DNA of 64,000 nt from Desulfitibacter sp. BRH_c19 (GTDB lineage: Bacteria > Bacillota > DSM-16504 > Desulfitibacterales > Desulfitibacteraceae): positions 1 through 64,000 of the forward strand of contig LOER01000040.1 in NCBI GenBank assembly GCA_001515945.1. Direction: 5' to 3'. Shown piece after piece: positions 1-64,000 of this stretch. The translations under genes and the position numbers were made by a program. The first letter of the stretch is position 1, and each line of letters opens with the position of its first letter. The notes beneath the pieces were generated by a model. It saw only the letters and a list, made by a program, of their open reading frames with translations. It did not search any database and was not told where the DNA came from.

Positions 1-18
1 GGGTGTAACCCGCGCCAC

Positions 19-62
19 GATAGGACGGAATTGTGAGCGCAGCGAGCAATTTCCGTCCTATC
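19..62. repeat. Inverted repeat / hairpin at the window edge
   Basis: A 15-base arm (GATAGGACGGAATTG) is followed after 13 bases by its reverse complement with one extra T. The stem could form on either strand and lacks a clear T-run, so it looks more like a dispersed repeat or integration-associated palindrome than a terminator. It lies about 85 bases beyond the recombinase remnant. Confidence 0.55.
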
Positions 63-147
63 TATTGCATCTCCGCACCTTAGTTCGTTTTATATACCAA
101 TATGGTGGTATCTGCGAACTATAGTTCGTGAATACTTACTTATAGGT

Positions 148-336
148 TTACTCTTCTTTACTAATTATTCGATCTAACGGGCTTTTGATTCTGCTGATAC
201 TAGCATGTGTTAAATGTGTATAAATCTCTGTGGTTTTTGAGCTGTTGTGTCCCAATAACTCCTGTATATATCTTAAATCAGTACCTCCCTCCAGTAGGTG
301 GGCAAAAGAGTGTCTCAAGGAATGTACCGCCCATAT
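148..336 (-). pseudogene. Tyrosine recombinase (XerC/D, phage-integrase family), C-terminal remnant
   Basis: The minus strand reads [14 protein letters not shown], then [10 protein letters not shown], then [10 protein letters not shown] and stops at 148. These are the HxxR box, the LGH box and the catalytic Tyr of the phage-integrase family, and the C-terminal tail looks natural. Translation upstream is blocked by a TAG at 337-339, and no N-terminal or core-binding part is found before 543. This is therefore the last ~60 codons of a lost integrase. It suggests that a mobile element once ended near the left edge of the window. It is too short to be active. Confidence 0.8.
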
Positions 337-469
337 CTAGCCAATATTTGCTTTACTTCTACATTTAATTTGCATCACCTTCCAAATCAATACATTTTTT
401 TACATTATTTCCTTGGTATTTCCTTCTCCAGCAAATTTTCTATACTATATTCCACATAATTATTTCTTG

Positions 470-540
470 ACACTTCCAGAAGGCTTGAGAAAAGGATGCT
501 TCGTTAGCCAGGAGACCTTCCTGTTATCTATTATTCTTGT
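470..540 (+). promoter_or_regulatory. Cobalamin-riboswitch-like 3' segment
   Basis: GCCAGGAGACC at 507-517 followed by TTCC matches the conserved 3' end of cobalamin riboswitches (known family feature). It sits about 35 bases before a strong terminator and about 100 bases before a ThiC/Bza-family start, which is the right order for an attenuating leader. I cannot find the expected upstream elements, so the element seems 5'-truncated or diverged. Anaerobic bza genes for the lower ligand of B12 are often under cobalamin riboswitches, which would fit the remnant downstream. Confidence 0.45.
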
Positions 541-552
541 TGGATGATGGTA

Positions 553-589
553 AAGTCCTCAACCAGAGTTTTATTTTGGTTGGGGACTT
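553..589 (+). terminator. Intrinsic terminator of the leader
   Basis: A 13-bp stem (AAGTCCTCAACCA with TGGTTGGGGACTT, one G-U pair) has an 11-base loop and is followed by TTTTATATT. It lies between the riboswitch-like segment and the ThiC/Bza-family start codon, as in transcription-attenuating leaders. Confidence 0.75.
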
Positions 590-619
590 TTTATATTAAA
601 AACCAAGGAGGTAAAAGCA

Positions 620-751
620 ATGTCCTTATTAAGGAATGCTCAAAATGTGTTGTTACCAAAGAAATGGAACAAGTAGCAACACAAGAAAAAGTCAGTCCTG
701 AATTTATCAGACAGGGCGTAGCTGAAGGCAGGATAGTTATACTTAAAAATG
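620..751 (+). pseudogene. ThiC/BzaF-family radical SAM enzyme, N-terminal remnant
   Basis: A strong AAGGAGGT site (605-612) precedes ATG at 620, giving MSLLRNAQN. A frameshift follows, and then the other frame reads VTKEMEQVATQEK and VSPEFIRQGVAEGRIVI. This is the conserved N-terminus of ThiC (HMP-P synthase) and of the related anaerobic BzaA/BzaB/BzaF hydroxybenzimidazole synthases. Homology stops near 745, where the sequence runs into the moeA terminator. About 45 of more than 400 residues survive, so it cannot work. The cobalamin-like leader favours a bza gene over thiC, but the fragment is too short to decide. Confidence 0.75.
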
Positions 752-778
752 AAAGAGGAGATTTCATATCTCCTCTTT
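752..778 (-). terminator. Terminator of the moeA pair
   Basis: AAAGAGGAGAT pairs perfectly with ATCTCCTCTTT around a 5-base loop. On the minus strand it is followed by CATTTTTAAG. The stem starts inside the last codons of moeA (Lys-Glu-Glu-Ile-stop), so the gene end and the terminator overlap. Confidence 0.75.
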
Positions 779-1996
779 TAAGAGTACTGCTTTAACTATT
801 ACTCCCGGTGGGATTGGCCCTGTCCCTGCTGGTATATCTATTAGTGCATTACAGCCAGCCATTGATTTCATTATACTTGACGCCTGTTTGCCTGTCTGCT
901 TTGCAACCCATTTTCCGTTTTCATAACTTACATGAACCCTTAAATACCTGCGTTGAGGGCTTTTTTTACTAAACCCTTCTTCGAGTATTACCTCTAAAAT
1001 AGGTTGTTTTATATTTTTAAATCCTTGAAATTTCTTAATCAAGGGCCTTACTAAAAGTTCAAAGCTGATTAAAGCCGCTGCTGGATTTCCTGACAATCCA
1101 ATCATTAATTTCCCATCCTTAACCGCCCCTATTACTGGAGTCCCTGGTTTAATATTTACCCGGTTAAAAAGGATTTCAGCACCGATGTAACGAAAAGCAG
1201 CTTCTATTAAATCATAGTCACCAACTGAAGCTCCACCGGTAGTTACTATTAAATCATTATCCTGCAAAGCAACAAGGATTTTTTCTGCTATTGCTGTTGT
1301 ATCATCGGAAATACATCCTAATGATCTGCCCTTTCCCCCTAAACTGTTTATTAAGGCTATGAGGGAAGGTAGATTGCTGTTATATATCTGGCCATGTTCC
1401 AGTTCTTCCCCAGGCAATTTCAATTCACTTCCAGTAGATAAAACAGCTACTTGTGGATTTTTATACGTTTTAATTTGTGTTAATCCTACTGCAGCAAGAA
1501 TACCAACATAATATGGTCCTAATAATTCACCTTTAGATAATAGAAGTTCTCCCTCTTTCATATCTGAACCTATAAAGATTACATTGCTATCAGAAGGCAA
1601 TTCTTCTGTTAAGGAAATTTGCTCTTCTTCATAAAGAACATCTTCTTTTTTTATGACCACATCTAGTCCATCTGGAATGGGGGCCCCTGTTAGGATTTTT
1701 ACACCACATCCGCCTTCTATCCTACTAATTTGTCTTGTGTCCCCAGCCTGGACTTCATCAACGATTGTAATTTTTACAGGTTTATCTTTGCAAGCACCTT
1801 TGGAATCTTCTGCCCTTAGCGCGAAACCGTCTAATGGGGATTTCTTGAAAGATGGAACATTTATTGGTGAATATATATCCTCAGCCAATACACGTCCATT
1901 AAGGTTTTCTATTAGTATAGTTTCCCCTTGCAATGGATTAATGTTATTTAATAATATATCTTGTGCCTCTTCCAATTCAACGATTTTAAACTTCAT
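764..1996 (-). CDS. moeA: Molybdopterin molybdenumtransferase MoeA
   Basis: This 410-residue protein has the full length and domain order of MoeA, which inserts molybdate (or tungstate) into adenylylated molybdopterin in the cytoplasm. Visible motifs are the N-terminal SPLDGFALRAED region, the MoCF-domain motifs VLSTGSELKLPGE and TTGGASVGDYD, and LSGNPAAALISFELLVRP. The ATG at 1996 is preceded by AAAGGAG at good spacing; an upstream in-frame Met would overlap the previous gene and has no such site. It lies 4 bases downstream of the second moeA-like gene and ends in a terminator. The pair sits behind a probable cofactor riboswitch and next to Mo/W enzymes, which fits its role. Confidence 0.93.
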   Translation of the reverse strand: MKFKIVELEEAQDILLNNINPLQGETILIENLNGRVLAEDIYSPINVPSFKKSPLDGFALRAEDSKGACKDKPVKITIVDEVQAGDTRQISRIEGGCGVKILTGAPIPDGLDVVIKKEDVLYEEEQISLTEELPSDSNVIFIGSDMKEGELLLSKGELLGPYYVGILAAVGLTQIKTYKNPQVAVLSTGSELKLPGEELEHGQIYNSNLPSLIALINSLGGKGRSLGCISDDTTAIAEKILVALQDNDLIVTTGGASVGDYDLIEAAFRYIGAEILFNRVNIKPGTPVIGAVKDGKLMIGLSGNPAAALISFELLVRPLIKKFQGFKNIKQPILEVILEEGFSKKSPQRRYLRVHVSYENGKWVAKQTGKQASSIMKSMAGCNALIDIPAGTGPIPPGVIVKAVLLKEEI

Positions 1997-2000
1997 TGTT

Positions 2001-3023
2001 CTATACTCCTTTTCCAAAGCTGCATTGGGGATACCTACAAGGTTTACATTCCAAGCATAGGCCTCCATGTCCTAGATCCACGAAATCAGCTTTAGTTATT
2101 CTTTCTCCAACAAGTACTCTAGGCAATATTAAATCGAATACGGTTATTTTTCCGTACATTACACATCCTGGCAAGCCCATAACAGGTGTATTCTCCAGAT
2201 ATCCCATGAGGAACATGGCTCCTGGTAAGACAGGGGCACCATAAGAAATAATATTGGTCCCCATTTCCCTGATTGCTGCGGGTGTAACATCATCAGGATC
2301 AACTGACATTCCGCCTGTGGTAAGAATTATTTCGGCACCTTGGTTTATTAACTCTTTAATAGCTTTTTGAATATGTTCCTTAGAATCTGGAGCCAATATC
2401 TGTCCGATTACCTCACTTCCATAGGGCTTTAACTTGTTTACAAGAACTGGACCAAAGGCATCTTTAATCCTACCGTAAAAAACCTCATTACCTGTTGTTA
2501 CAATTCCTACCTTGTGGGTTTTGTAGGGCTTAATTTCTACTAATCTTTCCCCTGCACATAATTCTTCGACATATTTAAGCGGTTTTTCATTGATGACCAA
2601 TGGAATAATTCGAGTTCCAGCCACAAGTTCTCCTTTTTTTACAGGACAGTTATTATGGGCCGTTGCGAACATAATATCGTCTAGGAAATTTATTTCTCTT
2701 AAAACTCCCTGGTTAATTTTTAGCAATCCATTGTACTGTGCAATGAGGTTCACTTTTCCTTCCTTGGGTTCAGTAAAGGTTATTCCACTTTTTCCTCCCG
2801 CTTTTGCCAACCTTAAAGCTGCCTCATCCTCATGAATCTGCCCGTTTTCCGGTTTCATTATATAAATATGGTCTTTTCCCAGCTTAAGAAGTTCAGGGAT
2901 ATCTTGGATTGAAATTATATGGCCCTTTTTATAGGCTCTTCCTTTGAATTCACTAGGTACAATTTTGGTTATATCGTGGCATAATACCATCCCTACAGCC
3001 TCTTGAACTTTTACCTTTTCCAT
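2001..3023 (-). CDS. MoeA-like molybdopterin-binding protein
   Basis: A 340-residue protein carrying a MoCF/MogA-type domain in its C-terminal half: GIVTTGNEVFYGR, LTTGGMSVDPDDV and MGLPGCVMYGK. The N-terminal part differs from classical MoeA and resembles the molybdopterin-binding paralogues often paired with MoeA in anaerobes. The tail is Cys-rich (CLECKPCRYPQC), which might bind metal. The ATG at 3023 has AAAAGGGG seven bases upstream; the ATG at 3029 is too close to it. It is the first gene after the riboswitch. It may handle molybdenum versus tungsten cofactor or another late step; the exact role is not shown by the sequence. Confidence 0.85.
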   Translation of the reverse strand: MEKVKVQEAVGMVLCHDITKIVPSEFKGRAYKKGHIISIQDIPELLKLGKDHIYIMKPENGQIHEDEAALRLAKAGGKSGITFTEPKEGKVNLIAQYNGLLKINQGVLREINFLDDIMFATAHNNCPVKKGELVAGTRIIPLVINEKPLKYVEELCAGERLVEIKPYKTHKVGIVTTGNEVFYGRIKDAFGPVLVNKLKPYGSEVIGQILAPDSKEHIQKAIKELINQGAEIILTTGGMSVDPDDVTPAAIREMGTNIISYGAPVLPGAMFLMGYLENTPVMGLPGCVMYGKITVFDLILPRVLVGERITKADFVDLGHGGLCLECKPCRYPQCSFGKGV

Positions 3024-3078
3024 TATCATTCCCCTTTTAAGTATTTTGTGCAAACAAGAAATTTTTGTAATAAAAAAA

Positions 3079-3106
3079 TCCTTATCCCCCAAAAGGAGAT
3101 AAGGAT
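3079..3106 (-). terminator. Riboswitch expression-platform terminator
   Basis: ATCCTTATC pairs with GATAAGGAT, extended by CTCC/GGGG, and is followed on the minus strand by seven T's. The CTCCTTTT part could instead pair with GGAAAGGAG in the upstream aptamer region, giving an on/off switch ahead of the moeA-like gene. Confidence 0.8.
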
Positions 3107-3235
3107 AGACTAGACCTATCTCTTTTCTCCTTTCCAATGGGGAGGTATAACCGTTTCCAGACATACCCCGTGAGTAGTTTTACTCAGGACTATATACCAT
3201 AGAACTTAACCTTAGGAAATATAGCCTCGGAGAAA
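3107..3235 (-). promoter_or_regulatory. Probable molybdenum (or tungsten) cofactor riboswitch
   Basis: Read on the minus strand, the leader starts with TTTCTCCGAGGCTATAT. It has a pairing partner ATATAGTCC, then a GC-containing hairpin, then ACCTCCCCATTGGAAAGGAG. The CTCCGAG...CCTCCC...GGAAAGGAG pattern resembles the Moco RNA motif as I remember it. It precedes a terminator and two moeA-type genes, the typical context. Whether it reads Mo or W cofactor cannot be told. A covariance-model search would decide. Confidence 0.7.
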
Positions 3236-3302
3236 TACAAAATACATTTCAAATATTAGTTAGCTTTTTTAGTTAATATTTGCTTGGACTTTACCTTTAA
3301 CT

Positions 3303-3513
3303 TCAGTAGAGTTTGTAATAAATTTTTGGTTCAATTACCATATATGCCATGATTGTAATCCCGATTGCTCCGAGTATCAATGACCATTCTACCCAAGTTG
3401 GAATATAGTTTGAATTGGACTAATCTGACAGGCAATTACAAAATTAATTCTCATTAAAAGTACACCAAACATTGCTAATATTGAAGCTCCAAAAACTCTT
3501 GCCGGTTGGAAAT
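3303..3513 (-). pseudogene. NrfD/PsrC-like quinol-oxidising membrane subunit, C-terminal remnant
   Basis: The minus strand reads ARVFGASILAMFGVLLMR and NFVIACQISPIQ. After a frameshift it continues with YIPTWVEWSLILGAIGITI and IEPKIYYKLY, ending at 3303. The R-N-x-V-I-x-x-Q core and the Pro-Tyr-Tyr segment followed by a last membrane helix are typical of NrfD-family C-termini. It starts immediately after arrD, with no start codon and one frame break. It is therefore a decayed second membrane anchor, separate from the intact arrC at 7487. Confidence 0.75.
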
Positions 3514-3514
3514 A

Positions 3515-4150
3515 CTAATTGGCCTTTGTTCCGGGTAAATTTTTTAAAAACTGCATATCTTCTTTTATAAATTTTTGCGTTAATAATGTTAAATTAATAT
3601 AAAAGTCAGTATTGGAATGTTTAACTACAGCTTTAGTAAAATCATCTATCCATAAACCTAAGTGTGTATTCAAAAATATTTCCTGCTTTACCAGATACAT
3701 CAATTCATTTGTTTCTAAATAACGGTAGTTTAAGTAATACAAAAACTCTAACTCTACCGCTATATGATCTGGTGCTTCTTTAAAAGAAGCATCTATTTCT
3801 AAACCTGCCTCTGCATACTGCCTGCAAGCATCCATAGTAGAGTCACCCATCACTTTTCTTTCATTATCCAAATATATAGATCCATAGGGTGCCGCTAATA
3901 CATCGAAAGGCCCCACAAACAACTTAGCATAATCTACTAATAAATAATTTGCATTAGCAGATGTCTTAGCCAAATCTTTTTCCATTTTGTCCATAAATTC
4001 AGTACCTGAATATATATAATCTGAGATTAGTTCTTTTAATTCTTTTACATATCCAGCGGTATCAGCATTTGGCTGATAATATAATAAAGAAAGCAGTTTA
4101 TAGATATCAGCTCTTTTTTCAATAATCTTTGTAGAGTTATTATTTGTCAA
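3515..4150 (-). CDS. arrD: TorD/DmsD-type chaperone for the arsenate reductase
   Basis: A 211-residue, mostly helical protein with the TorD-family signature around 'YAKLFVGP' and 'APYGSIYLDNERKVMGDST'. It also has the later 'DHIAVELEFLYYLNYR' motif, where the E-L-E-F-L pattern is typical. This family binds the Tat signal peptide and assists Mo-cofactor insertion into DMSO-reductase-family catalytic subunits. It is the last intact gene of the arr unit, 67 bases after arrB. Start is TTG at 4150 with GAGGTG seven bases upstream. The partner would be ArrA, which carries a Tat signal. Assignment to ArrD is by family plus position. Confidence 0.85.
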   Translation of the reverse strand: MTNNNSTKIIEKRADIYKLLSLLYYQPNADTAGYVKELKELISDYIYSGTEFMDKMEKDLAKTSANANYLLVDYAKLFVGPFDVLAAPYGSIYLDNERKVMGDSTMDACRQYAEAGLEIDASFKEAPDHIAVELEFLYYLNYRYLETNELMYLVKQEIFLNTHLGLWIDDFTKAVVKHSNTDFYINLTLLTQKFIKEDMQFLKNLPGTKAN

Positions 4151-4174
4151 AGTTATTCACCTCTACTTTTTAAT

Positions 4175-4210
4175 AGTACGGGAGCAGTGTTTTGGACACC
4201 GCCCCGTACT
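4175..4210 (-). other. Intergenic hairpin between arrB and arrD
   Basis: A 15-bp stem (AGTACGGGGCGGTGT with ACACTGCTCCCGTACT, with G-U pairs) has a short loop and no T-run after it on the minus strand. It is more likely an mRNA-stability or partial-attenuation element than a full terminator. It may lower chaperone expression relative to arrCAB. Confidence 0.55.
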
Positions 4211-4217
4211 GTTTATT

Positions 4218-4904
4218 CTAATAACTTCTAATATAAAACACCTTAGGCTTTGTACCTAACTCAGCTTTTAGTTGTTTAGCTCCATGCTTACTGATTAAAT
4301 AACTAATTTCACTATTGGGGTCATCCAAATCACCAAAAATACGGGCATCTGCCGGACAGGATTCTACACAATATGGCTTTACTCCATCTTTAACCCTATG
4401 GTCGCAAAAGCTACATTTCTCAACTATACCCTTAGGCCTAATTCCCGCATAGGTTTTTTCCCGATCTGGATTATAATAAGGAATGGGAGCGCCTGCTTTA
4501 TCTGCTACTTCTTTACCACTTGAAGTCCCGTCTTGGACAGCATTTTCACTACTGTTCCAAAATTTATGAGGGTTCTCTTTATTAAAATAGATTACCCCAT
4601 AAGGGTCGGCAATCATACAACTTTTACAACCAATACATTTTTCCGGGTCATGTAAAGTCATACCATTTTTATCTTTATACATGGCTCCTACGGGACATGC
4701 TTTTACACAAGGTGCATCTTCACAGTGATTGCAAAGGGTAGGCATAAACTCAAAACGGACATTGGGAAATTCACCGGTAGTTTTATGAACATAATTTGAC
4801 CAAAAGAAGCCCTCTTGCACATTATTTTCATTTTTACAAGTTATAGCACATGCACCACAACCTGCGCATTTATGCAAATCTATGACCATTGCATAGTTAG
4901 GCAT
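4218..4904 (-). CDS. arrB: Arsenate reductase iron-sulfur subunit ArrB
   Basis: A 228-residue DmsB/PsrB-type protein with four ferredoxin-like cluster motifs that pass electrons from the membrane quinol oxidase to ArrA. The cysteines are C13-C16-C19-C23, C58-C61-C66-C70, C90-C93-C96 and C164-C167-C179-C183. The third motif (CIGCKSCMIADPYG) has Asp100 where most homologues have the last Cys; the codon is a clear GAC. That cluster may be Asp-ligated or a [3Fe-4S] cluster. There is no signal peptide; such subunits usually travel with the Tat-exported catalytic partner. It lies directly downstream of arrA (18-base gap). Confidence 0.92.
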   Translation of the reverse strand: MPNYAMVIDLHKCAGCGACAITCKNENNVQEGFFWSNYVHKTTGEFPNVRFEFMPTLCNHCEDAPCVKACPVGAMYKDKNGMTLHDPEKCIGCKSCMIADPYGVIYFNKENPHKFWNSSENAVQDGTSSGKEVADKAGAPIPYYNPDREKTYAGIRPKGIVEKCSFCDHRVKDGVKPYCVESCPADARIFGDLDDPNSEISYLISKHGAKQLKAELGTKPKVFYIRSY

Positions 4905-4922
4905 ATAATCACCTCCGTTTTA

Positions 4923-7457
4923 TTAAACTTTTTCCACTTTTATCCTGGTAACCCCGCCATGGCGGGCAGTACTGCCGCTAAATCTATCATAATCGGCAGG
5001 AAGCAGTTCATTATTATTACCACCCCGGGGCAGCATCTTTTGGAAATCCTTGGCTGCTATTCTTCCATAAGCCCAGTGACCTTGACCATAACATTTTGCA
5101 ATAGTTCCAGGACGTACACCTTCCCAAAGCTTAGTCGTACATTCAATATGTCCTGTGGGTGAGATAAGTCTAATTTTGTCACCTGTTTTAATTCCTAATT
5201 TTGCTCCATCAACCGGGTTTATCTTAGCAACGTCATCCCACTTTTCATCACCTGGATCAACGTCTTTACAGTCCTGATACCAGGAACTGTTAGCGGAGCG
5301 GGCTTCACGATTTAATCTGGACCTGTGTTCAAAGAAAATAAAGGGATACTCATTTTCTTCACCCCAGCGGAATGCCGGCTCATAGTGAGGAATGAATGAA
5401 TGCTCACCAGTAACCGTGAATTTACAGGTCTTCATTATATCATCAACATCAGTAGCGTGCTTTTCTGCATGCCCTTCTAGTGATTTTTTTAATGTTTCAC
5501 TATAAAACTCAAACATCTTAGTTTCGGTATGGAAATTACCCCACATTTCTTTAAAAGGATATGGCTCCGAATTCCAAACACCTTTTTCCTGAAAATCTTG
5601 CCATCCTTGGAATTTATCGCCTTTACTATTTAGTGCTGGATCCCACATGGGTTGAGTAAACATCTTTAGAGCATATAAAGTAAATTCTAAACCATTAGTT
5701 GGCTTTTTACCTGTTTCCGGATCTTGGAACTCATTTTTATAATAGTTAAATAAATTAGGATATCCCTTTTGAGCCAATTTTTCTGCTATTAACCAGGGTA
5801 TTTCTGTTTCATCCATCCGTACATCCCACAGTGGTTCGATTACTCTTTGGTTCATGGTGGCATAGGCATATCTGTTAGCTTTGGATTTTACATAGCCCCA
5901 TTTTTCATATTTATGCTGGGCTGCCGGTAAGACAATATCTGCAAACTTAGTCATCTCAGCAGGGTTAGTAGTAATATGAACAAAGAATGGAAGCTTTTCT
6001 AAAGCTTTTTCCCATCTGGATGCTCCAGAACAGGAGAAGGCAAAGTTATTCCAATAACCGATAGCCATTTTAATTTCATAAGGATCTTCATTTAAAATTG
6101 CATCGGCTGCACGGTTGGTCACTACTCCACCACCAGATGCACCTTTCTTCAATGCCGGGAACTCCTTATAACCCCGTTGGTCCATTTTAGGATACTTTTT
6201 ACCTTTAGCAGCAATTTCATCTACATATGCATCATAGCTTGGGATACCATTAGCCGGTATCTTCATTACCTGCAAAGTACCGCCTTTATTATCAACAGAG
6301 CCTACCAGACCATTTAAAGCATGACAGGCCATTGCTGCATAAGCACCTCTAACCTGCATAGCAGAACCAGGTGCCAGCCAGGAGATAACATTAGGAGCAT
6401 TGCCAGCAAAATCTACAGCTACCCGTCTTATTTGTTCTGCAGGTACACCAGTTATATCCTGAGCCCATTCTGGAGTTCTATTCATGAGCTCCATATTCCA
6501 CCATTTAACTACACCGTATGTGTATTTTTCCTGGAATATATCCTCCTGCACCGAAACACCGGAACTAAATCTATTAATACCATCAACGAAATCCCCGACA
6601 AACTCTCTAGACCATAAGCCCTCTACCAATATTACATGGGCCATAGCTAAAGCTAACGCTCCATCTTCTCCGGGCACAACGGGCAGCCATTCATCGGCCT
6701 TGGAGGCGGTAGCTGAAAGTCTGGGGTCAATAACTGCCACTTTCGCCCTGTCTAAAACATCTCCCCAGACGTTAAGAGCACGGGGAACCTGTCTATTAGA
6801 GGCTAAGGGGTCTGCTCCCCATAATAGTACATATCTCGTATTTGGCAGGTCGTAATCCCGATAATCCCAAAAACCTTCTGTATAATATGCCCCAAATTTC
6901 TCCGCTTCAGCACAAATTGCACTATGGGAAATTCCATTAGGAGAACCATATACTTTAGTAAATGCATCATAGATAATATCACGCATATAAGTATAGCGAC
7001 CACGGAATGTCACATACTTATGAGTTTCATTGCTTCCACGCAGTTCCATCATTTTTTCAGCAATAGTATCAATTGCTTCATCCCAGGTTATCGGAACAAA
7101 CTGGGGATCTTCATTTCTGCCCTTCTTAGGATTTGTTCTTTTCATCGGTACTTTAATACGATCGGGGTCATAAACCTGTTGGAGTGATATATGAGCCCGG
7201 GGACAAACCTTTCCTTCCATTGCTTTGGAATTAGGGTTACCTCTAACTTTTATGGCCCTGCCATTTACTACATATACCTGAACAGGACACCATGTAGTAC
7301 ACCCCTGGCAGGTAGTGGATTTCCACTGGCCTTGTGATAATTTATTGGCAGCATCACTATTTTCTGCAAAAGCTGTTAACATCGGCTTACCTTTAATACC
7401 TGCAACAGCACCGGCAGCTACTGATAATTTTATAAACCCTCTACGGGAAACTTTCAT
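4923..7457 (-). CDS. arrA: Respiratory arsenate reductase catalytic subunit ArrA
   Basis: An 844-residue DMSO-reductase-family protein. It starts with a Tat signal (SRRGFIKLSVAAGAVAG) and then C50-x2-C53-x3-C57...C85 for the [4Fe-4S] cluster. The segment HSAICAEAEKFG (H178, C182, K187), Y199 and RGRYT (R154, Y155) match, with a constant offset of 11, the active-site residues I recall for the Shewanella ANA-3 ArrA structure (R165, Y166, H189, C193, K198, Y210). HSAICAE and EFVGDF are sites commonly used for arrA primers. It reduces As(V) to As(III) outside the membrane. Psr/Phs, tetrathionate or selenate reductases are less likely given this match. RBS and ATG at 7457 are clear. Confidence 0.92.
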   Translation of the reverse strand: MKVSRRGFIKLSVAAGAVAGIKGKPMLTAFAENSDAANKLSQGQWKSTTCQGCTTWCPVQVYVVNGRAIKVRGNPNSKAMEGKVCPRAHISLQQVYDPDRIKVPMKRTNPKKGRNEDPQFVPITWDEAIDTIAEKMMELRGSNETHKYVTFRGRYTYMRDIIYDAFTKVYGSPNGISHSAICAEAEKFGAYYTEGFWDYRDYDLPNTRYVLLWGADPLASNRQVPRALNVWGDVLDRAKVAVIDPRLSATASKADEWLPVVPGEDGALALAMAHVILVEGLWSREFVGDFVDGINRFSSGVSVQEDIFQEKYTYGVVKWWNMELMNRTPEWAQDITGVPAEQIRRVAVDFAGNAPNVISWLAPGSAMQVRGAYAAMACHALNGLVGSVDNKGGTLQVMKIPANGIPSYDAYVDEIAAKGKKYPKMDQRGYKEFPALKKGASGGGVVTNRAADAILNEDPYEIKMAIGYWNNFAFSCSGASRWEKALEKLPFFVHITTNPAEMTKFADIVLPAAQHKYEKWGYVKSKANRYAYATMNQRVIEPLWDVRMDETEIPWLIAEKLAQKGYPNLFNYYKNEFQDPETGKKPTNGLEFTLYALKMFTQPMWDPALNSKGDKFQGWQDFQEKGVWNSEPYPFKEMWGNFHTETKMFEFYSETLKKSLEGHAEKHATDVDDIMKTCKFTVTGEHSFIPHYEPAFRWGEENEYPFIFFEHRSRLNREARSANSSWYQDCKDVDPGDEKWDDVAKINPVDGAKLGIKTGDKIRLISPTGHIECTTKLWEGVRPGTIAKCYGQGHWAYGRIAAKDFQKMLPRGGNNNELLPADYDRFSGSTARHGGVTRIKVEKV

Positions 7458-7486
7458 CCATTCTTCCCTCCAGTCCTAAAGATATT

Positions 7487-8392
7487 TTATAAAAATGGGA
7501 ACCTAACTTGACCAACTATTAATACAATATGCTTTAATACAAAACCGCCGATTAAAATTAAGGCAGTAATAATGGGAGCAGCAGTTAAATTGTCTTTTCT
7601 TTTGTTTAGTTGAGACAGTATTAGAACTAAAGGAATTAGTAAGCCCACTATTATTACTCCACCCCACCAAAGCATACCGTGATTGGAAATTAAATAATCC
7701 AAAGCTTTTTGTGTTTCTAAAGTACCATTGTTTAAGGAAATAAACCAAACTAAGACAATTGTTATATTGGCTACAATTAAACCAAATAATAAACCTGAAA
7801 AACTAAAATTTCTACTCTGCCCATCAGCAGCTGCTGTTTCCCTTTGGGTAACATTACTTACTGTTGAGGATTTAAAGGAATTAATTAACATTACTACTGC
7901 TGTACCAGTTAAAATTGATGAAAATAAGAACATAACTGGTACTAATCCGCCGCTCCACAGACTTCTGCCAACATTTGCAGATAATAGTAAACCATGGTAT
8001 ATACCAACTGCTAAAGCTAATAGTGAACCGAGTATTAGGGTTAAGTTATATATGCCTGAATTGTCTTTGTTCTTCAAAATTAAATAGGCAAATATTAACG
8101 CAAGTAATATAAATCCTCCTTGCAAAAATACCCCCCAGGACATTACTGATGAAGAATTAAAATTGAAAATAGTTGTTATAAATCTCATAGGTTTACCCAG
8201 CTCAGTAATTAATGCTAACAGTCCTATCATTATTGATATAGGTGCAATAACTGCACTAAGTTTGATAAGTTCACGATAACGATCTTTGCCGTAAAAACTA
8301 AGTAATGCCGCAAACAGAAAAGCTCCTATTCCAAGTCCCCCTAGAAAAAAATCTAGAGTAACTCGAATATCCCATGGCGCATAAAAATTCAT
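7487..8392 (-). CDS. arrC: NrfD/PsrC-type membrane subunit ArrC (menaquinol oxidase)
   Basis: A 301-residue protein with about eight hydrophobic segments and NrfD-family landmarks: N-terminal LDFFLGGLGIGAFLFAALLS, the TELGKPMRF motif, the MSWGVFLQ motif, and a GIYHGLLLSANVGRSLW segment. This family anchors the AB pair and oxidises menaquinol. It is the first gene of the arrCABD unit and sits 29 bases before arrA. AAGGGAGG precedes the ATG at 8392. MenA encoded at 47200 could make the quinone. The intergenic space upstream contains a candidate operator. Confidence 0.9.
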   Translation of the reverse strand: MNFYAPWDIRVTLDFFLGGLGIGAFLFAALLSFYGKDRYRELIKLSAVIAPISIMIGLLALITELGKPMRFITTIFNFNSSSVMSWGVFLQGGFILLALIFAYLILKNKDNSGIYNLTLILGSLLALAVGIYHGLLLSANVGRSLWSGGLVPVMFLFSSILTGTAVVMLINSFKSSTVSNVTQRETAAADGQSRNFSFSGLLFGLIVANITIVLVWFISLNNGTLETQKALDYLISNHGMLWWGGVIIVGLLIPLVLILSQLNKRKDNLTAAPIITALILIGGFVLKHIVLIVGQVRFPFL

Positions 8393-8534
8393 TTACAAAC
8401 CTCCCTTATTAAAAATTTCTCATAATATTTAACTACAGATTAAATATTCTTTAAATTTACCCCCTTTGTGAAAATAATCTTAGTTTTATTATGATGTTTT
8501 TTTGTTGTTTTTCATATCGGTCAAAACCCTTAAG

Positions 8535-8551
8535 TTACATTTTTCATGTAA
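8535..8551. promoter_or_regulatory. Candidate operator of the arr unit (17-bp dyad)
   Basis: TTACAT and ATGTAA are separated by five bases, about 145 bases upstream of arrC and downstream of the regulator terminator. NarL-type regulators often bind inverted heptamers containing TAC, so it could be the site for the response regulator encoded next door. No footprint or second copy supports this. Confidence 0.35.
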
Positions 8552-8574
8552 GTAAATACCCCCAAAAAAAGAAA

Positions 8575-8602
8575 TGGTTGTAGGTGTTTTTGCCTACAGC
8601 CA
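8575..8602 (-). terminator. Terminator of the sensor operon
   Basis: TGGCTGTAGG pairs with CCTACAACCA (one G-U) around a loop of eight bases. On the minus strand it is followed by TTTCTTTTTTT. It separates the response-regulator gene from the arr structural genes. Confidence 0.85.
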
Positions 8603-8637
8603 CTTTTATCTAATACTTTTATAAATTTATCAGTCCT

Positions 8638-9291
8638 TCATTCAAATTCTATCAAGCCTTCATCAAAAGCGTATCTTACTAATTCCGATCTTCTACTTAA
8701 ATTCAACTTCTTTGATATTCTAGCTTTATGAGTTTCAACGGTTTTAACACTTATATATAATTCATCGCCTATTTGTTTATTGGTATAGCCTTGTGCTATT
8801 AATTTAAGTACTTCCGTTTCCCTTGAACTAAGAATTTGTTTAGATTCATTATTTTCTTTAGCAGCTGTTGGTGAGATAAAACCACTAAGAAGGTTTTCAG
8901 TCATGCTTGAATCAATATAGTATTCATTTCCATATACTGAGCGAATAGCAGACAGCAGATCTAAATCAGCGGCATTTTTAAGGATGTAACCGTGGCCTCC
9001 AGACTTTAGGACGTCTTTTAAATAGCTATCATCCTGATGCATTGTCAAAACTAAAATCTTAGTGTCAGGTGATAGCTGCCTAATATCAGGTATAGCCTTT
9101 AATCCCCCTTTGTGAGGCATGTTTAAGTCTAGAATTAAAACATCAGGCTTTAAAGTTTGGCATGAATGTATTGTCTCTACATCAGTAGCAGCTTCACCGA
9201 TAACCTCCATGTCATTTTGAGCATTAAGCATCATTTTTAAACCACTACGCAAAACTGCATGATCGTCAGCAATGACAATTTTAATTTTCAT
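8638..9291 (-). CDS. NarL/FixJ-family response regulator of the arr locus
   Basis: An N-terminal receiver domain has acidic D9-D10, a phospho-acceptor at D55 in LILDLNMP, and later LTMH and K residues. It is followed by a LuxR-type helix-turn-helix (SSRETEVLKLIAQGYTNKQI, then SVKTVETHKARI). It would bind DNA upstream of arrC when phosphorylated by the kinase whose gene it overlaps by about 10 bases. The ATG at 9291 gives the usual MKIKIVIADDH start; a TTG at 9300 has a better-spaced AAGGG and is possible. The terminator just after the gene closes this three-gene regulatory operon. Confidence 0.88.
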   Translation of the reverse strand: MKIKIVIADDHAVLRSGLKMMLNAQNDMEVIGEAATDVETIHSCQTLKPDVLILDLNMPHKGGLKAIPDIRQLSPDTKILVLTMHQDDSYLKDVLKSGGHGYILKNAADLDLLSAIRSVYGNEYYIDSSMTENLLSGFISPTAAKENNESKQILSSRETEVLKLIAQGYTNKQIGDELYISVKTVETHKARISKKLNLSRRSELVRYAFDEGLIEFE

Positions 9292-10705
9292 TAATATCAA
9301 CCATCCCTTCTAAGTTAATATGAAGATAGATAGTTGTTCCTTGACCTAGAGTTGATTCGATAGTTAATTGTCCTCCAAGCAAATTGGCCCTCTCCCACAT
9401 ACCATGTAAACCTAATTTCTTCTCTTTAATGGAAGAATTAAAAATTTTTTCTACATCAAATCCTACCCCGTTATCTTCTATTATGGCCATTAACTTATTA
9501 CCTCTTTTCTCTATTATAACACTAGCTTCTGTTGCCCGTGAATATTTTGCTATATTTGTTAGAGCTTCTTGAACAATTCTATAAATCGTTAGTTTAATTT
9601 CTGGCGGCAGTTCTATCCCAGTAATACCAATAGCTTGAAAATCAACATCTACTCCCAAACTTGCCAAACATTCCTGAGAATATCTATGCACAGCAGCCTC
9701 TAGTCCCAGGTCATCTAATAAACTTGGTCTTAAAGCAAAGGCCAGACTCCGCATATCTTCAATTGTATTATTTGCTATATGTCTTAAATCCCCTACTTTA
9801 TTTCTGACATCGTCAATATTGTCGCTGCTCTCTAACATTTTTAAACCTATCATTAATGACGTTAAAGATTGACCCATGTGATCATGAAGCTCTCTAGCAA
9901 TCCTACTTCGTTCTTCTTCCTGGGCACCTATTATTTTATTTAGTAAATTGGAGCGAGCATCATGGGCTTTTTGTAAATTCTCGATCATATTGTTAAATGC
10001 TTTACCCAAATCAAAAAATTCATCCTGTATCCACCAAAACTTTACTCGTTTTGTAAAATCACCTTTACCTACAGCGTTTGTAATTTCCACCATATGGTTT
10101 ATGGGTTTAGTCAAAACTGATGTTAAGAAATAGGCAGCAATTATACCAAAAAATCCAACCAATACAGTAGTTAGTAATAAGCCTTGCGTTGTTTTAAGTA
10201 ATAGTTTTTGAATTTCTCGCTCAGTCATGCCCAACCTAACGGTTCCTGCTCTATTATCAAAAATGGGTAATGCCAAGTCATAAACTAGACCTTCTTCAGT
10301 TTTTAAAATTTCTAAATTATATGCCTCATGTTCTATAACAGTATTACTTTGGATTAAACCTTGAGGTAATAACATTCCAAAGCTATTAGCAACTAAATGT
10401 CCTTCAGAGTCAAATATTAATACATAACGAACATCTTCATTATTTTCAACAATATTAGTGACAAGCTGATGCAATGCAAAACTATCATTAGTAAATATAA
10501 GGTCCACACTTCGTGCTGCAGCGTATTGTCCTAAAGAAATTCCTTGCTTGATCAACTGCTCACGCAGTGTTGTTTGCATTGTAAAATAATTTTGTGCAGA
10601 TGCAAACAGGCCTAGTATCAAAACTAGACCAACCACAATACCCATAATTTTTACTCTGACACTAGCATAGGTTAAAAGATTTATTAAGGCTCTACTTTTG
10701 CTCAC
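9281..10705 (-). CDS. Membrane sensor histidine kinase (HisKA_3) of the arr locus
   Basis: 474 residues. A first membrane helix (about 20-38) is followed by an extracytoplasmic sensor region (about 40-172), a second helix (about 176-197) and HAMP. Then come a HisKA_3 domain with RIARELHDHMGQS (His274) and an HATPase with DNGVGFD and GLHGMWERA. This is the NarX/DegS-like class that pairs with NarL-type regulators. It overlaps the upstream lipoprotein gene by 14 bases, so the three proteins are probably made in a fixed ratio. The neighbouring PhnD-like protein may present the oxyanion to the sensor domain, as proposed for ArxX-ArxS systems. Confidence 0.88.
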   Translation of the reverse strand: MSKSRALINLLTYASVRVKIMGIVVGLVLILGLFASAQNYFTMQTTLREQLIKQGISLGQYAAARSVDLIFTNDSFALHQLVTNIVENNEDVRYVLIFDSEGHLVANSFGMLLPQGLIQSNTVIEHEAYNLEILKTEEGLVYDLALPIFDNRAGTVRLGMTEREIQKLLLKTTQGLLLTTVLVGFFGIIAAYFLTSVLTKPINHMVEITNAVGKGDFTKRVKFWWIQDEFFDLGKAFNNMIENLQKAHDARSNLLNKIIGAQEEERSRIARELHDHMGQSLTSLMIGLKMLESSDNIDDVRNKVGDLRHIANNTIEDMRSLAFALRPSLLDDLGLEAAVHRYSQECLASLGVDVDFQAIGITGIELPPEIKLTIYRIVQEALTNIAKYSRATEASVIIEKRGNKLMAIIEDNGVGFDVEKIFNSSIKEKKLGLHGMWERANLLGGQLTIESTLGQGTTIYLHINLEGMVDINEN

Positions 10706-11636
10706 TTAGCACCTCCTCAACCATATCTCTTAAACTATCATAATCTTTGTCCTCTTGAACAACAAATTCATCTATTCGCAAATGTTCAAGAATCCTTTGT
10801 CCTTCAATATCAGTATGCATAGTTAACAATATTCTTTTTAAGTTTGATGCCAGTTCCAAATCTAAATCAGGTCTAACTACTACAGGTGGCATACCAAATT
10901 CCACTGAAGTGTTAATTATCTTCACTTTTTCTATAAAACTCGGATCATTTTCAATTGTATGGTCAAAAACCAAGCTGTCAACAGCAGCTCCATCTACTAC
11001 ATTATGCGCTACTGCTGTGATAGAATTGTCATGGCTATAGGTAAAAGTCACACTATTAAAAAAGTCTTTAGGCATATATCCAAATTTTTGAACTAGAAAA
11101 GTAGGATAGATATAGCCTGTATTAGATAAAGGATCAGTAAAAGCAAATCTTTTATTCTTTAACTCTTCAAATGAATAAATATCACTACTCGAGTCTACTA
11201 TAATATATGATCTGTAGGTGTTTTTACCTTCAATTTGTGGGGTTAAAAAAGGCTTTAAATTAAATTCTTCAACACCTAACACATAAGCATAGGTACAGAT
11301 AAAAGCTAAATCTATCTCCCCTTTCTTCAATAAATCATTTACTTCTTGATAGGTCTTTCTTTGGACAACTTTAATAGGCATTCCTACCTCTTTTTCAAGA
11401 TACTTTAACAAAGCACTATAATATACAATGCTTTCTTTAGGTGAAGTCATTGAAGATATAGCAACTCTCAAAAATTGGCCATCATCATCATTTTTTTGCT
11501 GGTCATCGATTGGCTGAAGATCATTTAATGTTACTTCCTGGTATTCTTTAGGGTTACTTGTACAGGAAGTGGCAAATAAAAGAGCAGCTGTAAGAAATAA
11601 AATTGTAATTATGTGATGCTTCGGTTTTAATGACAT
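10692..11636 (-). CDS. PhnD-like phosphate/phosphonate-type binding lipoprotein, probable oxyanion sensor
   Basis: A 314-residue lipoprotein with a signal peptide ending in LFATSC and a PhnD/TorT-like fold. The domain starts at LRVAISSMTSPKESIVYYS and continues with GEIDLAFICTYAYVLG, FAFTDPLSNTGYIYP and VVDGAAVDSLVFDH. ABC permease genes are absent, so it is unlikely to be a transporter component. It is co-transcribed with a kinase and regulator upstream of arr. In arx/arr loci of other bacteria a similar protein is thought to sense arsenic oxyanions. The ATG at 11636 has GGGGAG at good spacing and gives a clean signal peptide; an upstream Met does not. Confidence 0.83.
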   Translation of the reverse strand: MSLKPKHHIITILFLTAALLFATSCTSNPKEYQEVTLNDLQPIDDQQKNDDDGQFLRVAISSMTSPKESIVYYSALLKYLEKEVGMPIKVVQRKTYQEVNDLLKKGEIDLAFICTYAYVLGVEEFNLKPFLTPQIEGKNTYRSYIIVDSSSDIYSFEELKNKRFAFTDPLSNTGYIYPTFLVQKFGYMPKDFFNSVTFTYSHDNSITAVAHNVVDGAAVDSLVFDHTIENDPSFIEKVKIINTSVEFGMPPVVVRPDLDLELASNLKRILLTMHTDIEGQRILEHLRIDEFVVQEDKDYDSLRDMVEEVLSEQK

Positions 11637-11824
11637 ATTTCTCACTCCCCAGCATTTGAATGTATACATATCATTGTAAACCATATTTACTTTAAAATGA
11701 AGGACATAAATTTTAACAAGTGTCAGTATTGTTTTAAAGCTGGTATCCTAATTATTCAACTTTTGCCCCATATGACTCAGCAAATGAAATTGCTTGAAAA
11801 ATGTCTATCTTCGTACCTTTAAGG

Positions 11825-12037
11825 TTAATACTCTTGAACAGTTCCAATAAATTTATCTTGATCCATTGCAACTAAAGCTAGTGGTATTTTATTAAAATTC
11901 AATCTCTCAGAAATAGAAGCTTCAAAATCTTTTAGGTTCCTTTCAGGATATAAATAACCCCATTCATTATAAAAATGTCTTGAAATTTCCTCAATCAATT
12001 TAGGATGGTTTTTTAAATAATCAACTTTAATATCCAT
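11825..12037 (-). pseudogene. GNAT N-acetyltransferase, N-terminal remnant
   Basis: From ATG 12037 (GGAGTGAGA upstream) the frame reads MDIKVDYLKNHPKLIEEIS, then FYNEWGYLYP and a stop right after KFIGTVQEY. GNAT proteins with this start normally continue for another ~80 residues, through the acetyl-CoA loop (Q/RxxGxG/A). Here that part is missing, so the gene is truncated. A further short coding-like piece ending at about 11757 on the same strand (GTKIDIFQAISFAESYG) does not restore it. Confidence 0.65.
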
Positions 12038-12350
12038 TCTAATCTCACTCCACACCTTTACAGGCCTCTTTTAAAAGTCCCGACTTGACCTATTTAAAAT
12101 TAACTATTACCGTCCTCATTATCTTCCAATTTACTTAACTTTTGTTCAACATGTACCTGTTCGGAAAATAAGCCCAGACTATCGTATATGTATAGCTATG
12201 CAAATGTCTATCAAAAATTGTTGGTTAAATGATGATTGCTATTTATCCCCTAAGGCTGTCTTAAAACAGTCTTCATTTGGCCACCCCCAATATTTTTTTG
12301 AAAATCTGACTTCTCTACCATTCGGTGGTATTTCCGATAGGTTCCCGAAC
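12038..12350. other. Intergenic stretch without a recognised gene
   Basis: No frame here is convincing on either strand. A short inverted repeat GGCTGTCTTAAAACAGTC lies at about 12255 without a T-run. I see no RNA gene or promoter I can defend. Confidence 0.4.
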
Positions 12351-13169
12351 TTATTCATTTATCGCTTCCAATGTTATTAGTACTATCTCGGGCCGATTAT
12401 GAAACCTAATAGGTAATACACTTTCTCCTAGTCCACCATTAATTACCATTTTTGTGGAGTTTGATGAAAACAGGCCATAGTCCAACTTTGGAAAGAATCC
12501 TTGCCCTGGTGCAACAATTGCCCCTATAATCGGTAGCCGCACCTGACCACCATGAGTATGCCCTGTCATTACTAAGTCAATGTTAGATTGAATTGCTGAT
12601 GGATAAATATTCGGTGCATGAGCTAATAGTAACCTTGGCGAAGAATCATCAATTCCTTCCAAGGCCAAATCTAAATTATCCTTTCCTAGATAAGGGTCAT
12701 CAACACCAATAATCCACATGTGCTCTTCACCCTTAAAATATTTGTGATTTGAATTCTCTAGTACAAGTACTCCCTCCGAGATGAGTTGTTCTTTTATCTT
12801 ATAATTATTCCACCACTCGTGATTACCGGGTACAAAAAATATGGGTTTATCAGTTAACCCTTTTATTAAGTTGATAGCTGGATCTGTTCGGGGGTTGCCT
12901 TTATCAACGAAGTCCCCAGTAATAGCAACCATATCAAACTTGTACCGATTTATTAAGTCAATCAACTGTTTTTGGTCATTACCATACTCTTTGCTATGAA
13001 GATCTGTTAAATGAAGAATAGTAAAGCCATTAAGTGTGGAAGGCAAGTTACTAATAGGGATACTATACTTAGTTACAGCAACATTTTTAACCTCAAAGAA
13101 CATGTAAGATATGAAAGCCATTCCACCACCAATAACAAAAGTACGCCGTGAAATCTTTCTTGACCTCAA
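12351..13169 (-). CDS. Metallophosphoesterase (YaeI/YkuE-like) with Tat signal
   Basis: A 272-residue calcineurin-like phosphoesterase. The metal-binding motifs are DLHS, GDFVD, GNHEWW and GHTHGGQ, with the latter two His groups spaced as in YkuE/YaeI/LpxH-like lipid-pyrophosphate or phosphoester hydrolases. The N-terminus SRRTFVIGG plus a hydrophobic stretch is a Tat-type signal or anchor, so it acts at the outer face of the membrane. Start is TTG at 13169 with AAAGGAGG seven bases upstream. The closest characterised relative, YkuE, is a Mn-dependent phosphodiesterase. The substrate is unknown. Confidence 0.87.
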   Translation of the reverse strand: MRSRKISRRTFVIGGGMAFISYMFFEVKNVAVTKYSIPISNLPSTLNGFTILHLTDLHSKEYGNDQKQLIDLINRYKFDMVAITGDFVDKGNPRTDPAINLIKGLTDKPIFFVPGNHEWWNNYKIKEQLISEGVLVLENSNHKYFKGEEHMWIIGVDDPYLGKDNLDLALEGIDDSSPRLLLAHAPNIYPSAIQSNIDLVMTGHTHGGQVRLPIIGAIVAPGQGFFPKLDYGLFSSNSTKMVINGGLGESVLPIRFHNRPEIVLITLEAINE

Positions 13170-13193
13170 ATAAAAGCCTCCTTTAAAGTCTAT

Positions 13194-13565
13194 TTACATC
13201 CACTTCACGTCCTTCTCAATACTTTCTCGAACACGAAAAACGGCAATCTTTCGAATTAGAGGCAAAGGTAGAGGTTTATCCAACGGAAACTGAATTGTGC
13301 TACTGGATGTTTTATAATCTGAAAGGTCTTTTGCAAAAGCTTTCACTACTGACGGCGTGGGGTAGAAACTGATGTAATGTTTGAATGCAGCAAACTGGAA
13401 TAGGATTCTGTGATAGGAAAAAGCGGGCACTCCCCACTTAATACTTTCCTCGGCTTCAGGTGCGGCTTTGCGAAGACATGCACGCATTTGTTTCAAAGCC
13501 TTTTGAATATCTTGTGGAAACCCGGCAATATATTCGTCAATGTTATTTGCTTTATTTGTTGTCAT
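13194..13565 (-). CDS. DUF1801 (YdhG/YjbR-like fold) protein
   Basis: A 123-residue cytoplasmic protein matching the DUF1801 pattern. It has an IDEYIAGFPQDIQKALKQMR start, an EESIKWGVPAFSYH motif, FAAFKHYISFYP, and a C-terminal IQFPLDKPLPLPLI stretch. AGGAGGTAG precedes ATG 13565. Members are small single-domain proteins of unsettled function. It ends 24 bases before the phosphoesterase start, so the two may be co-transcribed. Nothing here links it to the arr locus. Confidence 0.8.
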   Translation of the reverse strand: MTTNKANNIDEYIAGFPQDIQKALKQMRACLRKAAPEAEESIKWGVPAFSYHRILFQFAAFKHYISFYPTPSVVKAFAKDLSDYKTSSSTIQFPLDKPLPLPLIRKIAVFRVRESIEKDVKWM

Positions 13566-13698
13566 ACTATCTACCTCCTATAATTAAAAACTACAACCAT
13601 TATATATAATTTTTCATCCCCCACTATAATCAAATCTACTTCCATTTGAAAGCTTATCATTCCTTCTTCCTCGTGAGAAAAATATTTTGTAAACTGCG

Positions 13699-13851
13699 TT
13701 AATCCTTTTCAAACCACAGTAATGCTGAAACCGGGTTTGGAGATTCTCTTGCCACAGCATGTGCGCCTGCTGAAGCTTTCATCGCTTCACCTACTGGTAC
13801 ATTTTTACCTAGTAAATACTTAAGAAATGTTTCTTGTATAGTATTCCATAA
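13699..13851 (-). pseudogene. Unrecognised coding remnant
   Basis: The minus strand is open for about 50 codons without a start, reading ETFLKYLLGKNVPVGEAMK, then VARESPNPVSALLWFEKD and a stop at 13699. The composition looks protein-coding and the end looks like a real C-terminus, but I do not recognise the family. The rest of 13566-14156 holds the terminator at 14008-14033 and nothing else I can support. Confidence 0.4.
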
Positions 13852-14007
13852 TTAGGCATTATTTTCCTTTAGTTTATAGTAGTTGAAAGGAATCTGATGT
13901 CACCTTAAAAGAAAGGCGCAGCCTTATAATTGTTCCAACATAACCTTTTCACTAGATGGAAAGGACTTTAAATCTCTTTTGAGGTAATGTCTTGATTATA
14001 TAAAAAA

Positions 14008-14033
14008 GATGCTTTGCCTATGGCAAAAACATC
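14008..14033 (-). terminator. Terminator downstream of AOR 1
   Basis: GATGTTTTTGCC and GGCAAAGCATC pair with a small internal mismatch around ATA. On the minus strand TTTTTT follows. It closes the operon running from the UbiD-like gene through the hydroxylase to AOR. Confidence 0.75.
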
Positions 14034-14156
14034 CTTTTATCTTATCTCATGTTTATGCTGTACTTTTAATGATTTTTTAGAGCGCCATATGCTGATCATA
14101 CATTAATAACTGAAGCCTCCAAGGAACGTAACTCTTTTGAACAATGAGCAATGTTC

Positions 14157-16040
14157 TTATTTGGGCAAATCTTTAACTAAGTACTCCAAACCTAATTCTT
14201 TAAGCTTTTCTTCTGTAGGAACACCATTATTGTCCCAGCCTCTTAATCGATAATAGTCATCCAGCATTTCATCAAGATGAACTACCAAATCCTTTTTTAT
14301 GGCTTCTTTGGGATGTAAAATAAAATCATCATCAGCAACCATTTTATATACGTTGATTGCTTCTTTCAAAAACCTTTTTGGTAGCTGATCGTCCTTTCGA
14401 TTCAGTCCAAGGCGAACATTGTACATCCTCTCAAGGTTAACTATTCTTTCTCCAGCTTTAACAAGCTCATCAGTAGTATATTTCTGTCCTAAGGCTGTTA
14501 ACCCGCTACTTATATCTTCAGGATACAAGCAATAGTTTTCTGTAGTGGAAAACTTACACACACCTACTGCATCACTAATGGCATTATAGGCTTCTGTAAA
14601 TTTAATCATTCTTGCTTTATGTTTTTCAATACCAATGTCCATAATTTCAGGATAAATATCATTAAAATATTTTTTTGCAACGTCCACATGTCCCGCAAGG
14701 TCAATAGTGGGTAAAGCGTAGAGGTGATCTGCTCCCCTATTGGCAACTGCATGGCCTAAGGCGAAGGCTTTTACTACCCTTGGTTCCTGTCTTGGTAATT
14801 CCATTCCCTTTACGTGCATTGCTAAATCCTCTGCCCCATTACCAATCTTTTCTGCTGCTCTTTTCACACCTTCAGCAAGTAAGTCGCCGATACCATCTCT
14901 ATAGGCTATCCTAGTTATTAACTCTATAATTTCTGTTGTATTACCCCACTCAAAGTTTAGCTCATCATCACTTATCAGGCCTTTTTCTTTACATTCCATG
15001 GCGAAGGCTATAATCACCCCAGTAGAGATGGTGTCCATACCATAATCATTACATAACAGGTTACCATAAATAATTGATTCTAAATCTTTATTGCCGAGTA
15101 AAGGCCCTAGAGCATTCATAGTTTCATACTCGGGACCTTCAGTTTCACATGCAAACTCACCAGTCTCAACCTTGGAATATCTAGAACATCTAATAGGGCA
15201 TGCAAAGCAACCCATATTTTTCTGCAAATATTTCTTTAGTTCCATAGCATTAACACTCAAATTACCTTCAAATTGCACTTGCTGATGGTTTCGAGTAGGT
15301 TGATCACCTACTGTATTTTTGGGATCCATTAAAAGAGCTGTTCCCCATTCCCGTAGTCCTGCTGAACCTGGATGATCTTTTACCTGTTTCATGGATTTCT
15401 TTGCTATTTCTTTAAACTCAGGGGAGGCTTCTACTCTTTTACTTGTCCTCACGGTAACAGCCTTTAGATTTTTTGATCCCATTACAGCACCTAACCCACA
15501 TCTTCCTGCGGCACGCCCAAAGTCATTAATTACAGAAGCCATCTTAACCAGCTTCTCTCCTGCAGGACCAATACATGCAACCTTTGAACCAGGATACTTG
15601 TCTCGTAGCTCAGTCTCCACCTGAGAGGTTTTCATTCCCCAGTATTTTTCCCCATCTATAAATTCAATTGCTTCATCCTCAATCCAGACTACTAGAGGCT
15701 TTTCTGCTTTCCCAGTAAAAACAACTGCATCATATCCAGCCCTGTGCATCTCTGGTCCAAAATGACCTGATGAATTTGCATATCCATATATTCCAGTCAA
15801 GGGTGACTTAGCTGTCACAGTATACCTTGCTGAGGCAGGCCACTGAGTACCTGTTAGTGGGCCAGGAGAAAAAATTAAATAGTTATCAGGACCTAATGGC
15901 TCTACATCAGGGTCTACATTATCGTAAAGTATTTTTGCAGCATAACCCCTACTGCCAATGAAATTCTGAAGATCATCTTTAGGAGTTTCAATTAACTTGT
16001 ATGTTTGACTCGTCAAATCAACATATGCTGTAAATCCCAT
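14157..16040 (-). CDS. Aldehyde:ferredoxin oxidoreductase (tungsten type), copy 1
   Basis: A 627-residue AOR-family protein, near the usual ~600. The N-terminal domain shows the cofactor-binding segments SARYTVTAKSPLTG, RCGLGAVMGSKNLKAV and AGRCG. The cluster motif C278-x2-C281-x3-C285 (MGCFACPIRC) has a late Cys in DAVGVCKF. The family oxidises aldehydes to acids with ferredoxin, using a bis-pterin tungsten cofactor; it also includes enzymes such as BamB that reduce aryl-CoA substrates. It ends the operon with the molybdenum hydroxylase. Aldehyde substrate unknown; benzoyl-CoA-type reductase is less likely without other bam genes. RBS AAAGGAG before ATG 16040. Confidence 0.9.
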   Translation of the reverse strand: MGFTAYVDLTSQTYKLIETPKDDLQNFIGSRGYAAKILYDNVDPDVEPLGPDNYLIFSPGPLTGTQWPASARYTVTAKSPLTGIYGYANSSGHFGPEMHRAGYDAVVFTGKAEKPLVVWIEDEAIEFIDGEKYWGMKTSQVETELRDKYPGSKVACIGPAGEKLVKMASVINDFGRAAGRCGLGAVMGSKNLKAVTVRTSKRVEASPEFKEIAKKSMKQVKDHPGSAGLREWGTALLMDPKNTVGDQPTRNHQQVQFEGNLSVNAMELKKYLQKNMGCFACPIRCSRYSKVETGEFACETEGPEYETMNALGPLLGNKDLESIIYGNLLCNDYGMDTISTGVIIAFAMECKEKGLISDDELNFEWGNTTEIIELITRIAYRDGIGDLLAEGVKRAAEKIGNGAEDLAMHVKGMELPRQEPRVVKAFALGHAVANRGADHLYALPTIDLAGHVDVAKKYFNDIYPEIMDIGIEKHKARMIKFTEAYNAISDAVGVCKFSTTENYCLYPEDISSGLTALGQKYTTDELVKAGERIVNLERMYNVRLGLNRKDDQLPKRFLKEAINVYKMVADDDFILHPKEAIKKDLVVHLDEMLDDYYRLRGWDNNGVPTEEKLKELGLEYLVKDLPK

Positions 16041-16068
16041 ATTTCACTCTCCTTTCCTATAAAATGAT

Positions 16069-16548
16069 TTATATATCGTTTTTAGCCTTAGACCCAACCT
16101 CTTCAATGGCATCTATAACTTGTTCATATCCTGTACACCTACACATGTTTCCAGAGATTGCAACTTTTATTTCGTCTCTAGTAGGCTTTGAGTTTTTATC
16201 CAGTAAACTCTTTGCACTTAACAGCAAACCAGGTGTACAAAAACCACATTGCACAGCATTATGCTTTATGAAGGCATCCTGTAATGGATGAAGCTTCTCC
16301 TCATCTGCTAGTCCCTCAATGGTTATTATTTCTTTGCCTTCCATTGAAGCTGCTAATACCAAACATGAGTTAACATTTCGATCATCTATTATAACTGTAC
16401 ATGCTCCACACTCGCCTACTCCGCAGCCTTCCTTGGTTCCTGTAAGGTCTAGTTCATTCCTTAGCACATCAATTAGCCTTGCATAGGGTTTAACACTAAC
16501 AGTAATAGGTCTTGAATTGACTGTCATGGATACTAGAATTTTTTCCAC
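16069..16548 (-). CDS. Molybdenum hydroxylase small [2Fe-2S] subunit
   Basis: A 159-residue protein with both cluster domains of the xanthine-dehydrogenase/CO-dehydrogenase small subunit. The plant-type ferredoxin motif is GVGECGACTV with the later SC, and the helical domain has CGFCTPG and MCRCTGY. It carries electrons from the molybdenum site to FAD. It abuts the FAD-subunit gene by one base (16548/16549). Together with the next two genes it forms a complete trimeric hydroxylase of purines, nicotinate, aromatics or similar N-heterocycles. Confidence 0.93.
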   Translation of the reverse strand: MEKILVSMTVNSRPITVSVKPYARLIDVLRNELDLTGTKEGCGVGECGACTVIIDDRNVNSCLVLAASMEGKEIITIEGLADEEKLHPLQDAFIKHNAVQCGFCTPGLLLSAKSLLDKNSKPTRDEIKVAISGNMCRCTGYEQVIDAIEEVGSKAKNDI

Positions 16549-17412
16549 CTATTCCACCCCCCATGCCTGTTTTAACGCCCTGTTAGCAAGTGTCTCTATA
16601 ACTGGCCTTTTATACTCTGTTGACCAACGGATACCTGTCCTGTTGATCATTTCCTCTGAAACCAGCTTGCTTGCCTGTGCTATAAGCTCCGAGGTTGGCT
16701 TTTTGTTTAAAAGTATTTTTTCAGCTACCTTGACCCTGTCTGGTGTTGGAAATACAGATCCAGGAGCTATTCTTGCCTCTTCAATACAACCATCATCACC
16801 AATACCCAAGGCTACTGCTATATTCATCCGTGCTATTGCTAAAGCCTTTCTACGCCCCAGCTTAATAAAAGCAGTCTTTGTTGTTTCTGATAAAATCTTA
16901 AAGCTTATTTCAACAAGAATTTCATCAGACTCTATATTTGTACAATAGGGCTTTGTAAAAATACTGATTAAAGGTAGCTTTCTTTCTCCCCTTATGCTTC
17001 TAAGTTTAATATCTGCATTTAAAGCTATTAAAGGTGGTATAAGATCAGCTGCTGGGGAAGCATTGCATATACTACCACCAAGGGTACCTCTATTTCTTAT
17101 CTGGGGAGAGCCTACTGTAGAAGCTGCCTGGGATAAAAAGAAAGCTTCTCTTTGGATTAATTCTGATTCTTGCAATTCATGGTGCGTTGTAAGACCACCA
17201 ATATAGATATGGTCGTCTTCTTTTTTAATGTAATTGAGCTCCTTAAGCTGGTTGATGTCTAGGACACACTTTAAGTCCTGTAGCTTTTCCTCCTGTGCCC
17301 TAATCTGTACCATAAGATCTGTTCCGCCAGCTAGTATTTTTCCCTTAGATTGTGCTAAGAGCTGACAAGCTTCTTCTATTGTATCTGGTCTAAGATAGTT
17401 ATACATAATCAT
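16549..17412 (-). CDS. Molybdenum hydroxylase FAD-binding subunit
   Basis: A 287-residue CoxM/XdhB-like flavoprotein. The N-terminal FAD-binding motif is AGGTDLMVQIRA, the second one TVGSPQIRNRGTLGGSICNASPAADL; the latter includes the conserved TxGGxxxxA-type loop. The C-terminal CO-dehydrogenase flavoprotein domain follows. Its start overlaps the large-subunit stop in TAATG, with AGGAGGTG eight bases upstream, indicating translational coupling. It accepts electrons from the small subunit and passes them to NAD(P)+ or ferredoxin. Confidence 0.92.
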   Translation of the reverse strand: MIMYNYLRPDTIEEACQLLAQSKGKILAGGTDLMVQIRAQEEKLQDLKCVLDINQLKELNYIKKEDDHIYIGGLTTHHELQESELIQREAFFLSQAASTVGSPQIRNRGTLGGSICNASPAADLIPPLIALNADIKLRSIRGERKLPLISIFTKPYCTNIESDEILVEISFKILSETTKTAFIKLGRRKALAIARMNIAVALGIGDDGCIEEARIAPGSVFPTPDRVKVAEKILLNKKPTSELIAQASKLVSEEMINRTGIRWSTEYKRPVIETLANRALKQAWGVE

Positions 17413-19733
17413 TACTTGCCACCTCCTGATGTTAAGCTTTTACCTAAGAGTACTTTTTCTAGATCAGCTGGCAATTGTCTTATCCTTTTACCAGTTGCAT
17501 TATAGATAGCATTTGCTATTGCTGCTCCAACGGCTTCTGTGGATGGCTCTCCAAGACTCTTGGCACCATATGTTCCCTGCTTGTCATCACATTCAAATAT
17601 TTGGACTTCCATCTGAGGCATATCCATTGCTGTGGGAATTATATAGGTGTCAAGATTTAAAGTTTTCACCTTACCCTTTTGAACTTCAACCTCTTCAGTT
17701 GTAGCAAAGCCCATTCCCATAGCTATTCCACCATAGACTTGACCTTTGATTAAAGCCGGATTAACAGCTGTTCCTACATCGTGGCCTGCAGTTACTTTAA
17801 TTACCTCCACATAGCCAGTTTCTGTATCTACCTCTACTTCCGCTACGACACAACCATATGAATAGGTTGGAAAAGCTTCTCCTTGTCCAGTATGGTGATC
17901 ATAATTAAGGTCCTTAGGCCTAAACCATGCAAAAACTGACATTTGCCTGCCACTCCATAGCTGTTTATTACACACATCACTAAAAAACACTTTATTTTCA
18001 TGATTTGATATATCAAAAAATACCCCTTCTTCTATATCCACATTCTCTACTGTAATGTCTAGCATCTCTGCCGCTGTTATTTTTAAAATATCCTTAAGCT
18101 GTTCTGAAGCAATTTTCATTGATTGGCTTCCCATAACTGTACCTCTAGAAGCTACAGTCATACCTCCATCAGGCATGGAATGGGTATCTACCCCTATAAA
18201 GTTTATCTTATCTACTGAGACGCATAACGCTTCTGCAACAATTTGCGAGAATGCAGTCTTTAATCCCTGTCCATTTTCTACTAGTCCCGAGTTTATTATA
18301 ACTGTACCATCTTCTGTTACTGTGACCATGGCTCCTGAAGCATCTATACTTTCTGCACCAAATCCACAGCCCCTGAAACAGGTTGCTATTCCAATACCCT
18401 TCTTTATGCCTTTTGGGGACTGGCTACTGTCAATTTCTTTAGCATAACTGTTTGTTTTTTCAATAAAGCTTGTAGACTGTACTAAGGAATCCATTATTTC
18501 TTCAAGAATTACCGGTCCCTCAAGTCTTTGTCCTGTTGCAGTAATGGATCCTGTTTTTAAAGCATTTATCCTACGTATCTCAATAGGGTCTAATTTAAGT
18601 TCCTCAGCCAATTCTTCAATCAGCTGCTCCCCAGCATATATTATCTGTGGTGAACTATACCCCCGCATTGCTCCTGAGTGAACATTGTTAGTGTATACCC
18701 CGTATACCTCAACCTTTATATTGGGTATCTCGTAAACACCTGCTGCATGCACAGAAGCTCTAAAATTCATAAATTGAGTTTGGTTAGTATATGCACCACA
18801 ATTGTCAACTAGCTCTGCTTTTAGGGCTATAATTTTGCCTTCTTTAGTGGCTCCAATCTTATATTTTAATCTAAATGGATGTCGCTTAGAGCTTTCTAAG
18901 ATTGATTCTTCTCTGGTCAAAACTATTCTTACAGGACGCCCAGTTTTATTGGCTAATATTGCAGACCTACCTGCTATCAAACCTACAGCTTCCTCTTTAC
19001 CTCCAAATGACCCACCTAGGGTTTGTTGGATAACTCTAACCTTGTGCATGCTACATTGTAAGATGTCAGCCACATAACGCCTAGTAAAATACGGATTCTG
19101 AGACGAGGAGTGTACTGTCATACTCCCATCAAAATTATTAGGAACAGCTACACAAGCTTCAGGTTCAATATAGGCATGTTCCACATATTGTGTTCTATAT
19201 TCTCTTTCAATAATAACATCACATTGGTTAAATCCTTGATTAACATCCCCTTTACTAACAGGGAAATGGGACTCTTTAAATATATTGTTCTGTGCATTAT
19301 CATGTACTAGAGGTGCACCCTCTGCTAAGGCTTCCTCTATTGTGTATACCCCAGGAATCTCTTCATACTCAACTTTTATTGCTTTTAAAGCCTCTTCTAA
19401 AACTTCTTGTGTTTCTGCTGCAACAATTGCCACAACATCTCCAGCATAACGAACCTTGTCCGTGATATACATGAAATTAGCCCAGCTTTTTGGTTTTTCC
19501 AAATCTTTGTGGGTTAATACTTCCCATACACCAGGCAAAGCCTTTGCTTTAGAAATATATATACTAGTAATTTTTGCATGGCTTAGGGTGCTTCTAAGCA
19601 TCCCGCCATACAGGGTGTTTGCAAATTTTAAGTCTGCAGCATATTTTGCTTTTCCAATTACCTTATCGAAAGCGTCTACTCGTGGGACAGACTGATTAAG
19701 ATATTTAAAATTCTTATTTCCAAGTAAAGGCAT
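17412..19733 (-). CDS. Molybdenum hydroxylase large (Mo-binding) subunit
   Basis: A 773-residue xanthine-dehydrogenase-family protein that binds the molybdopterin cofactor and hydroxylates the substrate. Landmarks include GGSFGGKEEAVG, AMRGYSSPQ, GCGFGAES, QGLKTAFSQ, ASRGTVMGSQ and the region LGEPSTEAVGAAIANA, whose Glu is the usual general base. The ATG at 19733 has GGAGG seven bases upstream; an upstream Met at 19787 lacks one and adds an atypical extension. The substrate is unknown; purines, nicotinate-like and pterin-like rings are all used by this family. It follows the UbiD-like gene by about 80 bases in the same direction. Confidence 0.92.
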   Translation of the reverse strand: MPLLGNKNFKYLNQSVPRVDAFDKVIGKAKYAADLKFANTLYGGMLRSTLSHAKITSIYISKAKALPGVWEVLTHKDLEKPKSWANFMYITDKVRYAGDVVAIVAAETQEVLEEALKAIKVEYEEIPGVYTIEEALAEGAPLVHDNAQNNIFKESHFPVSKGDVNQGFNQCDVIIEREYRTQYVEHAYIEPEACVAVPNNFDGSMTVHSSSQNPYFTRRYVADILQCSMHKVRVIQQTLGGSFGGKEEAVGLIAGRSAILANKTGRPVRIVLTREESILESSKRHPFRLKYKIGATKEGKIIALKAELVDNCGAYTNQTQFMNFRASVHAAGVYEIPNIKVEVYGVYTNNVHSGAMRGYSSPQIIYAGEQLIEELAEELKLDPIEIRRINALKTGSITATGQRLEGPVILEEIMDSLVQSTSFIEKTNSYAKEIDSSQSPKGIKKGIGIATCFRGCGFGAESIDASGAMVTVTEDGTVIINSGLVENGQGLKTAFSQIVAEALCVSVDKINFIGVDTHSMPDGGMTVASRGTVMGSQSMKIASEQLKDILKITAAEMLDITVENVDIEEGVFFDISNHENKVFFSDVCNKQLWSGRQMSVFAWFRPKDLNYDHHTGQGEAFPTYSYGCVVAEVEVDTETGYVEVIKVTAGHDVGTAVNPALIKGQVYGGIAMGMGFATTEEVEVQKGKVKTLNLDTYIIPTAMDMPQMEVQIFECDDKQGTYGAKSLGEPSTEAVGAAIANAIYNATGKRIRQLPADLEKVLLGKSLTSGGGK

Positions 19734-19811
19734 AGCCTTCCCTCCACATTTTAACCTAATACAATGGTTATTTTTTGAGCAAAACATTAATTTTTGCCAC
19801 TAAGTTTTTAT

Positions 19812-21152
19812 TTATTTGCTAAGGTATTCCTTTAAGTTCACATTTTCATAGACTACACGTTTGTAATCCTTGTTTTCTTCAGATAAGGTTGCATCAATTC
19901 CCATTTTGGTCTGCACCCCTCTAGCATCAGAGCATGGATCTAGCTCATGACCCTGGGAGTTTGGTACATAGAATATATCCTTTTCAGGCTTCACCCTAGT
20001 AGACATTGCCCACATAATATCTCCTGGATTAAATATGTCTACATCAGGATCAACAACGATTACATTTTTGATATTAACATAGGCTGTCATTGCAGCTAGG
20101 GCAACATTCTTGGGCTCTCCAGGATTACTTTTTTTAAGCTGTACAAGTGCCAAAAATCCTCCTCCATAGGGAGGAATGTGTACATTAGTAACATTTTTTG
20201 ATACATAGGTTGTAAACTTCTTCAATAATGGTTCTCTGGGTAACACATTACCCAAATTAATATGCTCGTAGGAAGCCCCTGAAATAGTCTGGTAGATTGG
20301 ACTATTTCTATGGCATATAGCCTTAACAATAAGGGTAGGACTCTTCCATGGTTCGCTATAGTGCCCTGTAAATTCTCCTAAAGGTCCTTCTTCTTCCCTT
20401 ATGTTTGGAATTATTTCAGCTTCAATTACTATCTCTGATGTTGCTGGAACATAGATGTCAGATGTCTTACACTTAACAACTCCAATGGGTTCACCACGTA
20501 ACGAGCCTGCTATTTCTGTTTCATCACCGTCAAATCTATATCCTGCAGCTATCATAATTACTGGATCTACACCAATAACTACAGCAATGGGAAGGAGTTT
20601 CTCTTGAGCTTCAGCAGCATCATAGAAGTCTTTTAGATGCCTCCACTCATTGATCATAATCCCCATTTTGTCTTTACCCTTAACCTGCATCCTCTGGAAA
20701 GAAAGGTTATGGGTGTTACCATCTAACCCTTTGGAAACTATAACTCCTCCAGTTATAAATGGTCCTGCATCCAAAGGAGCATGAGTAGGTATGGGTAACT
20801 TACTTAAATCCACGTCATCTCCAAGGATAATATTTTCATGGCATGGAGCATTTTCCACCACACATGGCTTTACTGGGTTTTCTAATGCTCTGCTGCATAT
20901 CTCTACAATGTCTTCTTTTTTGCAGTCTAATGCAAGTGCTATTCTTTCTTGGTTACCCAGAACGCCACCTATAACCGGAATATTGTAGCCCTCAATATTC
21001 TTGAAGTAGCCTGCCCCTAAGCCATCCTTTTCCAAAGTAGATAGTACACTTCCTAACTCATGGTCTATAGACACTTCCTTTTCGATTTCTTCCAACTGCC
21101 CTGCATCCATTAAAACATTCATGAAACTTCTTAAGTCTTTTATTTTATTCAA
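19812..21152 (-). CDS. UbiD-family decarboxylase
   Basis: A 446-residue UbiD-like protein. The catalytic region reads IPNIREEEGPLGEFTGHY, containing the Arg/Glu/Glu pattern of the prenylated-FMN (prFMN) active site, and the NLSFQRMQVKG segment lies before it. UbiD enzymes need prFMN from UbiX; no ubiX is visible in the window. Family members decarboxylate or carboxylate aromatic and heteroaromatic acids. Next to a molybdenum hydroxylase and AOR it suggests breakdown of a carboxylated aromatic or N-heterocyclic compound. ATG 21152 is supported by AGGTGTATT upstream, a weak site. Confidence 0.88.
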   Translation of the reverse strand: MNKIKDLRSFMNVLMDAGQLEEIEKEVSIDHELGSVLSTLEKDGLGAGYFKNIEGYNIPVIGGVLGNQERIALALDCKKEDIVEICSRALENPVKPCVVENAPCHENIILGDDVDLSKLPIPTHAPLDAGPFITGGVIVSKGLDGNTHNLSFQRMQVKGKDKMGIMINEWRHLKDFYDAAEAQEKLLPIAVVIGVDPVIMIAAGYRFDGDETEIAGSLRGEPIGVVKCKTSDIYVPATSEIVIEAEIIPNIREEEGPLGEFTGHYSEPWKSPTLIVKAICHRNSPIYQTISGASYEHINLGNVLPREPLLKKFTTYVSKNVTNVHIPPYGGGFLALVQLKKSNPGEPKNVALAAMTAYVNIKNVIVVDPDVDIFNPGDIMWAMSTRVKPEKDIFYVPNSQGHELDPCSDARGVQTKMGIDATLSEENKDYKRVVYENVNLKEYLSK

Positions 21153-21237
21153 TATAATACACCTCTTTTTTTAAAAATATCTGCACCTAAATATTTTTTC
21201 TTTACTTGGTCAGTAACTTCAATACTTCTATTTGATT

Positions 21238-21504
21238 TTAACCCCCAATAATAGCAATGAAAAAAGAAACGGTATCGCCTTCATTTAGTTTTTGCTTGAC
21301 TTGAGGATTTGTAACTTGATTGTTAATAAATAGTCTTATGTGAGGATGAATGTTCCCGCTTTCATCTAGCACTAAATAATTGAATTTTTCACCATACTTT
21401 TTGGAAAGATACTCAATTAAGTCCTGAACCGTACTCTCATCCTCCAAATCAAGAAGATCTATTTTTTTCCCAAGAGAATCACCAATTAAATTAAAATACT
21501 TCAC
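21238..21504 (-). CDS. MoaD/ThiS-family sulfur carrier
   Basis: An 88-residue ubiquitin-like protein ending in the thiocarboxylate-forming Gly-Gly (AIIGG). It has EGDTVSFFIA and a VNPQVKQKL-type helix typical of MoaD. Such carriers donate sulfur to molybdopterin or tungstopterin. A dedicated copy beside AOR genes is common in tungsten-enzyme clusters. It lies first in the operon after the GntR gene (46-base gap) and 85 bases before the UbiD-like gene. Function as a MoaD for AOR is inferred from context. Confidence 0.85.
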   Translation of the reverse strand: MKYFNLIGDSLGKKIDLLDLEDESTVQDLIEYLSKKYGEKFNYLVLDESGNIHPHIRLFINNQVTNPQVKQKLNEGDTVSFFIAIIGG

Positions 21505-21550
21505 ATAAACTTTGATGGATACACCCTCCTTTTTGAAAAAGATCTTTGTT

Positions 21551-22276
21551 TTACCATTTACGTAACATTTTAAGCTTCATTATATCCGGATTAAAATATA
21601 TTTGATTATAGGATATAGGGACATCTTTAATATTGTAAAATAATTCCCTCCAGCTAATCATAGGACTACCCTTTTTGATAGCAAATATACTTTCCTCCTT
21701 TTCCCCAGCTGTCATGGGAAGAAACTCTAAAATTGATTGCACCAAATCTTCTTTGCAATACTTCCACACGAATTCATAGCTTGTCATTACATCCTCATCC
21801 TCAGATGGAAACGTCTGCATATATATTTTGGGTATTTTAATTAGTGCTCTAATTGCTACTTTGTCATTTGCATAGAATAGTCTTTCAAAAGTAAAAAGTT
21901 GTTTACCCTCTTCTACACCCAAACTTTGACATTCCTCGACGGAAGCACATTCAAAACCATAGACGCTTTGAGCTAACCGGGTTGCATATCCCCCGTCCTC
22001 CAAAAGGGTAATAAAATCTAAAATAGAGTCAATTCTCATTCTTGCATTAAGGGCACTCTGATGAACAAAACTGCCTTTACCGTGTTTTTTCGATATGACT
22101 CCATCTTTAGTTAATACCAACAAAGCCTCACGCACAGTACTATGGCTTACACCTAATTCTCTTGCCAATTCATCTTCTGGAGGTAATTTATTATCACTAA
22201 ACCTACCATCAGTAATCATATCTAGAATATCTTTTTTTACCCGTAAGTATAGCTTTGACATGTCCTTTTTTTTCAT
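21551..22276 (-). CDS. GntR-family regulator (HutC/UTRA type)
   Basis: 241 residues. The N-terminal winged helix has the GntR signature LPPEDELARELGVSHSTVREAL, with KKHGKGSFV as the wing. The C-terminal half resembles a UTRA effector domain (FERLFYANDKVAI, SWRELFYNIKDVPISYNQIYF). It probably senses the pathway substrate and controls the downstream MoaD-UbiD-hydroxylase-AOR genes, which read in the same direction. ATG 22276 has GAGGAG ten bases upstream; the Met at 22294 has none. Confidence 0.88.
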   Translation of the reverse strand: MKKKDMSKLYLRVKKDILDMITDGRFSDNKLPPEDELARELGVSHSTVREALLVLTKDGVISKKHGKGSFVHQSALNARMRIDSILDFITLLEDGGYATRLAQSVYGFECASVEECQSLGVEEGKQLFTFERLFYANDKVAIRALIKIPKIYMQTFPSEDEDVMTSYEFVWKYCKEDLVQSILEFLPMTAGEKEESIFAIKKGSPMISWRELFYNIKDVPISYNQIYFNPDIMKLKMLRKW

Positions 22277-22321
22277 GTCTATTAATCTCCTCATTGTAAC
22301 GTAATTCCAACAGATTTAATT

Positions 22322-22338
22322 GTCAGACTTCAGATGAC
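22322..22338. promoter_or_regulatory. Possible GntR operator dyad
   Basis: GTCA and TGAC flank nine bases (GTCAGACTTCAGATGAC), about 45 bases upstream of the gntR start. Position suits autoregulation, but a four-base arm is weak evidence. Confidence 0.25.
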
Positions 22339-22530
22339 CTCATTGCTAATATATTCTATATGATTTTTAGCATTCCTTCTTTTTTTGCGGAAAAATTAAG
22401 GGAAATCTCTAAGCTTTTATCATAGAGAATATCTCGGATGGGTACTGAGTTTTAGTAGCTTTGCAAAAGACATAGAGGGTAACCATCTTGAAGGTTTGAG
22501 GAGAAGACATGGAAAAGCTTCCAAATTCGA

Positions 22531-22553
22531 AAATACACCTTTAAGGTGTATTT
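22531..22553 (-). terminator. Terminator of the amidohydrolase gene
   Basis: AAATACACCTT pairs with AAGGTGTATTT around one base. On both strands short T-runs follow, so it may work in both directions. A nearly identical copy follows the duplicated fragment at 29178-29203. Confidence 0.75.
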
Positions 22554-23789
22554 TTAATTATTGTATATGAGGTGGGAGGTTTTACGGTTCTTAGCTACTA
22601 TCTTACCGTTTTTTATAATATGTGATTTATTGGCTTGAGAAATAATCGCATCCTTTGCTGAGGAAGCATCAAGAAGTACTAGATTAGCTGTATTACCAAC
22701 TTCTAGGCCATAATCCACAAGACCCATACCCTTTGCAGCATTATACGTTCCCATTTTTAAAATATTTTCAAAGTCAATTTCTCTGCCCATTTGAGCTACC
22801 TGTGCCATTAAGAGTGCTTCTTCTAACATATCAAAGTTACCAAAGGGTCTAAATGGATCTCTCAGGTTGTCAGATGAATAGGCTACGTTAACTTGATTAT
22901 CCAGAAGCTCTCTAACCCTTGTAATACCACGACGTATAGGCTGGCAATCGTTACGTCCCATTAAATATAAGTTAGCGGATGGAAGTGTAACGATAGTTAT
23001 CCCTGCTTCTTTTACTTTCAGTATAACTCTCATTGCCGTATCATCATCTACAGCACTCAGGGAGCAGCAGTGCCCAGCTGTCACTTTACCTTCATAGCCT
23101 TCCTTGATAGTCTTTTCTGCCAGGTATTCCAGGGCCTGGATATTTGGTTCATCGGATTCATCCACATGGAAATCTAATGGACAATTGTTGGCTATAGCTA
23201 ATTCAAAAAATGTATCTATAAACTCCTTGTGATTTGGAGCTAAGGTAGGGCACCCCCCTAAAACAGTTGCTCCCTTTTCTAAAGCTTTCTCTAAACGACT
23301 TAAATTTTCCTTGTCTAATACATCGGGAAAGGGTGTTGCAAAAGCTACTACCTCAAGTGTAATATAGTCAGCCATATCCTTTTTTAATTCTAGCAACGGA
23401 GCTATGGCTTTGAATTTCAATTCCTTGCTAACTGAAATATGGGACCTAAGAGTTGTTGTTCCCCCTACTATGGCTTTCTCCAGAGCTTTCTTTGCTCTTT
23501 CATAGAAGTTTTCCTCATCAACTGTTTTAAAATACACTTTAAAGTTCTCAATGGCCTCTTGTAATGTTCCACTATGATTAGACACATGGTCATCAAGCAA
23601 AGCCTTTTCCAGGTGTGTATGGGAGTCAACAAATCCTGGAATTACCAATTTGTCTTTACCATCAATTATTTCTTTGGCATTAACTTTAATGTCGGACTCT
23701 TTTAAGGAAACCTTAGCATGACATATTCCAATGTCTAATTGTTCAACTTCACCAAAAATATTTGCCTGTTTAATTAAAATATCGAGCAT
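22554..23789 (-). CDS. Cytosine-deaminase-like amidohydrolase
   Basis: A 411-residue CodA/AtzC-like metal-dependent hydrolase. The metal and catalytic motifs are SHTHLEKA, DFHVDESDEP, TAGHCCSLS and YSSDNLRDPFRPFG. These match the cytosine-deaminase group (HxH, H-x-D-E, H, D), which act on pyrimidines, isoguanine, s-triazines or creatinine-like imines. The ATG at 23789 has AAAGGAG seven bases upstream; the longer ORF adds a region containing the preceding terminator. It is the last gene of the RpiR-TAXI-TRAP unit. A partial copy of this gene lies at 29210-29720. Confidence 0.87.
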   Translation of the reverse strand: MLDILIKQANIFGEVEQLDIGICHAKVSLKESDIKVNAKEIIDGKDKLVIPGFVDSHTHLEKALLDDHVSNHSGTLQEAIENFKVYFKTVDEENFYERAKKALEKAIVGGTTTLRSHISVSKELKFKAIAPLLELKKDMADYITLEVVAFATPFPDVLDKENLSRLEKALEKGATVLGGCPTLAPNHKEFIDTFFELAIANNCPLDFHVDESDEPNIQALEYLAEKTIKEGYEGKVTAGHCCSLSAVDDDTAMRVILKVKEAGITIVTLPSANLYLMGRNDCQPIRRGITRVRELLDNQVNVAYSSDNLRDPFRPFGNFDMLEEALLMAQVAQMGREIDFENILKMGTYNAAKGMGLVDYGLEVGNTANLVLLDASSAKDAIISQANKSHIIKNGKIVAKNRKTSHLIYNN

Positions 23790-23834
23790 AATCAAACTCC
23801 TTTGTTTTCTAATAATTAAGTGTTGAAAGAAAAA

Positions 23835-23858
23835 AGCCAGAAACATTTTGTCCTGGCT
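23835..23858 (-). terminator. Terminator after the TRAP permease
   Basis: AGCCAG and CTGGCT form a short stem around a 12-base loop, followed on the minus strand by TTTTTTCTTTC. It separates the permease from the amidohydrolase, which may therefore be expressed partly from a separate promoter or by read-through. Confidence 0.65.
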
Positions 23859-23870
23859 AGCTTGCATCAA

Positions 23871-25862
23871 TTACAATTCCTTATTTAAGGTGCACAGCAA
23901 TACCTTTTGTTTTTTACGGTTCCTGATTTGAAGTACATAAATTATTGACAGTACTACAATTCCAGCAGCATTAGCCCAATAAATATGTGTGAACAAACCA
24001 ATCCCTGCTGCCACTAGGATAAACTGCTGCCACAGCTGCAACTTATCTAACAGCCACCTAGATAAACCAGCCGACAAGGCAACTACTCCAACAGATGCAG
24101 TTGCAACAGCCAAGACAACTTCTGAAACCGTACCTATAGCCATTATTGCAGGATTATAGATAAATGCAAAAGGTATTAAGAAGGTTACCACAGCAAGTTT
24201 ACATGCTACTAGTGCCGTCAAGTTTTGATTGGCTCCTGCAATTCCAGCAGCACCATAAGCTGCCAAGGCAACTGGTGGAGTGATTGCAGAAGAAATTCCA
24301 TAATAGTAGACAAAAAAGTGCGCAGGCATTAATAATACACCCATATCAATTAGAGCTTGAACAGTTAAGGCTGAAACAATTACATAAACTGCCGCCGCAG
24401 TCATCCCCATTCCTAGAATAATTGAGCTTATCATGGTTAAAATTAGGGCTAGGAAGAGATTTCCTCCTGCTAATGATAAAACTATGGATGAGAACTTGAT
24501 GCCTAATCCTGTAGAAGTAATTACCCCCACTACAATACCGGCCATTGCACAAGCTACTGACACTACAATGGTATTTCGGATACCCTCTTCAATAGCTGAT
24601 AGTATTTCATAAATACCCATCCTGGTTTCTTTGCGCATATAGGATAAGATCACCATCATTCCCATACCCACGGTTGCTGCTCTCATAGGACTAAAACCTT
24701 TAATAAGTAACGCCACCAAAACGACTATGGGCAGTAAGAAATACCAACCTTTTTTAAAGGTTTCCCACAGATTTGGAATCATTGCTGCTTCTAAAGGCTT
24801 TAAATTAGTTTTTTTAGCTTCAAAGTGAACCATTAACATTACGGCAAAGAAATAAAGTGCGGCAGGAAATAGACCATAAAGCATAATCTTTGAATAAGGT
24901 GTACCTGTAAATTCAGCAATTAAAAAAGCAACCGAGGCCATAATAGGCGGCATAATCATACCCCCATTTGAAGCTGCTGCTTCCACGGCGGCAGCAAAAT
25001 GAGGCTTATATCCTACCCTCTTCATTAAAGGAATAGTTATAGAGCCGGTTGCAACAGCATTCGCCACTCCACTACCATTGATAGTTCCCATCAATGCACT
25101 AGCAACAATTGCTGCTTTAGCAGGTCCACCCCATAACTTACCTGTCATAGCGAAAGCCAAACGAATAAAGAATTCCCCTGCTCCTGACTTGTTTAAGAAG
25201 CCACCAAACAGTATAAACATAATCACATATTCTGCAGCGACCTTAATGGGCACCCCTAGGACTCCTGTGGTCTGGTTATACATAAAATCAATAAACCTAT
25301 CATAACTTAAACCCCTATGGTACAAGTCACCTGGCAAATAATTGCCAAAAAGAGCATAAGCGATGAATATTCCCACTATACCTGTAATTACCCAACCTAG
25401 TCGTCTTGCACCGGCATAAATCACTAAAATAATTAAAAAAGTACCAAAAACCTTATCGTAAAAATTCGGCATTCCTGCCCTATAAATAATATTCTCATAT
25501 TGAACATAAGAATATATGGTTAACCCAACAAGTAAAGTAAGCATGGCAACAGCTAAGAACTGCAAAAAGCCATTTTTAATGGATTCCCTCTTTAAAAAGG
25601 AATCCCTTTTTAAAAAGACCAAGTCCCCAACAATAACAAGAGCTAATATTGATATCAGGTGAATCATTCTATACTGCCAAGTTTCCAATAAGCCAAAGAA
25701 GCCAGTATAGAGAGAAAAAATACCCAGACCCAAAGCTAATAGCAAGAAAGTCAGTTTGAAAAACCCCTGCTGGATAATTCCTTCTTCTTTAATATGATCC
25801 ACAGTTGTCTTTGGACCGATTTCTATATTTTTAAAAATTTCCTTACCCTCTGATGATACCAT
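23871..25862 (-). CDS. TRAP-TAXI transporter permease, fused small and large subunits
   Basis: A 663-residue inner-membrane protein with more than 15 hydrophobic segments. The first ~190 residues are DctQ-like and the rest is DctM-like (SGAGEFFIRLAFAMTG, MGTINGSGVANAVATGS and EAAASNGGMIMPPIM). The fused 4TM/12TM form is typical of TAXI-type TRAP transporters, which take up organic anions with the sodium or proton gradient. It lies 84 bases after the TAXI binding-protein gene. ATG 25862 has GGTGGAG seven bases upstream, so the longer reading is rejected. Substrate unknown. Confidence 0.92.
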   Translation of the reverse strand: MVSSEGKEIFKNIEIGPKTTVDHIKEEGIIQQGFFKLTFLLLALGLGIFSLYTGFFGLLETWQYRMIHLISILALVIVGDLVFLKRDSFLKRESIKNGFLQFLAVAMLTLLVGLTIYSYVQYENIIYRAGMPNFYDKVFGTFLIILVIYAGARRLGWVITGIVGIFIAYALFGNYLPGDLYHRGLSYDRFIDFMYNQTTGVLGVPIKVAAEYVIMFILFGGFLNKSGAGEFFIRLAFAMTGKLWGGPAKAAIVASALMGTINGSGVANAVATGSITIPLMKRVGYKPHFAAAVEAAASNGGMIMPPIMASVAFLIAEFTGTPYSKIMLYGLFPAALYFFAVMLMVHFEAKKTNLKPLEAAMIPNLWETFKKGWYFLLPIVVLVALLIKGFSPMRAATVGMGMMVILSYMRKETRMGIYEILSAIEEGIRNTIVVSVACAMAGIVVGVITSTGLGIKFSSIVLSLAGGNLFLALILTMISSIILGMGMTAAAVYVIVSALTVQALIDMGVLLMPAHFFVYYYGISSAITPPVALAAYGAAGIAGANQNLTALVACKLAVVTFLIPFAFIYNPAIMAIGTVSEVVLAVATASVGVVALSAGLSRWLLDKLQLWQQFILVAAGIGLFTHIYWANAAGIVVLSIIYVLQIRNRKKQKVLLCTLNKEL

Positions 25863-25895
25863 ATAAAATCTCCACCTCATCTTAGGCTAGTTATA

Positions 25896-25929
25896 AAGCA
25901 TTTCTAGGCACATTAGCCTAGAAATGCTT
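25896..25929 (-). other. Perfect 14-bp hairpin between TAXI and permease genes
   Basis: AAGCATTTCTAGGC pairs perfectly with GCCTAGAAATGCTT around a 6-base loop. On the minus strand only TTTATAA follows, so termination would be partial. Such hairpins commonly let the binding protein be made in excess over the permease. Confidence 0.7.
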
Positions 25930-25946
25930 CAAATCTATCTACTCTT

Positions 25947-26957
25947 TTATAGTATACCGTTTTCCTCATAGTAACGCTTTGCACCAGGATGTAAGATTTC
26001 AGGATCAATACCCTTTAATGGATTATCTGTAAGGTTAACACCCTTGATTTGATTAAACTTATCAGCATTATCCATAAGTACTGTTAAAAATTCATAGACG
26101 AAATCCTCCGACAAGTCCTTTCTGGCAAAGATAACAGAAGTGTGAGCAATTGTTTGCGCATCCTCCTCTTGCCCTTGGTATGTTCCTGCAGGAATAACGC
26201 CTTCATAGAAACCCTTGTTCTTAATAAAGAATTTCTCTAGAATGTCTGACTCTATGCTGATGACTCTAGCCTTATTATTTGCTTCAATCTCCATAATGTT
26301 AGATGTAGGGTAAGCGCCTTTAAAAGCTACTAAATCAGCATGACCATCATTTATTATACTTGGAGCTTCTCCCCAGCTTACAAAAGAAACTTCTCCTCCA
26401 TTACTCTGAATGCTTTCATAAGTCATATCTTGTAGTGCGAGCAATTCTTGCATAATAAACTCAATGCCCCAGTTTTTTGGACCAGGAAGGATTCGTTTGT
26501 CCTTAAGGTCAGCTATGCTTTTAATATCACTTTTAGCCAGCACAGTTAGTTGTACATAGTCCTCTGCAATGTTGATAATTGGTGCTACATTTGTAATATC
26601 TTCTTCGCTAAATGGACCGGACTTTTCAAGAGCGTTAAAGATGTCAGGAAGAGCAGCCATACCAATATCCATATCTATACCTTTATCTACGTGTCTGATA
26701 TTTGTAACTGCACCCCCTTCAACCGAAGTAAAAGTTGTGTCAGGGATTTCATCCTTTAACACTTCCGTTAACTGAGCACCCAGTAAATACCATGAACCTC
26801 CAGCACCGCCGGATCCTATAACAACATCTTTAATTTCAGTTTTTTGTTCTCCATTTCCATCAACATTGTTCTCAGGCTCTTGACCGCAACCAGCTACGAC
26901 TACCAAAGCAACAACTAAAACTAATGCTAGCACTACCAACAACCATCTTTTTTTCAT
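25947..26957 (-). CDS. TAXI-family TRAP solute-binding lipoprotein
   Basis: A 336-residue lipoprotein: signal peptide MKKRWLLVV...VVVAGC with the acylated Cys at about position 24. A TAXI-family body follows (VVIGSGGAGGSWYLLGAQL, DMDIGMAALPDI, and LPGPKNWGIEF). It binds the substrate outside the membrane and delivers it to the fused permease downstream. AGGGAGG precedes ATG 26957. The gene follows the RpiR regulator. Confidence 0.9.
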   Translation of the reverse strand: MKKRWLLVVLALVLVVALVVVAGCGQEPENNVDGNGEQKTEIKDVVIGSGGAGGSWYLLGAQLTEVLKDEIPDTTFTSVEGGAVTNIRHVDKGIDMDIGMAALPDIFNALEKSGPFSEEDITNVAPIINIAEDYVQLTVLAKSDIKSIADLKDKRILPGPKNWGIEFIMQELLALQDMTYESIQSNGGEVSFVSWGEAPSIINDGHADLVAFKGAYPTSNIMEIEANNKARVISIESDILEKFFIKNKGFYEGVIPAGTYQGQEEDAQTIAHTSVIFARKDLSEDFVYEFLTVLMDNADKFNQIKGVNLTDNPLKGIDPEILHPGAKRYYEENGIL

Positions 26958-27079
26958 AGAGCATCCTCCCTAATTTGCCTAAAATTTTAACCAACCTTAT
27001 AAACCATCAACAACCAGCAAATGCGTTTTTCAAGCCTATAGTTTAAATCACCCCCTCAGAAAACATACATGTACAAAGA

Positions 27080-27946
27080 TTATTTAATCCAATCATCTAC
27101 AACAACTTTATTAGTCTTTTTCAGACTTTCCATTACCTGATCACCATCTAAACTAATAATTGCCATAAAGAGACTATCAACAACACACAGTTGAGAAGTA
27201 CGAGGCTCAATGGTACCTGTAATAGTTGATCTGATATTTGTACTACCGTATAGTACTAGTTCTGCTACCTCTGTTACAGGAGAACCAATATTATTGGTAA
27301 TTACTATGGTCCTGGCATTATTTTCCTTGGCTAACTGCAGAACCTTAACAATTCCTTTTGATGCACCTGAGTAAGATAAAGCTATCACAACATCATTTTC
27401 ATCAGTTAATGCAGCCTGAATACTCTGCATCCGCCTGTCTTGCAGGAACGAACATGAAATACCAATCCTCAACAGCTTGTGATACAAATCTATACCTACA
27501 GCTGCCACCGGCCCTTCTGCAAAAATATATACTCGCTTGGCCTTTACTATAACGGAGACAGCCTTTGCAAGCTCTTCAGGACTTAAGATGCGTACTGTTT
27601 CCAAGCTTGCCTGGGAATTGGAACGGCAGATTTTTTCTACAATAGTCTTAATATTATCATCCTTGGTAATACCTTCATGTACATCAGGTAAATCTATACC
27701 AAGGTCTCTAATAAAAGCTACCTTAAAATCTTTAAAACCTTTATAACCTAACCGTTGGCAAAAGCGAGTAACACTTGCTTTACTTGTCCCAATATTTTCG
27801 GCTAACTCTTGTATGTTACCGCTAGAAATAACTTCTTTATTCTGCAGAATGTAATCAGCAATCTGCTGTTCCGTGGGAAGTAATGCGTTATAAGCAGAAT
27901 TTATGCGGATTATAGCTCCACCTTGTAAATCCGACCAGTTTCCCAT
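27080..27946 (-). CDS. RpiR-family regulator (HTH_6 plus SIS domain)
   Basis: 288 residues. The N-terminal HTH_6 domain (LPTEQQIADYILQNKE, GTSKASVTRFCQRLGYKGF) is followed by a SIS sugar-phosphate-binding domain with the VIALSYSGASKGIV loop. RpiR proteins sense phosphosugars or related metabolites. The gene sits inside the transporter unit, and two TGAAA-N5-TTTCA palindromes lie upstream of the first gene of that unit, so autoregulation is likely. AAGGAGTGAG precedes ATG 27946. Confidence 0.88.
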   Translation of the reverse strand: MGNWSDLQGGAIIRINSAYNALLPTEQQIADYILQNKEVISSGNIQELAENIGTSKASVTRFCQRLGYKGFKDFKVAFIRDLGIDLPDVHEGITKDDNIKTIVEKICRSNSQASLETVRILSPEELAKAVSVIVKAKRVYIFAEGPVAAVGIDLYHKLLRIGISCSFLQDRRMQSIQAALTDENDVVIALSYSGASKGIVKVLQLAKENNARTIVITNNIGSPVTEVAELVLYGSTNIRSTITGTIEPRTSQLCVVDSLFMAIISLDGDQVMESLKKTNKVVVDDWIK

Positions 27947-27968
27947 TAATACTCACTCCTTCTATGTG

Positions 27969-28580
27969 TTACCTCTTGCCCTTCTCTAGTATTAGGGCTA
28001 TTTCAGCCACACGATTGCCCAGTTTATTGAGACTCTCTACCCCAACCAAATCAGCTTCTACACCATCGGAACCCTGATCCTTTGACCAAATCATAGCTCC
28101 AGAGTAGTTACCTATTTCATTGCCGATAAAAATCAAACCTCTTGTCATAGCCACATGAATTATTGAATTTATTGTCATTTCCTGTCCCCCGTTACGAGTC
28201 CCACCTACTGCTATAGCCGCAGCTAATTTATTTTTTACTGCTCCGCTCATCACATGATGGAGTGGACGCCACCTGGTGAAAAAGGCATGCATTTGGGGGG
28301 TGATATTCATGCAGTATACAGGAGACGCAAAAATAAAGGCATCTGCTTGAAGGATTTTTGGATATAATTCCTCCATGCTATCTTTAATAGGACACAATAC
28401 CTTTTCCTTTTTACAGTAGTCACAATGATTGCAAGGCTTTATTGTCTTGCCCTTTAAAGCTACAATTTCTGCCTCTATTCCTTCTGTTTGCAGGGCAGCC
28501 TCAACTGCTATTTCTAAACTTTTATAAGTTGCTGATTTTCGTGGGCTACCGCAAATCCCTAAAATTTTTGCCACAAACAT
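27969..28580 (-). CDS. Iron-sulfur flavoprotein (NADPH-dependent FMN-reductase family), copy 1
   Basis: A 203-residue flavodoxin-like protein. The FMN phosphate loop is GICGSPRKSATYKS, followed by CNHCDYCKKEKVLC, a compact Cys motif as in archaeal/clostridial iron-sulfur flavoproteins, and FASPVYCMNITPQM and AVGGTRNGGQE. It probably transfers electrons between FMN and a low-potential [4Fe-4S] cluster. A close paralogue lies at 35058 in module B; both modules therefore share this component. The GTG at 28574 gives better RBS spacing than ATG 28580 (VAKILGICGSP), and either is possible. Confidence 0.85.
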   Translation of the reverse strand: MFVAKILGICGSPRKSATYKSLEIAVEAALQTEGIEAEIVALKGKTIKPCNHCDYCKKEKVLCPIKDSMEELYPKILQADAFIFASPVYCMNITPQMHAFFTRWRPLHHVMSGAVKNKLAAAIAVGGTRNGGQEMTINSIIHVAMTRGLIFIGNEIGNYSGAMIWSKDQGSDGVEADLVGVESLNKLGNRVAEIALILEKGKR

Positions 28581-28622
28581 TCCCTCCTACTTCTTGACCA
28601 TTAGTAAATTCTTAATGCCTAC

Positions 28623-28922
28623 TTATTCTTTTAGAAGCCTTTCTACTTTAACTACTACCCTACTAAATGGATCAGGGCAAGCAACTTTCGCCTCTCCCCT
28701 TTCATTCTCCCATGGCACGTTACCTCCTGAGGCAAAGGCCATACAGGCAGGAAATACTGAGTTAAGTAGTTCTGGGCAGATATTATCGGAGTTCTCTAAC
28801 ACCATACATCCTTTGTCTCTAATGATAAAAGATCTACCTTCAGTTAGACCAGCGCTACAGGGTTCATTTACAGATACAACTGTTACTTTTACGCTATGTT
28901 TCAAATTGTTCACCTCACTCAT
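28623..28922 (-). CDS. TIGR04076-like conserved protein
   Basis: A 99-residue cytoplasmic protein. It has the pattern I associate with TIGR04076: a VKVTVVSVNE start, a central CPELLNSVFPACMAFASGGNVPWE, and a C-terminal CPDPFSRVVVKVERL. The conserved Cys residues are present. Function is unknown; relatives often sit beside redox enzymes and transporters. It is the first gene of the RpiR-TRAP unit and is preceded by two operator-like palindromes. GAGGTGAAC precedes the ATG. Confidence 0.7.
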   Translation of the reverse strand: MSEVNNLKHSVKVTVVSVNEPCSAGLTEGRSFIIRDKGCMVLENSDNICPELLNSVFPACMAFASGGNVPWENERGEAKVACPDPFSRVVVKVERLLKE

Positions 28923-28926
28923 TGCG

Positions 28927-28941
28927 TGAAATAAAGTTTCA
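28927..28941. promoter_or_regulatory. RpiR-type operator, copy 1
   Basis: TGAAATAAAGTTTCA is an inverted repeat of the TGAAA-N5-TTTCA type, five bases before the first gene of the transporter unit. RpiR regulators often bind such sites. It pairs with a second copy about 64 bases upstream. Confidence 0.6.
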
Positions 28942-28990
28942 CCTATTAGGTTATAATATTCAATATTTTTTCACAATATCCTGCCATCTT

Positions 28991-29005
28991 TGAAATTTTA
29001 TTTCA
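28991..29005. promoter_or_regulatory. RpiR-type operator, copy 2
   Basis: TGAAATTTTATTTCA is a 15-bp inverted repeat of the same type as at 28927. The two sites bracket the AT-rich stretch where the minus-strand promoter must lie (TTGTGA and TATAAC boxes with short spacing are visible). A half-site TGAAATTTT follows at about 29023. The rest of 28923-29177 shows no gene. Confidence 0.6.
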
Positions 29006-29177
29006 TAAAAAATACTAATGGATGAAATTTTTTACCAAGCATTACACAAAAGTACTCAACCTACATAGTAGATTAAGCAATTAACCTTTACCTATATTAA
29101 GAATATGCTCCTCTATTCCTTTATTCAGTATTTAATGGCCTTGACTACTACAACATAAAGAATCTCCCAATAAGTTA

Positions 29178-29203
29178 AAAACACACCTTAAGGTGTATTT
29201 TTA
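29178..29203 (-). terminator. Duplicated terminator
   Basis: AAAACACACCTT pairs with AAGGTGTATTTT, with one mismatch. It is the sister of the hairpin at 22531 and was copied along with the amidohydrolase end. Confidence 0.6.
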
Positions 29204-29209
29204 ACTGTA

Positions 29210-29771
29210 TTATATGAGGAGAGAGTTTTTTATATTTTTAGCTACTACCTTACCTTTTTTCATAACATATGATTTATTAGCTTGTGAGATAATTGCATCC
29301 TTAGGTGATGGTGCATCTAGAAGTACTAGATCTGCTGTATTGCCAACCTCTAGTCCATAATTCACAAGGCCCATGCCCTTTGCAGCGTTATATGTTCCCA
29401 TTTTTAGAATGTTATCAAAATCAATGTTTCTGCCCATTTGGGCTACCTGTGCAATTAGGAGTGCTTCTTCTAACATATCCAAGTTGCCAAAGGGTCTAAA
29501 TGGATCTCTTAGGTTATCTGATGAATAGGCTATGTTAACTTGATTATCCAGAAGCTCTCTAACCCTTGTAATACCACGACGTATAGGCTGGCAATCACTA
29601 CGTCCCATTAAATATAAGTTAGCTGAGGGTAGTGTAACAATAGTTATCCCTGCCGCTTTTACTTTTTGTATAACTCTCATTGCCGTATCATCATCTACAG
29701 CACTCAGGAGCAGCAGTGCCATTAATTTCACCTGTAAGGGGGCTTTTGCCTCCAATAGAAAGTCTTCCAGA
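29210..29771 (-). pseudogene. Chimeric pseudogene: amidohydrolase C-terminus joined to an AOR fragment
   Basis: Positions 29210-29720 repeat, with few changes, the C-terminal half of the amidohydrolase at 22554-23074 (TAMRVIQKVKAAG, QPIRRGITRVREL, SSDNLRDPFRPFG). One G is lost near 29708, breaking the frame. From 29722 to 29771 the sequence instead matches 38790-38839, inside the second AOR gene, at 49 of 50 bases. No start codon, metal-binding N-terminus or catalytic HVDE motif is present, so it cannot function. It records a duplication and an illegitimate join between the two catabolic modules. Confidence 0.9.
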
Positions 29772-29819
29772 TGCAAATATTAGTTCTATAATCCAATCTC
29801 TGGTGATACCGAGTTAATT

Positions 29820-29860
29820 AAGAAAGGGAACAAACAGTATATACTGGCGTTCCCTTTCTT
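29820..29860 (-). terminator. Terminator of the ABC transporter operon
   Basis: AAGAAAGGGAAC pairs perfectly with GTTCCCTTTCTT around a 17-base loop, just downstream of the ATPase gene. The T-run after it on the minus strand is short (TTAATTAA), so strength is uncertain. Confidence 0.65.
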
Positions 29861-29907
29861 CAGTAAGTTAAAATAATCCTTATTATTTAGTAGCTAGGAG
29901 ACAACAC

Positions 29908-31434
29908 TTACAAATCAGTTTCATCTTTTTCTTCAACTTTACGACCTGCCATCATCAATCCTATATTGGTTTTGTCTGCCTTATCACCGTCTACAATACC
30001 CATTAATTCACCTTCATACATAACTCCTATACGATCACCTAAAGATAAAACTTCATCTAATTCAGTTGAAACTAACAAAACAGCACAGCCTCTATTTCTC
30101 TCTTCGATAAGGCGTTTATGGATGTATTCAATAGCTCCCACATCAAGACCTCTCGTTGGGAAAACAGCAACAAGTAAGGTTGGTTCATGAAAGATGGTAC
30201 GTGCCACTACAATCTTTTGTTGATTGCCACCCGAGAGGTTGCCTGCTGATACTGAAGATCCTGTACAACGGATATCATAGTCCGTGATTAAATCTTCTGC
30301 AAGCTTTTCAATAATATCTTCCTGCATGAAATGCTGCTTACTGTAAGGTTCTTTATAGAAGCATTCCAAAATCATATTGTCCATAATTGTCATATCTAAC
30401 ACAAGACCTTGCTTTTGCCGATCACCCGGGATATGACCAGAACCCATTTCTATTATTTGCCTAGGGCTCTTATTAGTAGCATTTTTTCCCTGGATATTGA
30501 CATTGCCTTGAGTAACGTTTCTTAAACCAGTTATAGCCTCTACCAATTCCGTTTGCCCGTTACCATCGACGCCTGTTAAAGCAAAAATTTCGCCTGCAAA
30601 AACCTTAAATGATAGATCCCTTACAGCTAGTACTTGTTTTTCATTCTTAACATATAAACCTTCAATCTTCAATGTTGCATCTCCTAGGCTGGCTAAAGGT
30701 TTTTCAACTCTTAACACTACTTCCCTACCCACCATCATTTGGGCTAACTCCTCAGGCGAGGTATCTTTTGTAAACACAGTATCTATCATTTTACCCCGAC
30801 GCATTACCGATATTCGTTCACTAACCGCCATCACTTCGTTTAGCTTGTGGCTAATAAATATTATAGTTACTTTTTGTTCTGTCAATTCTCTAAGCATAAC
30901 AAACAGTTCTTGTGTTTCTGCAGGAGTTAAGACCGCTGTGGGTTCATCAAGAATTAAGATTTTAGCACCCCGGTAGAGGGCTTTTAATATTTCAACCCTC
31001 TGCTGCTCACCTACAGAAAGCGTAGAAACTATGGCATTCGGATCAACTTTAAGCCCAAACTTTTCCCCAGCCTTCTTAACACTATTTTCTATATCTCGCA
31101 TGGACAGTCTTTGTTTTCCAGGCATTCCTAAAATAATATTTTCTGCAACACTAAATACAGGAATCAACATAAAATGTTGGTGCACCATACCGATGCCTAG
31201 GTCAATCGCCTCTTTAGGACTTGCAACGGCAATTTCTTCGCCTTCTAGAAAAACTTCCCCTTCATCAATTCCATATGCGCCATATAGAATATTCATCAGG
31301 GTACTTTTTCCAGCACCATTTTCTCCTAAAATAGAATGAATTTCTGATGGGTAAATGTCTAAATTAATATTATCGTTTGCTAGTACTCCCGGAAACCTCT
31401 TAACAATATTCCTTAAACTTAGGATGGGTTTCAT
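29908..31434 (-). CDS. ABC transporter ATPase, nucleoside/simple-sugar type (two ATPase domains)
   Basis: A 508-residue cytoplasmic protein with two ABC domains in tandem. The first has GENGAGKST, LSVGEQQRVEI and LILDEPTAVLTP; the second has the degenerate Walker A GVDGNGQTE and LSGGNQQKIVVART, as is normal for NupA/RbsA-type ATPases. It powers import through the two permeases upstream. It ends the BmpA operon; its start is four bases after the second permease. The binding protein type suggests nucleosides or similar ring compounds. Confidence 0.93.
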   Translation of the reverse strand: MKPILSLRNIVKRFPGVLANDNINLDIYPSEIHSILGENGAGKSTLMNILYGAYGIDEGEVFLEGEEIAVASPKEAIDLGIGMVHQHFMLIPVFSVAENIILGMPGKQRLSMRDIENSVKKAGEKFGLKVDPNAIVSTLSVGEQQRVEILKALYRGAKILILDEPTAVLTPAETQELFVMLRELTEQKVTIIFISHKLNEVMAVSERISVMRRGKMIDTVFTKDTSPEELAQMMVGREVVLRVEKPLASLGDATLKIEGLYVKNEKQVLAVRDLSFKVFAGEIFALTGVDGNGQTELVEAITGLRNVTQGNVNIQGKNATNKSPRQIIEMGSGHIPGDRQKQGLVLDMTIMDNMILECFYKEPYSKQHFMQEDIIEKLAEDLITDYDIRCTGSSVSAGNLSGGNQQKIVVARTIFHEPTLLVAVFPTRGLDVGAIEYIHKRLIEERNRGCAVLLVSTELDEVLSLGDRIGVMYEGELMGIVDGDKADKTNIGLMMAGRKVEEKDETDL

Positions 31435-31437
31435 AAA

Positions 31438-32418
31438 CTATACCTCCGTAACCTTATCTTTAATAAGCTTTTTCCTTTTACTTTGCCCCTGTTCTCTAGC
31501 ATAAGGAACACCGCTAGCAGCAGGACCCTTGGAAGGCCCCATAAATACTAAAGCTACTAAGGTGATAAGATAGGGTAACATAAGGAAAAATTGATATGGT
31601 ATAGCTTGAATGTTAAAAGCTTGCAAACGAAGCTGGAGAGCATCTCCCATACCAAATAAGAGAGTCGCTAAAGCAGTACCAACTGGTGTCCATTTACCAA
31701 ATACTATTGCAGCAAAAGCTATAAATCCTCTGCCTGCAGTAATATTATCATAAAAAGTATTGATTCCACCCAATGTAATGGCAGCACCTCCAAGCCCTGC
31801 CAAAACACCACTAATGATAACCGCTGAATATCTGACCTTAATCACATCAATACCCGCCAAATCTAAAGCTTTTGGATGCTCACCAGCAGCACGTATAGAT
31901 AGTCCCCACTTTGAGTGATACAGTAGAAAATGTATTATAACAATAAGAGCTATTGCAAAATATACTATAGGGAGTTGGCTAAAAAAAATCGGCCCAATAA
32001 TGGGTATCTCACTTAAAAAGCCAAGCTTTACAGGAACCATTCCCGGGCTTTGTAGCTGCTTTAAGTCAGTACCAAAAATAAATCTAAAAAGAGTACTGGT
32101 AACTCCAAGTGCCAACATATTTAGACCAAGAGCAGTCACAATCTGATTAACCCTAATAGTTATACTAAAATATGCATGTACTGTTGCAAGGGCACCACCT
32201 GATAGTGCTGCGATTAACAAGCCTAAAACAACACTTTGAGTGTATAGAGAACCTAAATACCCAAAAAATGCTCCGGTAAGCATCATACCTTCTAAACCCA
32301 GATTAAGCACACCTGCGCGTTCACAAATCAAACCACCTAGAGCAGCTAGCAAAAGAGGAGCGGTCAATCTAATAGCGGCATTATAAAAGTCAGGATTAGT
32401 CAATAGTTGAGATAACAT
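31438..32418 (-). CDS. ABC transporter permease 2, nucleoside type
   Basis: A 326-residue membrane protein with about eight to nine helices and the BPD_transp_2 pattern. It shows LLLAALGGLICERAGVLNLGLEGMM, ALGLNMLALGVTS, and the loop GEHPKALDLAGIDVIKVRY, the region that contacts the ATPase. It shares one base with the preceding permease (32418), so translation is coupled. It forms the channel with permease 1. Confidence 0.92.
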   Translation of the reverse strand: MLSQLLTNPDFYNAAIRLTAPLLLAALGGLICERAGVLNLGLEGMMLTGAFFGYLGSLYTQSVVLGLLIAALSGGALATVHAYFSITIRVNQIVTALGLNMLALGVTSTLFRFIFGTDLKQLQSPGMVPVKLGFLSEIPIIGPIFFSQLPIVYFAIALIVIIHFLLYHSKWGLSIRAAGEHPKALDLAGIDVIKVRYSAVIISGVLAGLGGAAITLGGINTFYDNITAGRGFIAFAAIVFGKWTPVGTALATLLFGMGDALQLRLQAFNIQAIPYQFFLMLPYLITLVALVFMGPSKGPAASGVPYAREQGQSKRKKLIKDKVTEV

Positions 32419-33482
32419 TAAGATTTTCCTCCTACCCGCTCAAATATACGTCGTAAATCAAATTTATAATTAGCAAACCCAAGAACACAAAGTATTATTA
32501 TCGCTTGTATGATGAAAATTATAGTAACTGGAATTCCCATAAAAATCTGCATGGTAATAGCGCCGTTTCGCAAAGATCCTAAAAAAACAGCTGCAATCAC
32601 AACACCTAATGGACTTAGACCACCCAAAAGGGCGACAGCTATAGCATCGTAGCCTGTATTTAGTAAAAAGTTTTCTAATAATAAATGTTGGTTTCCGAGA
32701 ATTTCAACTCCCCCAGCTAAGCCGGCAAGTCCACCACTAAATAACATAGTTAGTATAAGAATACGGTTAGAATTCATCCCCGCGGTCCTTCCAGCATGAA
32801 GATTAGAACCTATTACTTTAATTTGATAACCATAATCTGTTCTCTTAAACATGATATGTAGAACAAATGCAGCCAACAATGCTACTAAAATCCCTGCATG
32901 TAGCTCTGTCCCAGCCATGAGCCTTGGTAGTTGCGCTGATGGCGCAACTGGTGGTGACTGAGGTGCATACGTCCCCACGTCATTTAGAAAACTATGAACT
33001 GAATAATTCACAAGAAATATCGCAATATAGTTCATAAGTATAGTTGTAATAACTTCATTAAATCCTTTTTTAACCTTTAAATAAGCTGGAATAAGGGCCC
33101 ACAAAGCGCCAGCAGCCATGCTCGCTGCTAACGCTAGTGGGAGATGAATAACCATTGGCAAACCGGTAAACCGTACTCCAACAAAAGTTCCAACCATTGC
33201 CCCTACAAAAAGCTGTCCTTCTGCTCCAATATTGAAAATACCTGCCCTAAAAGCTAGCATTATCCCCAAAGCCGCAAGCAGAAGTGGTGTACTTACAACT
33301 AAACTAGCCCCAAAGTTACCCATTCCATAGAAAGCCCCTCGAAAAAGAGCAACAAAGGTATTCCATGGACTTATTCCTTGCCAGAAAAGTAGCGCAGAGC
33401 TAACTAGCAGAGCAACTGTAATAGCCAAGACAGCCGCGACTAAGTAGCTAAATGAATTCTCCAAAGACTTAGTAATTTTCAT
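32418..33482 (-). CDS. ABC transporter permease 1, nucleoside type
   Basis: A 354-residue membrane protein of the BPD_transp_2 family. Landmarks are TPLLLAALGIMLAFRAGIFN, GAEGQLFVGAMVG, FNEVITTILMNYIAIFLVN and the ATPase-contact loop GSNLHAGRTAGMNSNRIL. It starts 25 bases after the BmpA gene. It corresponds to NupP/YufP-like permeases for purine nucleosides, although related systems carry other solutes. Confidence 0.92.
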   Translation of the reverse strand: MKITKSLENSFSYLVAAVLAITVALLVSSALLFWQGISPWNTFVALFRGAFYGMGNFGASLVVSTPLLLAALGIMLAFRAGIFNIGAEGQLFVGAMVGTFVGVRFTGLPMVIHLPLALAASMAAGALWALIPAYLKVKKGFNEVITTILMNYIAIFLVNYSVHSFLNDVGTYAPQSPPVAPSAQLPRLMAGTELHAGILVALLAAFVLHIMFKRTDYGYQIKVIGSNLHAGRTAGMNSNRILILTMLFSGGLAGLAGGVEILGNQHLLLENFLLNTGYDAIAVALLGGLSPLGVVIAAVFLGSLRNGAITMQIFMGIPVTIIFIIQAIIILCVLGFANYKFDLRRIFERVGGKS

Positions 33483-33507
33483 AAGAGTTGACAGTCACTC
33501 CTTACTT

Positions 33508-34515
33508 TTAGAGATTGGGTATATTAAGGATCAAATCACCATCCAAGTAACTTTGTACAGCTTGTTCTACTTCATCAACTACTTCCTGAGGAACTTTATC
33601 AATAAATGGAGCTATGGATTGGGCATCTTCCGCCATACCATAAACATATCTTTTTGCTTCTCCATTTCCTAATACCACATCTGTCATTTCTAGATACAAG
33701 GCTTCAACAGATTGAAGTCCACTAGTTATAATTGTATCTGGTGCCATAAAGTTTTGGTCCGATACCCAACCCATTGCTAATGCATCTGCTTCTTCAGCCG
33801 CTTGAAAAACTCCGACGCTAAAGGAATTACCCATTACTAAAAGAACATCAGCTCCATCGGCTAGTTGGGCTAAAGCTGCTTCTTTAGCTTTGGGAATGTC
33901 GTTCCAACTTCCAATATAAGATACTGCAACGTTTGTGCCTGGGTTTACCTTCTCGACGCCTTCTTTAAACGTATCCACATCAGCTACAACAGTTGGAGCC
34001 TCCATAGCTGCTACCACACCAACTTTATTAGTTTCAGTCATTAAGCCAGCAACCATGCCTGTAAAATAGCCAAGTTCTCCAAACAGAAATCCAGTACTAT
34101 AAAGATTTCCCCCTGCAGAAGTACCATTGACAGTTATAAATGTAGTATCAGGAAACTCCGGTGAAACTTCCTTCATTGGTTCATCAAATTGAAACCCATG
34201 TCCATAGATAATGTCATACCCCTCACGTGCATAAGTACGAATGACCTGTGCCATACTAGCCGGAGCTACCTGTTCACTATAAGAAATCTCAGCACCATAT
34301 ATCTCCTCAATTTGTTCCAAGCCACTTAGTGCTGAAGCATTCCAACCACCATCATTTACAGATCCTTCAGTTATCATGGCTACTTTAAGCTGTTTGTCCA
34401 CCTGCCCATTGTCTGATGGTTCTTTACCTGGTTCCTCTGCATCCGTTCCTCCACAGCCTATTGCCAATACACTTATTAATAATAATACAACAAAAACTAA
34501 CAATCTCTTTTTCAT
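33508..34515 (-). CDS. BmpA/Med-family ABC substrate-binding lipoprotein
   Basis: A 335-residue lipoprotein: signal peptide ending LAIGC (Cys21) and a BmpA-type domain (VAMITEGSVNDGGWNASALS, YDIIYGHGFQFDEPMKEV, and NSFSVGVFQAAEEADALAMG). In characterised systems BmpA proteins bind purine nucleosides. It is the first transporter gene, directly upstream of the two permeases. A FolB-like gene and a flavoprotein gene come before it on the same strand. Confidence 0.92.
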   Translation of the reverse strand: MKKRLLVFVVLLLISVLAIGCGGTDAEEPGKEPSDNGQVDKQLKVAMITEGSVNDGGWNASALSGLEQIEEIYGAEISYSEQVAPASMAQVIRTYAREGYDIIYGHGFQFDEPMKEVSPEFPDTTFITVNGTSAGGNLYSTGFLFGELGYFTGMVAGLMTETNKVGVVAAMEAPTVVADVDTFKEGVEKVNPGTNVAVSYIGSWNDIPKAKEAALAQLADGADVLLVMGNSFSVGVFQAAEEADALAMGWVSDQNFMAPDTIITSGLQSVEALYLEMTDVVLGNGEAKRYVYGMAEDAQSIAPFIDKVPQEVVDEVEQAVQSYLDGDLILNIPNL

Positions 34516-34636
34516 TAGTATAGCCTCCTAAGGATTATTTGTATTAACAGCCTAAGAAAAAATGTTTATAAACACCTTCCTTTCTTAGAAATTAATATAT
34601 TTTACTTCTGTAACACACTACCTATACAAATACCTT

Positions 34637-35008
34637 CTAGCTATTCGGCTCTCTAACTATAGAGCAACCTGTGTATTCTACAATCCCACCTATGGCAACT
34701 GCAGGTTTTTTTATTGTCACCTTTATTTGTTTAATAGGATAACATGCAATGACATCATCTGCTATTCTCTGTGCTATTCTCTGTACCAGTTTATGTTCTT
34801 CTTCAGTAACTATTTTCTTAATAATATTGTAAACAGTTACATAGCTAAGCCCATCCTCTAAAACATCGCTTTGGCATATTTTACTCATATCATAGGACAC
34901 CTCAGCATCCACAACAAATTTTTGACCCAAGCGGTTCTCCTCGGGGAAATGACCGTGACTTCCCCAAAACTGTAGTCCTTTTAACAGTAAAACATCTGAT
35001 TTTTCCAT
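34637..35008 (-). CDS. folB: FolB-like dihydroneopterin aldolase
   Basis: A 123-residue protein with the T-fold pattern of FolB. It has LLLKGLQFWGSHGHFPEENR with the LGQKFVVDAEV block, then a central SYVTVYNIIKKIV, and VTIKKPAVAIGG, whose Lys and Glu fit the active site. FolB cleaves 7,8-dihydroneopterin to hydroxymethyl-dihydropterin and glycolaldehyde. No folate-synthesis genes are nearby. Instead it lies between a flavoprotein and a nucleoside-type importer, so a catabolic or altered substrate role is possible. It may also simply be the house-keeping FolB misplaced in this operon. Confidence 0.8.
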   Translation of the reverse strand: MEKSDVLLLKGLQFWGSHGHFPEENRLGQKFVVDAEVSYDMSKICQSDVLEDGLSYVTVYNIIKKIVTEEEHKLVQRIAQRIADDVIACYPIKQIKVTIKKPAVAIGGIVEYTGCSIVREPNS

Positions 35009-35057
35009 AATAAGCCCTCCAAATATTTTTTTGATAATTCTTTCTGGGACACTTACA

Positions 35058-35684
35058 CTAAGTAGCTTGGTTAAGTTTAATTAACCTTGCAGCTTCTGCT
35101 ACCTTTCTACCAATTTTTCTGGCATTTTCCAAGCCTTCTAAGTCCTCTTGCGCGCCTAATGCTTTTTTATCTTTACTCCATACACTAGCACCATGATAAG
35201 TGCCTAAACCTCCACTAACTGTCATAATTCCTTGGGTATAATAGAAACCTAAAATTGCATTTATAGTCTGCTCTTGACCACCGTTGCGTGTACCTCCTAC
35301 AGCTATTGCTCCTCCTACTCTAGAACTAAAATAATCCGGATTTTTTTTTAATATTGTGTAATTGGGTCGAAAACGATTAAAAAAGGTTGCCAGCTGACCA
35401 GTTACATTCATATTATAAACTGGAGACGCCACTATGTACCCATCTGCATGGTAAAAGGGCTGATAGAGGTCCGTCATGTCATCGTCAAAAATTACACAAT
35501 AGTCAGCCTCTTGCTTAACACATTTATCACAGTGGATGCAGAAGTTAATTTTTTTGCCCTTTAATGTAATTAGTTCCACTTGTACATCCTTAACTTTAGA
35601 TGCTTCCTTCAATGCTTCTTTGATTACATATTCTGTAGCTCCAGTTCTAGGGCTACCACACACGCCTAAGATTTTAACCACCAA
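35058..35684 (-). CDS. Iron-sulfur flavoprotein (NADPH-dependent FMN-reductase family), copy 2
   Basis: A 208-residue paralogue of the protein at 27969. Shared features are KILGVCGSPRTGATEYV, the Cys motif CIHCDKCVKQEADYC, ASPVYNMNVTGQL and AVGGTRNGGQEQTINA. The start is TTG 35684 or GTG 35681, with AGGAGG four or seven bases upstream. It is the first gene of the module B operon and lies beside a perfect LacI-type operator, with LacI divergent. It probably feeds or takes low-potential electrons for a redox step of the pathway. Confidence 0.85.
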   Translation of the reverse strand: MVVKILGVCGSPRTGATEYVIKEALKEASKVKDVQVELITLKGKKINFCIHCDKCVKQEADYCVIFDDDMTDLYQPFYHADGYIVASPVYNMNVTGQLATFFNRFRPNYTILKKNPDYFSSRVGGAIAVGGTRNGGQEQTINAILGFYYTQGIMTVSGGLGTYHGASVWSKDKKALGAQEDLEGLENARKIGRKVAEAARLIKLNQAT

Positions 35685-35898
35685 ATAGCCTCCTCAATTT
35701 CCTAAAAACACTTCCTTGCCACTTACTCATCTACATGCTTACCTGCCCTTCTAAGTCAAGTTGTTTTTCTCTTGTCTCCAAGCATTTATCGATACATGCT
35801 AAAAAAACAGGTAATTAACAAAAAATGGCTAGTTATTGTTTTGGATTTTTGTCCATTTTTATGAAGCTTCCCCAGCTATTAAAAACTGTCATCAGGGG

Positions 35899-35924
35899 AA
35901 AATAATGAAAACGTTTTCATTATT
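35899..35924. promoter_or_regulatory. LacI-type operator (26-bp perfect palindrome)
   Basis: The core TGAAAACGTTTTCA at 35904-35917 sits in a perfect palindrome of 26 bases, between the divergent flavoprotein and lacI genes. It fits the TGNAANCGNTTNCA consensus of LacI/CcpA-family sites. It could serve the local LacI protein or CcpA. The rest of 35685-36120 holds the lacI promoter and no other gene. Confidence 0.8.
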
Positions 35925-36084
35925 TATTAAACTAGTATTCTTCATTTACTCCTGAATTCCTTTTTTCTTGTCAGAAATTTTAATATTTTCATACAAAAAC
36001 ATGGCATAAATTTTGCTAGGATGTTTTTGTTTAATTAAAGTTGTTCTTTTTCCATTGAAACCGTATACATTTTATATTTGAGTA

Positions 36085-36093
36085 TGATATAAT
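36085..36093 (+). promoter_or_regulatory. Extended -10 promoter of lacI 1
   Basis: TGATATAAT matches an extended -10 box (TGnTATAAT). It lies 28 bases before the ATG at 36121, with GGGGGGAT in between as ribosome site. Confidence 0.5.
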
Positions 36094-36120
36094 TTTAATG
36101 GATAATCATGGGGGGATATT

Positions 36121-37113
36121 ATGAGTATAAAAAAAATAGCAGAACAAGCCAAGGTTTCTATTGCAACTGTTTCAAGGGTGCTTAACCATCCAGACTTGGT
36201 ACATCCTGATACCAAAAATCGAATTATGAAAATCATTAAAGAGCTAGATTATGCTCCCAATCCATTTGCACAAGGATTAACAACAGGAAAGGCTTTTACT
36301 GCAATTTTAATAGTTCCCACCATCAGAAACCCAGTTTTTGGCCAAATAGCTGAAGGATGTGAAGACATTTTTTTAGAAAATGGATATGATCTGATGATAC
36401 AAAGCACTCAGGGTAGCCTTTGTAAACAAAAGCTCATTCTCAATAAGTTATTAAAGCGACGTATAGACGGAGTAATATTGGCCGGTTCTGGACTTTTTCA
36501 CTCAGATTATTTAGAGATGCTAAAAAAATTACATATTCCTGTGGTAGCGGTGGAATACTTGCCAAGCCAACAGGAATATAGTTATGTATATATAGATGAT
36601 GTAGCGGGCACTCGTTTAGCTTTTGAACACATAATAAATCAAGGCCATAAAAACATAGCTCTTATTACTGGAAATAAACAACTATTTGCAACCCACCGCA
36701 GACTGAAAGAGGCAAAAAGAATGCTTAATGAAGCAGGTATCAAATTAAAACATACTCACAGTAAACTTGGAAGTTACGATACAATAGAAAGTGGATTTGA
36801 GGCCTTGCAAGAACTAGTACAGCTAAAGCCAAAACCAACGGCTATATACGCATTTAACGATATAATGGCTATAGGGGCGATTAAAGCCATTAATCAACTA
36901 GGCTTAAAAGCACCAGATGATATCGCCATTATTGGTTTTGATAATATTCCCATGGCACAGTTTTGTACCCCAAGCTTAACCACTATACACTCACCCAGTT
37001 TTGAAATGGGACAACATGCAGCAAGGTTACTACTTGAAAATATGCAAAATAAGATTGTTCCCCAAAAAAAAATGCTCTTACCTGTTGAACTAATTGTCCG
37101 TGACTCATGTTAG
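36121..37113 (+). CDS. LacI-family regulator 1
   Basis: 330 residues. The LacI HTH (IKKIAEQAKVSIATVSRVLN) is followed by the hinge DYAPNPFAQGLTTGK and a periplasmic-binding-protein effector domain (AILIVPTIRNPVFGQIAEGC, IDGVILAGSGLF, IYAFNDIMAIGAIKA, IIGFDNIPMAQF). It is divergent from the flavoprotein-FolB-ABC operon with a perfect operator between them, so it probably represses that operon and itself. It resembles LacI 2 at 44332 in the hinge and several motifs, suggesting paralogues. The gene ends before a bidirectional terminator. Confidence 0.92.
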   Translation: MSIKKIAEQAKVSIATVSRVLNHPDLVHPDTKNRIMKIIKELDYAPNPFAQGLTTGKAFTAILIVPTIRNPVFGQIAEGCEDIFLENGYDLMIQSTQGSLCKQKLILNKLLKRRIDGVILAGSGLFHSDYLEMLKKLHIPVVAVEYLPSQQEYSYVYIDDVAGTRLAFEHIINQGHKNIALITGNKQLFATHRRLKEAKRMLNEAGIKLKHTHSKLGSYDTIESGFEALQELVQLKPKPTAIYAFNDIMAIGAIKAINQLGLKAPDDIAIIGFDNIPMAQFCTPSLTTIHSPSFEMGQHAARLLLENMQNKIVPQKKMLLPVELIVRDSC

Positions 37114-37233
37114 TCTACTACACGTAGCCCATAATATAGTTTACAAATTTTTGCCTGGTATAAACCTTCACATAACTCCTTTCCCCACATACTTAAAAAC
37201 AGGTGACTATCCTATAAAATTATATAAAAATAC

Positions 37234-37259
37234 CCTCACATCACATATATGACATGAGG
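37234..37259. terminator. Bidirectional terminator between lacI 1 and AOR 2
   Basis: CCTCACATCA and TGACATGAGG pair at eight of ten positions. TTTTTTT follows on the plus strand and TATTTTTATA on the minus strand, so it can stop both convergent units. Confidence 0.75.
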
Positions 37260-37336
37260 ATTTTTTTAAGGCCTTTTTTCTAAAAATGTCCTTGACTTAG
37301 GGTGCACTTTATTTCAGTTTGCCCCCTTTTTCTAAA

Positions 37337-39037
37337 TTAAAGTAAATCCTTCAGAACACTTTCTAGTTCTTCCTGAGAGAAGTCCCATTCTAGATCAAAT
37401 GGAGGTAATTTCTCTTTGAGAAAAAACTCAGGTATCTGATCAGCAGATGATAGTCCTGCCATTTTATTATATTCAATTTCTAGTAGAAGTAGTTTTTTGC
37501 CTAGATGTTTTAGGAAATCCACTTCTAATTCTAAACTATAGAGACTATTTAAAAGGTTTATCAAGGCCTGAGGATTAGCACCAGTAGCACCTAGTAAGAA
37601 TGTACATAATCCCAATGAATCATACGCTGCTCTGGTTACTTGCATGTTTCTTGAAAGTTCAATTTGACCATCTCTGTTATGGTGATTGACAGGTGCAAAT
37701 ACTGTAAGTCCAGCTGTATGATCAGCTCCCATTGGAGTTGTGGCATAGGTAATACCTGTTCCTTTCACCCCTCTAGGATCATAAGCTGACATACATTGAT
37801 TTTTAACAGCAGGAGTTCTTTCAACCCCTAATACTTTACCGCAAATTGCAGTTCCCATACCTACTAACTTTGATTGGAGATTTCCTCCAGGTAAGCCTTT
37901 AAGAATGTTTTTAAAACCATCTATATCTCCAAAACTGACATAACCAGCCTCAGCCATAATTCCTAAGGCTCCCCCTACATCAATTGTATCTAATCCATAA
38001 TCATTACACATGTAGTTAAGTTTTCCGATTTCATCGAGATTTCCAATTCCTATATTTGAGCCTAGTAGACATATTGACTCATACTCAATTGGGGCACAAA
38101 GTTCATTTCCTTCTATATCAGGATAGACGTTTGAGCATTTTATTAAACAAGCTTGCATGCAAGATTCGCTTGTTTTGCCTGTGCCACCCCTTTCGACTAT
38201 GATGTCATACATGGCTTCTCCACTGATTGCATCGGCTTTTTCAAATCGGCCTAATTTAAAGTTCATGGTGGGTAGTGCACCTATTTGATTCACGGGCATT
38301 ACTGTTGAGGCCGTACCATATTTGGTAAGTACGGGTATTCTTTCGCTGTTTACAACTATGTCATTAAAATCCTTACGTGCTTTTTTAAATTCATTATTTG
38401 CAGCATTGGGATTAAGCTTTTTACCGCGACTGTTGATTATTATTCCTTTTATACCTTTGCTTCCCATAACCGCACCTAAGCCTCCACGTGCAGCTAGCCT
38501 GCTAGGTCTCCCATATAGATCCGTAATACTTATTCCAGCTGCATAAAGCTTCTGCTCTCCTGCTTGACCAATTGTAATAAGTGAGTAATCCTTCCCGTAG
38601 GTGTCATAAATCCTTTTGGCAGCAGCAAAATTTCCAAGTCCTGAATATTCATCCGCAGGAATAAATTCACATTGATCTCCGTCGATTTTTAATAAATATA
38701 AACCATTTGGCATTTTACCTTCTAATATTATAGCCCTAAGACCTTCTTTGGCCATGGAAGTTGCAAATGTTCCACCTGCATTACTTTCCTTAATTCCACC
38801 TGTAAGGGGGCTTTTGCCTCCAATAGAAAGTCTTCCAGAGCTAGAAACACCTGTACCAGCTAGTGCTCCTGCAGCAATGACAATTTTATTTTCTTCTCCG
38901 AGTGGGTTGCACCCAGCAGGAACTTCCTCGTGGAGAAGCTTACTGGTTAGCATTCTTCCGCCTAATAGAATATCATCATGGCTTAATGCTTCAACTTTCC
39001 ATTGTTTAGTAGATAGATTTATCCTAATTGTATTCAC
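37337..39037 (-). CDS. Aldehyde:ferredoxin oxidoreductase family, copy 2
   Basis: A 566-residue AOR-like protein. It has SSGRLSIGGKSPLTGGIKES and ARGGLGAVMGSKGIKGII in the N-terminal pterin domain. The Cys motif is CMQACLIKC (C-x3-C-x3-C rather than C-x2-C-x3-C), with a later Cys in LGLCTF. It is shorter and diverged from copy 1. A GTG at 39037 with GGAGG upstream starts it. It is the last gene of the deaminase/alcohol-dehydrogenase/cyclohydrolase operon. It could oxidise an aldehyde released in this pathway, such as glycolaldehyde, but that is inference. A 50-bp piece of it recurs at 29722. Confidence 0.87.
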   Translation of the reverse strand: MNTIRINLSTKQWKVEALSHDDILLGGRMLTSKLLHEEVPAGCNPLGEENKIVIAAGALAGTGVSSSGRLSIGGKSPLTGGIKESNAGGTFATSMAKEGLRAIILEGKMPNGLYLLKIDGDQCEFIPADEYSGLGNFAAAKRIYDTYGKDYSLITIGQAGEQKLYAAGISITDLYGRPSRLAARGGLGAVMGSKGIKGIIINSRGKKLNPNAANNEFKKARKDFNDIVVNSERIPVLTKYGTASTVMPVNQIGALPTMNFKLGRFEKADAISGEAMYDIIVERGGTGKTSESCMQACLIKCSNVYPDIEGNELCAPIEYESICLLGSNIGIGNLDEIGKLNYMCNDYGLDTIDVGGALGIMAEAGYVSFGDIDGFKNILKGLPGGNLQSKLVGMGTAICGKVLGVERTPAVKNQCMSAYDPRGVKGTGITYATTPMGADHTAGLTVFAPVNHHNRDGQIELSRNMQVTRAAYDSLGLCTFLLGATGANPQALINLLNSLYSLELEVDFLKHLGKKLLLLEIEYNKMAGLSSADQIPEFFLKEKLPPFDLEWDFSQEELESVLKDLL

Positions 39038-39093
39038 TTAAATCCTCCATTCTTTGCTAAAACTTTACGTTTTAATAGTTTTAAAAAGGCTTA

Positions 39094-40452
39094 TTAGATT
39101 CCGGCTTGGGCTCTTAATCTAGCTCCTACAACAGCACTCTTTTTTAGGACCTCTTCTTCATTAATATTTAAAATCTTTCTATTTTCCATAACCACTTTTC
39201 CGTTAATAATTGTGGTTTCAACATTTTCTTCTCCTGAACTGTACACTAAAGCTGTTACAGGATCGTGCATAGGCATTGTTTTAGCCGTCATGGGATTAAA
39301 GATGAACATATCTGCCCTTTTTCCTGGTTCAAGACTACCAATTGATTTTTCTTTGTTAACCGTAACTGCTCCATTTATCGTAGCCATTTTTAAAACATCC
39401 ATGGCTGACATAATTGTTGCATCTCTATAAAATACCTTCTGTAATAGAGCTGCATTTTTTAGAGTCTCAATCATATCTTGGGAATCATTACTAGCTGCAC
39501 CATCCGTAGCTAGGCCAACTGTAAGTCCTGCCTCCATGAAATCCTTTACAGGGGGAACTCCAGATCCTAGAATCATATTTGCAGTAGGGTTGTATGACAC
39601 TTTAACATCCCACTTTTTATAGGTTTCTATATCACTAGGCTGCATATGAACACTATGAACAGAAACTACATCAGGCCCCAAGAAACCTATATCATCGAGA
39701 AACTCTATGGTTCTTTTGCCATCCCTTTCAAGCGAAAATTTATCATCATTCTCTGTTTCTACTAAATGCATAGCTATCAGCATTTGATGCTCATTAGCAA
39801 AGTGGCGCACCATTTTATATTCCTCTTTAGTCAAATCCCAAATAATGCCAGGTGCCAATGCAATAGTTATCATATCATCTTCATCAGATGGATACTTATT
39901 CAAAAGTCTTTCAACATCGTTTAAACACATTGGAACTGTCTCGATTATTTCACAGTCGCACCTTTTAGGTAAACCAGACACATTTGAATAAGCCCTACCC
40001 AAAATACCTCTAATTCCTATATCTTTAAAAGCCTCAATGATTGCATCATCAAGTTCTGCTTTAGTATGACAGTACATATAATCCATTATTGTAGTAGTAC
40101 CTGAATGGATGGACTCCATGCACCCTATGAGGGCTGCATTATAGCAGGCCTCTTTATCATAATAAGGTAGTGCATTTCTTACAGACGCATCTAGCCATTC
40201 TATTAGGGGCTTATCTCTTCCCAACCCCTTTAGAAGAGTTTGGAATAAATGGGTATGGGTATTTATCAATCCAGGAAAAACAACTTTGCCTTCTGCGTCA
40301 ATAACCTTTTCCGGATTACCAAATTGATTAGGATATTCTCCTTCAGCTATTTCAACTATTTTCCCGTCCTTTATGGATATAAAACCCTTGCTGATTTCGG
40401 TAAGATCTTTGTCCATTGTAATAATTCTTGCATTTTTTATTAATAAATTCAC
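39094..40452 (-). CDS. COG0402 aminohydrolase (8-oxoguanine/guanine/pterin-deaminase-like)
   Basis: A 452-residue metal-dependent amidohydrolase. The metal ligands appear in PGLINTHTHLFQTLLKG, IAMHLVETEND, VSVHSVHMQ and LATDGAASNDSQDMIE. The HLFQTLLKGLGRDKPLIEWL stretch is the pattern of the COG0402 group that holds 8-oxoguanine deaminase, hydroxyatrazine hydrolases and, from published work, pterin and isoxanthopterin deaminases. It should remove an amino group from a purine- or pterin-like ring. It is preceded by the alcohol dehydrogenase and followed by AOR. Confidence 0.88.
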   Translation of the reverse strand: MNLLIKNARIITMDKDLTEISKGFISIKDGKIVEIAEGEYPNQFGNPEKVIDAEGKVVFPGLINTHTHLFQTLLKGLGRDKPLIEWLDASVRNALPYYDKEACYNAALIGCMESIHSGTTTIMDYMYCHTKAELDDAIIEAFKDIGIRGILGRAYSNVSGLPKRCDCEIIETVPMCLNDVERLLNKYPSDEDDMITIALAPGIIWDLTKEEYKMVRHFANEHQMLIAMHLVETENDDKFSLERDGKRTIEFLDDIGFLGPDVVSVHSVHMQPSDIETYKKWDVKVSYNPTANMILGSGVPPVKDFMEAGLTVGLATDGAASNDSQDMIETLKNAALLQKVFYRDATIMSAMDVLKMATINGAVTVNKEKSIGSLEPGKRADMFIFNPMTAKTMPMHDPVTALVYSSGEENVETTIINGKVVMENRKILNINEEEVLKKSAVVGARLRAQAGI

Positions 40453-40481
40453 TATTTAGCACCCCTTTTCTGAAAATAGCT

Positions 40482-41633
40482 CTATTTACAAGGAACAAAA
40501 ACTTTATTAAAGATGTTCACACAGGCTTCTGATTCTAGTTTTATAGGATTATTGCGTGCCAAGAATGTCTCTGCGGCCTCTTTTCCAAAAAGCTCCATCT
40601 CCTCTTGGGTTGGAGTATAATCATAATATTTATCTGGTATCTTAAGCTCTAGGCAAAACTGCCTTACTTTCTCAACTACTTCATGAGCGGCTTCTATGGA
40701 TGAAAGTCCAGATGTATCTATACCAAAAAACTTAGCAATACTTGCAAACTTTTCTGGGGCTGCACTCACATTAAACTTCATGGCATGTGGTAACAATACT
40801 GCATTTGCCAAGCCATGTGGTACATCATAGTAGCTCGCCACAGGACTAGACATAGCATGGACCATTCCTAAACCCGCCTGATCCATGGCCATTCCTGCAA
40901 GGGTGCTAGCTTTGGCCACTTGTTCTCTAGCAAGCATGTCATCTCCATTAGCAAAAGCTATAGGTAAATATTCACCAATCAGTTTGATTGCTTCAAAGGC
41001 CAAAGCATCAGAAAAGGAATTAGCCCCTAAACCCACATACGCTTCAATAGCATGGGTTAAAGCATCCAATCCAGTAGTTGAAGTTAAATGGGGTGGTAGT
41101 GATCTAATTAAAGCAGGATCTACAATTGCTACTGTTGGATACAAATAATCATTAACAATTCCTTTTTTTACATTCCGATCTACAATTACAGCAATTCTAG
41201 TAACCTCACTTCCAGTTCCTGCTGTTGTGGCAATAGCTATAAAAGGCAACCCCGGATTTTCCATTTGCTTTCCTTCCCATTGGTATTCTTCTAATGTTCC
41301 TGGGTTTGTTGCCAAAACACTTACTATTTTAGCCACATCTAATGGGCTTCCACCCCCGAGACCAACAATTACTGAAGCCTGCATCTCTTTAACTTGAGTT
41401 AAGCACTTTTCTACTGTTTGAGGACGTGGATTAACCTCTACCGAATCATACACTTCATATTCAATTCCAAGTGAACTAATTTCTTTAGTTACCATTTCTA
41501 CAATTCCTACTGATACTAGACCTTCATCAGTTATTATCAATACCTTATCACTTTTATTAATAAATTTCTTGATGTCTTTTAGAGCATTATTACCAAAACA
41601 AATTCTTGTTGGCATATAAAAGTTAGTTGACAC
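40482..41633 (-). CDS. Iron-containing alcohol dehydrogenase
   Basis: A 383-residue type III dehydrogenase. NAD-binding is at VIVGLGGGSPLDVAKIVS, the metal-binding residues lie in TGLDALTHAIEAYV and DVPHGLANAVLLPHAMKFN, and the TTAGTGSEVT motif is present. It interconverts a small aldehyde and alcohol with NAD(P)H. GTG 41633 is the start (GAGGTG upstream). In this operon it may reduce or oxidise an aldehyde also handled by the AOR. The specific substrate cannot be read from the sequence. Confidence 0.92.
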   Translation of the reverse strand: MSTNFYMPTRICFGNNALKDIKKFINKSDKVLIITDEGLVSVGIVEMVTKEISSLGIEYEVYDSVEVNPRPQTVEKCLTQVKEMQASVIVGLGGGSPLDVAKIVSVLATNPGTLEEYQWEGKQMENPGLPFIAIATTAGTGSEVTRIAVIVDRNVKKGIVNDYLYPTVAIVDPALIRSLPPHLTSTTGLDALTHAIEAYVGLGANSFSDALAFEAIKLIGEYLPIAFANGDDMLAREQVAKASTLAGMAMDQAGLGMVHAMSSPVASYYDVPHGLANAVLLPHAMKFNVSAAPEKFASIAKFFGIDTSGLSSIEAAHEVVEKVRQFCLELKIPDKYYDYTPTQEEMELFGKEAAETFLARNNPIKLESEACVNIFNKVFVPCK

Positions 41634-41720
41634 AGAATCACCTCATCATTTTTACTAAAATATTTTTCCACCAGGTCCGCCCTTCTTTAATCCTCTATTG
41701 TATATTTGATAATGAAAATC

Positions 41721-42536
41721 TTAAAACAAACAGCTTAACCTTTCATGATCAATTTTACCTTTTGTAAATGTTTTGCCGCTAGCTAGATTATGGAAACTAA
41801 CCCTTGCTGCCCCTTCTAATCCATTAAGTATCTCTGTTACTTTCTCATCTTGTGATCTAACCCAAACATTAACATTTGCTCCGTAAAGGACTGCGGCATT
41901 TTGCCTTTCTTTAGCTTTGCTAATATCATCAACAAAGGGTAGTATGGGACAACTGCCCCATGCCCACATAATTTCATCATGTACAAACCCACAGTCTACC
42001 ATAGCTTTAATTGTTAATGCTAAAGACAATGATGAATGATATGCAGAAGAAACTAGGCATGTTGGAGAAGCAGTCAGAACAAAGATTTTTTCCAATGGTG
42101 ATAAAATAGAGTTTTGAAATATTTCTGCAATGTCTTTTTGATACTCATACCCATCATATTCCACATAAAACACGGTCTCATGTACTTCGTCAGTAGTGGT
42201 TGGTCCTAAAAACTTTTGCCCGGGACCTGCCACCAAAAGTTTATTTTTTTCCCTGGGAAGAAGTGAATTTAAAGAGGCAAAGACTGGTTTATCGGAATAA
42301 ATATCTACTGATGGCAGATTATAGCTATTACAGGCAAAGTGGCCATAGTTAATGAGGCCTAATCCACCTAAGAGAATTTCAAGTAACCTTTTGCCCGTTT
42401 CCCAGCTTCCTTTTTCTTTTATTCCCATGTCTATTAGTGTAATATTGGGTGCCATTTGAGTTCTACTTACATCTGGGCCAACTGTCTTCAAAAACTCTTT
42501 TAGCAACCTTACGGATAATTTATTCATATCTAACAT
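41721..42536 (-). CDS. Methenyl-H4MPT cyclohydrolase (Mch)-like protein 2
   Basis: A 271-residue protein of the Mch family (COG3252), shorter than the ~320 of archaeal Mch. It keeps ITLIDMGIKEKGSWETGK, the EILLGGLG motif, and GSCPILPFVDDISKAKERQN followed by AAVLYGANVNVWV. These correspond to the GATV-D-G...TE-x-GGLG and A-P-I-x-x-x-x-D-D...ND-x-x-YG motifs of Mch. Archaeal and methylotroph Mch opens the imidazoline ring of a methenyl-pterin. The N-terminal Gly-Ala motif is changed here (ITLID). No other H4MPT-pathway gene is seen in the window. It follows its paralogue by 60 bases. Confidence 0.82.
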   Translation of the reverse strand: MLDMNKLSVRLLKEFLKTVGPDVSRTQMAPNITLIDMGIKEKGSWETGKRLLEILLGGLGLINYGHFACNSYNLPSVDIYSDKPVFASLNSLLPREKNKLLVAGPGQKFLGPTTTDEVHETVFYVEYDGYEYQKDIAEIFQNSILSPLEKIFVLTASPTCLVSSAYHSSLSLALTIKAMVDCGFVHDEIMWAWGSCPILPFVDDISKAKERQNAAVLYGANVNVWVRSQDEKVTEILNGLEGAARVSFHNLASGKTFTKGKIDHERLSCLF

Positions 42537-42595
42537 AGATGCAGCCTCCTTTATAGTATTGATCTGCAGTCTCTTAATTGTTGTTTAACCTTTAT

Positions 42596-43567
42596 TTAGC
42601 CAAGCAAATTCTCTTTTAGTAACTGATAATTAATTATTCCTGTACTATAGGAATTTCCGGTAGAAACATTGTAAAAGTTCACCTTACATGGAGCGTCCCA
42701 ATTTCTTGGAACCTTAGTCCAGTCATTTTCACACAGGTTAAATAGTGTCATAAAAGGGGTTCCAAAGACATCTTTGTTCTTAGAAAAAGGGAGATCTTCA
42801 AGGATGGATTCAATTTCCTCATCCTTACACCTTACATAGATGTTGCTTTCTTGACCGTATATAAGGCAATCATTAACTCTGCCCCAAGCAAGCATTTCGT
42901 CATCTACAATAGATACAATGGGGCTAACACCTTCGGCGTGCACAATTTTATCCATTGAAAACCCTCTGTCAAATATTGAAGGTAATGACTGCTCCACGTT
43001 TCTCGCACAAACCTGGATTGCACCAACTATTCCGGCGGTTGGGGCCACAACTATATAGAGGTTTACTGGTTTTAGATCAACAGTATGTGCAATGTATTGA
43101 GCCAAATCATCGTCAGGGATATCAGTAGTTTGAATCATGGCCACCGCCTCATGTGCTAGTATGTCCCTGTAATCTACTGACTTGGCAAAACTATCACTTC
43201 CATTAATAGCTCTAATGGGACCAGAGATTGTAATGTTTTTATTCTTATGCACTATTCTCCAGTAAGCCACATGAGAAGCCATCTCAGCAATGGCAGGTTC
43301 TGCTACATGTATAACACAGGTTGGTACACTATACTTATCTAAGTACATTTTTCCAAAAGAACACTGGCCAAGCCCACCTAAACCTATTTCCGTAAAAAGC
43401 TTTGCGGCCATCCATCCACCAGGATGATTAATACCCATATCTACAACAGTAGCACCACAAGCTAGCTTTATTATTCCAACACCTAATTCTTCTGAAAAAG
43501 GAACTATTTTCTCCTTAATTATCTTAACAGCTTGCTTATTAACGCTATAGCCTTTTATTGTAAGCAT
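42596..43567 (-). CDS. Methenyl-H4MPT cyclohydrolase (Mch)-like protein 1
   Basis: A 323-residue protein of the full Mch length. It has GATVVDMGINHPGGWMAAK, LFTEIGLGGLG, the SGPIRAI segment and GVSPIVSIVDDEMLAWGRVN followed by DCLIYGQESNIYV. The MGINHPGGW and TEIGLGGLG stretches are close to the family pattern. It is paralogous to the next gene. In archaea the substrate is methenyl-tetrahydromethanopterin; a Firmicute of this type uses folate, so the natural substrate may be a different pterin or purine-like ring. It is the first gene of the module B catabolic operon, with LacI-type sites upstream. Confidence 0.84.
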   Translation of the reverse strand: MLTIKGYSVNKQAVKIIKEKIVPFSEELGVGIIKLACGATVVDMGINHPGGWMAAKLFTEIGLGGLGQCSFGKMYLDKYSVPTCVIHVAEPAIAEMASHVAYWRIVHKNKNITISGPIRAINGSDSFAKSVDYRDILAHEAVAMIQTTDIPDDDLAQYIAHTVDLKPVNLYIVVAPTAGIVGAIQVCARNVEQSLPSIFDRGFSMDKIVHAEGVSPIVSIVDDEMLAWGRVNDCLIYGQESNIYVRCKDEEIESILEDLPFSKNKDVFGTPFMTLFNLCENDWTKVPRNWDAPCKVNFYNVSTGNSYSTGIINYQLLKENLLG

Positions 43568-43795
43568 CTCCTCTCTAGCTATTGTATCTAGTACATAGTA
43601 TCTAGTAAGTTAATCGTTGTGCTGATTAACTATTTTCCTTAGTCAACCAGCATAGCTGGAGACCGGGGTTTTAGATGGTATCTTTAAGTGAAGGAATTCC
43701 TGCTTCGCTAAGAACTCTTTTAATCAATTACAGGCATTTTCTGCCTTGACATAAACATTCCCCAACGTGTAAATTCCCTCTTGATATCCGGGCAT
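43568..43795. other. Upstream region of mch-like 1 with a coding-like remnant
   Basis: Minus-strand reading between about 43677 and 43800 gives short stretches that look coding, for example LSEAGIPSLKDTI before a stop and MPGYQEGIYTLGNVYVKAE. They are in different frames and lack a start. I do not recognise the family. Confidence 0.3.
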
Positions 43796-43815
43796 TAATG
43801 CAATCGATTTCATTA
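43796..43815. promoter_or_regulatory. LacI-type operator upstream of the mch-like operon
   Basis: TAATGCAATCGATTTCATTA is a 20-bp palindrome with one mismatch, centred on CG. It contains TGCAATCGATTTCA, matching TGNAANCGNTTNCA. It lies about 230 bases before the mch-like 1 start and resembles the site at 35899. Confidence 0.65.
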
Positions 43816-44002
43816 CTTTAGTAAATTATACAAAAAACATATAATTCCTGCTCTTTTTTTAGTTTTTTCTTTTTTTATTTTTAAATAAATATTATACTTT
43901 TTTTAATTAAAGAATCTTTCTTTTTATATAGCTTCTCAAATCCTTTTAAATTGATTAAAAGATAAATTTGTAACAATATCATGTAACTATATAAATAATT
44001 CT

Positions 44003-44016
44003 TGCAATCGTTTTCA
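44003..44016. promoter_or_regulatory. LacI-type operator-like site
   Basis: TGCAATCGTTTTCA matches TGNAANCGNTTNCA, though its symmetry is weaker than that of the other two copies. It lies between the mch-like genes and lacI 2, about 190 bases after the previous site. Confidence 0.5.
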
Positions 44017-44135
44017 TCAGGTAGGTAAAAAATCATTAGAATAAGTGGGTGAAATAATGTATAATTTTGATGCAACTAAAATTTATGCGGTTTATAATTA
44101 ATGCTTTTGGCTTATGTAGCTGCTGATGGATTAAT

Positions 44136-44285
44136 AAGGCTGCGCTATCCAACAGAGTTAATCAGCAAGATTTTATAGCTATTAAGACGCTAACTATTGA
44201 AGATTTCATTACTTTAATTCAAACCCATCCTACCTTAAGTGAGGTAATTAAAGGAGCAACAGCTCTTGATATAACTAAAGCTTAG
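44136..44285 (+). pseudogene. Dihydrolipoamide-dehydrogenase-like C-terminal remnant
   Basis: The plus strand ends with IKTLTIEDFITLIQTHPTLS followed by EVIKGATALDITKA and a stop at 44283. The HPTLSE motif and preceding ED-F/L pattern are the C-terminus of the pyridine-nucleotide-disulfide oxidoreductase dimerisation domain (Lpd/mercuric reductase). Upstream frames are broken and no FAD-binding part is present. It is a leftover just before lacI 2. Confidence 0.65.
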
Positions 44286-44331
44286 TATTCATTAATACTA
44301 ACTAAAACAAATATAGCCGAGGTGTGTTTAA

Positions 44332-45333
44332 TTGAGTCTAAAAATATCTGATGTAGCAAAAATAGCCGGGGTTTCATCTTCAACTGTCTCTAGGGCTCTA
44401 ACCAGACCAGATTTAGTTAAAGTACAAACTAGGAAAAAGATTTTGGAACTAGTCAAAGAGTTATCATATACACCTAACCCCTTTGCTCAAGGCTTAACAA
44501 CTGGTAAAACCAATATGATTGCCCTAATTACACCAAACCTTAACAATACTTTTTTTGCTCAGCTAGCTGAAGGCTGTGAAGAAGCCATGCGTAAAAATGG
44601 TTACCACTTGGTAATTGGTAATTCCTTTAATGACAGTCAGGTTGAATTAGAATTAATAACCACCTTTATAAAAAGAATGGTTGATGGAATAATAATGGCC
44701 GGTTCTTTGACTGTTAAGGATATTGAGGGCCTTCTTGGTCAACGCAACGATTTAGCCGTTACCTTTGTGAATTATAATATTGACCTGGATTTGGGCTATG
44801 ATTCGGTTTTAGTAGATGATACTCTTGGAGGAAGGTTAGCCTGTCAAGCCCTTGTAGATACCGGTATAAAAAGAATCGCGGTTATTACTGGCCCCGCTCG
44901 TAATCCTTACACCAAAAGACGGTTTAACGCATTTAAAAAAGAACTAGATAAATCTAATATTGAATTAAAGCCTGAATATATTGCTGAGGGAGATTTTGGT
45001 TCAATATATAGTGGATTTGAAGCAATGTCTAAAATGCTAAATTATAAGGACAGGCCAGAAGGTGTTTTTACCTTAAATGATACTCTGGCAATTGGTGCTA
45101 TTAAAGCCATTCATAGTAAGGGCTTAAGAATTCCTAGTGATATTTCTGTAGTTGGTTTCGATGATATTCCCATTTCTAATTATTTAGTACCCTCTTTAAC
45201 TACAATAAGCTCCCAGAGCTTTGAATTGGGCAAAGAAGCAGCTGCTACTACAATAAATAGAATTAGCAATCCTTTTAAACCACCTGAGCAAATAATACTT
45301 CCTGTAAAAATGGTCAAACGAGAATCCTGTTAA
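44332..45333 (+). CDS. LacI-family regulator 2
   Basis: 333 residues. The HTH (KISDVAKIAGVSSSTVSRAL) and hinge (YTPNPFAQGLTTGKTN) are followed by an effector-binding domain (ALITPNLNNTFFAQLAEGCE, VDGIIMAGSLT, FTLNDTLAIGAIKAI, VVGFDDIPISNY). The start is TTG 44332 with GAGGTG upstream. It is divergent from the mch-like operon with two operator-like sites between, so it probably controls that operon. It is a paralogue of LacI 1. Confidence 0.92.
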   Translation: MSLKISDVAKIAGVSSSTVSRALTRPDLVKVQTRKKILELVKELSYTPNPFAQGLTTGKTNMIALITPNLNNTFFAQLAEGCEEAMRKNGYHLVIGNSFNDSQVELELITTFIKRMVDGIIMAGSLTVKDIEGLLGQRNDLAVTFVNYNIDLDLGYDSVLVDDTLGGRLACQALVDTGIKRIAVITGPARNPYTKRRFNAFKKELDKSNIELKPEYIAEGDFGSIYSGFEAMSKMLNYKDRPEGVFTLNDTLAIGAIKAIHSKGLRIPSDISVVGFDDIPISNYLVPSLTTISSQSFELGKEAAATTINRISNPFKPPEQIILPVKMVKRESC

Positions 45334-45425
45334 TAGAACAAGAAGAGGTTTTGCACCCTTTTCTGTTACTACTTTACCGCCTCTAAGCAATAATTGACAA
45401 AAACTTATTATCTGGGGGCTAACTG

Positions 45426-45503
45426 ATGAAAATTATAGCTGGAGGAGCAGGAAGCGGGAAAACTAAAAAATTGAGAATAGAAAAAGAGGAAGAACCGGGT
45501 TAA
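45426..45503 (+). pseudogene. Tiny P-loop ORF, probable truncated ATPase/helicase start
   Basis: ATG 45426, preceded by GGGGG at weak spacing, encodes 25 residues: MKIIAGGAGSGKTKKLRIEK then EEEPG and a stop. GAGSGKT is a Walker A motif in the place it has at the very start of ATPases or UvrD-like helicases. Its last codons form one arm of a terminator hairpin, so nothing follows. It is likely a truncated gene or chance ORF. Confidence 0.35.
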
Positions 45504-45520
45504 GTTCTTCCTCTTTTTCT
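45479..45520. terminator. Strong hairpin terminator after lacI 2
   Basis: AGAAAAAGAGGAAGAAC pairs perfectly over 17 bases with GTTCTTCCTCTTTTTCT around an 8-base loop. The A/T-rich arms provide T-runs in both directions. It closes lacI 2 on the plus strand and would also stop minus-strand read-through. Confidence 0.8.
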
Positions 45521-45554
45521 ACTTGCGTCCTTCATTATATATTGGGAAGTATAT

Positions 45555-45728
45555 TTAGTTATCTCTTATTACGCATCCTGTCCTACCACTATCTCGCATG
45601 ATCTGTGTACATTTGCTACAGGCTATACAAACCTTTGATTTTTCTAGTTTACCTTTTTCTAACAAATCTTTTACAAAGTCTGGATAAGCGAATGCCATCC
45701 TTCCTACTCCTGCTTTTGTTCGCTTGTT
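45555..45728 (-). pseudogene. Old-yellow-enzyme-family C-terminal remnant
   Basis: The minus strand reads KAGVGRMAFAYPDFVKDLLE, then KVCIACSKCTQIMRDSGRTG, then CVIRDN and a stop at 45555. The GRMAFAYPDF segment and C-I-A-C-x-x-C-T are typical of the C-terminus of NADH:flavin oxidoreductases of the OYE/2,4-dienoyl-CoA-reductase type. Upstream frames are broken. The rest of the ~330-base gap to 45855 shows nothing else I can name. Confidence 0.75.
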
Positions 45729-45854
45729 TCAATCGCAATTTTAGCAAAGTTCACCCGAACACTAATTGCAACCTTAGACACCTTTGAGTAATCCAAAAGT
45801 ACTGTCCCAAAACAGGAATCTATCTAGGCTAGCTTTTTGGTAGGGCTCTAGATA

Positions 45855-47174
45855 TTATAGTTCTAATTTATTTCTTAACAAGGTTTCTAAATTAGGCTCT
45901 CCTATTTCCTGTAATTCATAACTTACTCTAAGTGCTGGCTTATCAATCTTTATTAGCCGTCTTAGGTCTATTGGTGTTCCTATTACCACTACATCAGCTT
46001 CAGTTTTAGCAATGGTGTTTTCAAGCTCCTCCATTTGCTTTTTACCATAGCCCATGGCAGGAAGAATATTTGATAAATGGGTATAAGTATTAAATGTTTC
46101 TAAGATACTGCCCTGTGCATAAGGTCTTGGATCAACTAATTCAGTTGCACCATATTTACGTGCTGCAATTGCTCCGGCACCATAGGTCATGTTTCCGTGG
46201 GTCAAGGTTGGCCCATCTTCAATTACTAGCACTTTTTTGCCATTTAGGACTGAATAATTTTCTACAAAAATTGGGGATGCTGCATCAACTATTGCTACAT
46301 TTGGATTAGTTTTACGAATGTTATTACGAACCTTTTCAACATTTTCAAGTGAGCTAGTTTCAATTTTATTAATTATAACAATATCTGCCATTCTTAGATT
46401 TGTTTCACCAGGATGGTAGTTCAGCTCATCTCCTGGTCTATGGGGATCCACTAAGGTGATATGAACATCTGGTTTGTAGAAGGGTAAGTCGTTATTCCCA
46501 CCATCCCAAAGAACTACGTCTGCCTCTTTTTCAGCTTGATTAAGTATCTCTTGGTAATCAACCCCTGCGTAAACAATGAAACCTTCTGCTAAATGGGGTT
46601 CGTATTCTTCCCTTTCTTCTATCGTGCAGTCATGTTTATTCAAATCTTCGTAGGAGGCAAAACGCTGGCAAGCTTGTTTTTCCAAATCACCGTAGGGCAT
46701 TGGGTGACGTACTACTACTACTTTTTTCCCTAATTCCTTTAATACCTTTGCAACCTTACGAGTAGTCTGACTCTTGCCCACACCTGTACGAACAGCACAA
46801 ACCGCAACAATGGGAACACTACTTTTTAGCATTGTAATTTCAGGGCCCATTAACCGAAAATCTGCCCCTGCTGCTAATACTGCTGAAGCTTTTGCCATTA
46901 CTGTTTTATGTGAAACATCACTATAAGCAAATATGACCTGATTTATTTTATGTTCCTTAATTAATGAATCTAGCTCAGTTTCATCATAGATTGGTATTCC
47001 TTTAGGATACAATTCCCCCGCTAAAGCTGATGGATATCTTCTTCCATCAATATTTGGAATTTGGGTAGCTGTAAAGGCTACCACCTCGTAGTTACTATTA
47101 TCTCTAAAATATGTATTGAAATTATGAAAATCTCTTCCGGCAGCTCCCATTATTATTACTTTTTGTTTCACCAT
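45855..47174 (-). CDS. Cyclic 2,3-diphosphoglycerate synthetase-like GTPase (COG2403)
   Basis: A 439-residue protein. The N-terminal ~120 residues form a nucleotide-binding-like domain (VIIMGAAGRDFHNFNTYFRD), followed by a P-loop NTPase (CAVRTGVGKSQTTRKV, DVVLWDGGNNDLPF, DIVIINKIET). This matches COG2403 proteins related to archaeal cyclic 2,3-diphosphoglycerate synthetase. Bacterial members have no settled role, and I would not assign cDPG synthesis from this alone. ATG 47174 is chosen; an ORF start at 47195 is possible because GGGGAG lies inside the longer reading. It is followed by a CDS on the same strand and preceded by menA (26-base gap). Confidence 0.78.
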   Translation of the reverse strand: MVKQKVIIMGAAGRDFHNFNTYFRDNSNYEVVAFTATQIPNIDGRRYPSALAGELYPKGIPIYDETELDSLIKEHKINQVIFAYSDVSHKTVMAKASAVLAAGADFRLMGPEITMLKSSVPIVAVCAVRTGVGKSQTTRKVAKVLKELGKKVVVVRHPMPYGDLEKQACQRFASYEDLNKHDCTIEEREEYEPHLAEGFIVYAGVDYQEILNQAEKEADVVLWDGGNNDLPFYKPDVHITLVDPHRPGDELNYHPGETNLRMADIVIINKIETSSLENVEKVRNNIRKTNPNVAIVDAASPIFVENYSVLNGKKVLVIEDGPTLTHGNMTYGAGAIAARKYGATELVDPRPYAQGSILETFNTYTHLSNILPAMGYGKKQMEELENTIAKTEADVVVIGTPIDLRRLIKIDKPALRVSYELQEIGEPNLETLLRNKLEL

Positions 47175-47199
47175 AATCTCCCCACTCCCATTCAAATTT

Positions 47200-48096
47200 T
47201 TATAATATCAATCCAACTGCTAACAAAGCACTATAAAAAAAGAGTAGGTTTGCAGTTTTTCCAAGGGTTGGGTTTAGTTGTCTGCCTTCGTTTTTTGCTA
47301 CTTCTCTAACCCTTTGTACTGCAACAGGTATTGTTAGCAATGGAAGGAAAGCCCATGAGTTTTGTAGCATTAAGATTAAAACACATGAATAGCCAACTAT
47401 TAAAAGAACTATGTATTGAATAATACAAAATTTATGTCCATAACGAACTGCAAGTGTCTTTTTGCCTGCACTTGAGTCTGTATGGCGGTCTCTGGTATTA
47501 TTTACAACTAGGATATTAGTTGCTAGGGCACCTACCCCAGTAGCTGCTATTACTGAAGAAAATGTAATCTGTCCTGCTTGAAGGTAATAGGTTCCTATAA
47601 CTGCTACCAATCCAAAGAATATAAAAACTGCTACATCGCCAAGTCCGTTATAGGCTAGCGCAAAGGGCCCAGCTGTATACATTACTGCAGCTGCTATACA
47701 AAAAATGCCTATGATAAAAAATATTACTCCTCCGATGTAAGTAAGATATAAGCCTACTAGCAGAGCTGCTAAAAGTACAATAATTGTACCAATTTCCATT
47801 TGTGTAGGCGAAATTAATCCTGCTGCAACGGCTCGCTTAGGTCCAACTCTGTTGAGCTTATCAGTTCCCTTTTTATAGTCAAACAGGTCATTGGCATAGT
47901 TTGATCCGATTTGTAAAAGGGTGGCCAAGATTAAACACGCAATTGTTATAACCAAAGAAAAGGACAGGTTTTGATAGGCTAAAGCAGAACCTACTAGTAC
48001 AGGAGCAATTGCCGCTGGCAAGGTACGTGGCCTCGCTGCCATTATCCAGGGGCTTATCCCATCTGGCTTATTACTTTTATGCTGCTTATAACTCAA
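47200..48096 (-). CDS. menA: 1,4-dihydroxy-2-naphthoate polyprenyltransferase MenA
   Basis: A 298-residue UbiA-family membrane protein with about eight helices. The prenyl-diphosphate-binding motifs are SNYANDLFDYKKGTD (NDxxD) and NNTRDRHTDSSAGKKTLAV (DRxxD-like), with RPRTLPAAIAPVLVG at the start, as in MenA. It prenylates DHNA to demethylmenaquinone at the membrane. The other men genes are not in the window. It could supply quinone for ArrC. TTG 48096 with GGGGG upstream is the start. Confidence 0.9.
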   Translation of the reverse strand: MSYKQHKSNKPDGISPWIMAARPRTLPAAIAPVLVGSALAYQNLSFSLVITIACLILATLLQIGSNYANDLFDYKKGTDKLNRVGPKRAVAAGLISPTQMEIGTIIVLLAALLVGLYLTYIGGVIFFIIGIFCIAAAVMYTAGPFALAYNGLGDVAVFIFFGLVAVIGTYYLQAGQITFSSVIAATGVGALATNILVVNNTRDRHTDSSAGKKTLAVRYGHKFCIIQYIVLLIVGYSCVLILMLQNSWAFLPLLTIPVAVQRVREVAKNEGRQLNPTLGKTANLLFFYSALLAVGLIL

Positions 48097-48173
48097 ATCA
48101 AGAACCCCCAGTCTTCAAATTAAAAACATGACAAACGAAACGTCCCCTTGTCATCCCCTTGTCATCATCAATT

Positions 48174-48210
48174 AAAACCAGCCACGAGAACCGTCCCCCT
48201 GGTTGGTTTT
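48174..48210. repeat. GAACCGTCCCC repeat, copy 1
   Basis: AAAACCAG...CTGGTT(G)GTTTT arms enclose AGAACCGTCCCC. The same unit, with the same GAACCGTCCCCCTGGTTGG block, occurs at 60029-60059, and GAACCGTCCC again at 62994-63028. It lies in the gap before menA, touching the end of the aldo/keto reductase gene. Confidence 0.7.
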
Positions 48211-48211
48211 C

Positions 48212-49162
48212 TTAGATCATTCTGATGGCGAATTCGGGACAGACTGGATAGCAGTAGCCACACAATATACATTTTTCATGGTCTACAACTGCCCTATCAC
48301 CATCACCCATGGACAATGCTTCGTTTGGACAAGCCTCCATACAAAGGCCACATTTTTTGCAGAGAAATGCCACAAATATTTTTTTAGTATTTTCTAAATC
48401 CGGCAGCATAGCCTGGGAGGTTATCTCTCCATTGAAAATCTTAACATTTAACTCAAGCTCATTACTGTTGATTATACCCATGGATACTGCATGTATTCCA
48501 TCTATATTTCTAGCAAATTTCACAGCATCAAGTAGGTCTCCAACCAAATTGCCTCCAGCAAGAACCTTCATGGCATAAGTTCCTTTTCCAGCTTCATGAC
48601 ATTTATTGATTGCTTTTATCATATCCTGTGCATTGCCCTTTAATATTCCCCTGCTTTTTTTATTAATTAGTGGGTAAACTATGTCAATTTCAGACATGGT
48701 GGATGCTAATTCAACCACTTCCACATCATGGGTAGCTATCCCTACAGCACGGATATAGCCCTTTTGTTTATAATCCAGCAAACATTTGAATGCCTGCTCC
48801 CTTTTTTGAAAGACATCTGTAGAACTCATGGCAGCATGTAGATGGAAGATATCGATTACATCTCTTTTTAAGCTTTTTAATGCTCCCTGAATGGCTTTTT
48901 CCATACCCTCATAATCTTCAGCCATGGACTTTGAAGTTATTACCAAATCACCACTAAAGCCTTCAATCCCCCGGCTAATATGTTCATATGTCTTATAAGA
49001 CTGAGCAGTGTCTATAAAATTAACACCCATTTCAAGTGCTTGTCTTATTAATTTTCCTCCATCCTCAGGAGACAGATTTGCTTGTAGGGGACCCATTGGT
49101 AATGTACCAAAGCATAGTTCTGAAACTTTTATGTCTGTTTTTCCTAAAATAGCATATTTCAC
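48212..49162 (-). CDS. Aldo/keto reductase with C-terminal ferredoxin domain
   Basis: 316 residues. The first ~265 form an AKR barrel (LCFGTLPMGP, GVNFIDTAQSYKTYEHISR, IFHLHAAM, VGIATHDVEVVEL). The tail has two [4Fe-4S] motifs (CKKCGLCMEACPNEAL, CILCGYCYPVCP). This fused type is common in clostridia and probably passes electrons between NAD(P)H-linked carbonyl reduction and ferredoxin. Substrate unknown. It stands alone between two repeat-bearing gaps. ATG 49162 with no perfect RBS but a nearby GGAGG. Confidence 0.9.
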   Translation of the reverse strand: MKYAILGKTDIKVSELCFGTLPMGPLQANLSPEDGGKLIRQALEMGVNFIDTAQSYKTYEHISRGIEGFSGDLVITSKSMAEDYEGMEKAIQGALKSLKRDVIDIFHLHAAMSSTDVFQKREQAFKCLLDYKQKGYIRAVGIATHDVEVVELASTMSEIDIVYPLINKKSRGILKGNAQDMIKAINKCHEAGKGTYAMKVLAGGNLVGDLLDAVKFARNIDGIHAVSMGIINSNELELNVKIFNGEITSQAMLPDLENTKKIFVAFLCKKCGLCMEACPNEALSMGDGDRAVVDHEKCILCGYCYPVCPEFAIRMI

Positions 49163-49240
49163 TTTTTGATTCCTCCAAGTAGGTTAGTTTATCTCATTTT
49201 ATCATGTTTAAATTCCTAGGGTCAATAAACAGGATTCTTT

Positions 49241-49270
49241 ATTCAGGTGGAGTCCTGACTCCATCTGAAT
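49241..49270. repeat. TCAGGTGGAGT repeat, copy 1
   Basis: ATTCAGGTGGAGTC pairs with GACTCCATCTGAAT (one G-U) around two bases. A related palindrome lies at 57572-57601. It is in the ~200-base gap before the export genes. Confidence 0.65.
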
Positions 49271-49361
49271 ATTATAGAGCGAAACTTGCCAAATTGTTTG
49301 GCTTAGCTGAGCTAATCCTTTAGGGAAAACCGTTATCCAGGGGCTTAGTACCACTTATCTG

Positions 49362-50357
49362 CTATTTTTCAATCTCCACATCCACATTAAATCCAGGCAA
49401 GAGAAAGTAATCATTATTTTCTACTGTAATGTGAACCGGTATGATTGTTTCTCCCTTTCTCTCAATAGCTCTTCCTGCTATATTTATAATTGTTCCTTCG
49501 TAAGTCTTACTACGATCTGCTAATGGTATAATAGTTGCTTTTGCACCAACCTTAATTTCTTTAATAAACTCTTCAGAAACATCTGCTTCAACCACTATAG
49601 TGTCTAGGTCTATAATACTAAACAGTTTTGTTCCTAATTCAATAGAATCACCGGGAAGATATCCAAGCTCATATATAACACCCTTCTCCACATTGGAAAT
49701 TATCTCCTTCCCATTTATGACATAATCTTTTAACAATTTGTTTTGCATATTGACCAGGTCACTCTCTATAAGGGCTATTTTCTGTTTTTGCAACTGAATT
49801 TCCGGGTTATTGCTATTAGTAAGACCTAATGACAGTTCAAGATTCTTAACAGCCGTTTCATTTTCATCAACTACTTTAGAATAGTTATCGAGTTCAGTCT
49901 TAGTTATTACCCCTTCACTATATAATATTTCATTTTGTTTAAGATCTTCCAGAGCTCTATCATATAGACTTTGAGCATGTTTTAAATCATTAGATACTTT
50001 ATTACGATTGTTTTCTAGTCTTTCAAGCTCAATTCTTTCCATATTTATTTCTCGCTGTTTTTTGGAAATCTGTAAATTGTAGTCATCAACATCTAAAACT
50101 GCTATCACATTACCTTTTTCAATAATTTCTCCTTCTTTTACTAATATTTCATCTACATTAGCAGGAAAATCGATAGTTACGTTATATGTATCATTTGCTC
50201 TAACAACTCCAAAAGCAAAAATTTTGTTCTGATATTCCTCAAATGTTACCTCAGTATCTTGTTGATTATCATTACCATTTTGACCACAAGCCGTGACTAA
50301 GACCGTTAATAATAATATAAATATTATGATTGCTACACAATTTATCTGCTTTTTCAT
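49362..50357 (-). CDS. Membrane-fusion (HlyD/MacA-like) lipoprotein
   Basis: 331 residues from ATG 50357. An N-terminal signal with LVTAC lipobox is followed by biotinyl-lipoyl-like segments (VDEILVKEGEIIEKGNVIAV, GELGYLPGDSIELG-like), a long coiled coil at about 100-210, and a beta-barrel C-terminus (VEADVSEEFIKEIKVGAKAT). It would link the inner-membrane permease to the outside, as in MacA. Start and ATPase stop share ATGA, indicating coupling. In Gram-positives these export peptides, drugs or surface molecules. Confidence 0.86.
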   Translation of the reverse strand: MKKQINCVAIIIFILLLTVLVTACGQNGNDNQQDTEVTFEEYQNKIFAFGVVRANDTYNVTIDFPANVDEILVKEGEIIEKGNVIAVLDVDDYNLQISKKQREINMERIELERLENNRNKVSNDLKHAQSLYDRALEDLKQNEILYSEGVITKTELDNYSKVVDENETAVKNLELSLGLTNSNNPEIQLQKQKIALIESDLVNMQNKLLKDYVINGKEIISNVEKGVIYELGYLPGDSIELGTKLFSIIDLDTIVVEADVSEEFIKEIKVGAKATIIPLADRSKTYEGTIINIAGRAIERKGETIIPVHITVENNDYFLLPGFNVDVEIEK

Positions 50358-51031
50358 GAATTCCACACCTTCCCATCCCGTACATTAATAGTTCTATTGC
50401 CATATTCTGCAGATTCTAGTGAGTGAGTTACCTGCACAATAGTTTTATGTTTTTCTTGATTTATCCTCTGAAGTAATTCTAAAACTTCCGCTGTAGTTGT
50501 AGAGTCTAGATTGCCAGTTGGCTCGTCAGCTAGAACAATTTCAGGCTGATTAATCAATGCCCTAGCTATCGCAACTCTTTGCTGCTGGCCTCCTGACAAT
50601 TCTCTTGGAGTATGTTTGCGCCTGTCTAAAAGTCCAACAACTTCCAATATTTCTTCTAAGGGCTCTTGATAGGTCTTAAGTTTCTTTCCGTCCAATAAAA
50701 CAGGCAAAAGCACATTTTCTTCAACATTAAGGTTTGGTATTAGATTATAGAACTGAAACACAAATCCGATGGATCTCCGCCTCATTTCACTTTCCTCTTT
50801 GTCTTTCATAACTCCAATATCATTACCTAGGACCTTTATTTGGCCACTAGTTGGTTTATCTAAACCTCCAAGTAAATATAAGAGAGTACTTTTCCCTGAC
50901 CCTGAAGGCCCCATAATGGAAACAAATTCTTCTTTTTTAATAGTTAAATCGATCCCCTTTAGCACTTCTAAACTAACTTCTCCTAGTTGAAAGGTTTTAC
51001 ATAGGTTTATGGCTTCTATTACTACTCCCAT
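50354..51031 (-). CDS. ABC exporter ATPase (MacB/LolD family)
   Basis: A 225-residue ATPase with GPSGSGKST (Walker A), RELSGGQQQRVAIARAL (signature) and VLADEPTGNLDS (Walker B), typical of LolD/MacB/FtsE. It powers the large FtsX-type permease upstream. It begins 38 bases after the permease gene and overlaps the fusion-protein gene by four bases. Confidence 0.93.
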   Translation of the reverse strand: MGVVIEAINLCKTFQLGEVSLEVLKGIDLTIKKEEFVSIMGPSGSGKSTLLYLLGGLDKPTSGQIKVLGNDIGVMKDKEESEMRRRSIGFVFQFYNLIPNLNVEENVLLPVLLDGKKLKTYQEPLEEILEVVGLLDRRKHTPRELSGGQQQRVAIARALINQPEIVLADEPTGNLDSTTTAEVLELLQRINQEKHKTIVQVTHSLESAEYGNRTINVRDGKVWNS

Positions 51032-51068
51032 TGGATTTCACCCTTTCCCATTCTTATTCAAACTTTCC

Positions 51069-53558
51069 TTACTCAAACTTTAAAGACGATACTATACTCA
51101 TTTTTGATGTTTTAAGTGCGGGACTTATTGATGCAACGATTGAAACTACAGTACCAGCTATAACTGCAAACCAGAAGACTGTGAAATCATATTGCATGGT
51201 ACCACTTAATCCCATACTGCGAAGCAAATAAGAAACTGTATGAATACCCATGACACCGCCTAAAACCCCTATAACCCCCGCTATTAGTCCCCCAGACAAA
51301 GCCTCTATCAACAGCATCTTTTGTGTTTGTTTTTTACTCATACCTACAGATCGTAGGATAGCAAAAGATCTCCTTCTTTCCATGAAGCTAATTATATAAT
51401 TGTTTAGAACACCAAAGATACCAATCACAATGGTTACATAGGAGAACCCATCCAAGAGCATAAAGAGCTGACTATTGCTCTGGTGATTTATTTCCACTAT
51501 ATTTTCTATAGTATCATTCCAAAAAGGGGCTCTGCTATATTTTTTATTTATTTCTTGTTGGACGAGTTTTGGGTCAGCATTGGTTTTTATGTAAACCATA
51601 TCATAGTACTGTTCATTCATATCTAGTTTCAAATACCTATCAGACATGACTACATAGTTTCCATTGTTTTCTATGGTGTTCATAAAGCCAATTATCTGGT
51701 AGGGAATATCCCCCCTGGGAGTTTTTAAGGTCATTATGTCATTTTCTTTAAGTCCTAATAAGTCTTTAATATGGTTTGCAACAATAACAAATCTACCGGA
51801 GTTTAATTTCTTGACTGCCTCTTCAGGACCCTCTGGTACTTCTATATTCATAAATTCAAAAAACTTTTCATTGATACCTTCAACTGTCCATATCTTATAA
51901 TCAGTTCCCACAACTTCCACATCCCTAGCAGTAAGGGCCCCGTAGGAGTCCTGCACCCCGGGCACACTTCTTAGGCCTGCTTCCATATGTCTATCAGCAT
52001 TATAAGGAGATGCAATTATCTCAAACTTCCAGTCTCTAAAAAATGACGTCACTTCAGTCATAACACTAAAGCCCACAATTTTTACAATTAAAATACAAGT
52101 GATGCCAATATATAATAATGCAATATTATTTATGATGTTTTTATTGTTCCTTAGATTTTTTAGCGCCAATACCCCTTCATTTCCAAAAAGTATTTCAAAT
52201 AACCCTTCCATGGATCTTATTAATAAATTTAGAATTAACGGTAACAGTAATATAACACCTACTATGCCTATTAGTAGTGCCAGGGTTGATAGGGGCATAA
52301 CCAGTTCATTTGGAGCTACTGGAGGAATTGCCAAGGAAAGGGCCAATAGTATGAATCCTAAAATATATTTATACTTTTTAGGTCTCTTTTTGTTTTCAAT
52401 GTTATTTAAAACAATGTCCTTAACTGGAATTTTAGCAACCTTCCAAATTGGAATAAAGGCACTTGAAAATGATAGAATTACTGCCAAAGTAAAGGTAGTA
52501 AAAACTTGTGCTGGTGTATATACCACATAGGTTGTAATGCCCTGTAGCCAGGTAGGCGTGGTAAGCTTTGCCATCACATTAAGGACACCTATCCCAAGGA
52601 TGCATCCAAAGAATCCGCCAATTATACCGTAGATTAAGCTTTCACCTAGAAATACGGTATTAACCATTTTACGAGTTGCTCCCACACTCCTAAAAGTACC
52701 TATTATAGGTATTCTTTCATACGCAATTACTTTAAAGGAAGTATAAATTATAAATATACTTATTAAAACCACAATAGCAATCATCATCATAAATGGTTGT
52801 GTTATCTGATTTGAATATTCCTTAATATCTGCTTCACTAATTGTTTCTGTTACAGTATAACGAGGATACTCAAGAGATACTTTTTCAATAAAATCATTTT
52901 TTTGAGATGCATCCTGAAGTTTCAAATATATTGTATTAGATTTTCCTCTAACCTGGTTTAAAGAATTAACATATTCCTTTGGTACAACAGCATATGTAGT
53001 TCTACCATCTTCCAAAAACAGACCACTTGGTTGTGCAATACCAACTATTTTAAACTGAATCTTCTGTCCTTGTACTTCTAAATCCAGACCTTCTCCTATT
53101 TCAAGGCCATACTTTTCAGCAGTATCTCTATTAATGATTACTTTTCTCCCCGAAAAAGGTTCCAACCCTGACTGCTCGGCTAGAACCAATTTATGCATCT
53201 TATTTATGTCATTGAATTCATAGCCAAGAATACTAAAACGCAGCACGTCATCTCTTGATACTTTATAAACCCCACTACTTTGCATTACTCCAACAGCATA
53301 TTCCAATTCATCAGCATAAGAACCAAGTTGGTTATCAGGAATAAATGAAGATGGGGAATTTTCATTAGGATATATCATTATCTGAGCAGTCCCATAATAC
53401 TTAGTAAGATACTCAGAATATGTTTTTTCAATTGTATTAGCTAAGCCTGTAGAGCCAAAATACAAGGCAGCTGACAGCATAACCGATAAAATGATTAAAA
53501 AGGTTCTTAGCTTTTTTTCTTTAATATTTCGTATCGTAAATTTAAGAATTATATCCAC
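51069..53558 (-). CDS. ABC exporter permease with two FtsX domains
   Basis: An ~829-residue membrane protein with N-terminal KEKKLRTFLIILSVMLSAAL, a large extracytoplasmic loop, and two FtsX domains (FRSVGATRKMVNTVFLGESL; LRSVGMSKKQTQKMLLIEAL with the loop before the last helices). It is the MacB/LolC-type permease of the three-gene export operon. The GTG at 53558 with GGGAGATG nine bases upstream is the best start; a TTG at 53573 would overlap the ribosome site. The transported molecule is unknown. Confidence 0.86.
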   Translation of the reverse strand: MDIILKFTIRNIKEKKLRTFLIILSVMLSAALYFGSTGLANTIEKTYSEYLTKYYGTAQIMIYPNENSPSSFIPDNQLGSYADELEYAVGVMQSSGVYKVSRDDVLRFSILGYEFNDINKMHKLVLAEQSGLEPFSGRKVIINRDTAEKYGLEIGEGLDLEVQGQKIQFKIVGIAQPSGLFLEDGRTTYAVVPKEYVNSLNQVRGKSNTIYLKLQDASQKNDFIEKVSLEYPRYTVTETISEADIKEYSNQITQPFMMMIAIVVLISIFIIYTSFKVIAYERIPIIGTFRSVGATRKMVNTVFLGESLIYGIIGGFFGCILGIGVLNVMAKLTTPTWLQGITTYVVYTPAQVFTTFTLAVILSFSSAFIPIWKVAKIPVKDIVLNNIENKKRPKKYKYILGFILLALSLAIPPVAPNELVMPLSTLALLIGIVGVILLLPLILNLLIRSMEGLFEILFGNEGVLALKNLRNNKNIINNIALLYIGITCILIVKIVGFSVMTEVTSFFRDWKFEIIASPYNADRHMEAGLRSVPGVQDSYGALTARDVEVVGTDYKIWTVEGINEKFFEFMNIEVPEGPEEAVKKLNSGRFVIVANHIKDLLGLKENDIMTLKTPRGDIPYQIIGFMNTIENNGNYVVMSDRYLKLDMNEQYYDMVYIKTNADPKLVQQEINKKYSRAPFWNDTIENIVEINHQSNSQLFMLLDGFSYVTIVIGIFGVLNNYIISFMERRRSFAILRSVGMSKKQTQKMLLIEALSGGLIAGVIGVLGGVMGIHTVSYLLRSMGLSGTMQYDFTVFWFAVIAGTVVSIVASISPALKTSKMSIVSSLKFE

Positions 53559-53657
53559 AATTTCATCTCCCAAAAACTAACTATACAGCGCATAGCTTAT
53601 GTCCCTATACAAAACTTAGCTTGTGCCATTAAGTTGATAAGCACAAGCTTTTAGTAA

Positions 53658-53900
53658 TCAGTATGCTATTTTAGGGTGCAAAGCCTTTAACAAAAGACGA
53701 AGAGCACCTGTAATAATCGTCGCAACTATTATATACAGCCCAAAGAAAAATTGAACCCTGTTATTATTATCTTTTTGGGTAATATATGATAAAAAGCCCT
53801 TAGTTACCTGAGCTAAATCCTTTCTAAAGTATAATATGACAGCTAAAGCTGATGCCAGGTGCAGGAAAATTTCAAAAGCCAACCCTGGGAAATGGTATCC
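53658..53900 (-). pseudogene. Undecaprenyl-diphosphatase (UppP/BacA) fragment
   Basis: The minus strand reads AFEIFLHLASALAVILYFR, then KDLAQVTKGFLSYITQK, typical of the N-terminal region of UppP (HLxSxLAV motif). A one-base insertion in TTTCCCAGGG breaks the preceding F-P-G-L. The reading ends at KALHPKIAY, long before the rest of the ~270-residue enzyme. It is a pseudogene of the lipid-carrier phosphatase. No intact copy lies in the window. Confidence 0.75.
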
Positions 53901-53951
53901 TAATTGAAATTACCTTGTAAAGTATAGCATAGGAAATTATACTTATCTATA

Positions 53952-53973
53952 AAGAAAAGATTAAGCTTTTCTT
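53952..53973 (-). terminator. Possible terminator of the arg operon
   Basis: AAGAAAAG and CTTTTCTT form a short AT-rich stem around six bases, about 90 bases downstream of argG. T's lie mostly within the stem, so it is weak. Confidence 0.35.
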
Positions 53974-54062
53974 AAGTAATTATTAACAAAAATAATATGA
54001 CCCAACCCAAAATGGATAAGGCCATACTATAGCAAATCTGCAGTATTTAACTTTAAGATAGA

Positions 54063-55274
54063 TTACTTTTTCAATCCACTTTTTTCTTCCATTAAAGCTT
54101 TTACCTTCATTGATAAACCAAAGAGATTAATAAATCCCGTTGCATCATTTTGGTCATAAACTGCACTTTCTCCGAAGGTTACAATATCCTCATCGTATAG
54201 AGAATATGGTGAAGATGACCCTGCTGGCATTATATTTCCCTTATATAGCTTAAGCCTTACCTTACCTGTTACTGTTTTTTGAGTGCTGTTCACAAAAGCA
54301 TCTAATGCTTCCCTTAATGGGTGGAACCAAACACCATCATATACTAACTCAGAATACCTTTGAGCCAAAAGTTCTTTATAGTGGAAGGTTTGTCTGTCAA
54401 GGGTTATTAATTCTAGTTCTCGATGACCATAATACAATACTGTTCCACCTGGAGTTTCATATACTCCCCTTGATTTCATTCCTACAAGTCGGTTCTCAAC
54501 CATATCACAAATACCAACTCCATTTATAGCTGCAACCTGATTTACAAAATCCATAAGCTCAATGGGACTTAAAGCTTTTCCATCAATTCTTACAGGAATG
54601 CCTTCTTCAAATTCAATTTCAATATAAGTAGGTTTATCTGGTGCCAATTCTGGTGGAGTGATTATCTGTAATAATTCCGTAAGTTTGGGTTCATTTTCAG
54701 GATTTTCTAGGTCCCCACCCTCATGGCTTAAGTGGAAAAGATTTCTATCCCTACTATAAATTTTTTCTTTTGTAACACCTAGAGGTATTTTTCTTTTCTT
54801 AGCATATTCTATACAATCTTCTCTTGATTTTAAATCCCATTCACGCCAGGGAGCAATAATTTTCAAATTAGGATTTAAAGCCTTCACAGCTAATTCAAAT
54901 CGAACCTGGTCATTTCCCTTTCCTGTTGCTCCATGGGAAATAGCTTCTGCACCTTCCTTTTTGGCTATCTCTACAAGTCTTTTTGCAATTAAAGGTCTTG
55001 CAAAGGAGGTCCCCAGTAAATACTTGCCCTCATATACGGCTCCGGCTTTTAAACACGGGTATACATAATCTGTAATAAACTCTTCTCGTAAATCTTCAAT
55101 ATAAAGCTTTAAAGCTCCACTATTGATTGCTTTTTCATGTAAATGTTCTAATTCTTCTCCCTGTCCAACATCCGCTGCCATGGCTACTACTTCATATCCG
55201 TAATTATCCTTTAACCATGGAATAATAACTGATGTATCAAGTCCTCCTGAATATGCAAGTACAACTTTCTTCAT
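54063..55274 (-). CDS. argG: Argininosuccinate synthase
   Basis: A 403-residue PP-loop synthetase joining citrulline and aspartate with ATP. Visible motifs are the N-terminal [10 protein letters not shown], the [12 protein letters not shown] segment and [15 protein letters not shown], and [11 protein letters not shown]. Length and start agree with the family. It ends the argCJBDFG order; argH is not in the window. It is 33 bases after argF and read as part of the same unit. Confidence 0.96.
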
Positions 55275-55307
55275 AGATACACACCTTACCCTTCTTATGT
55301 CATTTTT

Positions 55308-56258
55308 CTATAGTAGCGCTGCTAATAAACCTTTTTGAGCATGCATCCTGTTTTCAGCTTGGTCAAACACTACTGAGTTAGGACCATCTAAAACCTCGGA
55401 GGTAATCTCTTCACCCCTGTGGGCTGGCAGACAATGCATTACAAGAACATCTTTCTTAGCTTTTTGTAGGACTTCAGAATTCATTTGATAACCCTGGAAC
55501 AACTTCAATCTTTCTTGTGTTTCCTTTTCCTGTCCCATACTAGTCCATACATCTGTATAGACGATATCGGACCCCTCAATTACATTTTGTAGATCAGTCT
55601 CAATATAAATTTTCGAACCGCTTTCTATCGCAATAGATTTTGCCTGATCCACTACAGATTGTACTGGTTCATATCCCGGTGGAGTCACTACTGCAATATC
55701 CATCCCAACCATAGCACATCCTGTTAGTAGAGAATTAGCTACGTTATTTCCATCACCAATATAGGTCATTTTCAATCCTTTAAGGATACCCTTTTTTTCT
55801 TTAATCGTAAATAAATCTGCAAGTATTTGGCATGGATGCAAATAATCAGTCAATCCATTGATAACTGGGATACTAGCATTTTCTGCAAGCTCAACAACAC
55901 TCTCATGGGAAAATGTTCTAATCATGATACCATCTAGATAACGAGAGAGGGTCTTTGCAGTATCACCAATTGTCTCTCCTCTTCCAAGCTGCAGTTCATT
56001 GGCGCTTAAAAAGAGAGCATATCCGCCTAGCTGTACTGTACCAACCTCAAAAGAAACCCTTGTTCTAGTTGAAGGTTTATGAAAAATCATACCCAAGGTC
56101 TTACCCTTTAGCACATCATAAGGCTCTCCTTTTTTTGACTTCTCCTTGATATCTGCTGCTAAATCCATAATGTAAAATAGTTCTTCTTTAGAAAACTGAG
56201 TTAAACACAAACAATCCCTACCCTGTAACCCTTTCGCTAATTGCTCCTTAAATTCCAT
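55308..56258 (-). CDS. argF: Ornithine carbamoyltransferase
   Basis: A 316-residue OTCase converting ornithine and carbamoyl phosphate to citrulline. The carbamoyl-phosphate motif is KPSTRTRVSFE; others are the HPCQILADL motif and MHCLPAHRGEEI with C-His-P-R, the ornithine-site loop. It lies 50 bases after argD. GGAGG precedes ATG 56258. Confidence 0.95.
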   Translation of the reverse strand: MEFKEQLAKGLQGRDCLCLTQFSKEELFYIMDLAADIKEKSKKGEPYDVLKGKTLGMIFHKPSTRTRVSFEVGTVQLGGYALFLSANELQLGRGETIGDTAKTLSRYLDGIMIRTFSHESVVELAENASIPVINGLTDYLHPCQILADLFTIKEKKGILKGLKMTYIGDGNNVANSLLTGCAMVGMDIAVVTPPGYEPVQSVVDQAKSIAIESGSKIYIETDLQNVIEGSDIVYTDVWTSMGQEKETQERLKLFQGYQMNSEVLQKAKKDVLVMHCLPAHRGEEITSEVLDGPNSVVFDQAENRMHAQKGLLAALL

Positions 56259-56308
56259 TTTAAACCTCCTTTTTATTTATGGGGACATTCAATGTACCCA
56301 ATTTATAT

Positions 56309-57502
56309 TTATTCTATTTCTGACATAACGACTTTAAATATTTCTAAGCCCTTATCAACGGTTTCCTTATCTACATTAAGGGCAGGAAGGAATCTTACTA
56401 CATTGCCTCCTGCGGCACTTAATAGTAACCCTTTTTCCATTGCTTTTTTTACTATAGGAAGGCTTTCACCTTTTACTTCCAAGCCTATTAATAATCCAAT
56501 TCCTCTAATTTCTTCAATAGAAGGAAATTCATTTTTTAATTCACTTAGTCTTTGTCTAAAGTATTCACCCATTTTTTCTACTTGTTCACAAAGGTTATCT
56601 CTTAAGAGTATTTCTAATACCTTTTTCCCTGCTGAACATGCCAAGAAGTTTCCTCCAAAGGTTGATCCGTGGTCTCCAGGTTGAAATGACCCGGCCACTT
56701 CTTCAACAGCCAACATAGCTCCAATGGCTGTGCCATTACCCAAGGCCTTTGCTAAGGTCATTATATGTGGCTTTATACCATAATGCTGGTAAGCAAAAAG
56801 TCTCCCCGTTCTACCCACTCCACATTGTACTTCATCTACTATGAAAAGAAGGTCCTTTTTCTTACATAATGCCTCAACCTGCTGCAAATAGTCTTTTTGG
56901 GCTACATGCACTCCACCCTCACCCTGCACAGGCTCCAGCATTATAGCACATGTTTTTTCTGTTACTGCTTCCTTAAGGGCTTCAATATTATTAAATGGAA
57001 CATACTTAAATCCTTCCAATAATGGAGCAAAACCTTTCTGTACTTTTTCCTGTCCGGTTGCAGTTAAAGTTGCCATTGTTCTTCCATGAAAGGAACTTTT
57101 CATTGTTATTATCTCATATCTTTCAGAACAATACTTCAAGTTAGAGTATTTTCTAGCAAGCTTAATAGCACCTTCATTTGCTTCAGCACCACTATTGCCA
57201 AAAAATACTTTGGCAAAACTGCTATTCTCCACAAGTGTTTTTGCTAGCTCTACCTGTGGTTTTATCCAATAAAGATTTGAAGTATGCACTAACTCCCCAG
57301 ACTGTTTATACATTGCTTGAGTAACCTCTGGGTGACAGTGTCCTAAAGAAGCAACAGCCAATCCACCAACAAAGTCTATATATTCCTTACCATCAGCATC
57401 CCAAACCTTATTGCCTTCACCCTTTTCAAGGGCAATGGGAAATCTTCCATAGGTATTCATTACATATTTTGTTCCCATCTCATATATGTCTCGGTTATTC
57501 AT
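56309..57502 (-). CDS. argD: Acetylornithine aminotransferase
   Basis: A 397-residue class III aminotransferase using PLP, converting N-acetylglutamate semialdehyde to acetylornithine. The motifs are FGNSGAEANEGAIKLARKY, SFHGRTMATLTATGQ, EPVQGEGGVHV, FIVDEVQCGVGRTGR and the PLP-lysine region MTLAKALGNGTAIGAM. ATG 57502 has AGGTGG six bases upstream; an upstream Met is rejected. It begins after a ~155-base gap containing a repeat. Confidence 0.95.
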   Translation of the reverse strand: MNNRDIYEMGTKYVMNTYGRFPIALEKGEGNKVWDADGKEYIDFVGGLAVASLGHCHPEVTQAMYKQSGELVHTSNLYWIKPQVELAKTLVENSSFAKVFFGNSGAEANEGAIKLARKYSNLKYCSERYEIITMKSSFHGRTMATLTATGQEKVQKGFAPLLEGFKYVPFNNIEALKEAVTEKTCAIMLEPVQGEGGVHVAQKDYLQQVEALCKKKDLLFIVDEVQCGVGRTGRLFAYQHYGIKPHIMTLAKALGNGTAIGAMLAVEEVAGSFQPGDHGSTFGGNFLACSAGKKVLEILLRDNLCEQVEKMGEYFRQRLSELKNEFPSIEEIRGIGLLIGLEVKGESLPIVKKAMEKGLLLSAAGGNVVRFLPALNVDKETVDKGLEIFKVVMSEIE

Positions 57503-57571
57503 TAAAATCCACCTCAAATTTATCCAAAATATTCTATAGGGTTATGACCCCCACTTCTATAAGTGTGTCTA

Positions 57572-57601
57572 AATCAGGTGGAGTAGAGTCTCCATCTGAT
57601 T
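57572..57601. repeat. TCAGGTGGAGT repeat, copy 2
   Basis: AATCAGGTGGAG and CTCCATCTGATT pair around TAGAGT. The same arms occur at 49241. It is followed by TTCAGCTTTGGCTGAACG, a second small inverted repeat. It lies between argB and argD inside the operon. Confidence 0.65.
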
Positions 57602-57658
57602 CTCCGATGTTCAGCTTTGGCTGAACGAGTTCACTAGTCCGTTAACTTACCTAGTTTC

Positions 57659-58549
57659 CTACAGTTCAACCATGGTTCCAACTCCTTGATTTGTGAAAAC
57701 TTCCAGAAGCGGCGAATGAGGAATTCTCCCATCAATAATATGTGTCTTTCGTACGCCCCCTTCAAGAGCCCGCACACAGGATTGAATTTTAGGAATCATT
57801 CCCTCGGAAATCACTCCTTTCTCTATTAAATCACGAATTTCTCTTACCTTTAATACTGAAATTAAAGAATTCTCATCATTTCTGTCTTTTAAGATACCCT
57901 TTACATCGGTTAAAAGGATCATCTTATCTGCACCTAAGGCCCTAGCCATATCTCCCGCTACATAATCTGCATTTATATTATAGCTCCGACCTTTATCATC
58001 AACTCCTATGGGAGCAACAACAGGAATATAGCTCTGTTGAATGACGGTCTTTAATATCTCAGGATTAATCTTTTTTACTTCTCCTACAAAACCTAAATCA
58101 TGGATAACAGTTTCTCCATTATGGTCTTTTGAAGTAGCCTTATGAGGAATAGCTTCAATTAACTGCCCATCCTTGCCGCTAAAACCTAAGGCTTTTCCTC
58201 CACTTCTACTTATGGAACTAACAACTGATTTATTAACCTTACCTACTAGCACCATTTCTACAACTTCCATAGTTTCCTCATCCGTAATCCTTAGCCCATT
58301 CACAAAAGAGGATTTTTTTCCCAACTTATCTAACATATTATTTATCTCAGGGCCCCCGCCGTGGACAATAACAGGATTCATTCCCACATACTTCATTAAT
58401 ACGCAATCCTTTGCTACAGCTTGCTTCAATTCTTCATTAACCATGGCATGCCCACCGAATTTTATCACTATTGTTTTTCCAAAAAACTCTTTAATATATG
58501 GTAAAGCTTCTGCCAGTACGTTGGCTCTCTCTAATGGTGTTAAATTCAT
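57659..58549 (-). CDS. argB: Acetylglutamate kinase
   Basis: A 296-residue kinase phosphorylating N-acetylglutamate. The phosphate-binding part is VIKFGGHAMV and VIVHGGGPEIN; NGLRITDEETM and NADYVAGDMARAL are the substrate region and DVKGIL the C-terminal part. A C-terminal GVRKTHIIDGRIPHSPLLEV segment resembles arginine-sensitive kinases, so feedback inhibition by arginine is possible. It lies 19 bases after argJ. Confidence 0.95.
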   Translation of the reverse strand: MNLTPLERANVLAEALPYIKEFFGKTIVIKFGGHAMVNEELKQAVAKDCVLMKYVGMNPVIVHGGGPEINNMLDKLGKKSSFVNGLRITDEETMEVVEMVLVGKVNKSVVSSISRSGGKALGFSGKDGQLIEAIPHKATSKDHNGETVIHDLGFVGEVKKINPEILKTVIQQSYIPVVAPIGVDDKGRSYNINADYVAGDMARALGADKMILLTDVKGILKDRNDENSLISVLKVREIRDLIEKGVISEGMIPKIQSCVRALEGGVRKTHIIDGRIPHSPLLEVFTNQGVGTMVEL

Positions 58550-58568
58550 ATTATTTCAATTCATCCTT

Positions 58569-59798
58569 TCATGAACGATAGTCAGCATTTATTTTTACAT
58601 AATCATAGGAAAAGTCACATGTCCAAGCAGTAGCTTCAGATGATCCCAATTTCATATCAACCACAAGACCAATATCTTTTTCTTCAAGAATAGCCTTTGC
58701 TCTAGCTTCACTAAAAGAAAGTCCCATTCCGTTTTCCATCATCTGTTCCTTACCAGCTTTAGATTCTATATACATATCAACTACACCAGGGTCAAAATTT
58801 GCTCCTGAATTTCCTACTGCCATAATTACCCTGCCCCAGTTTGCGTCTTCCCCAAAAATTGCAGTTTTTACAAGGGCGGAGGTCGTAACACATCTTGCAG
58901 CCTTTCTGGCATCTTCTACTGATTTGGCATTAATAACCTTAACATTTATAAATTTGGTTGCCCCTTCTCCATCTCTTACTATTAACTCAGATAGTCTATA
59001 GCAAAGTGCAGATAGTGCATTTTTAAATGCATCGTAATCTGAATTTTTTTCAGTTATTTGCTCATTACCTGCACAAGCATTTGCTAATACAAGCACCATA
59101 TCATTAGTGCTGGTATCTCCATCTACAGAAATCATATTATATGTTTCATCTACTACTTCTCCTAAAGCTTCTTTAAGTAACTGGGGAGTTATGGATACAT
59201 CAGTAGCAACAAATGAAAGCATAGTTGCCATGTTAGGATGTATCATACCTGATCCTTTTGCCATACCACCCATTTTTACAGTTTTCCCACCTATTTCTAC
59301 CTCAACCGCTGCCTCCTTTGGAAAGGTATCGGTAGTCATAATTGCCTCTGCAGCATCACTTGAGCTGTTACTATTAAATAACGACTTGCTCGCTTTCTTT
59401 ATTCCTTCTAAGATGATATCCATGGGCAATTGAACGCCAATGACACCAGTAGAGGAGATTAATACTTCCTTCACATCTAACTTTAATTGGCCTGCTGCTA
59501 TTTTTGCCATTTCTCTGGCATTTTCCATGCCCTTTACACCAGTACATGCATTTGCATTGGCACTATTTATTACAATGGCATTACAGTAACCATTGGAAGC
59601 TTCTATATGTTCTTTACTAACTAATACTGGAGCTGCTTTAACCTTATTCTCTGTAAATACACCAGCAGCTGCAGTTTCAGCCTCAGAATAAATAATAGCT
59701 AAATCTTTTTTGGCTTTTTTAAGACCGGAATGAATTCCAGTTGACTTAAACCCTTGAACATTCGCTATCCCACCATCAATAAACTTAAATTCTGACAA
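58569..59798 (-). CDS. argJ: Bifunctional ornithine acetyltransferase / N-acetylglutamate synthase
   Basis: A 409-residue ArgJ that transfers the acetyl group between acetylornithine and glutamate, making the acetyl cycle. The self-cleavage site is at GSGMIHPNMATMLSF, where the Thr becomes the N-terminus of the beta chain. GDTSTNDMVLVLANACAGN is also typical. TTG 59798 with AAAGGAGG eight bases upstream is the start. It is separated from argC by about 270 bases rich in repeats. Confidence 0.94.
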   Translation of the reverse strand: MSEFKFIDGGIANVQGFKSTGIHSGLKKAKKDLAIIYSEAETAAAGVFTENKVKAAPVLVSKEHIEASNGYCNAIVINSANANACTGVKGMENAREMAKIAAGQLKLDVKEVLISSTGVIGVQLPMDIILEGIKKASKSLFNSNSSSDAAEAIMTTDTFPKEAAVEVEIGGKTVKMGGMAKGSGMIHPNMATMLSFVATDVSITPQLLKEALGEVVDETYNMISVDGDTSTNDMVLVLANACAGNEQITEKNSDYDAFKNALSALCYRLSELIVRDGEGATKFINVKVINAKSVEDARKAARCVTTSALVKTAIFGEDANWGRVIMAVGNSGANFDPGVVDMYIESKAGKEQMMENGMGLSFSEARAKAILEEKDIGLVVDMKLGSSEATAWTCDFSYDYVKINADYRS

Positions 59799-59858
59799 AA
59801 TTATTCCTCCTTTTAATGAACGGGGACACACCTCTTTTAGAGATATGCTTTGTTGTTG

Positions 59859-59894
59859 AGGAATGTCCCCAACTTGGTGAATGGGGACATTCCT
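59859..59894. repeat. GGGGACATTCCT inverted repeat
   Basis: AGGAATGTCCCC and GGGGACATTCCT are perfect complements around 12 bases. GGGGACA also appears near 59822 and GGGGACATTC near 56280. A further perfect 13-bp inverted repeat (AGAAGTAAGATTT...) lies about 45 bases downstream. These fill the ~270 bases between argC and argJ and look like remnants of REP-like elements. Confidence 0.6.
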
Positions 59895-60028
59895 CTAGTT
59901 TCAGGAGTCAGAAGTCCGAATTCAGAAGTCAGAAGTAAGATTTTCAAATCTTACTTCTTGCTAACTTCTTGCCTCGTGTATCTTGCCCCTTGCCTCTTGA
60001 ATATGAATGTCTCCAATTAACCTCTTAG

Positions 60029-60059
60029 AACCAGCCAGCAGAACCGTCCCCCTGGTTGG
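60029..60059. repeat. GAACCGTCCCC repeat, copy 2
   Basis: AACCAGCCAGCAGAACCGTC then CCCCTGGTTGG is close to the copy at 48174. Arms CCAG/CTGG form the hairpin. It lies next to the argC stop. Confidence 0.65.
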
Positions 60060-60069
60060 TGTCCCCACC

Positions 60070-61107
60070 TTACGGGTATACAGTTAGTATATCTAATGCT
60101 GTAGTTTCTTCTAGACCAAGAGCAATATTCATATTTTGTACTGCCTGACCTGATGCACCTTTAATAAGGTTATCTATTACTGAAGCAACCACAATCCTAT
60201 TGTTTCGCTTATCTACTTTAAAATTAAGAAGGCATTTATTACTGCCTGCTACCCATTTTGTATGAGGCCATGTTCCTTCTGGTAATATTCCCACAAAAGG
60301 TTTATCTTTGTAGAAATCATCATAGATTTGTCTTATATCATCCTCGCTAATATCCTTTGTCAAAGTTGCATAGCATGTGCTTAGTATTCCCCGATTTATT
60401 GGAACTAATTGGGGAGTAAAGGTTATAGTCACCTGATTCCCTGCTACAAAGGAAAGCTCCTGTTCTATCTCTGGCGTATGGCGATGTTCTCCTACACCAT
60501 ATGGATTAATATTATCACTAGCGCTATTAAAGTGGGTTATGGCGTTTGCTTTTCTTCCTGCCCCAGATATTCCCGACTTAGAATCAATTATTAATCCTTT
60601 GTATTCAATGATTTTATTTGAGAACAATGGAGCTAACCCCAATATAGCACTTGTTGGATAACAACCTGGATTTGCAATGATTTTGGCACCTTTGATTTGT
60701 TCACTATATATTTCTGGAAGGCCGTAAACGGCTTCTTTTAATAGATGGGGAGCTTTATGTTCTGTTTTATACCAGTTAGTATAATTTTCTAATTCTTTTA
60801 ATCTAAAGTCAGCTCCCAAATCTATAATTAGCTTGTTATTATCATAACCCCTTCTAGCAATCTCTGAAGAATATCCATGAGGAAGAGCTAAAAATAAAAT
60901 ATCGCACCTATCAAGGGCTTTATCACAATGAAACTCTTCAAGTTCCATATTAAAATTCAAGCCTAAACTTGGATAAATTTCATTTAGTTTTTTTCCAACA
61001 TAAGATTCTGAAGTAAGTAACTCCAGTTTCACTTGGGGATGCATCTGTAAAATACGTACTAATTCTAATCCTGTATAACCACTAGCACCCACAATACCTA
61101 CTTTCAT
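60070..61107 (-). CDS. argC: N-acetyl-gamma-glutamyl-phosphate reductase
   Basis: A 345-residue NADPH-dependent reductase. The N-terminal NADP motif is VGIVGASGYTGLELVRIL; the catalytic Cys lies in ANPGCYPTS, with GVGEHRHTPEIEQEL nearby. It is the first gene of the arginine operon. ATG 61107 has AGGAGG nine bases upstream and gives the canonical start; an ORF start at 61176 would cover the promoter. Two ARG boxes overlap the promoter upstream, so ArgR/AhrC control is likely. Confidence 0.96.
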   Translation of the reverse strand: MKVGIVGASGYTGLELVRILQMHPQVKLELLTSESYVGKKLNEIYPSLGLNFNMELEEFHCDKALDRCDILFLALPHGYSSEIARRGYDNNKLIIDLGADFRLKELENYTNWYKTEHKAPHLLKEAVYGLPEIYSEQIKGAKIIANPGCYPTSAILGLAPLFSNKIIEYKGLIIDSKSGISGAGRKANAITHFNSASDNINPYGVGEHRHTPEIEQELSFVAGNQVTITFTPQLVPINRGILSTCYATLTKDISEDDIRQIYDDFYKDKPFVGILPEGTWPHTKWVAGSNKCLLNFKVDKRNNRIVVASVIDNLIKGASGQAVQNMNIALGLEETTALDILTVYP

Positions 61108-61141
61108 ATTACAAAGCCTCCTAATTTCCATTTTAGCTATG

Positions 61142-61176
61142 CTTATAATTATACAAATTAACGCATAATAATTCAA
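61142..61176 (-). promoter_or_regulatory. argC promoter with two ARG-box-like operators
   Basis: On the minus strand, TTGAAT (complement of 61171-61176) and TATAAT (61148-61153) are spaced exactly 17 bases. The plus-strand sites CTTATAATTATACA (61142-61155) and CGCATAATAATTCA (61162-61175) match the ARG box TGAATAATTATTCA at 10 and 11 of 14 positions. They are 20 bases apart centre to centre, as in tandem ARG boxes. Binding would cover both promoter elements. Confidence 0.78.
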
Positions 61177-61341
61177 TAGCTTTTTTTACTATTATACTAT
61201 ATTTTATTATAAACAATAAAACAGACACAGAAAACCATGCAATTCCGTTTGCTATGGTCTTCTGTGCCTAGAATATACATTCAGGTATCAACGGTTTACA
61301 AACTTTTTCTGGCTTCTGACTCCTGCCTCACGTTTTTATTC

Positions 61342-62163
61342 TTAGTAACTTACACTTAACTCCTTTGATCTTTGTGCTGCCATTTTTACTGCTAAGCCAA
61401 TCATTTTTGTGAAACCTCCACTTTCCAGTTCTTGTAGTCCAGCAAGAGTAGTGCCACCTTTTGAACTTGTTAACTGCACAAGCTTATTGCTATCTATGCC
61501 TGATTCTTTTACAAGCTTTGCTGCCCCAAAGACAGTCTGTACTGCAAGCTGAAAGGAAACTTCTTTTGCTAACCCATTTTGTTCCCCAGCCTCCGCCATT
61601 GCAGCTATCATTAAATATACATAGGCTGGACCACTACCACTTAGACCGGTTATTGTATCTATCATATCCTCTTTAACATGAACTACAATACCTAAAGAAC
61701 TAAATAATGCATCAACTATAAATCTTTGACTATCCTTGGTATTGCAGCCCATTGTAACAGCAGTAGCTCCTGCCTTAACTTGACACGGTAAATTAGTCAT
61801 AGTCCTTACAAGGCAATAATCTTTTCCTAGGTAATTTTCAAACCATTCATGGGACAAACCCGCTGCAGTAGATATAATCAACTGCTCATGGGTTAGAATA
61901 CCTTTCATCTCATTTAAAGCACCTTCCATGTCTTGTGGTTTTACACCCAGAACAACAATTTTTGCATTTTCTAACACCTGGTGTTTATTACTGCTAACAT
62001 TAACACCCCATCGTGTTTTCAAACCTTCTAACTTGTTTTTATCACTCTTATTAGTTACATAAATATTATTTGCATCAGCAAATCCGCTGCTTAGTAATCC
62101 CTTTATCATTGCTTCAGCCATATTTCCTGCACCTATAAAGGCTACCTTCCCGAACATATTCAT
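61342..62163 (-). CDS. proC: Pyrroline-5-carboxylate reductase
   Basis: A 273-residue reductase making proline from pyrroline-5-carboxylate with NADPH. The dinucleotide motif is GKVAFIGAGNMAEAMIKGLL; ITGLSGSGPAYVYLM and the C-terminal TSSKGGTTLAGLQELE are the signature regions. GGAGGAGC precedes ATG 62163. A T-box leader directly upstream controls it. It lies in the same direction as argC. Confidence 0.95.
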   Translation of the reverse strand: MNMFGKVAFIGAGNMAEAMIKGLLSSGFADANNIYVTNKSDKNKLEGLKTRWGVNVSSNKHQVLENAKIVVLGVKPQDMEGALNEMKGILTHEQLIISTAAGLSHEWFENYLGKDYCLVRTMTNLPCQVKAGATAVTMGCNTKDSQRFIVDALFSSLGIVVHVKEDMIDTITGLSGSGPAYVYLMIAAMAEAGEQNGLAKEVSFQLAVQTVFGAAKLVKESGIDSNKLVQLTSSKGGTTLAGLQELESGGFTKMIGLAVKMAAQRSKELSVSY

Positions 62164-62223
62164 ATTAAGCTCCTCCTTTTTTGGGTCATGTTTTTGTGTC
62201 GTGCAGTTTTTGTAAAATAAAAA

Positions 62224-62253
62224 AGCTCTTCATCCATAAAAGGACGAAAAGCT
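62224..62253 (-). terminator. T-box attenuator terminator
   Basis: AGCTTTTCGTCC pairs with GGATGAAGAGCT around a 6-base loop, followed on the minus strand by TTTTTATTTTAC. It lies directly after the T-box motif and before proC. Confidence 0.85.
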
Positions 62254-62490
62254 TAAGTTTCCGTGTTACCACCTTAATTGATACTGCAATAATACAGTAC
62301 CCACTCAATCAGGTACGCCTGCGTACAGGTTATACCCTCCCCTCTAATAACGGTGGGGCTCCGTAACTGGTTTATCACCAGCGGTTCCAGGGTGGGTTTC
62401 GGAAAATTTTACTTGACGATACCTCACAGCCAAGGGCATCATTCTCTGACAAGCTCTCTTCCCTACTATTCCCTTTCACAACCTTTATTT
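62224..62490 (-). promoter_or_regulatory. T-box leader of proC
   Basis: On the minus strand the conserved AAGGTGGTAACACGG T-box lies ahead of the terminator stem. Upstream is a Stem-I-like region with AGTA on one side and GAAA followed by CCC on the other, and GGTT/AACC at its base. The CCC would be a proline specifier, fitting proC, but I could not model Stem I fully. Uncharged tRNA-Pro would let transcription proceed. The promoter is beyond 62490 and was not identified. Confidence 0.87.
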
Positions 62491-62710
62491 CAATTTATAA
62501 TTTTAACATTAATGATATTTTAACAGGTTACCTTAAAAGTGTCAAGTTATTGTACACTTTTTGTGCAAAAAACTGATATTTTTATTTATAACCGTATTAA
62601 GCATCCGTAATACCCACTTCAACAGAATAAGTAACCAATAACGAATGAAGTTTTGGATATACTAACAAACATAGGTTGATAATTTTTATGCAGATTAGGA
62701 GGATTTTTCC

Positions 62711-62872
62711 ATGCAAGATATGATATGCGATTGTGTATGTGTTTATAGAAAAGATGGTATGTGCGAATTAGGTATTCCGGTATTAACAGGAGAGAGGCAA
62801 AAGCGTGGATTTTGCCCCGCACTTTCAAGAAGTGGAAGCCATAAGAGTCAAGGTAATAATAGTTTAATTTAG
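62711..62872 (+). CDS. Small Cys-rich protein, 53 residues
   Basis: A clear TTAGGAGG site precedes ATG 62711. The protein reads MQDMICDCVCVYRKDGMCEL, then GIPVLTGERQKRGFCPALSR, with five Cys (three in C-x-C-x-C-like spacing at 6, 8, 10, then 18 and 35), and a basic tail. It stands alone on the plus strand opposite proC. It might bind metal or form a redox centre, but I do not recognise the family and no function is claimed. The good ribosome site and Cys pattern argue that it is real. Confidence 0.6.
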   Translation: MQDMICDCVCVYRKDGMCELGIPVLTGERQKRGFCPALSRSGSHKSQGNNSLI

Positions 62873-62993
62873 AATAATAAAGATAATTGATTAGTAAAAC
62901 AAAACTTGGCGGGCGCCAGTAGCTCTAAGATTTCGTATTTTACAATAAATACTATCTACCGATGAAGATTATATTTCTGTTAGTATAAGTATA

Positions 62994-63028
62994 GACGGTT
63001 CTTAGCTTGCCTCAAGTTAAGAACCGTC
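62994..63028. repeat. GAACCGTCCC repeat, copy 3
   Basis: GACGGTTCTTA and TAAGAACCGTC are perfect complements around 13 bases. It contains the same GAACCGTCCC core as the copies at 48174 and 60029. It lies between the small ORF and the partial gene. Confidence 0.65.
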
Positions 63029-63063
63029 CCTGAATAGCATTGCTTAATGTTGTGTTAACTTAA

Positions 63064-64000
63064 TTACCATGACTCTTTTGGAATGAGCCCGATAACCAAA
63101 GGTGTATCTGATCCACCTGGAGGTGTATAGACTAATGACACTTCTTTTCCTTCTGGCACAACCCCAATTATTGCAGAGAAAAAAGAAGTACCTAACACTC
63201 CCATGACAGGAAACAAGTAAACATTGTCATCAAATGCTTTTATAGAACCCTTAAATCTTGTCCCGCGAGCATTGATCAATGCTCCAGTAGTGACTTCACT
63301 TTGAAACCTAATATTATACATTACTCCGTAGTTACCTCTGTTAATAACATGTTCCCCAGTTAACGCATCTGTGCCTTGAAGAAAATATTCTTCATTTATA
63401 CCTCTGCCAATGAGAATTTTTTCAGGCTGAGTTCCACTTGGCATAACATCAATTAAAATGTTACTATTTTCGTAAGTCCCTCTTGGATGTTGCCCGTCTG
63501 GCTGTAAAATTTCTAAGGGTGTTGAATTTGAATACTTAGTATCAACCATAGCTACTGTGATTTGTATAGGCCCACTTGCTTCAATATCCAACATGCCAGA
63601 CATTAGCTCCTCCGGCCTAATAAATTTATCAGCTTGCAGGCCATTTAATACAATCCTTTGTCCTGGAGCAATACTTAATTTAGTTACTTCATCAGATGAT
63701 AGATAATTACTACTAACTTTTTGCCCCAGGTGCATTTCATCATTAATGGGCCCTCCCAAACCAGACTTACTAACTATTAATTCTACAGGTTTGTCACCTT
63801 TATTTTCTGCCCAAACCTTTAGTAGGCTATTTTGTCCAGTTAAATTTTTATGATAGTAATAAACTCTAGCCGCCCCTTGAATCTTGTCTTGATAAGTTAT
63901 TCCAGGATATAGCACTCGCTCGGGACTATTACTAAGAAGTAAAACAGGTCCACCGTGCTTTACTATCCAATCCGCATCAGGAAGTAGATTATAGTTGTCA
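63064..64000 (-). CDS. Hypothetical, probably surface-exposed protein (5' end outside the window)
   Basis: The frame is open from 63064 to the window edge, so the start is not seen; a GTG at 63915 is only internal. The visible ~312 residues are rich in beta-type segments (GAARVYYYHKNLTGQNSLLK, VWAENKGDKPVELIVSKSG, YGVMYNIRFQSEVTTGALIN) and end in LVIGLIPKESW. The region before it reads NYNLLPDADWIVKHGGPVLL, suggesting a longer extracellular protein, possibly with a copper-amine-oxidase-like stalk domain further upstream. No catalytic motif is visible and the family is uncertain. Confidence 0.55.
   Translation of the reverse strand, partial: DNYNLLPDADWIVKHGGPVLLLSNSPERVLYPGITYQDKIQGAARVYYYHKNLTGQNSLLKVWAENKGDKPVELIVSKSGLGGPINDEMHLGQKVSSNYLSSDEVTKLSIAPGQRIVLNGLQADKFIRPEELMSGMLDIEASGPIQITVAMVDTKYSNSTPLEILQPDGQHPRGTYENSNILIDVMPSGTQPEKILIGRGINEEYFLQGTDALTGEHVINRGNYGVMYNIRFQSEVTTGALINARGTRFKGSIKAFDDNVYLFPVMGVLGTSFFSAIIGVVPEGKEVSLVYTPPGGSDTPLVIGLIPKESW

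Follow-up and report, generated by a model that had tools for sequence, protein, structure and literature searches.

The closest described relatives of the locus analysed here are the solved ArrAB arsenate reductase of Shewanella (6cz7; NF041714/NF041715) and, for its regulation, the ArrXSR modules of Chrysiogenes arsenatis and of Firmicutes, the latter with a NarL/CitB-type ArrR (Badilla et al. 2018, PMC5908839). ArrX of C. arsenatis binds arsenate (Kd 1 uM) and not arsenite; its affinity for phosphate, which it binds as well, is 150-fold lower (PMC5908839). Similar XSR modules accompany arx genes (PMC5908839), and the motif (R/K)GRY distinguishes ArrA from ArxA, which has XGRGWG (PMC6549141). 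Among related electron-transfer subunits, one native [3Fe-4S] cluster is listed for ActB and QrcC (PMC8076601), and NarH also has one (PMC8301774). In the window, a 64,000-nt stretch of Desulfitibacter sp. BRH_c19 (contig LOER01000040.1, positions 1 to 64,000), we find an arr and XSR system of this known type; the unexpected part is an aspartate in ArrB in place of a cluster-binding cysteine.

Locus layout and the catalytic subunit

The arrX-S-R and arrC-A-B-D genes all lie on the minus strand at 3515-11684 and all seven are intact ORFs. Their domains agree with the original prediction of a complete arrC-A-B-D set preceded by overlapping genes for a PhnD-like lipoprotein, a HisKA_3 kinase and a NarL-type regulator. 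These genes and two neighbours are listed below.

10692..11684, minus strand: arrX, PhnD-like periplasmic/lipoprotein oxyanion sensor (Phosphonate-bd, E 9e-65)
9281..10705, minus strand: arrS, sensor histidine kinase (sCache_3_2-HAMP-HisKA_3-HATPase_c)
8638..9300, minus strand: arrR, NarL/CitB-type response regulator (Response_reg-GerE)
7487..8392, minus strand: arrC, NrfD-type membrane anchor, predicted to oxidise quinol (NrfD, E 1e-36)
4923..7457, minus strand: arrA, Mo-bisPGD catalytic subunit with Tat signal (Molybdopterin/Molybdop_Fe4S4 domains)
4218..4904, minus strand: arrB, four-cluster Fe-S electron-transfer subunit, 15 Cys plus Asp100 (Fer4 dicluster)
3515..4150, minus strand: arrD, TorD/DmsD-type molybdoenzyme chaperone (Nitrate_red_del, E 4e-27; PRK04976 TorD, E 5e-24)
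2001..3164, minus strand: protein with a MoCF domain (MoeA/MoaB-like), encoded 350 nt downstream of arrD and possibly an accessory for the Mo cofactor
764..2068, minus strand: moeA, molybdopterin molybdotransferase (MoeA_N/MoCF_biosynth/MoeA_C)

The arrX/arrS and arrS/arrR genes overlap by 14 nt and 20 nt, respectively; arrR and arrC are 245 nt apart (8393-8637). Of the span first proposed for the locus, the boundary at 3515 holds; the other, at 11636, is an internal ATG of an arrX ORF that reaches 11684, and a start there would give a shorter, likewise plausible protein. The NrfD anchor and TorD-type chaperone are shared with Arr operons, whereas arrC stands first here (C-A-B-D), in contrast to known ArrAB(C) arrangements; the XSR-C-A-B-D order recurs in three other loci (L008, L046 and L047). 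Acr3 arsenite efflux is encoded at another place in the same genome.

ArrA matched the solved Shewanella ArrA (6cz7_A) with 1035 bits over residues 39-844, against 173 bits for the next family (PsrA) and 78 bits for the TtrA model, and shares 53% identity with Shewanella ArrA and 35-36% with ArxA. In a tree of ArrA and ArxA sequences, without TtrA or SrdA, it and the solved Shewanella ArrA were together split from named ArxA at 100/100; a position inside a non-arsenate clade had been named beforehand as grounds for refutation. The expected active-site motifs, Tat signal and downstream tyrosine were likewise borne out (RRGFIK at residue 5, CQGCTTWC at 50, RGRYT at 152, HSAICAEAEKFG at 178 and Tyr199), and RGRY aligned at the position where ArxA has YGRGW.

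6990..7004, minus strand: ArrA RGRYT (residues 152-156), motif separating ArrA from ArxA (XGRGWG)
6891..6926, minus strand: ArrA HSAICAEAEKFG (residues 178-189), with Cys182 aligned to the Cys that binds Mo in Shewanella ArrA

The best match of ArrB was ArrB of the same structure (6cz7_B, E 3e-87). NF041714 and NF041715 were the top families for ArrA and ArrB by a wide margin and over the full length, at scores (1174 vs 1600 bits and 328 vs 450 bits, respectively) below the curated NCBIfam cut-offs, which are naming thresholds and not biochemical features. Judged by its sequence, the catalytic subunit is a genuine ArrA.

The altered cluster motif of ArrB

ArrB has 15 rather than 16 cluster cysteines, with Asp100 replacing the fourth Cys of Fe-S motif III (CIGCKSCMIA-D-P). 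This residue was absent from the original prediction.

4605..4607, minus strand: ArrB Asp100 codon (GAC), replacing the fourth Cys of motif III
4746..4748, minus strand: ArrB Phe53 codon, fixed only in the Asp clade and directly before motif II

Everything else about the enzyme, the catalytic subunit included, is that of Arr, and we therefore treat this ArrB as a variant inside the Arr family. Asp occupies position 100 in 6 of 30 aligned ArrB sequences, and the other 24 all have Cys. The six carriers are Bacillota genomes of at least four families and form one clade on ArrA (99/99), within which Asp is fixed and outside which the residue is always Cys; a 10-row ArrA tree recovered a single origin of Asp in 32% of bootstraps. 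No compensating Cys common to the clade was found in the ArrB alignment, and a search of 398 Bacillota genomes did not find the motif outside these six. The two other genomes of the genus (four genomes of the host's class were available for comparison) do not have arrB, and the trait is therefore patchy; the viral contigs searched contained no relative, and a search of the host assembly detected no 16S.

From its motif position we deduce that Asp100 should serve the motif II cluster, which would be held by the three Cys of motif II, Cys58, 61 and 66, and position 100 of motif III. An AlphaFold model of ArrB (15 sequences; mean pLDDT 62, <50 at residues 101-129) is too uncertain for ligand geometry near residue 100. 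Since Asp stands in place of the usual fourth Cys, one ArrB cluster is expected to have an altered potential and to be either a native [3Fe-4S] cluster or a [4Fe-4S] cluster with Asp as a ligand.

Among these options, somewhat short of an even chance goes to a three-Cys [3Fe-4S] cluster in which Asp100 is not a ligand and the potential of one relay step is changed. NarH, QrcC and ActB, each a tetracluster ferredoxin subunit with one cluster that is short of a Cys ligand, provide the precedent. They are [3Fe-4S] proteins of other complexes, whereas here the fourth Cys of motif III is Asp and the enzyme is an arsenate reductase; in NarH, Trp replaces a different Cys of this motif. Asp-ligated clusters can also lose the fourth iron, as in D. 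africanus ferredoxin III and P. furiosus ferredoxin. Against this reading, 6/6 carriers have Asp at position 100 and not an assortment of residues unable to act as ligands, a pattern that points to a role for the carboxylate. Our literature search, with subscription papers outside its reach, returned no report of an Asp ligand in ArrB.

The sensor module and the arrR-arrC gap

The best PDB match of ArrX was Chrysiogenes ArrX (6x6b, E 7e-61), followed by AioX (7e-37) and PhnD (8e-9). Alignment to AioX placed Y112, C130, Y157, S187, T189, H218 and D236 at the AioX pocket residues Y88, C106, Y131, S161, S163, H192 and D210, so that 6/7 are identical and S163 is Thr, a residue found there also in Mesobacillus selenatarsenatis and in Sulfuricella ArxX. 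Cys106 of AioX binds arsenic, and both Cys106 and Asp210 differ in PhnD (PMC5908839).

11295..11297, minus strand: ArrX Cys130 codon, at the position of AioX Cys106, a Cys that binds arsenic and is missing in PhnD
8579..8598, no strand assigned: TGTAGG-N8-CCTACA palindrome between arrR and arrC, which may be an ArrR site, a terminator stem for arrXSR, or both

A kinase and response regulator are linked to this ArrX-type sensor beside arsenic molybdoenzyme genes, and sequence comparison assigns the module to the known AioX/ArxX/ArrX family. The proposal that the lipoprotein senses arsenate or arsenite for the kinase thus stands in outline, given the best match and the retained pocket, but it is not new, since ArrXSR has already been published in Firmicutes. 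Because C. arsenatis ArrX binds arsenate and not arsenite, arsenate is by analogy the likelier ligand. The comparison with ArxXSR drawn originally is sound at the level of sensor family and three-gene logic, although it passed over the closer ArrXSR: AioXSR and ArxXSR bind arsenite and have AtoC-type regulators, whereas here a NarL-type regulator adjoins an ArrA enzyme.

A sensor of phosphate or another oxyanion, with the locus serving phosphate-linked control, would fit the weaker phosphate binding of C. arsenatis ArrX and a Phosphonate-bd domain that is common to transporters. We consider it very improbable: the Cys106 and Asp210 equivalents are conserved here, and arrX overlaps the kinase gene and adjoins arr, with no ABC transporter genes adjoining it.

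The gap palindrome is the sole TGTAGG-N8-CCTACA match in the 64 kb (0.05 expected) and also scored as terminator-like. A FixJ-like site has been reported upstream of C. arsenatis arrA (PMC5908839); in the window TCAGG-N-CCTGA matches once, outside the arr region, and its perfect form is present upstream of arrA in one relative (L052). As the palindromes upstream of arrC or arrA in relatives vary and some overlap terminators, no ArrR consensus is claimed. The module shares with C. arsenatis ArrXSR its architecture and conserved pocket, and differs in the Thr at the Ser163 equivalent and in this other palindrome. The regulator and reductase phylogenies conflict, consistent with module exchange.

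Proposed function and significance

A rival reading, in which the enzyme is of the Arx type and couples arsenite oxidation to a quinone acceptor while the lipoprotein senses arsenite, would draw on the sister-group relation of ArrA and ArxA, on the same pocket residues in ArxX (including the Thr) and on the XSR modules beside arx. We reject this reading as very improbable, given RGRY(T) in place of GRGW, the 100/100 separation from ArxA, the C-A-B-D order without the extra Fe-S gene that precedes arxA in two arx loci, a NarL-type rather than AtoC-type ArrR, and no ArxB' gene found beside arrA among the window ORFs. That Asp100 is a sequencing error or a sign of gene decay is scarcely credible even though the arrA of one relative, the MAG L007, contains a TGA. 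It is in the main refuted by the same Asp in six independent assemblies with intact arrB frames, on arrA paths that reach ~0.5 changes per site when measured from the window; TGY to GAY also needs two base changes.

The locus probably encodes a quinol:arsenate oxidoreductase under arsenate control, one ArrB cluster having Asp for Cys. Gene content, family membership, catalytic and pocket residues and Asp conservation are seen directly; we infer which ligand is bound, how the signal passes, the use of a quinone, and the type of the altered cluster with its consequences. ArrX, a lipoprotein outside the membrane, would bind arsenate and turn on the ArrS kinase, which would phosphorylate ArrR, and ArrR, acting in the 245 nt that precede arrC, would activate arrCABD. 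ArrC would oxidise menaquinol; the electrons would travel along the clusters of ArrB and then the [4Fe-4S] cluster of ArrA before reaching Mo, the site at which As(V) would be reduced to As(III), and ArrD may help cofactor loading ahead of Tat export. Evenly balanced, in our view, is the further proposal that a Bacillota Arr lineage evolved Asp100 as a native ligand of one ArrB cluster, kept fixed through long divergence because it tunes or gates menaquinol-to-arsenate electron flow, and that this reductase was joined here to a regulator module of different origin.

With this locus, a sparsely sampled Bacillota class gains a likely arsenate respirer that has a control module of its own. ArrB is tabulated as having four [4Fe-4S] clusters, and the Asp substitution spans a lineage. 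It offers a ready natural experiment on cluster potential versus electron transfer in complex iron-sulfur molybdoenzymes, and in environmental data a single residue, Asp100, can mark this arr clade.

Identity of the reductase and layout of the locus

The alignment of the window ArrA with the Shewanella ArrA structure (6cz7_A) starts at residue 39, runs to the C-terminus of the window protein and scores 1035 bits, with PsrA as the next family (173 bits); identity was 53% to Shewanella ArrA, 64.5% to ArrA of Mesobacillus selenatarsenatis and 35-36% to ArxA. Cys182 was aligned with the molybdenum-ligand Cys, and Arg154, Tyr155, Lys187 and Tyr199 corresponded in the alignment to Shewanella Arg165, Tyr166, Lys198 and Tyr210, the role of which is reportedly described in Glasser 2018. 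RGRYT is present in the window ArrA and YGRGW in both ArxA used for comparison; according to PMC6549141, which cites Glasser 2018, RGRYT is the motif by which ArrA is told apart from ArxA, the latter having XGRGWG. The original prediction had placed ArrA in the arsenate-reductase clade, and this held when placement was run against ArxA: with ArxA as the root, maximum-likelihood analysis gave the ArrA/ArxA split 100/100 and put the window on the ArrA side. The top NCBIfam families were ArrA and ArrB, yet both scores fell under the naming cut-offs (1174 versus 1600 and 328 versus 450 bits), so automatic annotation may not call these genes arr. In the related MAG locus L007, the arrA reading frame (2711-5245) is interrupted by a single TGA at codon 629, a position occupied by Trp in the window (VWNS); the probable cause is either a nonsense mutation or a mistake in assembly.

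Seven genes are arranged on the minus strand as arrX-arrS-arrR (predicted oxyanion-sensor lipoprotein, kinase and regulator), a 245-nt gap, and arrC-arrA-arrB-arrD (membrane anchor, catalytic, Fe-S and chaperone genes), with overlaps of 14 nt (arrX/arrS) and 20 nt (arrS/arrR), followed on the same strand by two molybdenum cofactor genes of the MoeA/MoCF type. Gene order and matching domain content bear out the claimed arr locus with an upstream sensing module; its gene content is confirmed, and arsenate respiration is predicted. Neither of the genus's other two genomes nor the single further genome of the class carries arrB, and the locus thus has a patchy distribution in the group.

The same genome (G000) also encodes Acr3 arsenite efflux on contig C30 (42213-43205, L067), separately from the arr genes. 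At 14157-21152 in the window, an aldehyde:ferredoxin oxidoreductase-family gene adjoins a three-subunit xanthine dehydrogenase/4-hydroxybenzoyl-CoA reductase-like molybdoenzyme and a UbiD decarboxylase, which suggests aromatic or heterocycle metabolism.

Predicted sensing module and its separate history

Among solved structures, the lipoprotein matched ArrX of Chrysiogenes arsenatis best (E 7e-61), followed by AioX (7e-37), PtxB (7e-26) and PhnD (8e-9). Six of the seven AioX pocket residues are identical in the window ArrX (Y112, C130, Y157, S187, H218, D236); AioX Ser163 is replaced by Thr189, a substitution shared with several further members of the family, Sulfuricella ArxX among them. ArrXSR with a CitB/NarL-type ArrR was reported from Firmicutes and Chrysiogenetes by Badilla et al. 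2018 (PMC5908839), so the sensing idea is already known. In that study ArrX bound arsenate (Kd 1 uM) and phosphate (150 uM) and did not bind arsenite, which makes arsenate the expected ligand of the window ArrX; the proposal of an arsenate or arsenite sensor for the kinase is therefore sound as to family and conserved pocket, with arsenate favoured and not arsenite.

The gap upstream of arrC contains a candidate site for the NarL-type ArrR, the palindrome TGTAGG-N8-CCTACA (8579-8598; unique in the window, expected 0.05), which was also scored as a terminator stem. In the relative locus L052, a perfect TCAGGGTTTTCCCTGA (9059-9074) precedes the arrA match by about 190 nt and closely resembles the FixJ-like site reported upstream of C. 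arsenatis arrA.

The window regulators (8638-11684) were 57-62% identical to those of a Gracilibacter MAG (L008, 5867-8811), their closest match, while the reductase had its closest match elsewhere. In a concatenated X+S+R tree the window and L008, which has Cys at the ArrB position discussed below, paired at 100/100, and constraining the Asp loci together was rejected (p-AU 4e-5); in the ArrA tree the window+L008 pairing was rejected (p-AU 8e-4). AU tests in both directions thus support a conflict between the two trees, and regulators and reductase have separate histories, consistent with module exchange and in agreement with a general statement in PMC5908839.

An aspartate in ArrB motif III

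The window ArrB has four Cys motifs, and the fourth Cys of motif III is replaced by Asp (CIGCKSCMIA-D100-P; codon 4605-4607). Asp was also found at this position in L007 (genome G085), L046 (G082), L047 (G041), L049 (G042) and L050 (G381), and Cys in the remaining 24 ArrB of the alignment, including the nearest outsider L008 and the Bacilli L022 and L023, as well as in Shewanella ArrB (6cz7_B). Among 398 Bacillota genomes, the pattern CxxCxxCxx-Ala-Asp-Pro-Tyr-Gly matched exactly the six Asp loci, and its reversed control gave zero matches.

In full ArrA trees the six loci formed one clade (99/99), with path lengths from the window to its clade mates reaching about 0.5 changes per site; a reduced 10-row tree left their single origin without resolution. 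Only three ArrB columns were fixed in this clade and almost absent outside (F53, which sits before motif II, D100 and K150), and no shared replacement Cys was found in the alignment of the Asp-clade ArrB. L049 and L050 carry XSR, but arrC could not be detected between their arrR and arrA genes; the ArrB Asp is thus independent of an ArrC anchor in the operon.

In the usual ferredoxin pairing a cluster is held by three Cys of one motif and the fourth Cys of the partner motif, and residue 100 would thus supply the fourth ligand of the ArrB cluster at C58, C61 and C66. ArrB is listed as 4x[4Fe-4S] (PMC8076601; PMC2500031), and one native [3Fe-4S] cluster occurs in the related B subunits ActB and QrcC (PMC8076601) and NarH (PMC8301774). 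On this basis we predict either an Asp-ligated cubane or a [3Fe-4S] cluster, between which sequence alone cannot decide; structure prediction of ArrB was too poor to discriminate cluster types. No description of an Asp ligand in ArrB was found in the literature searched. The whole system is of a kind already known, and the predicted Asp ligand makes that of the window a variant of the known arr kind.
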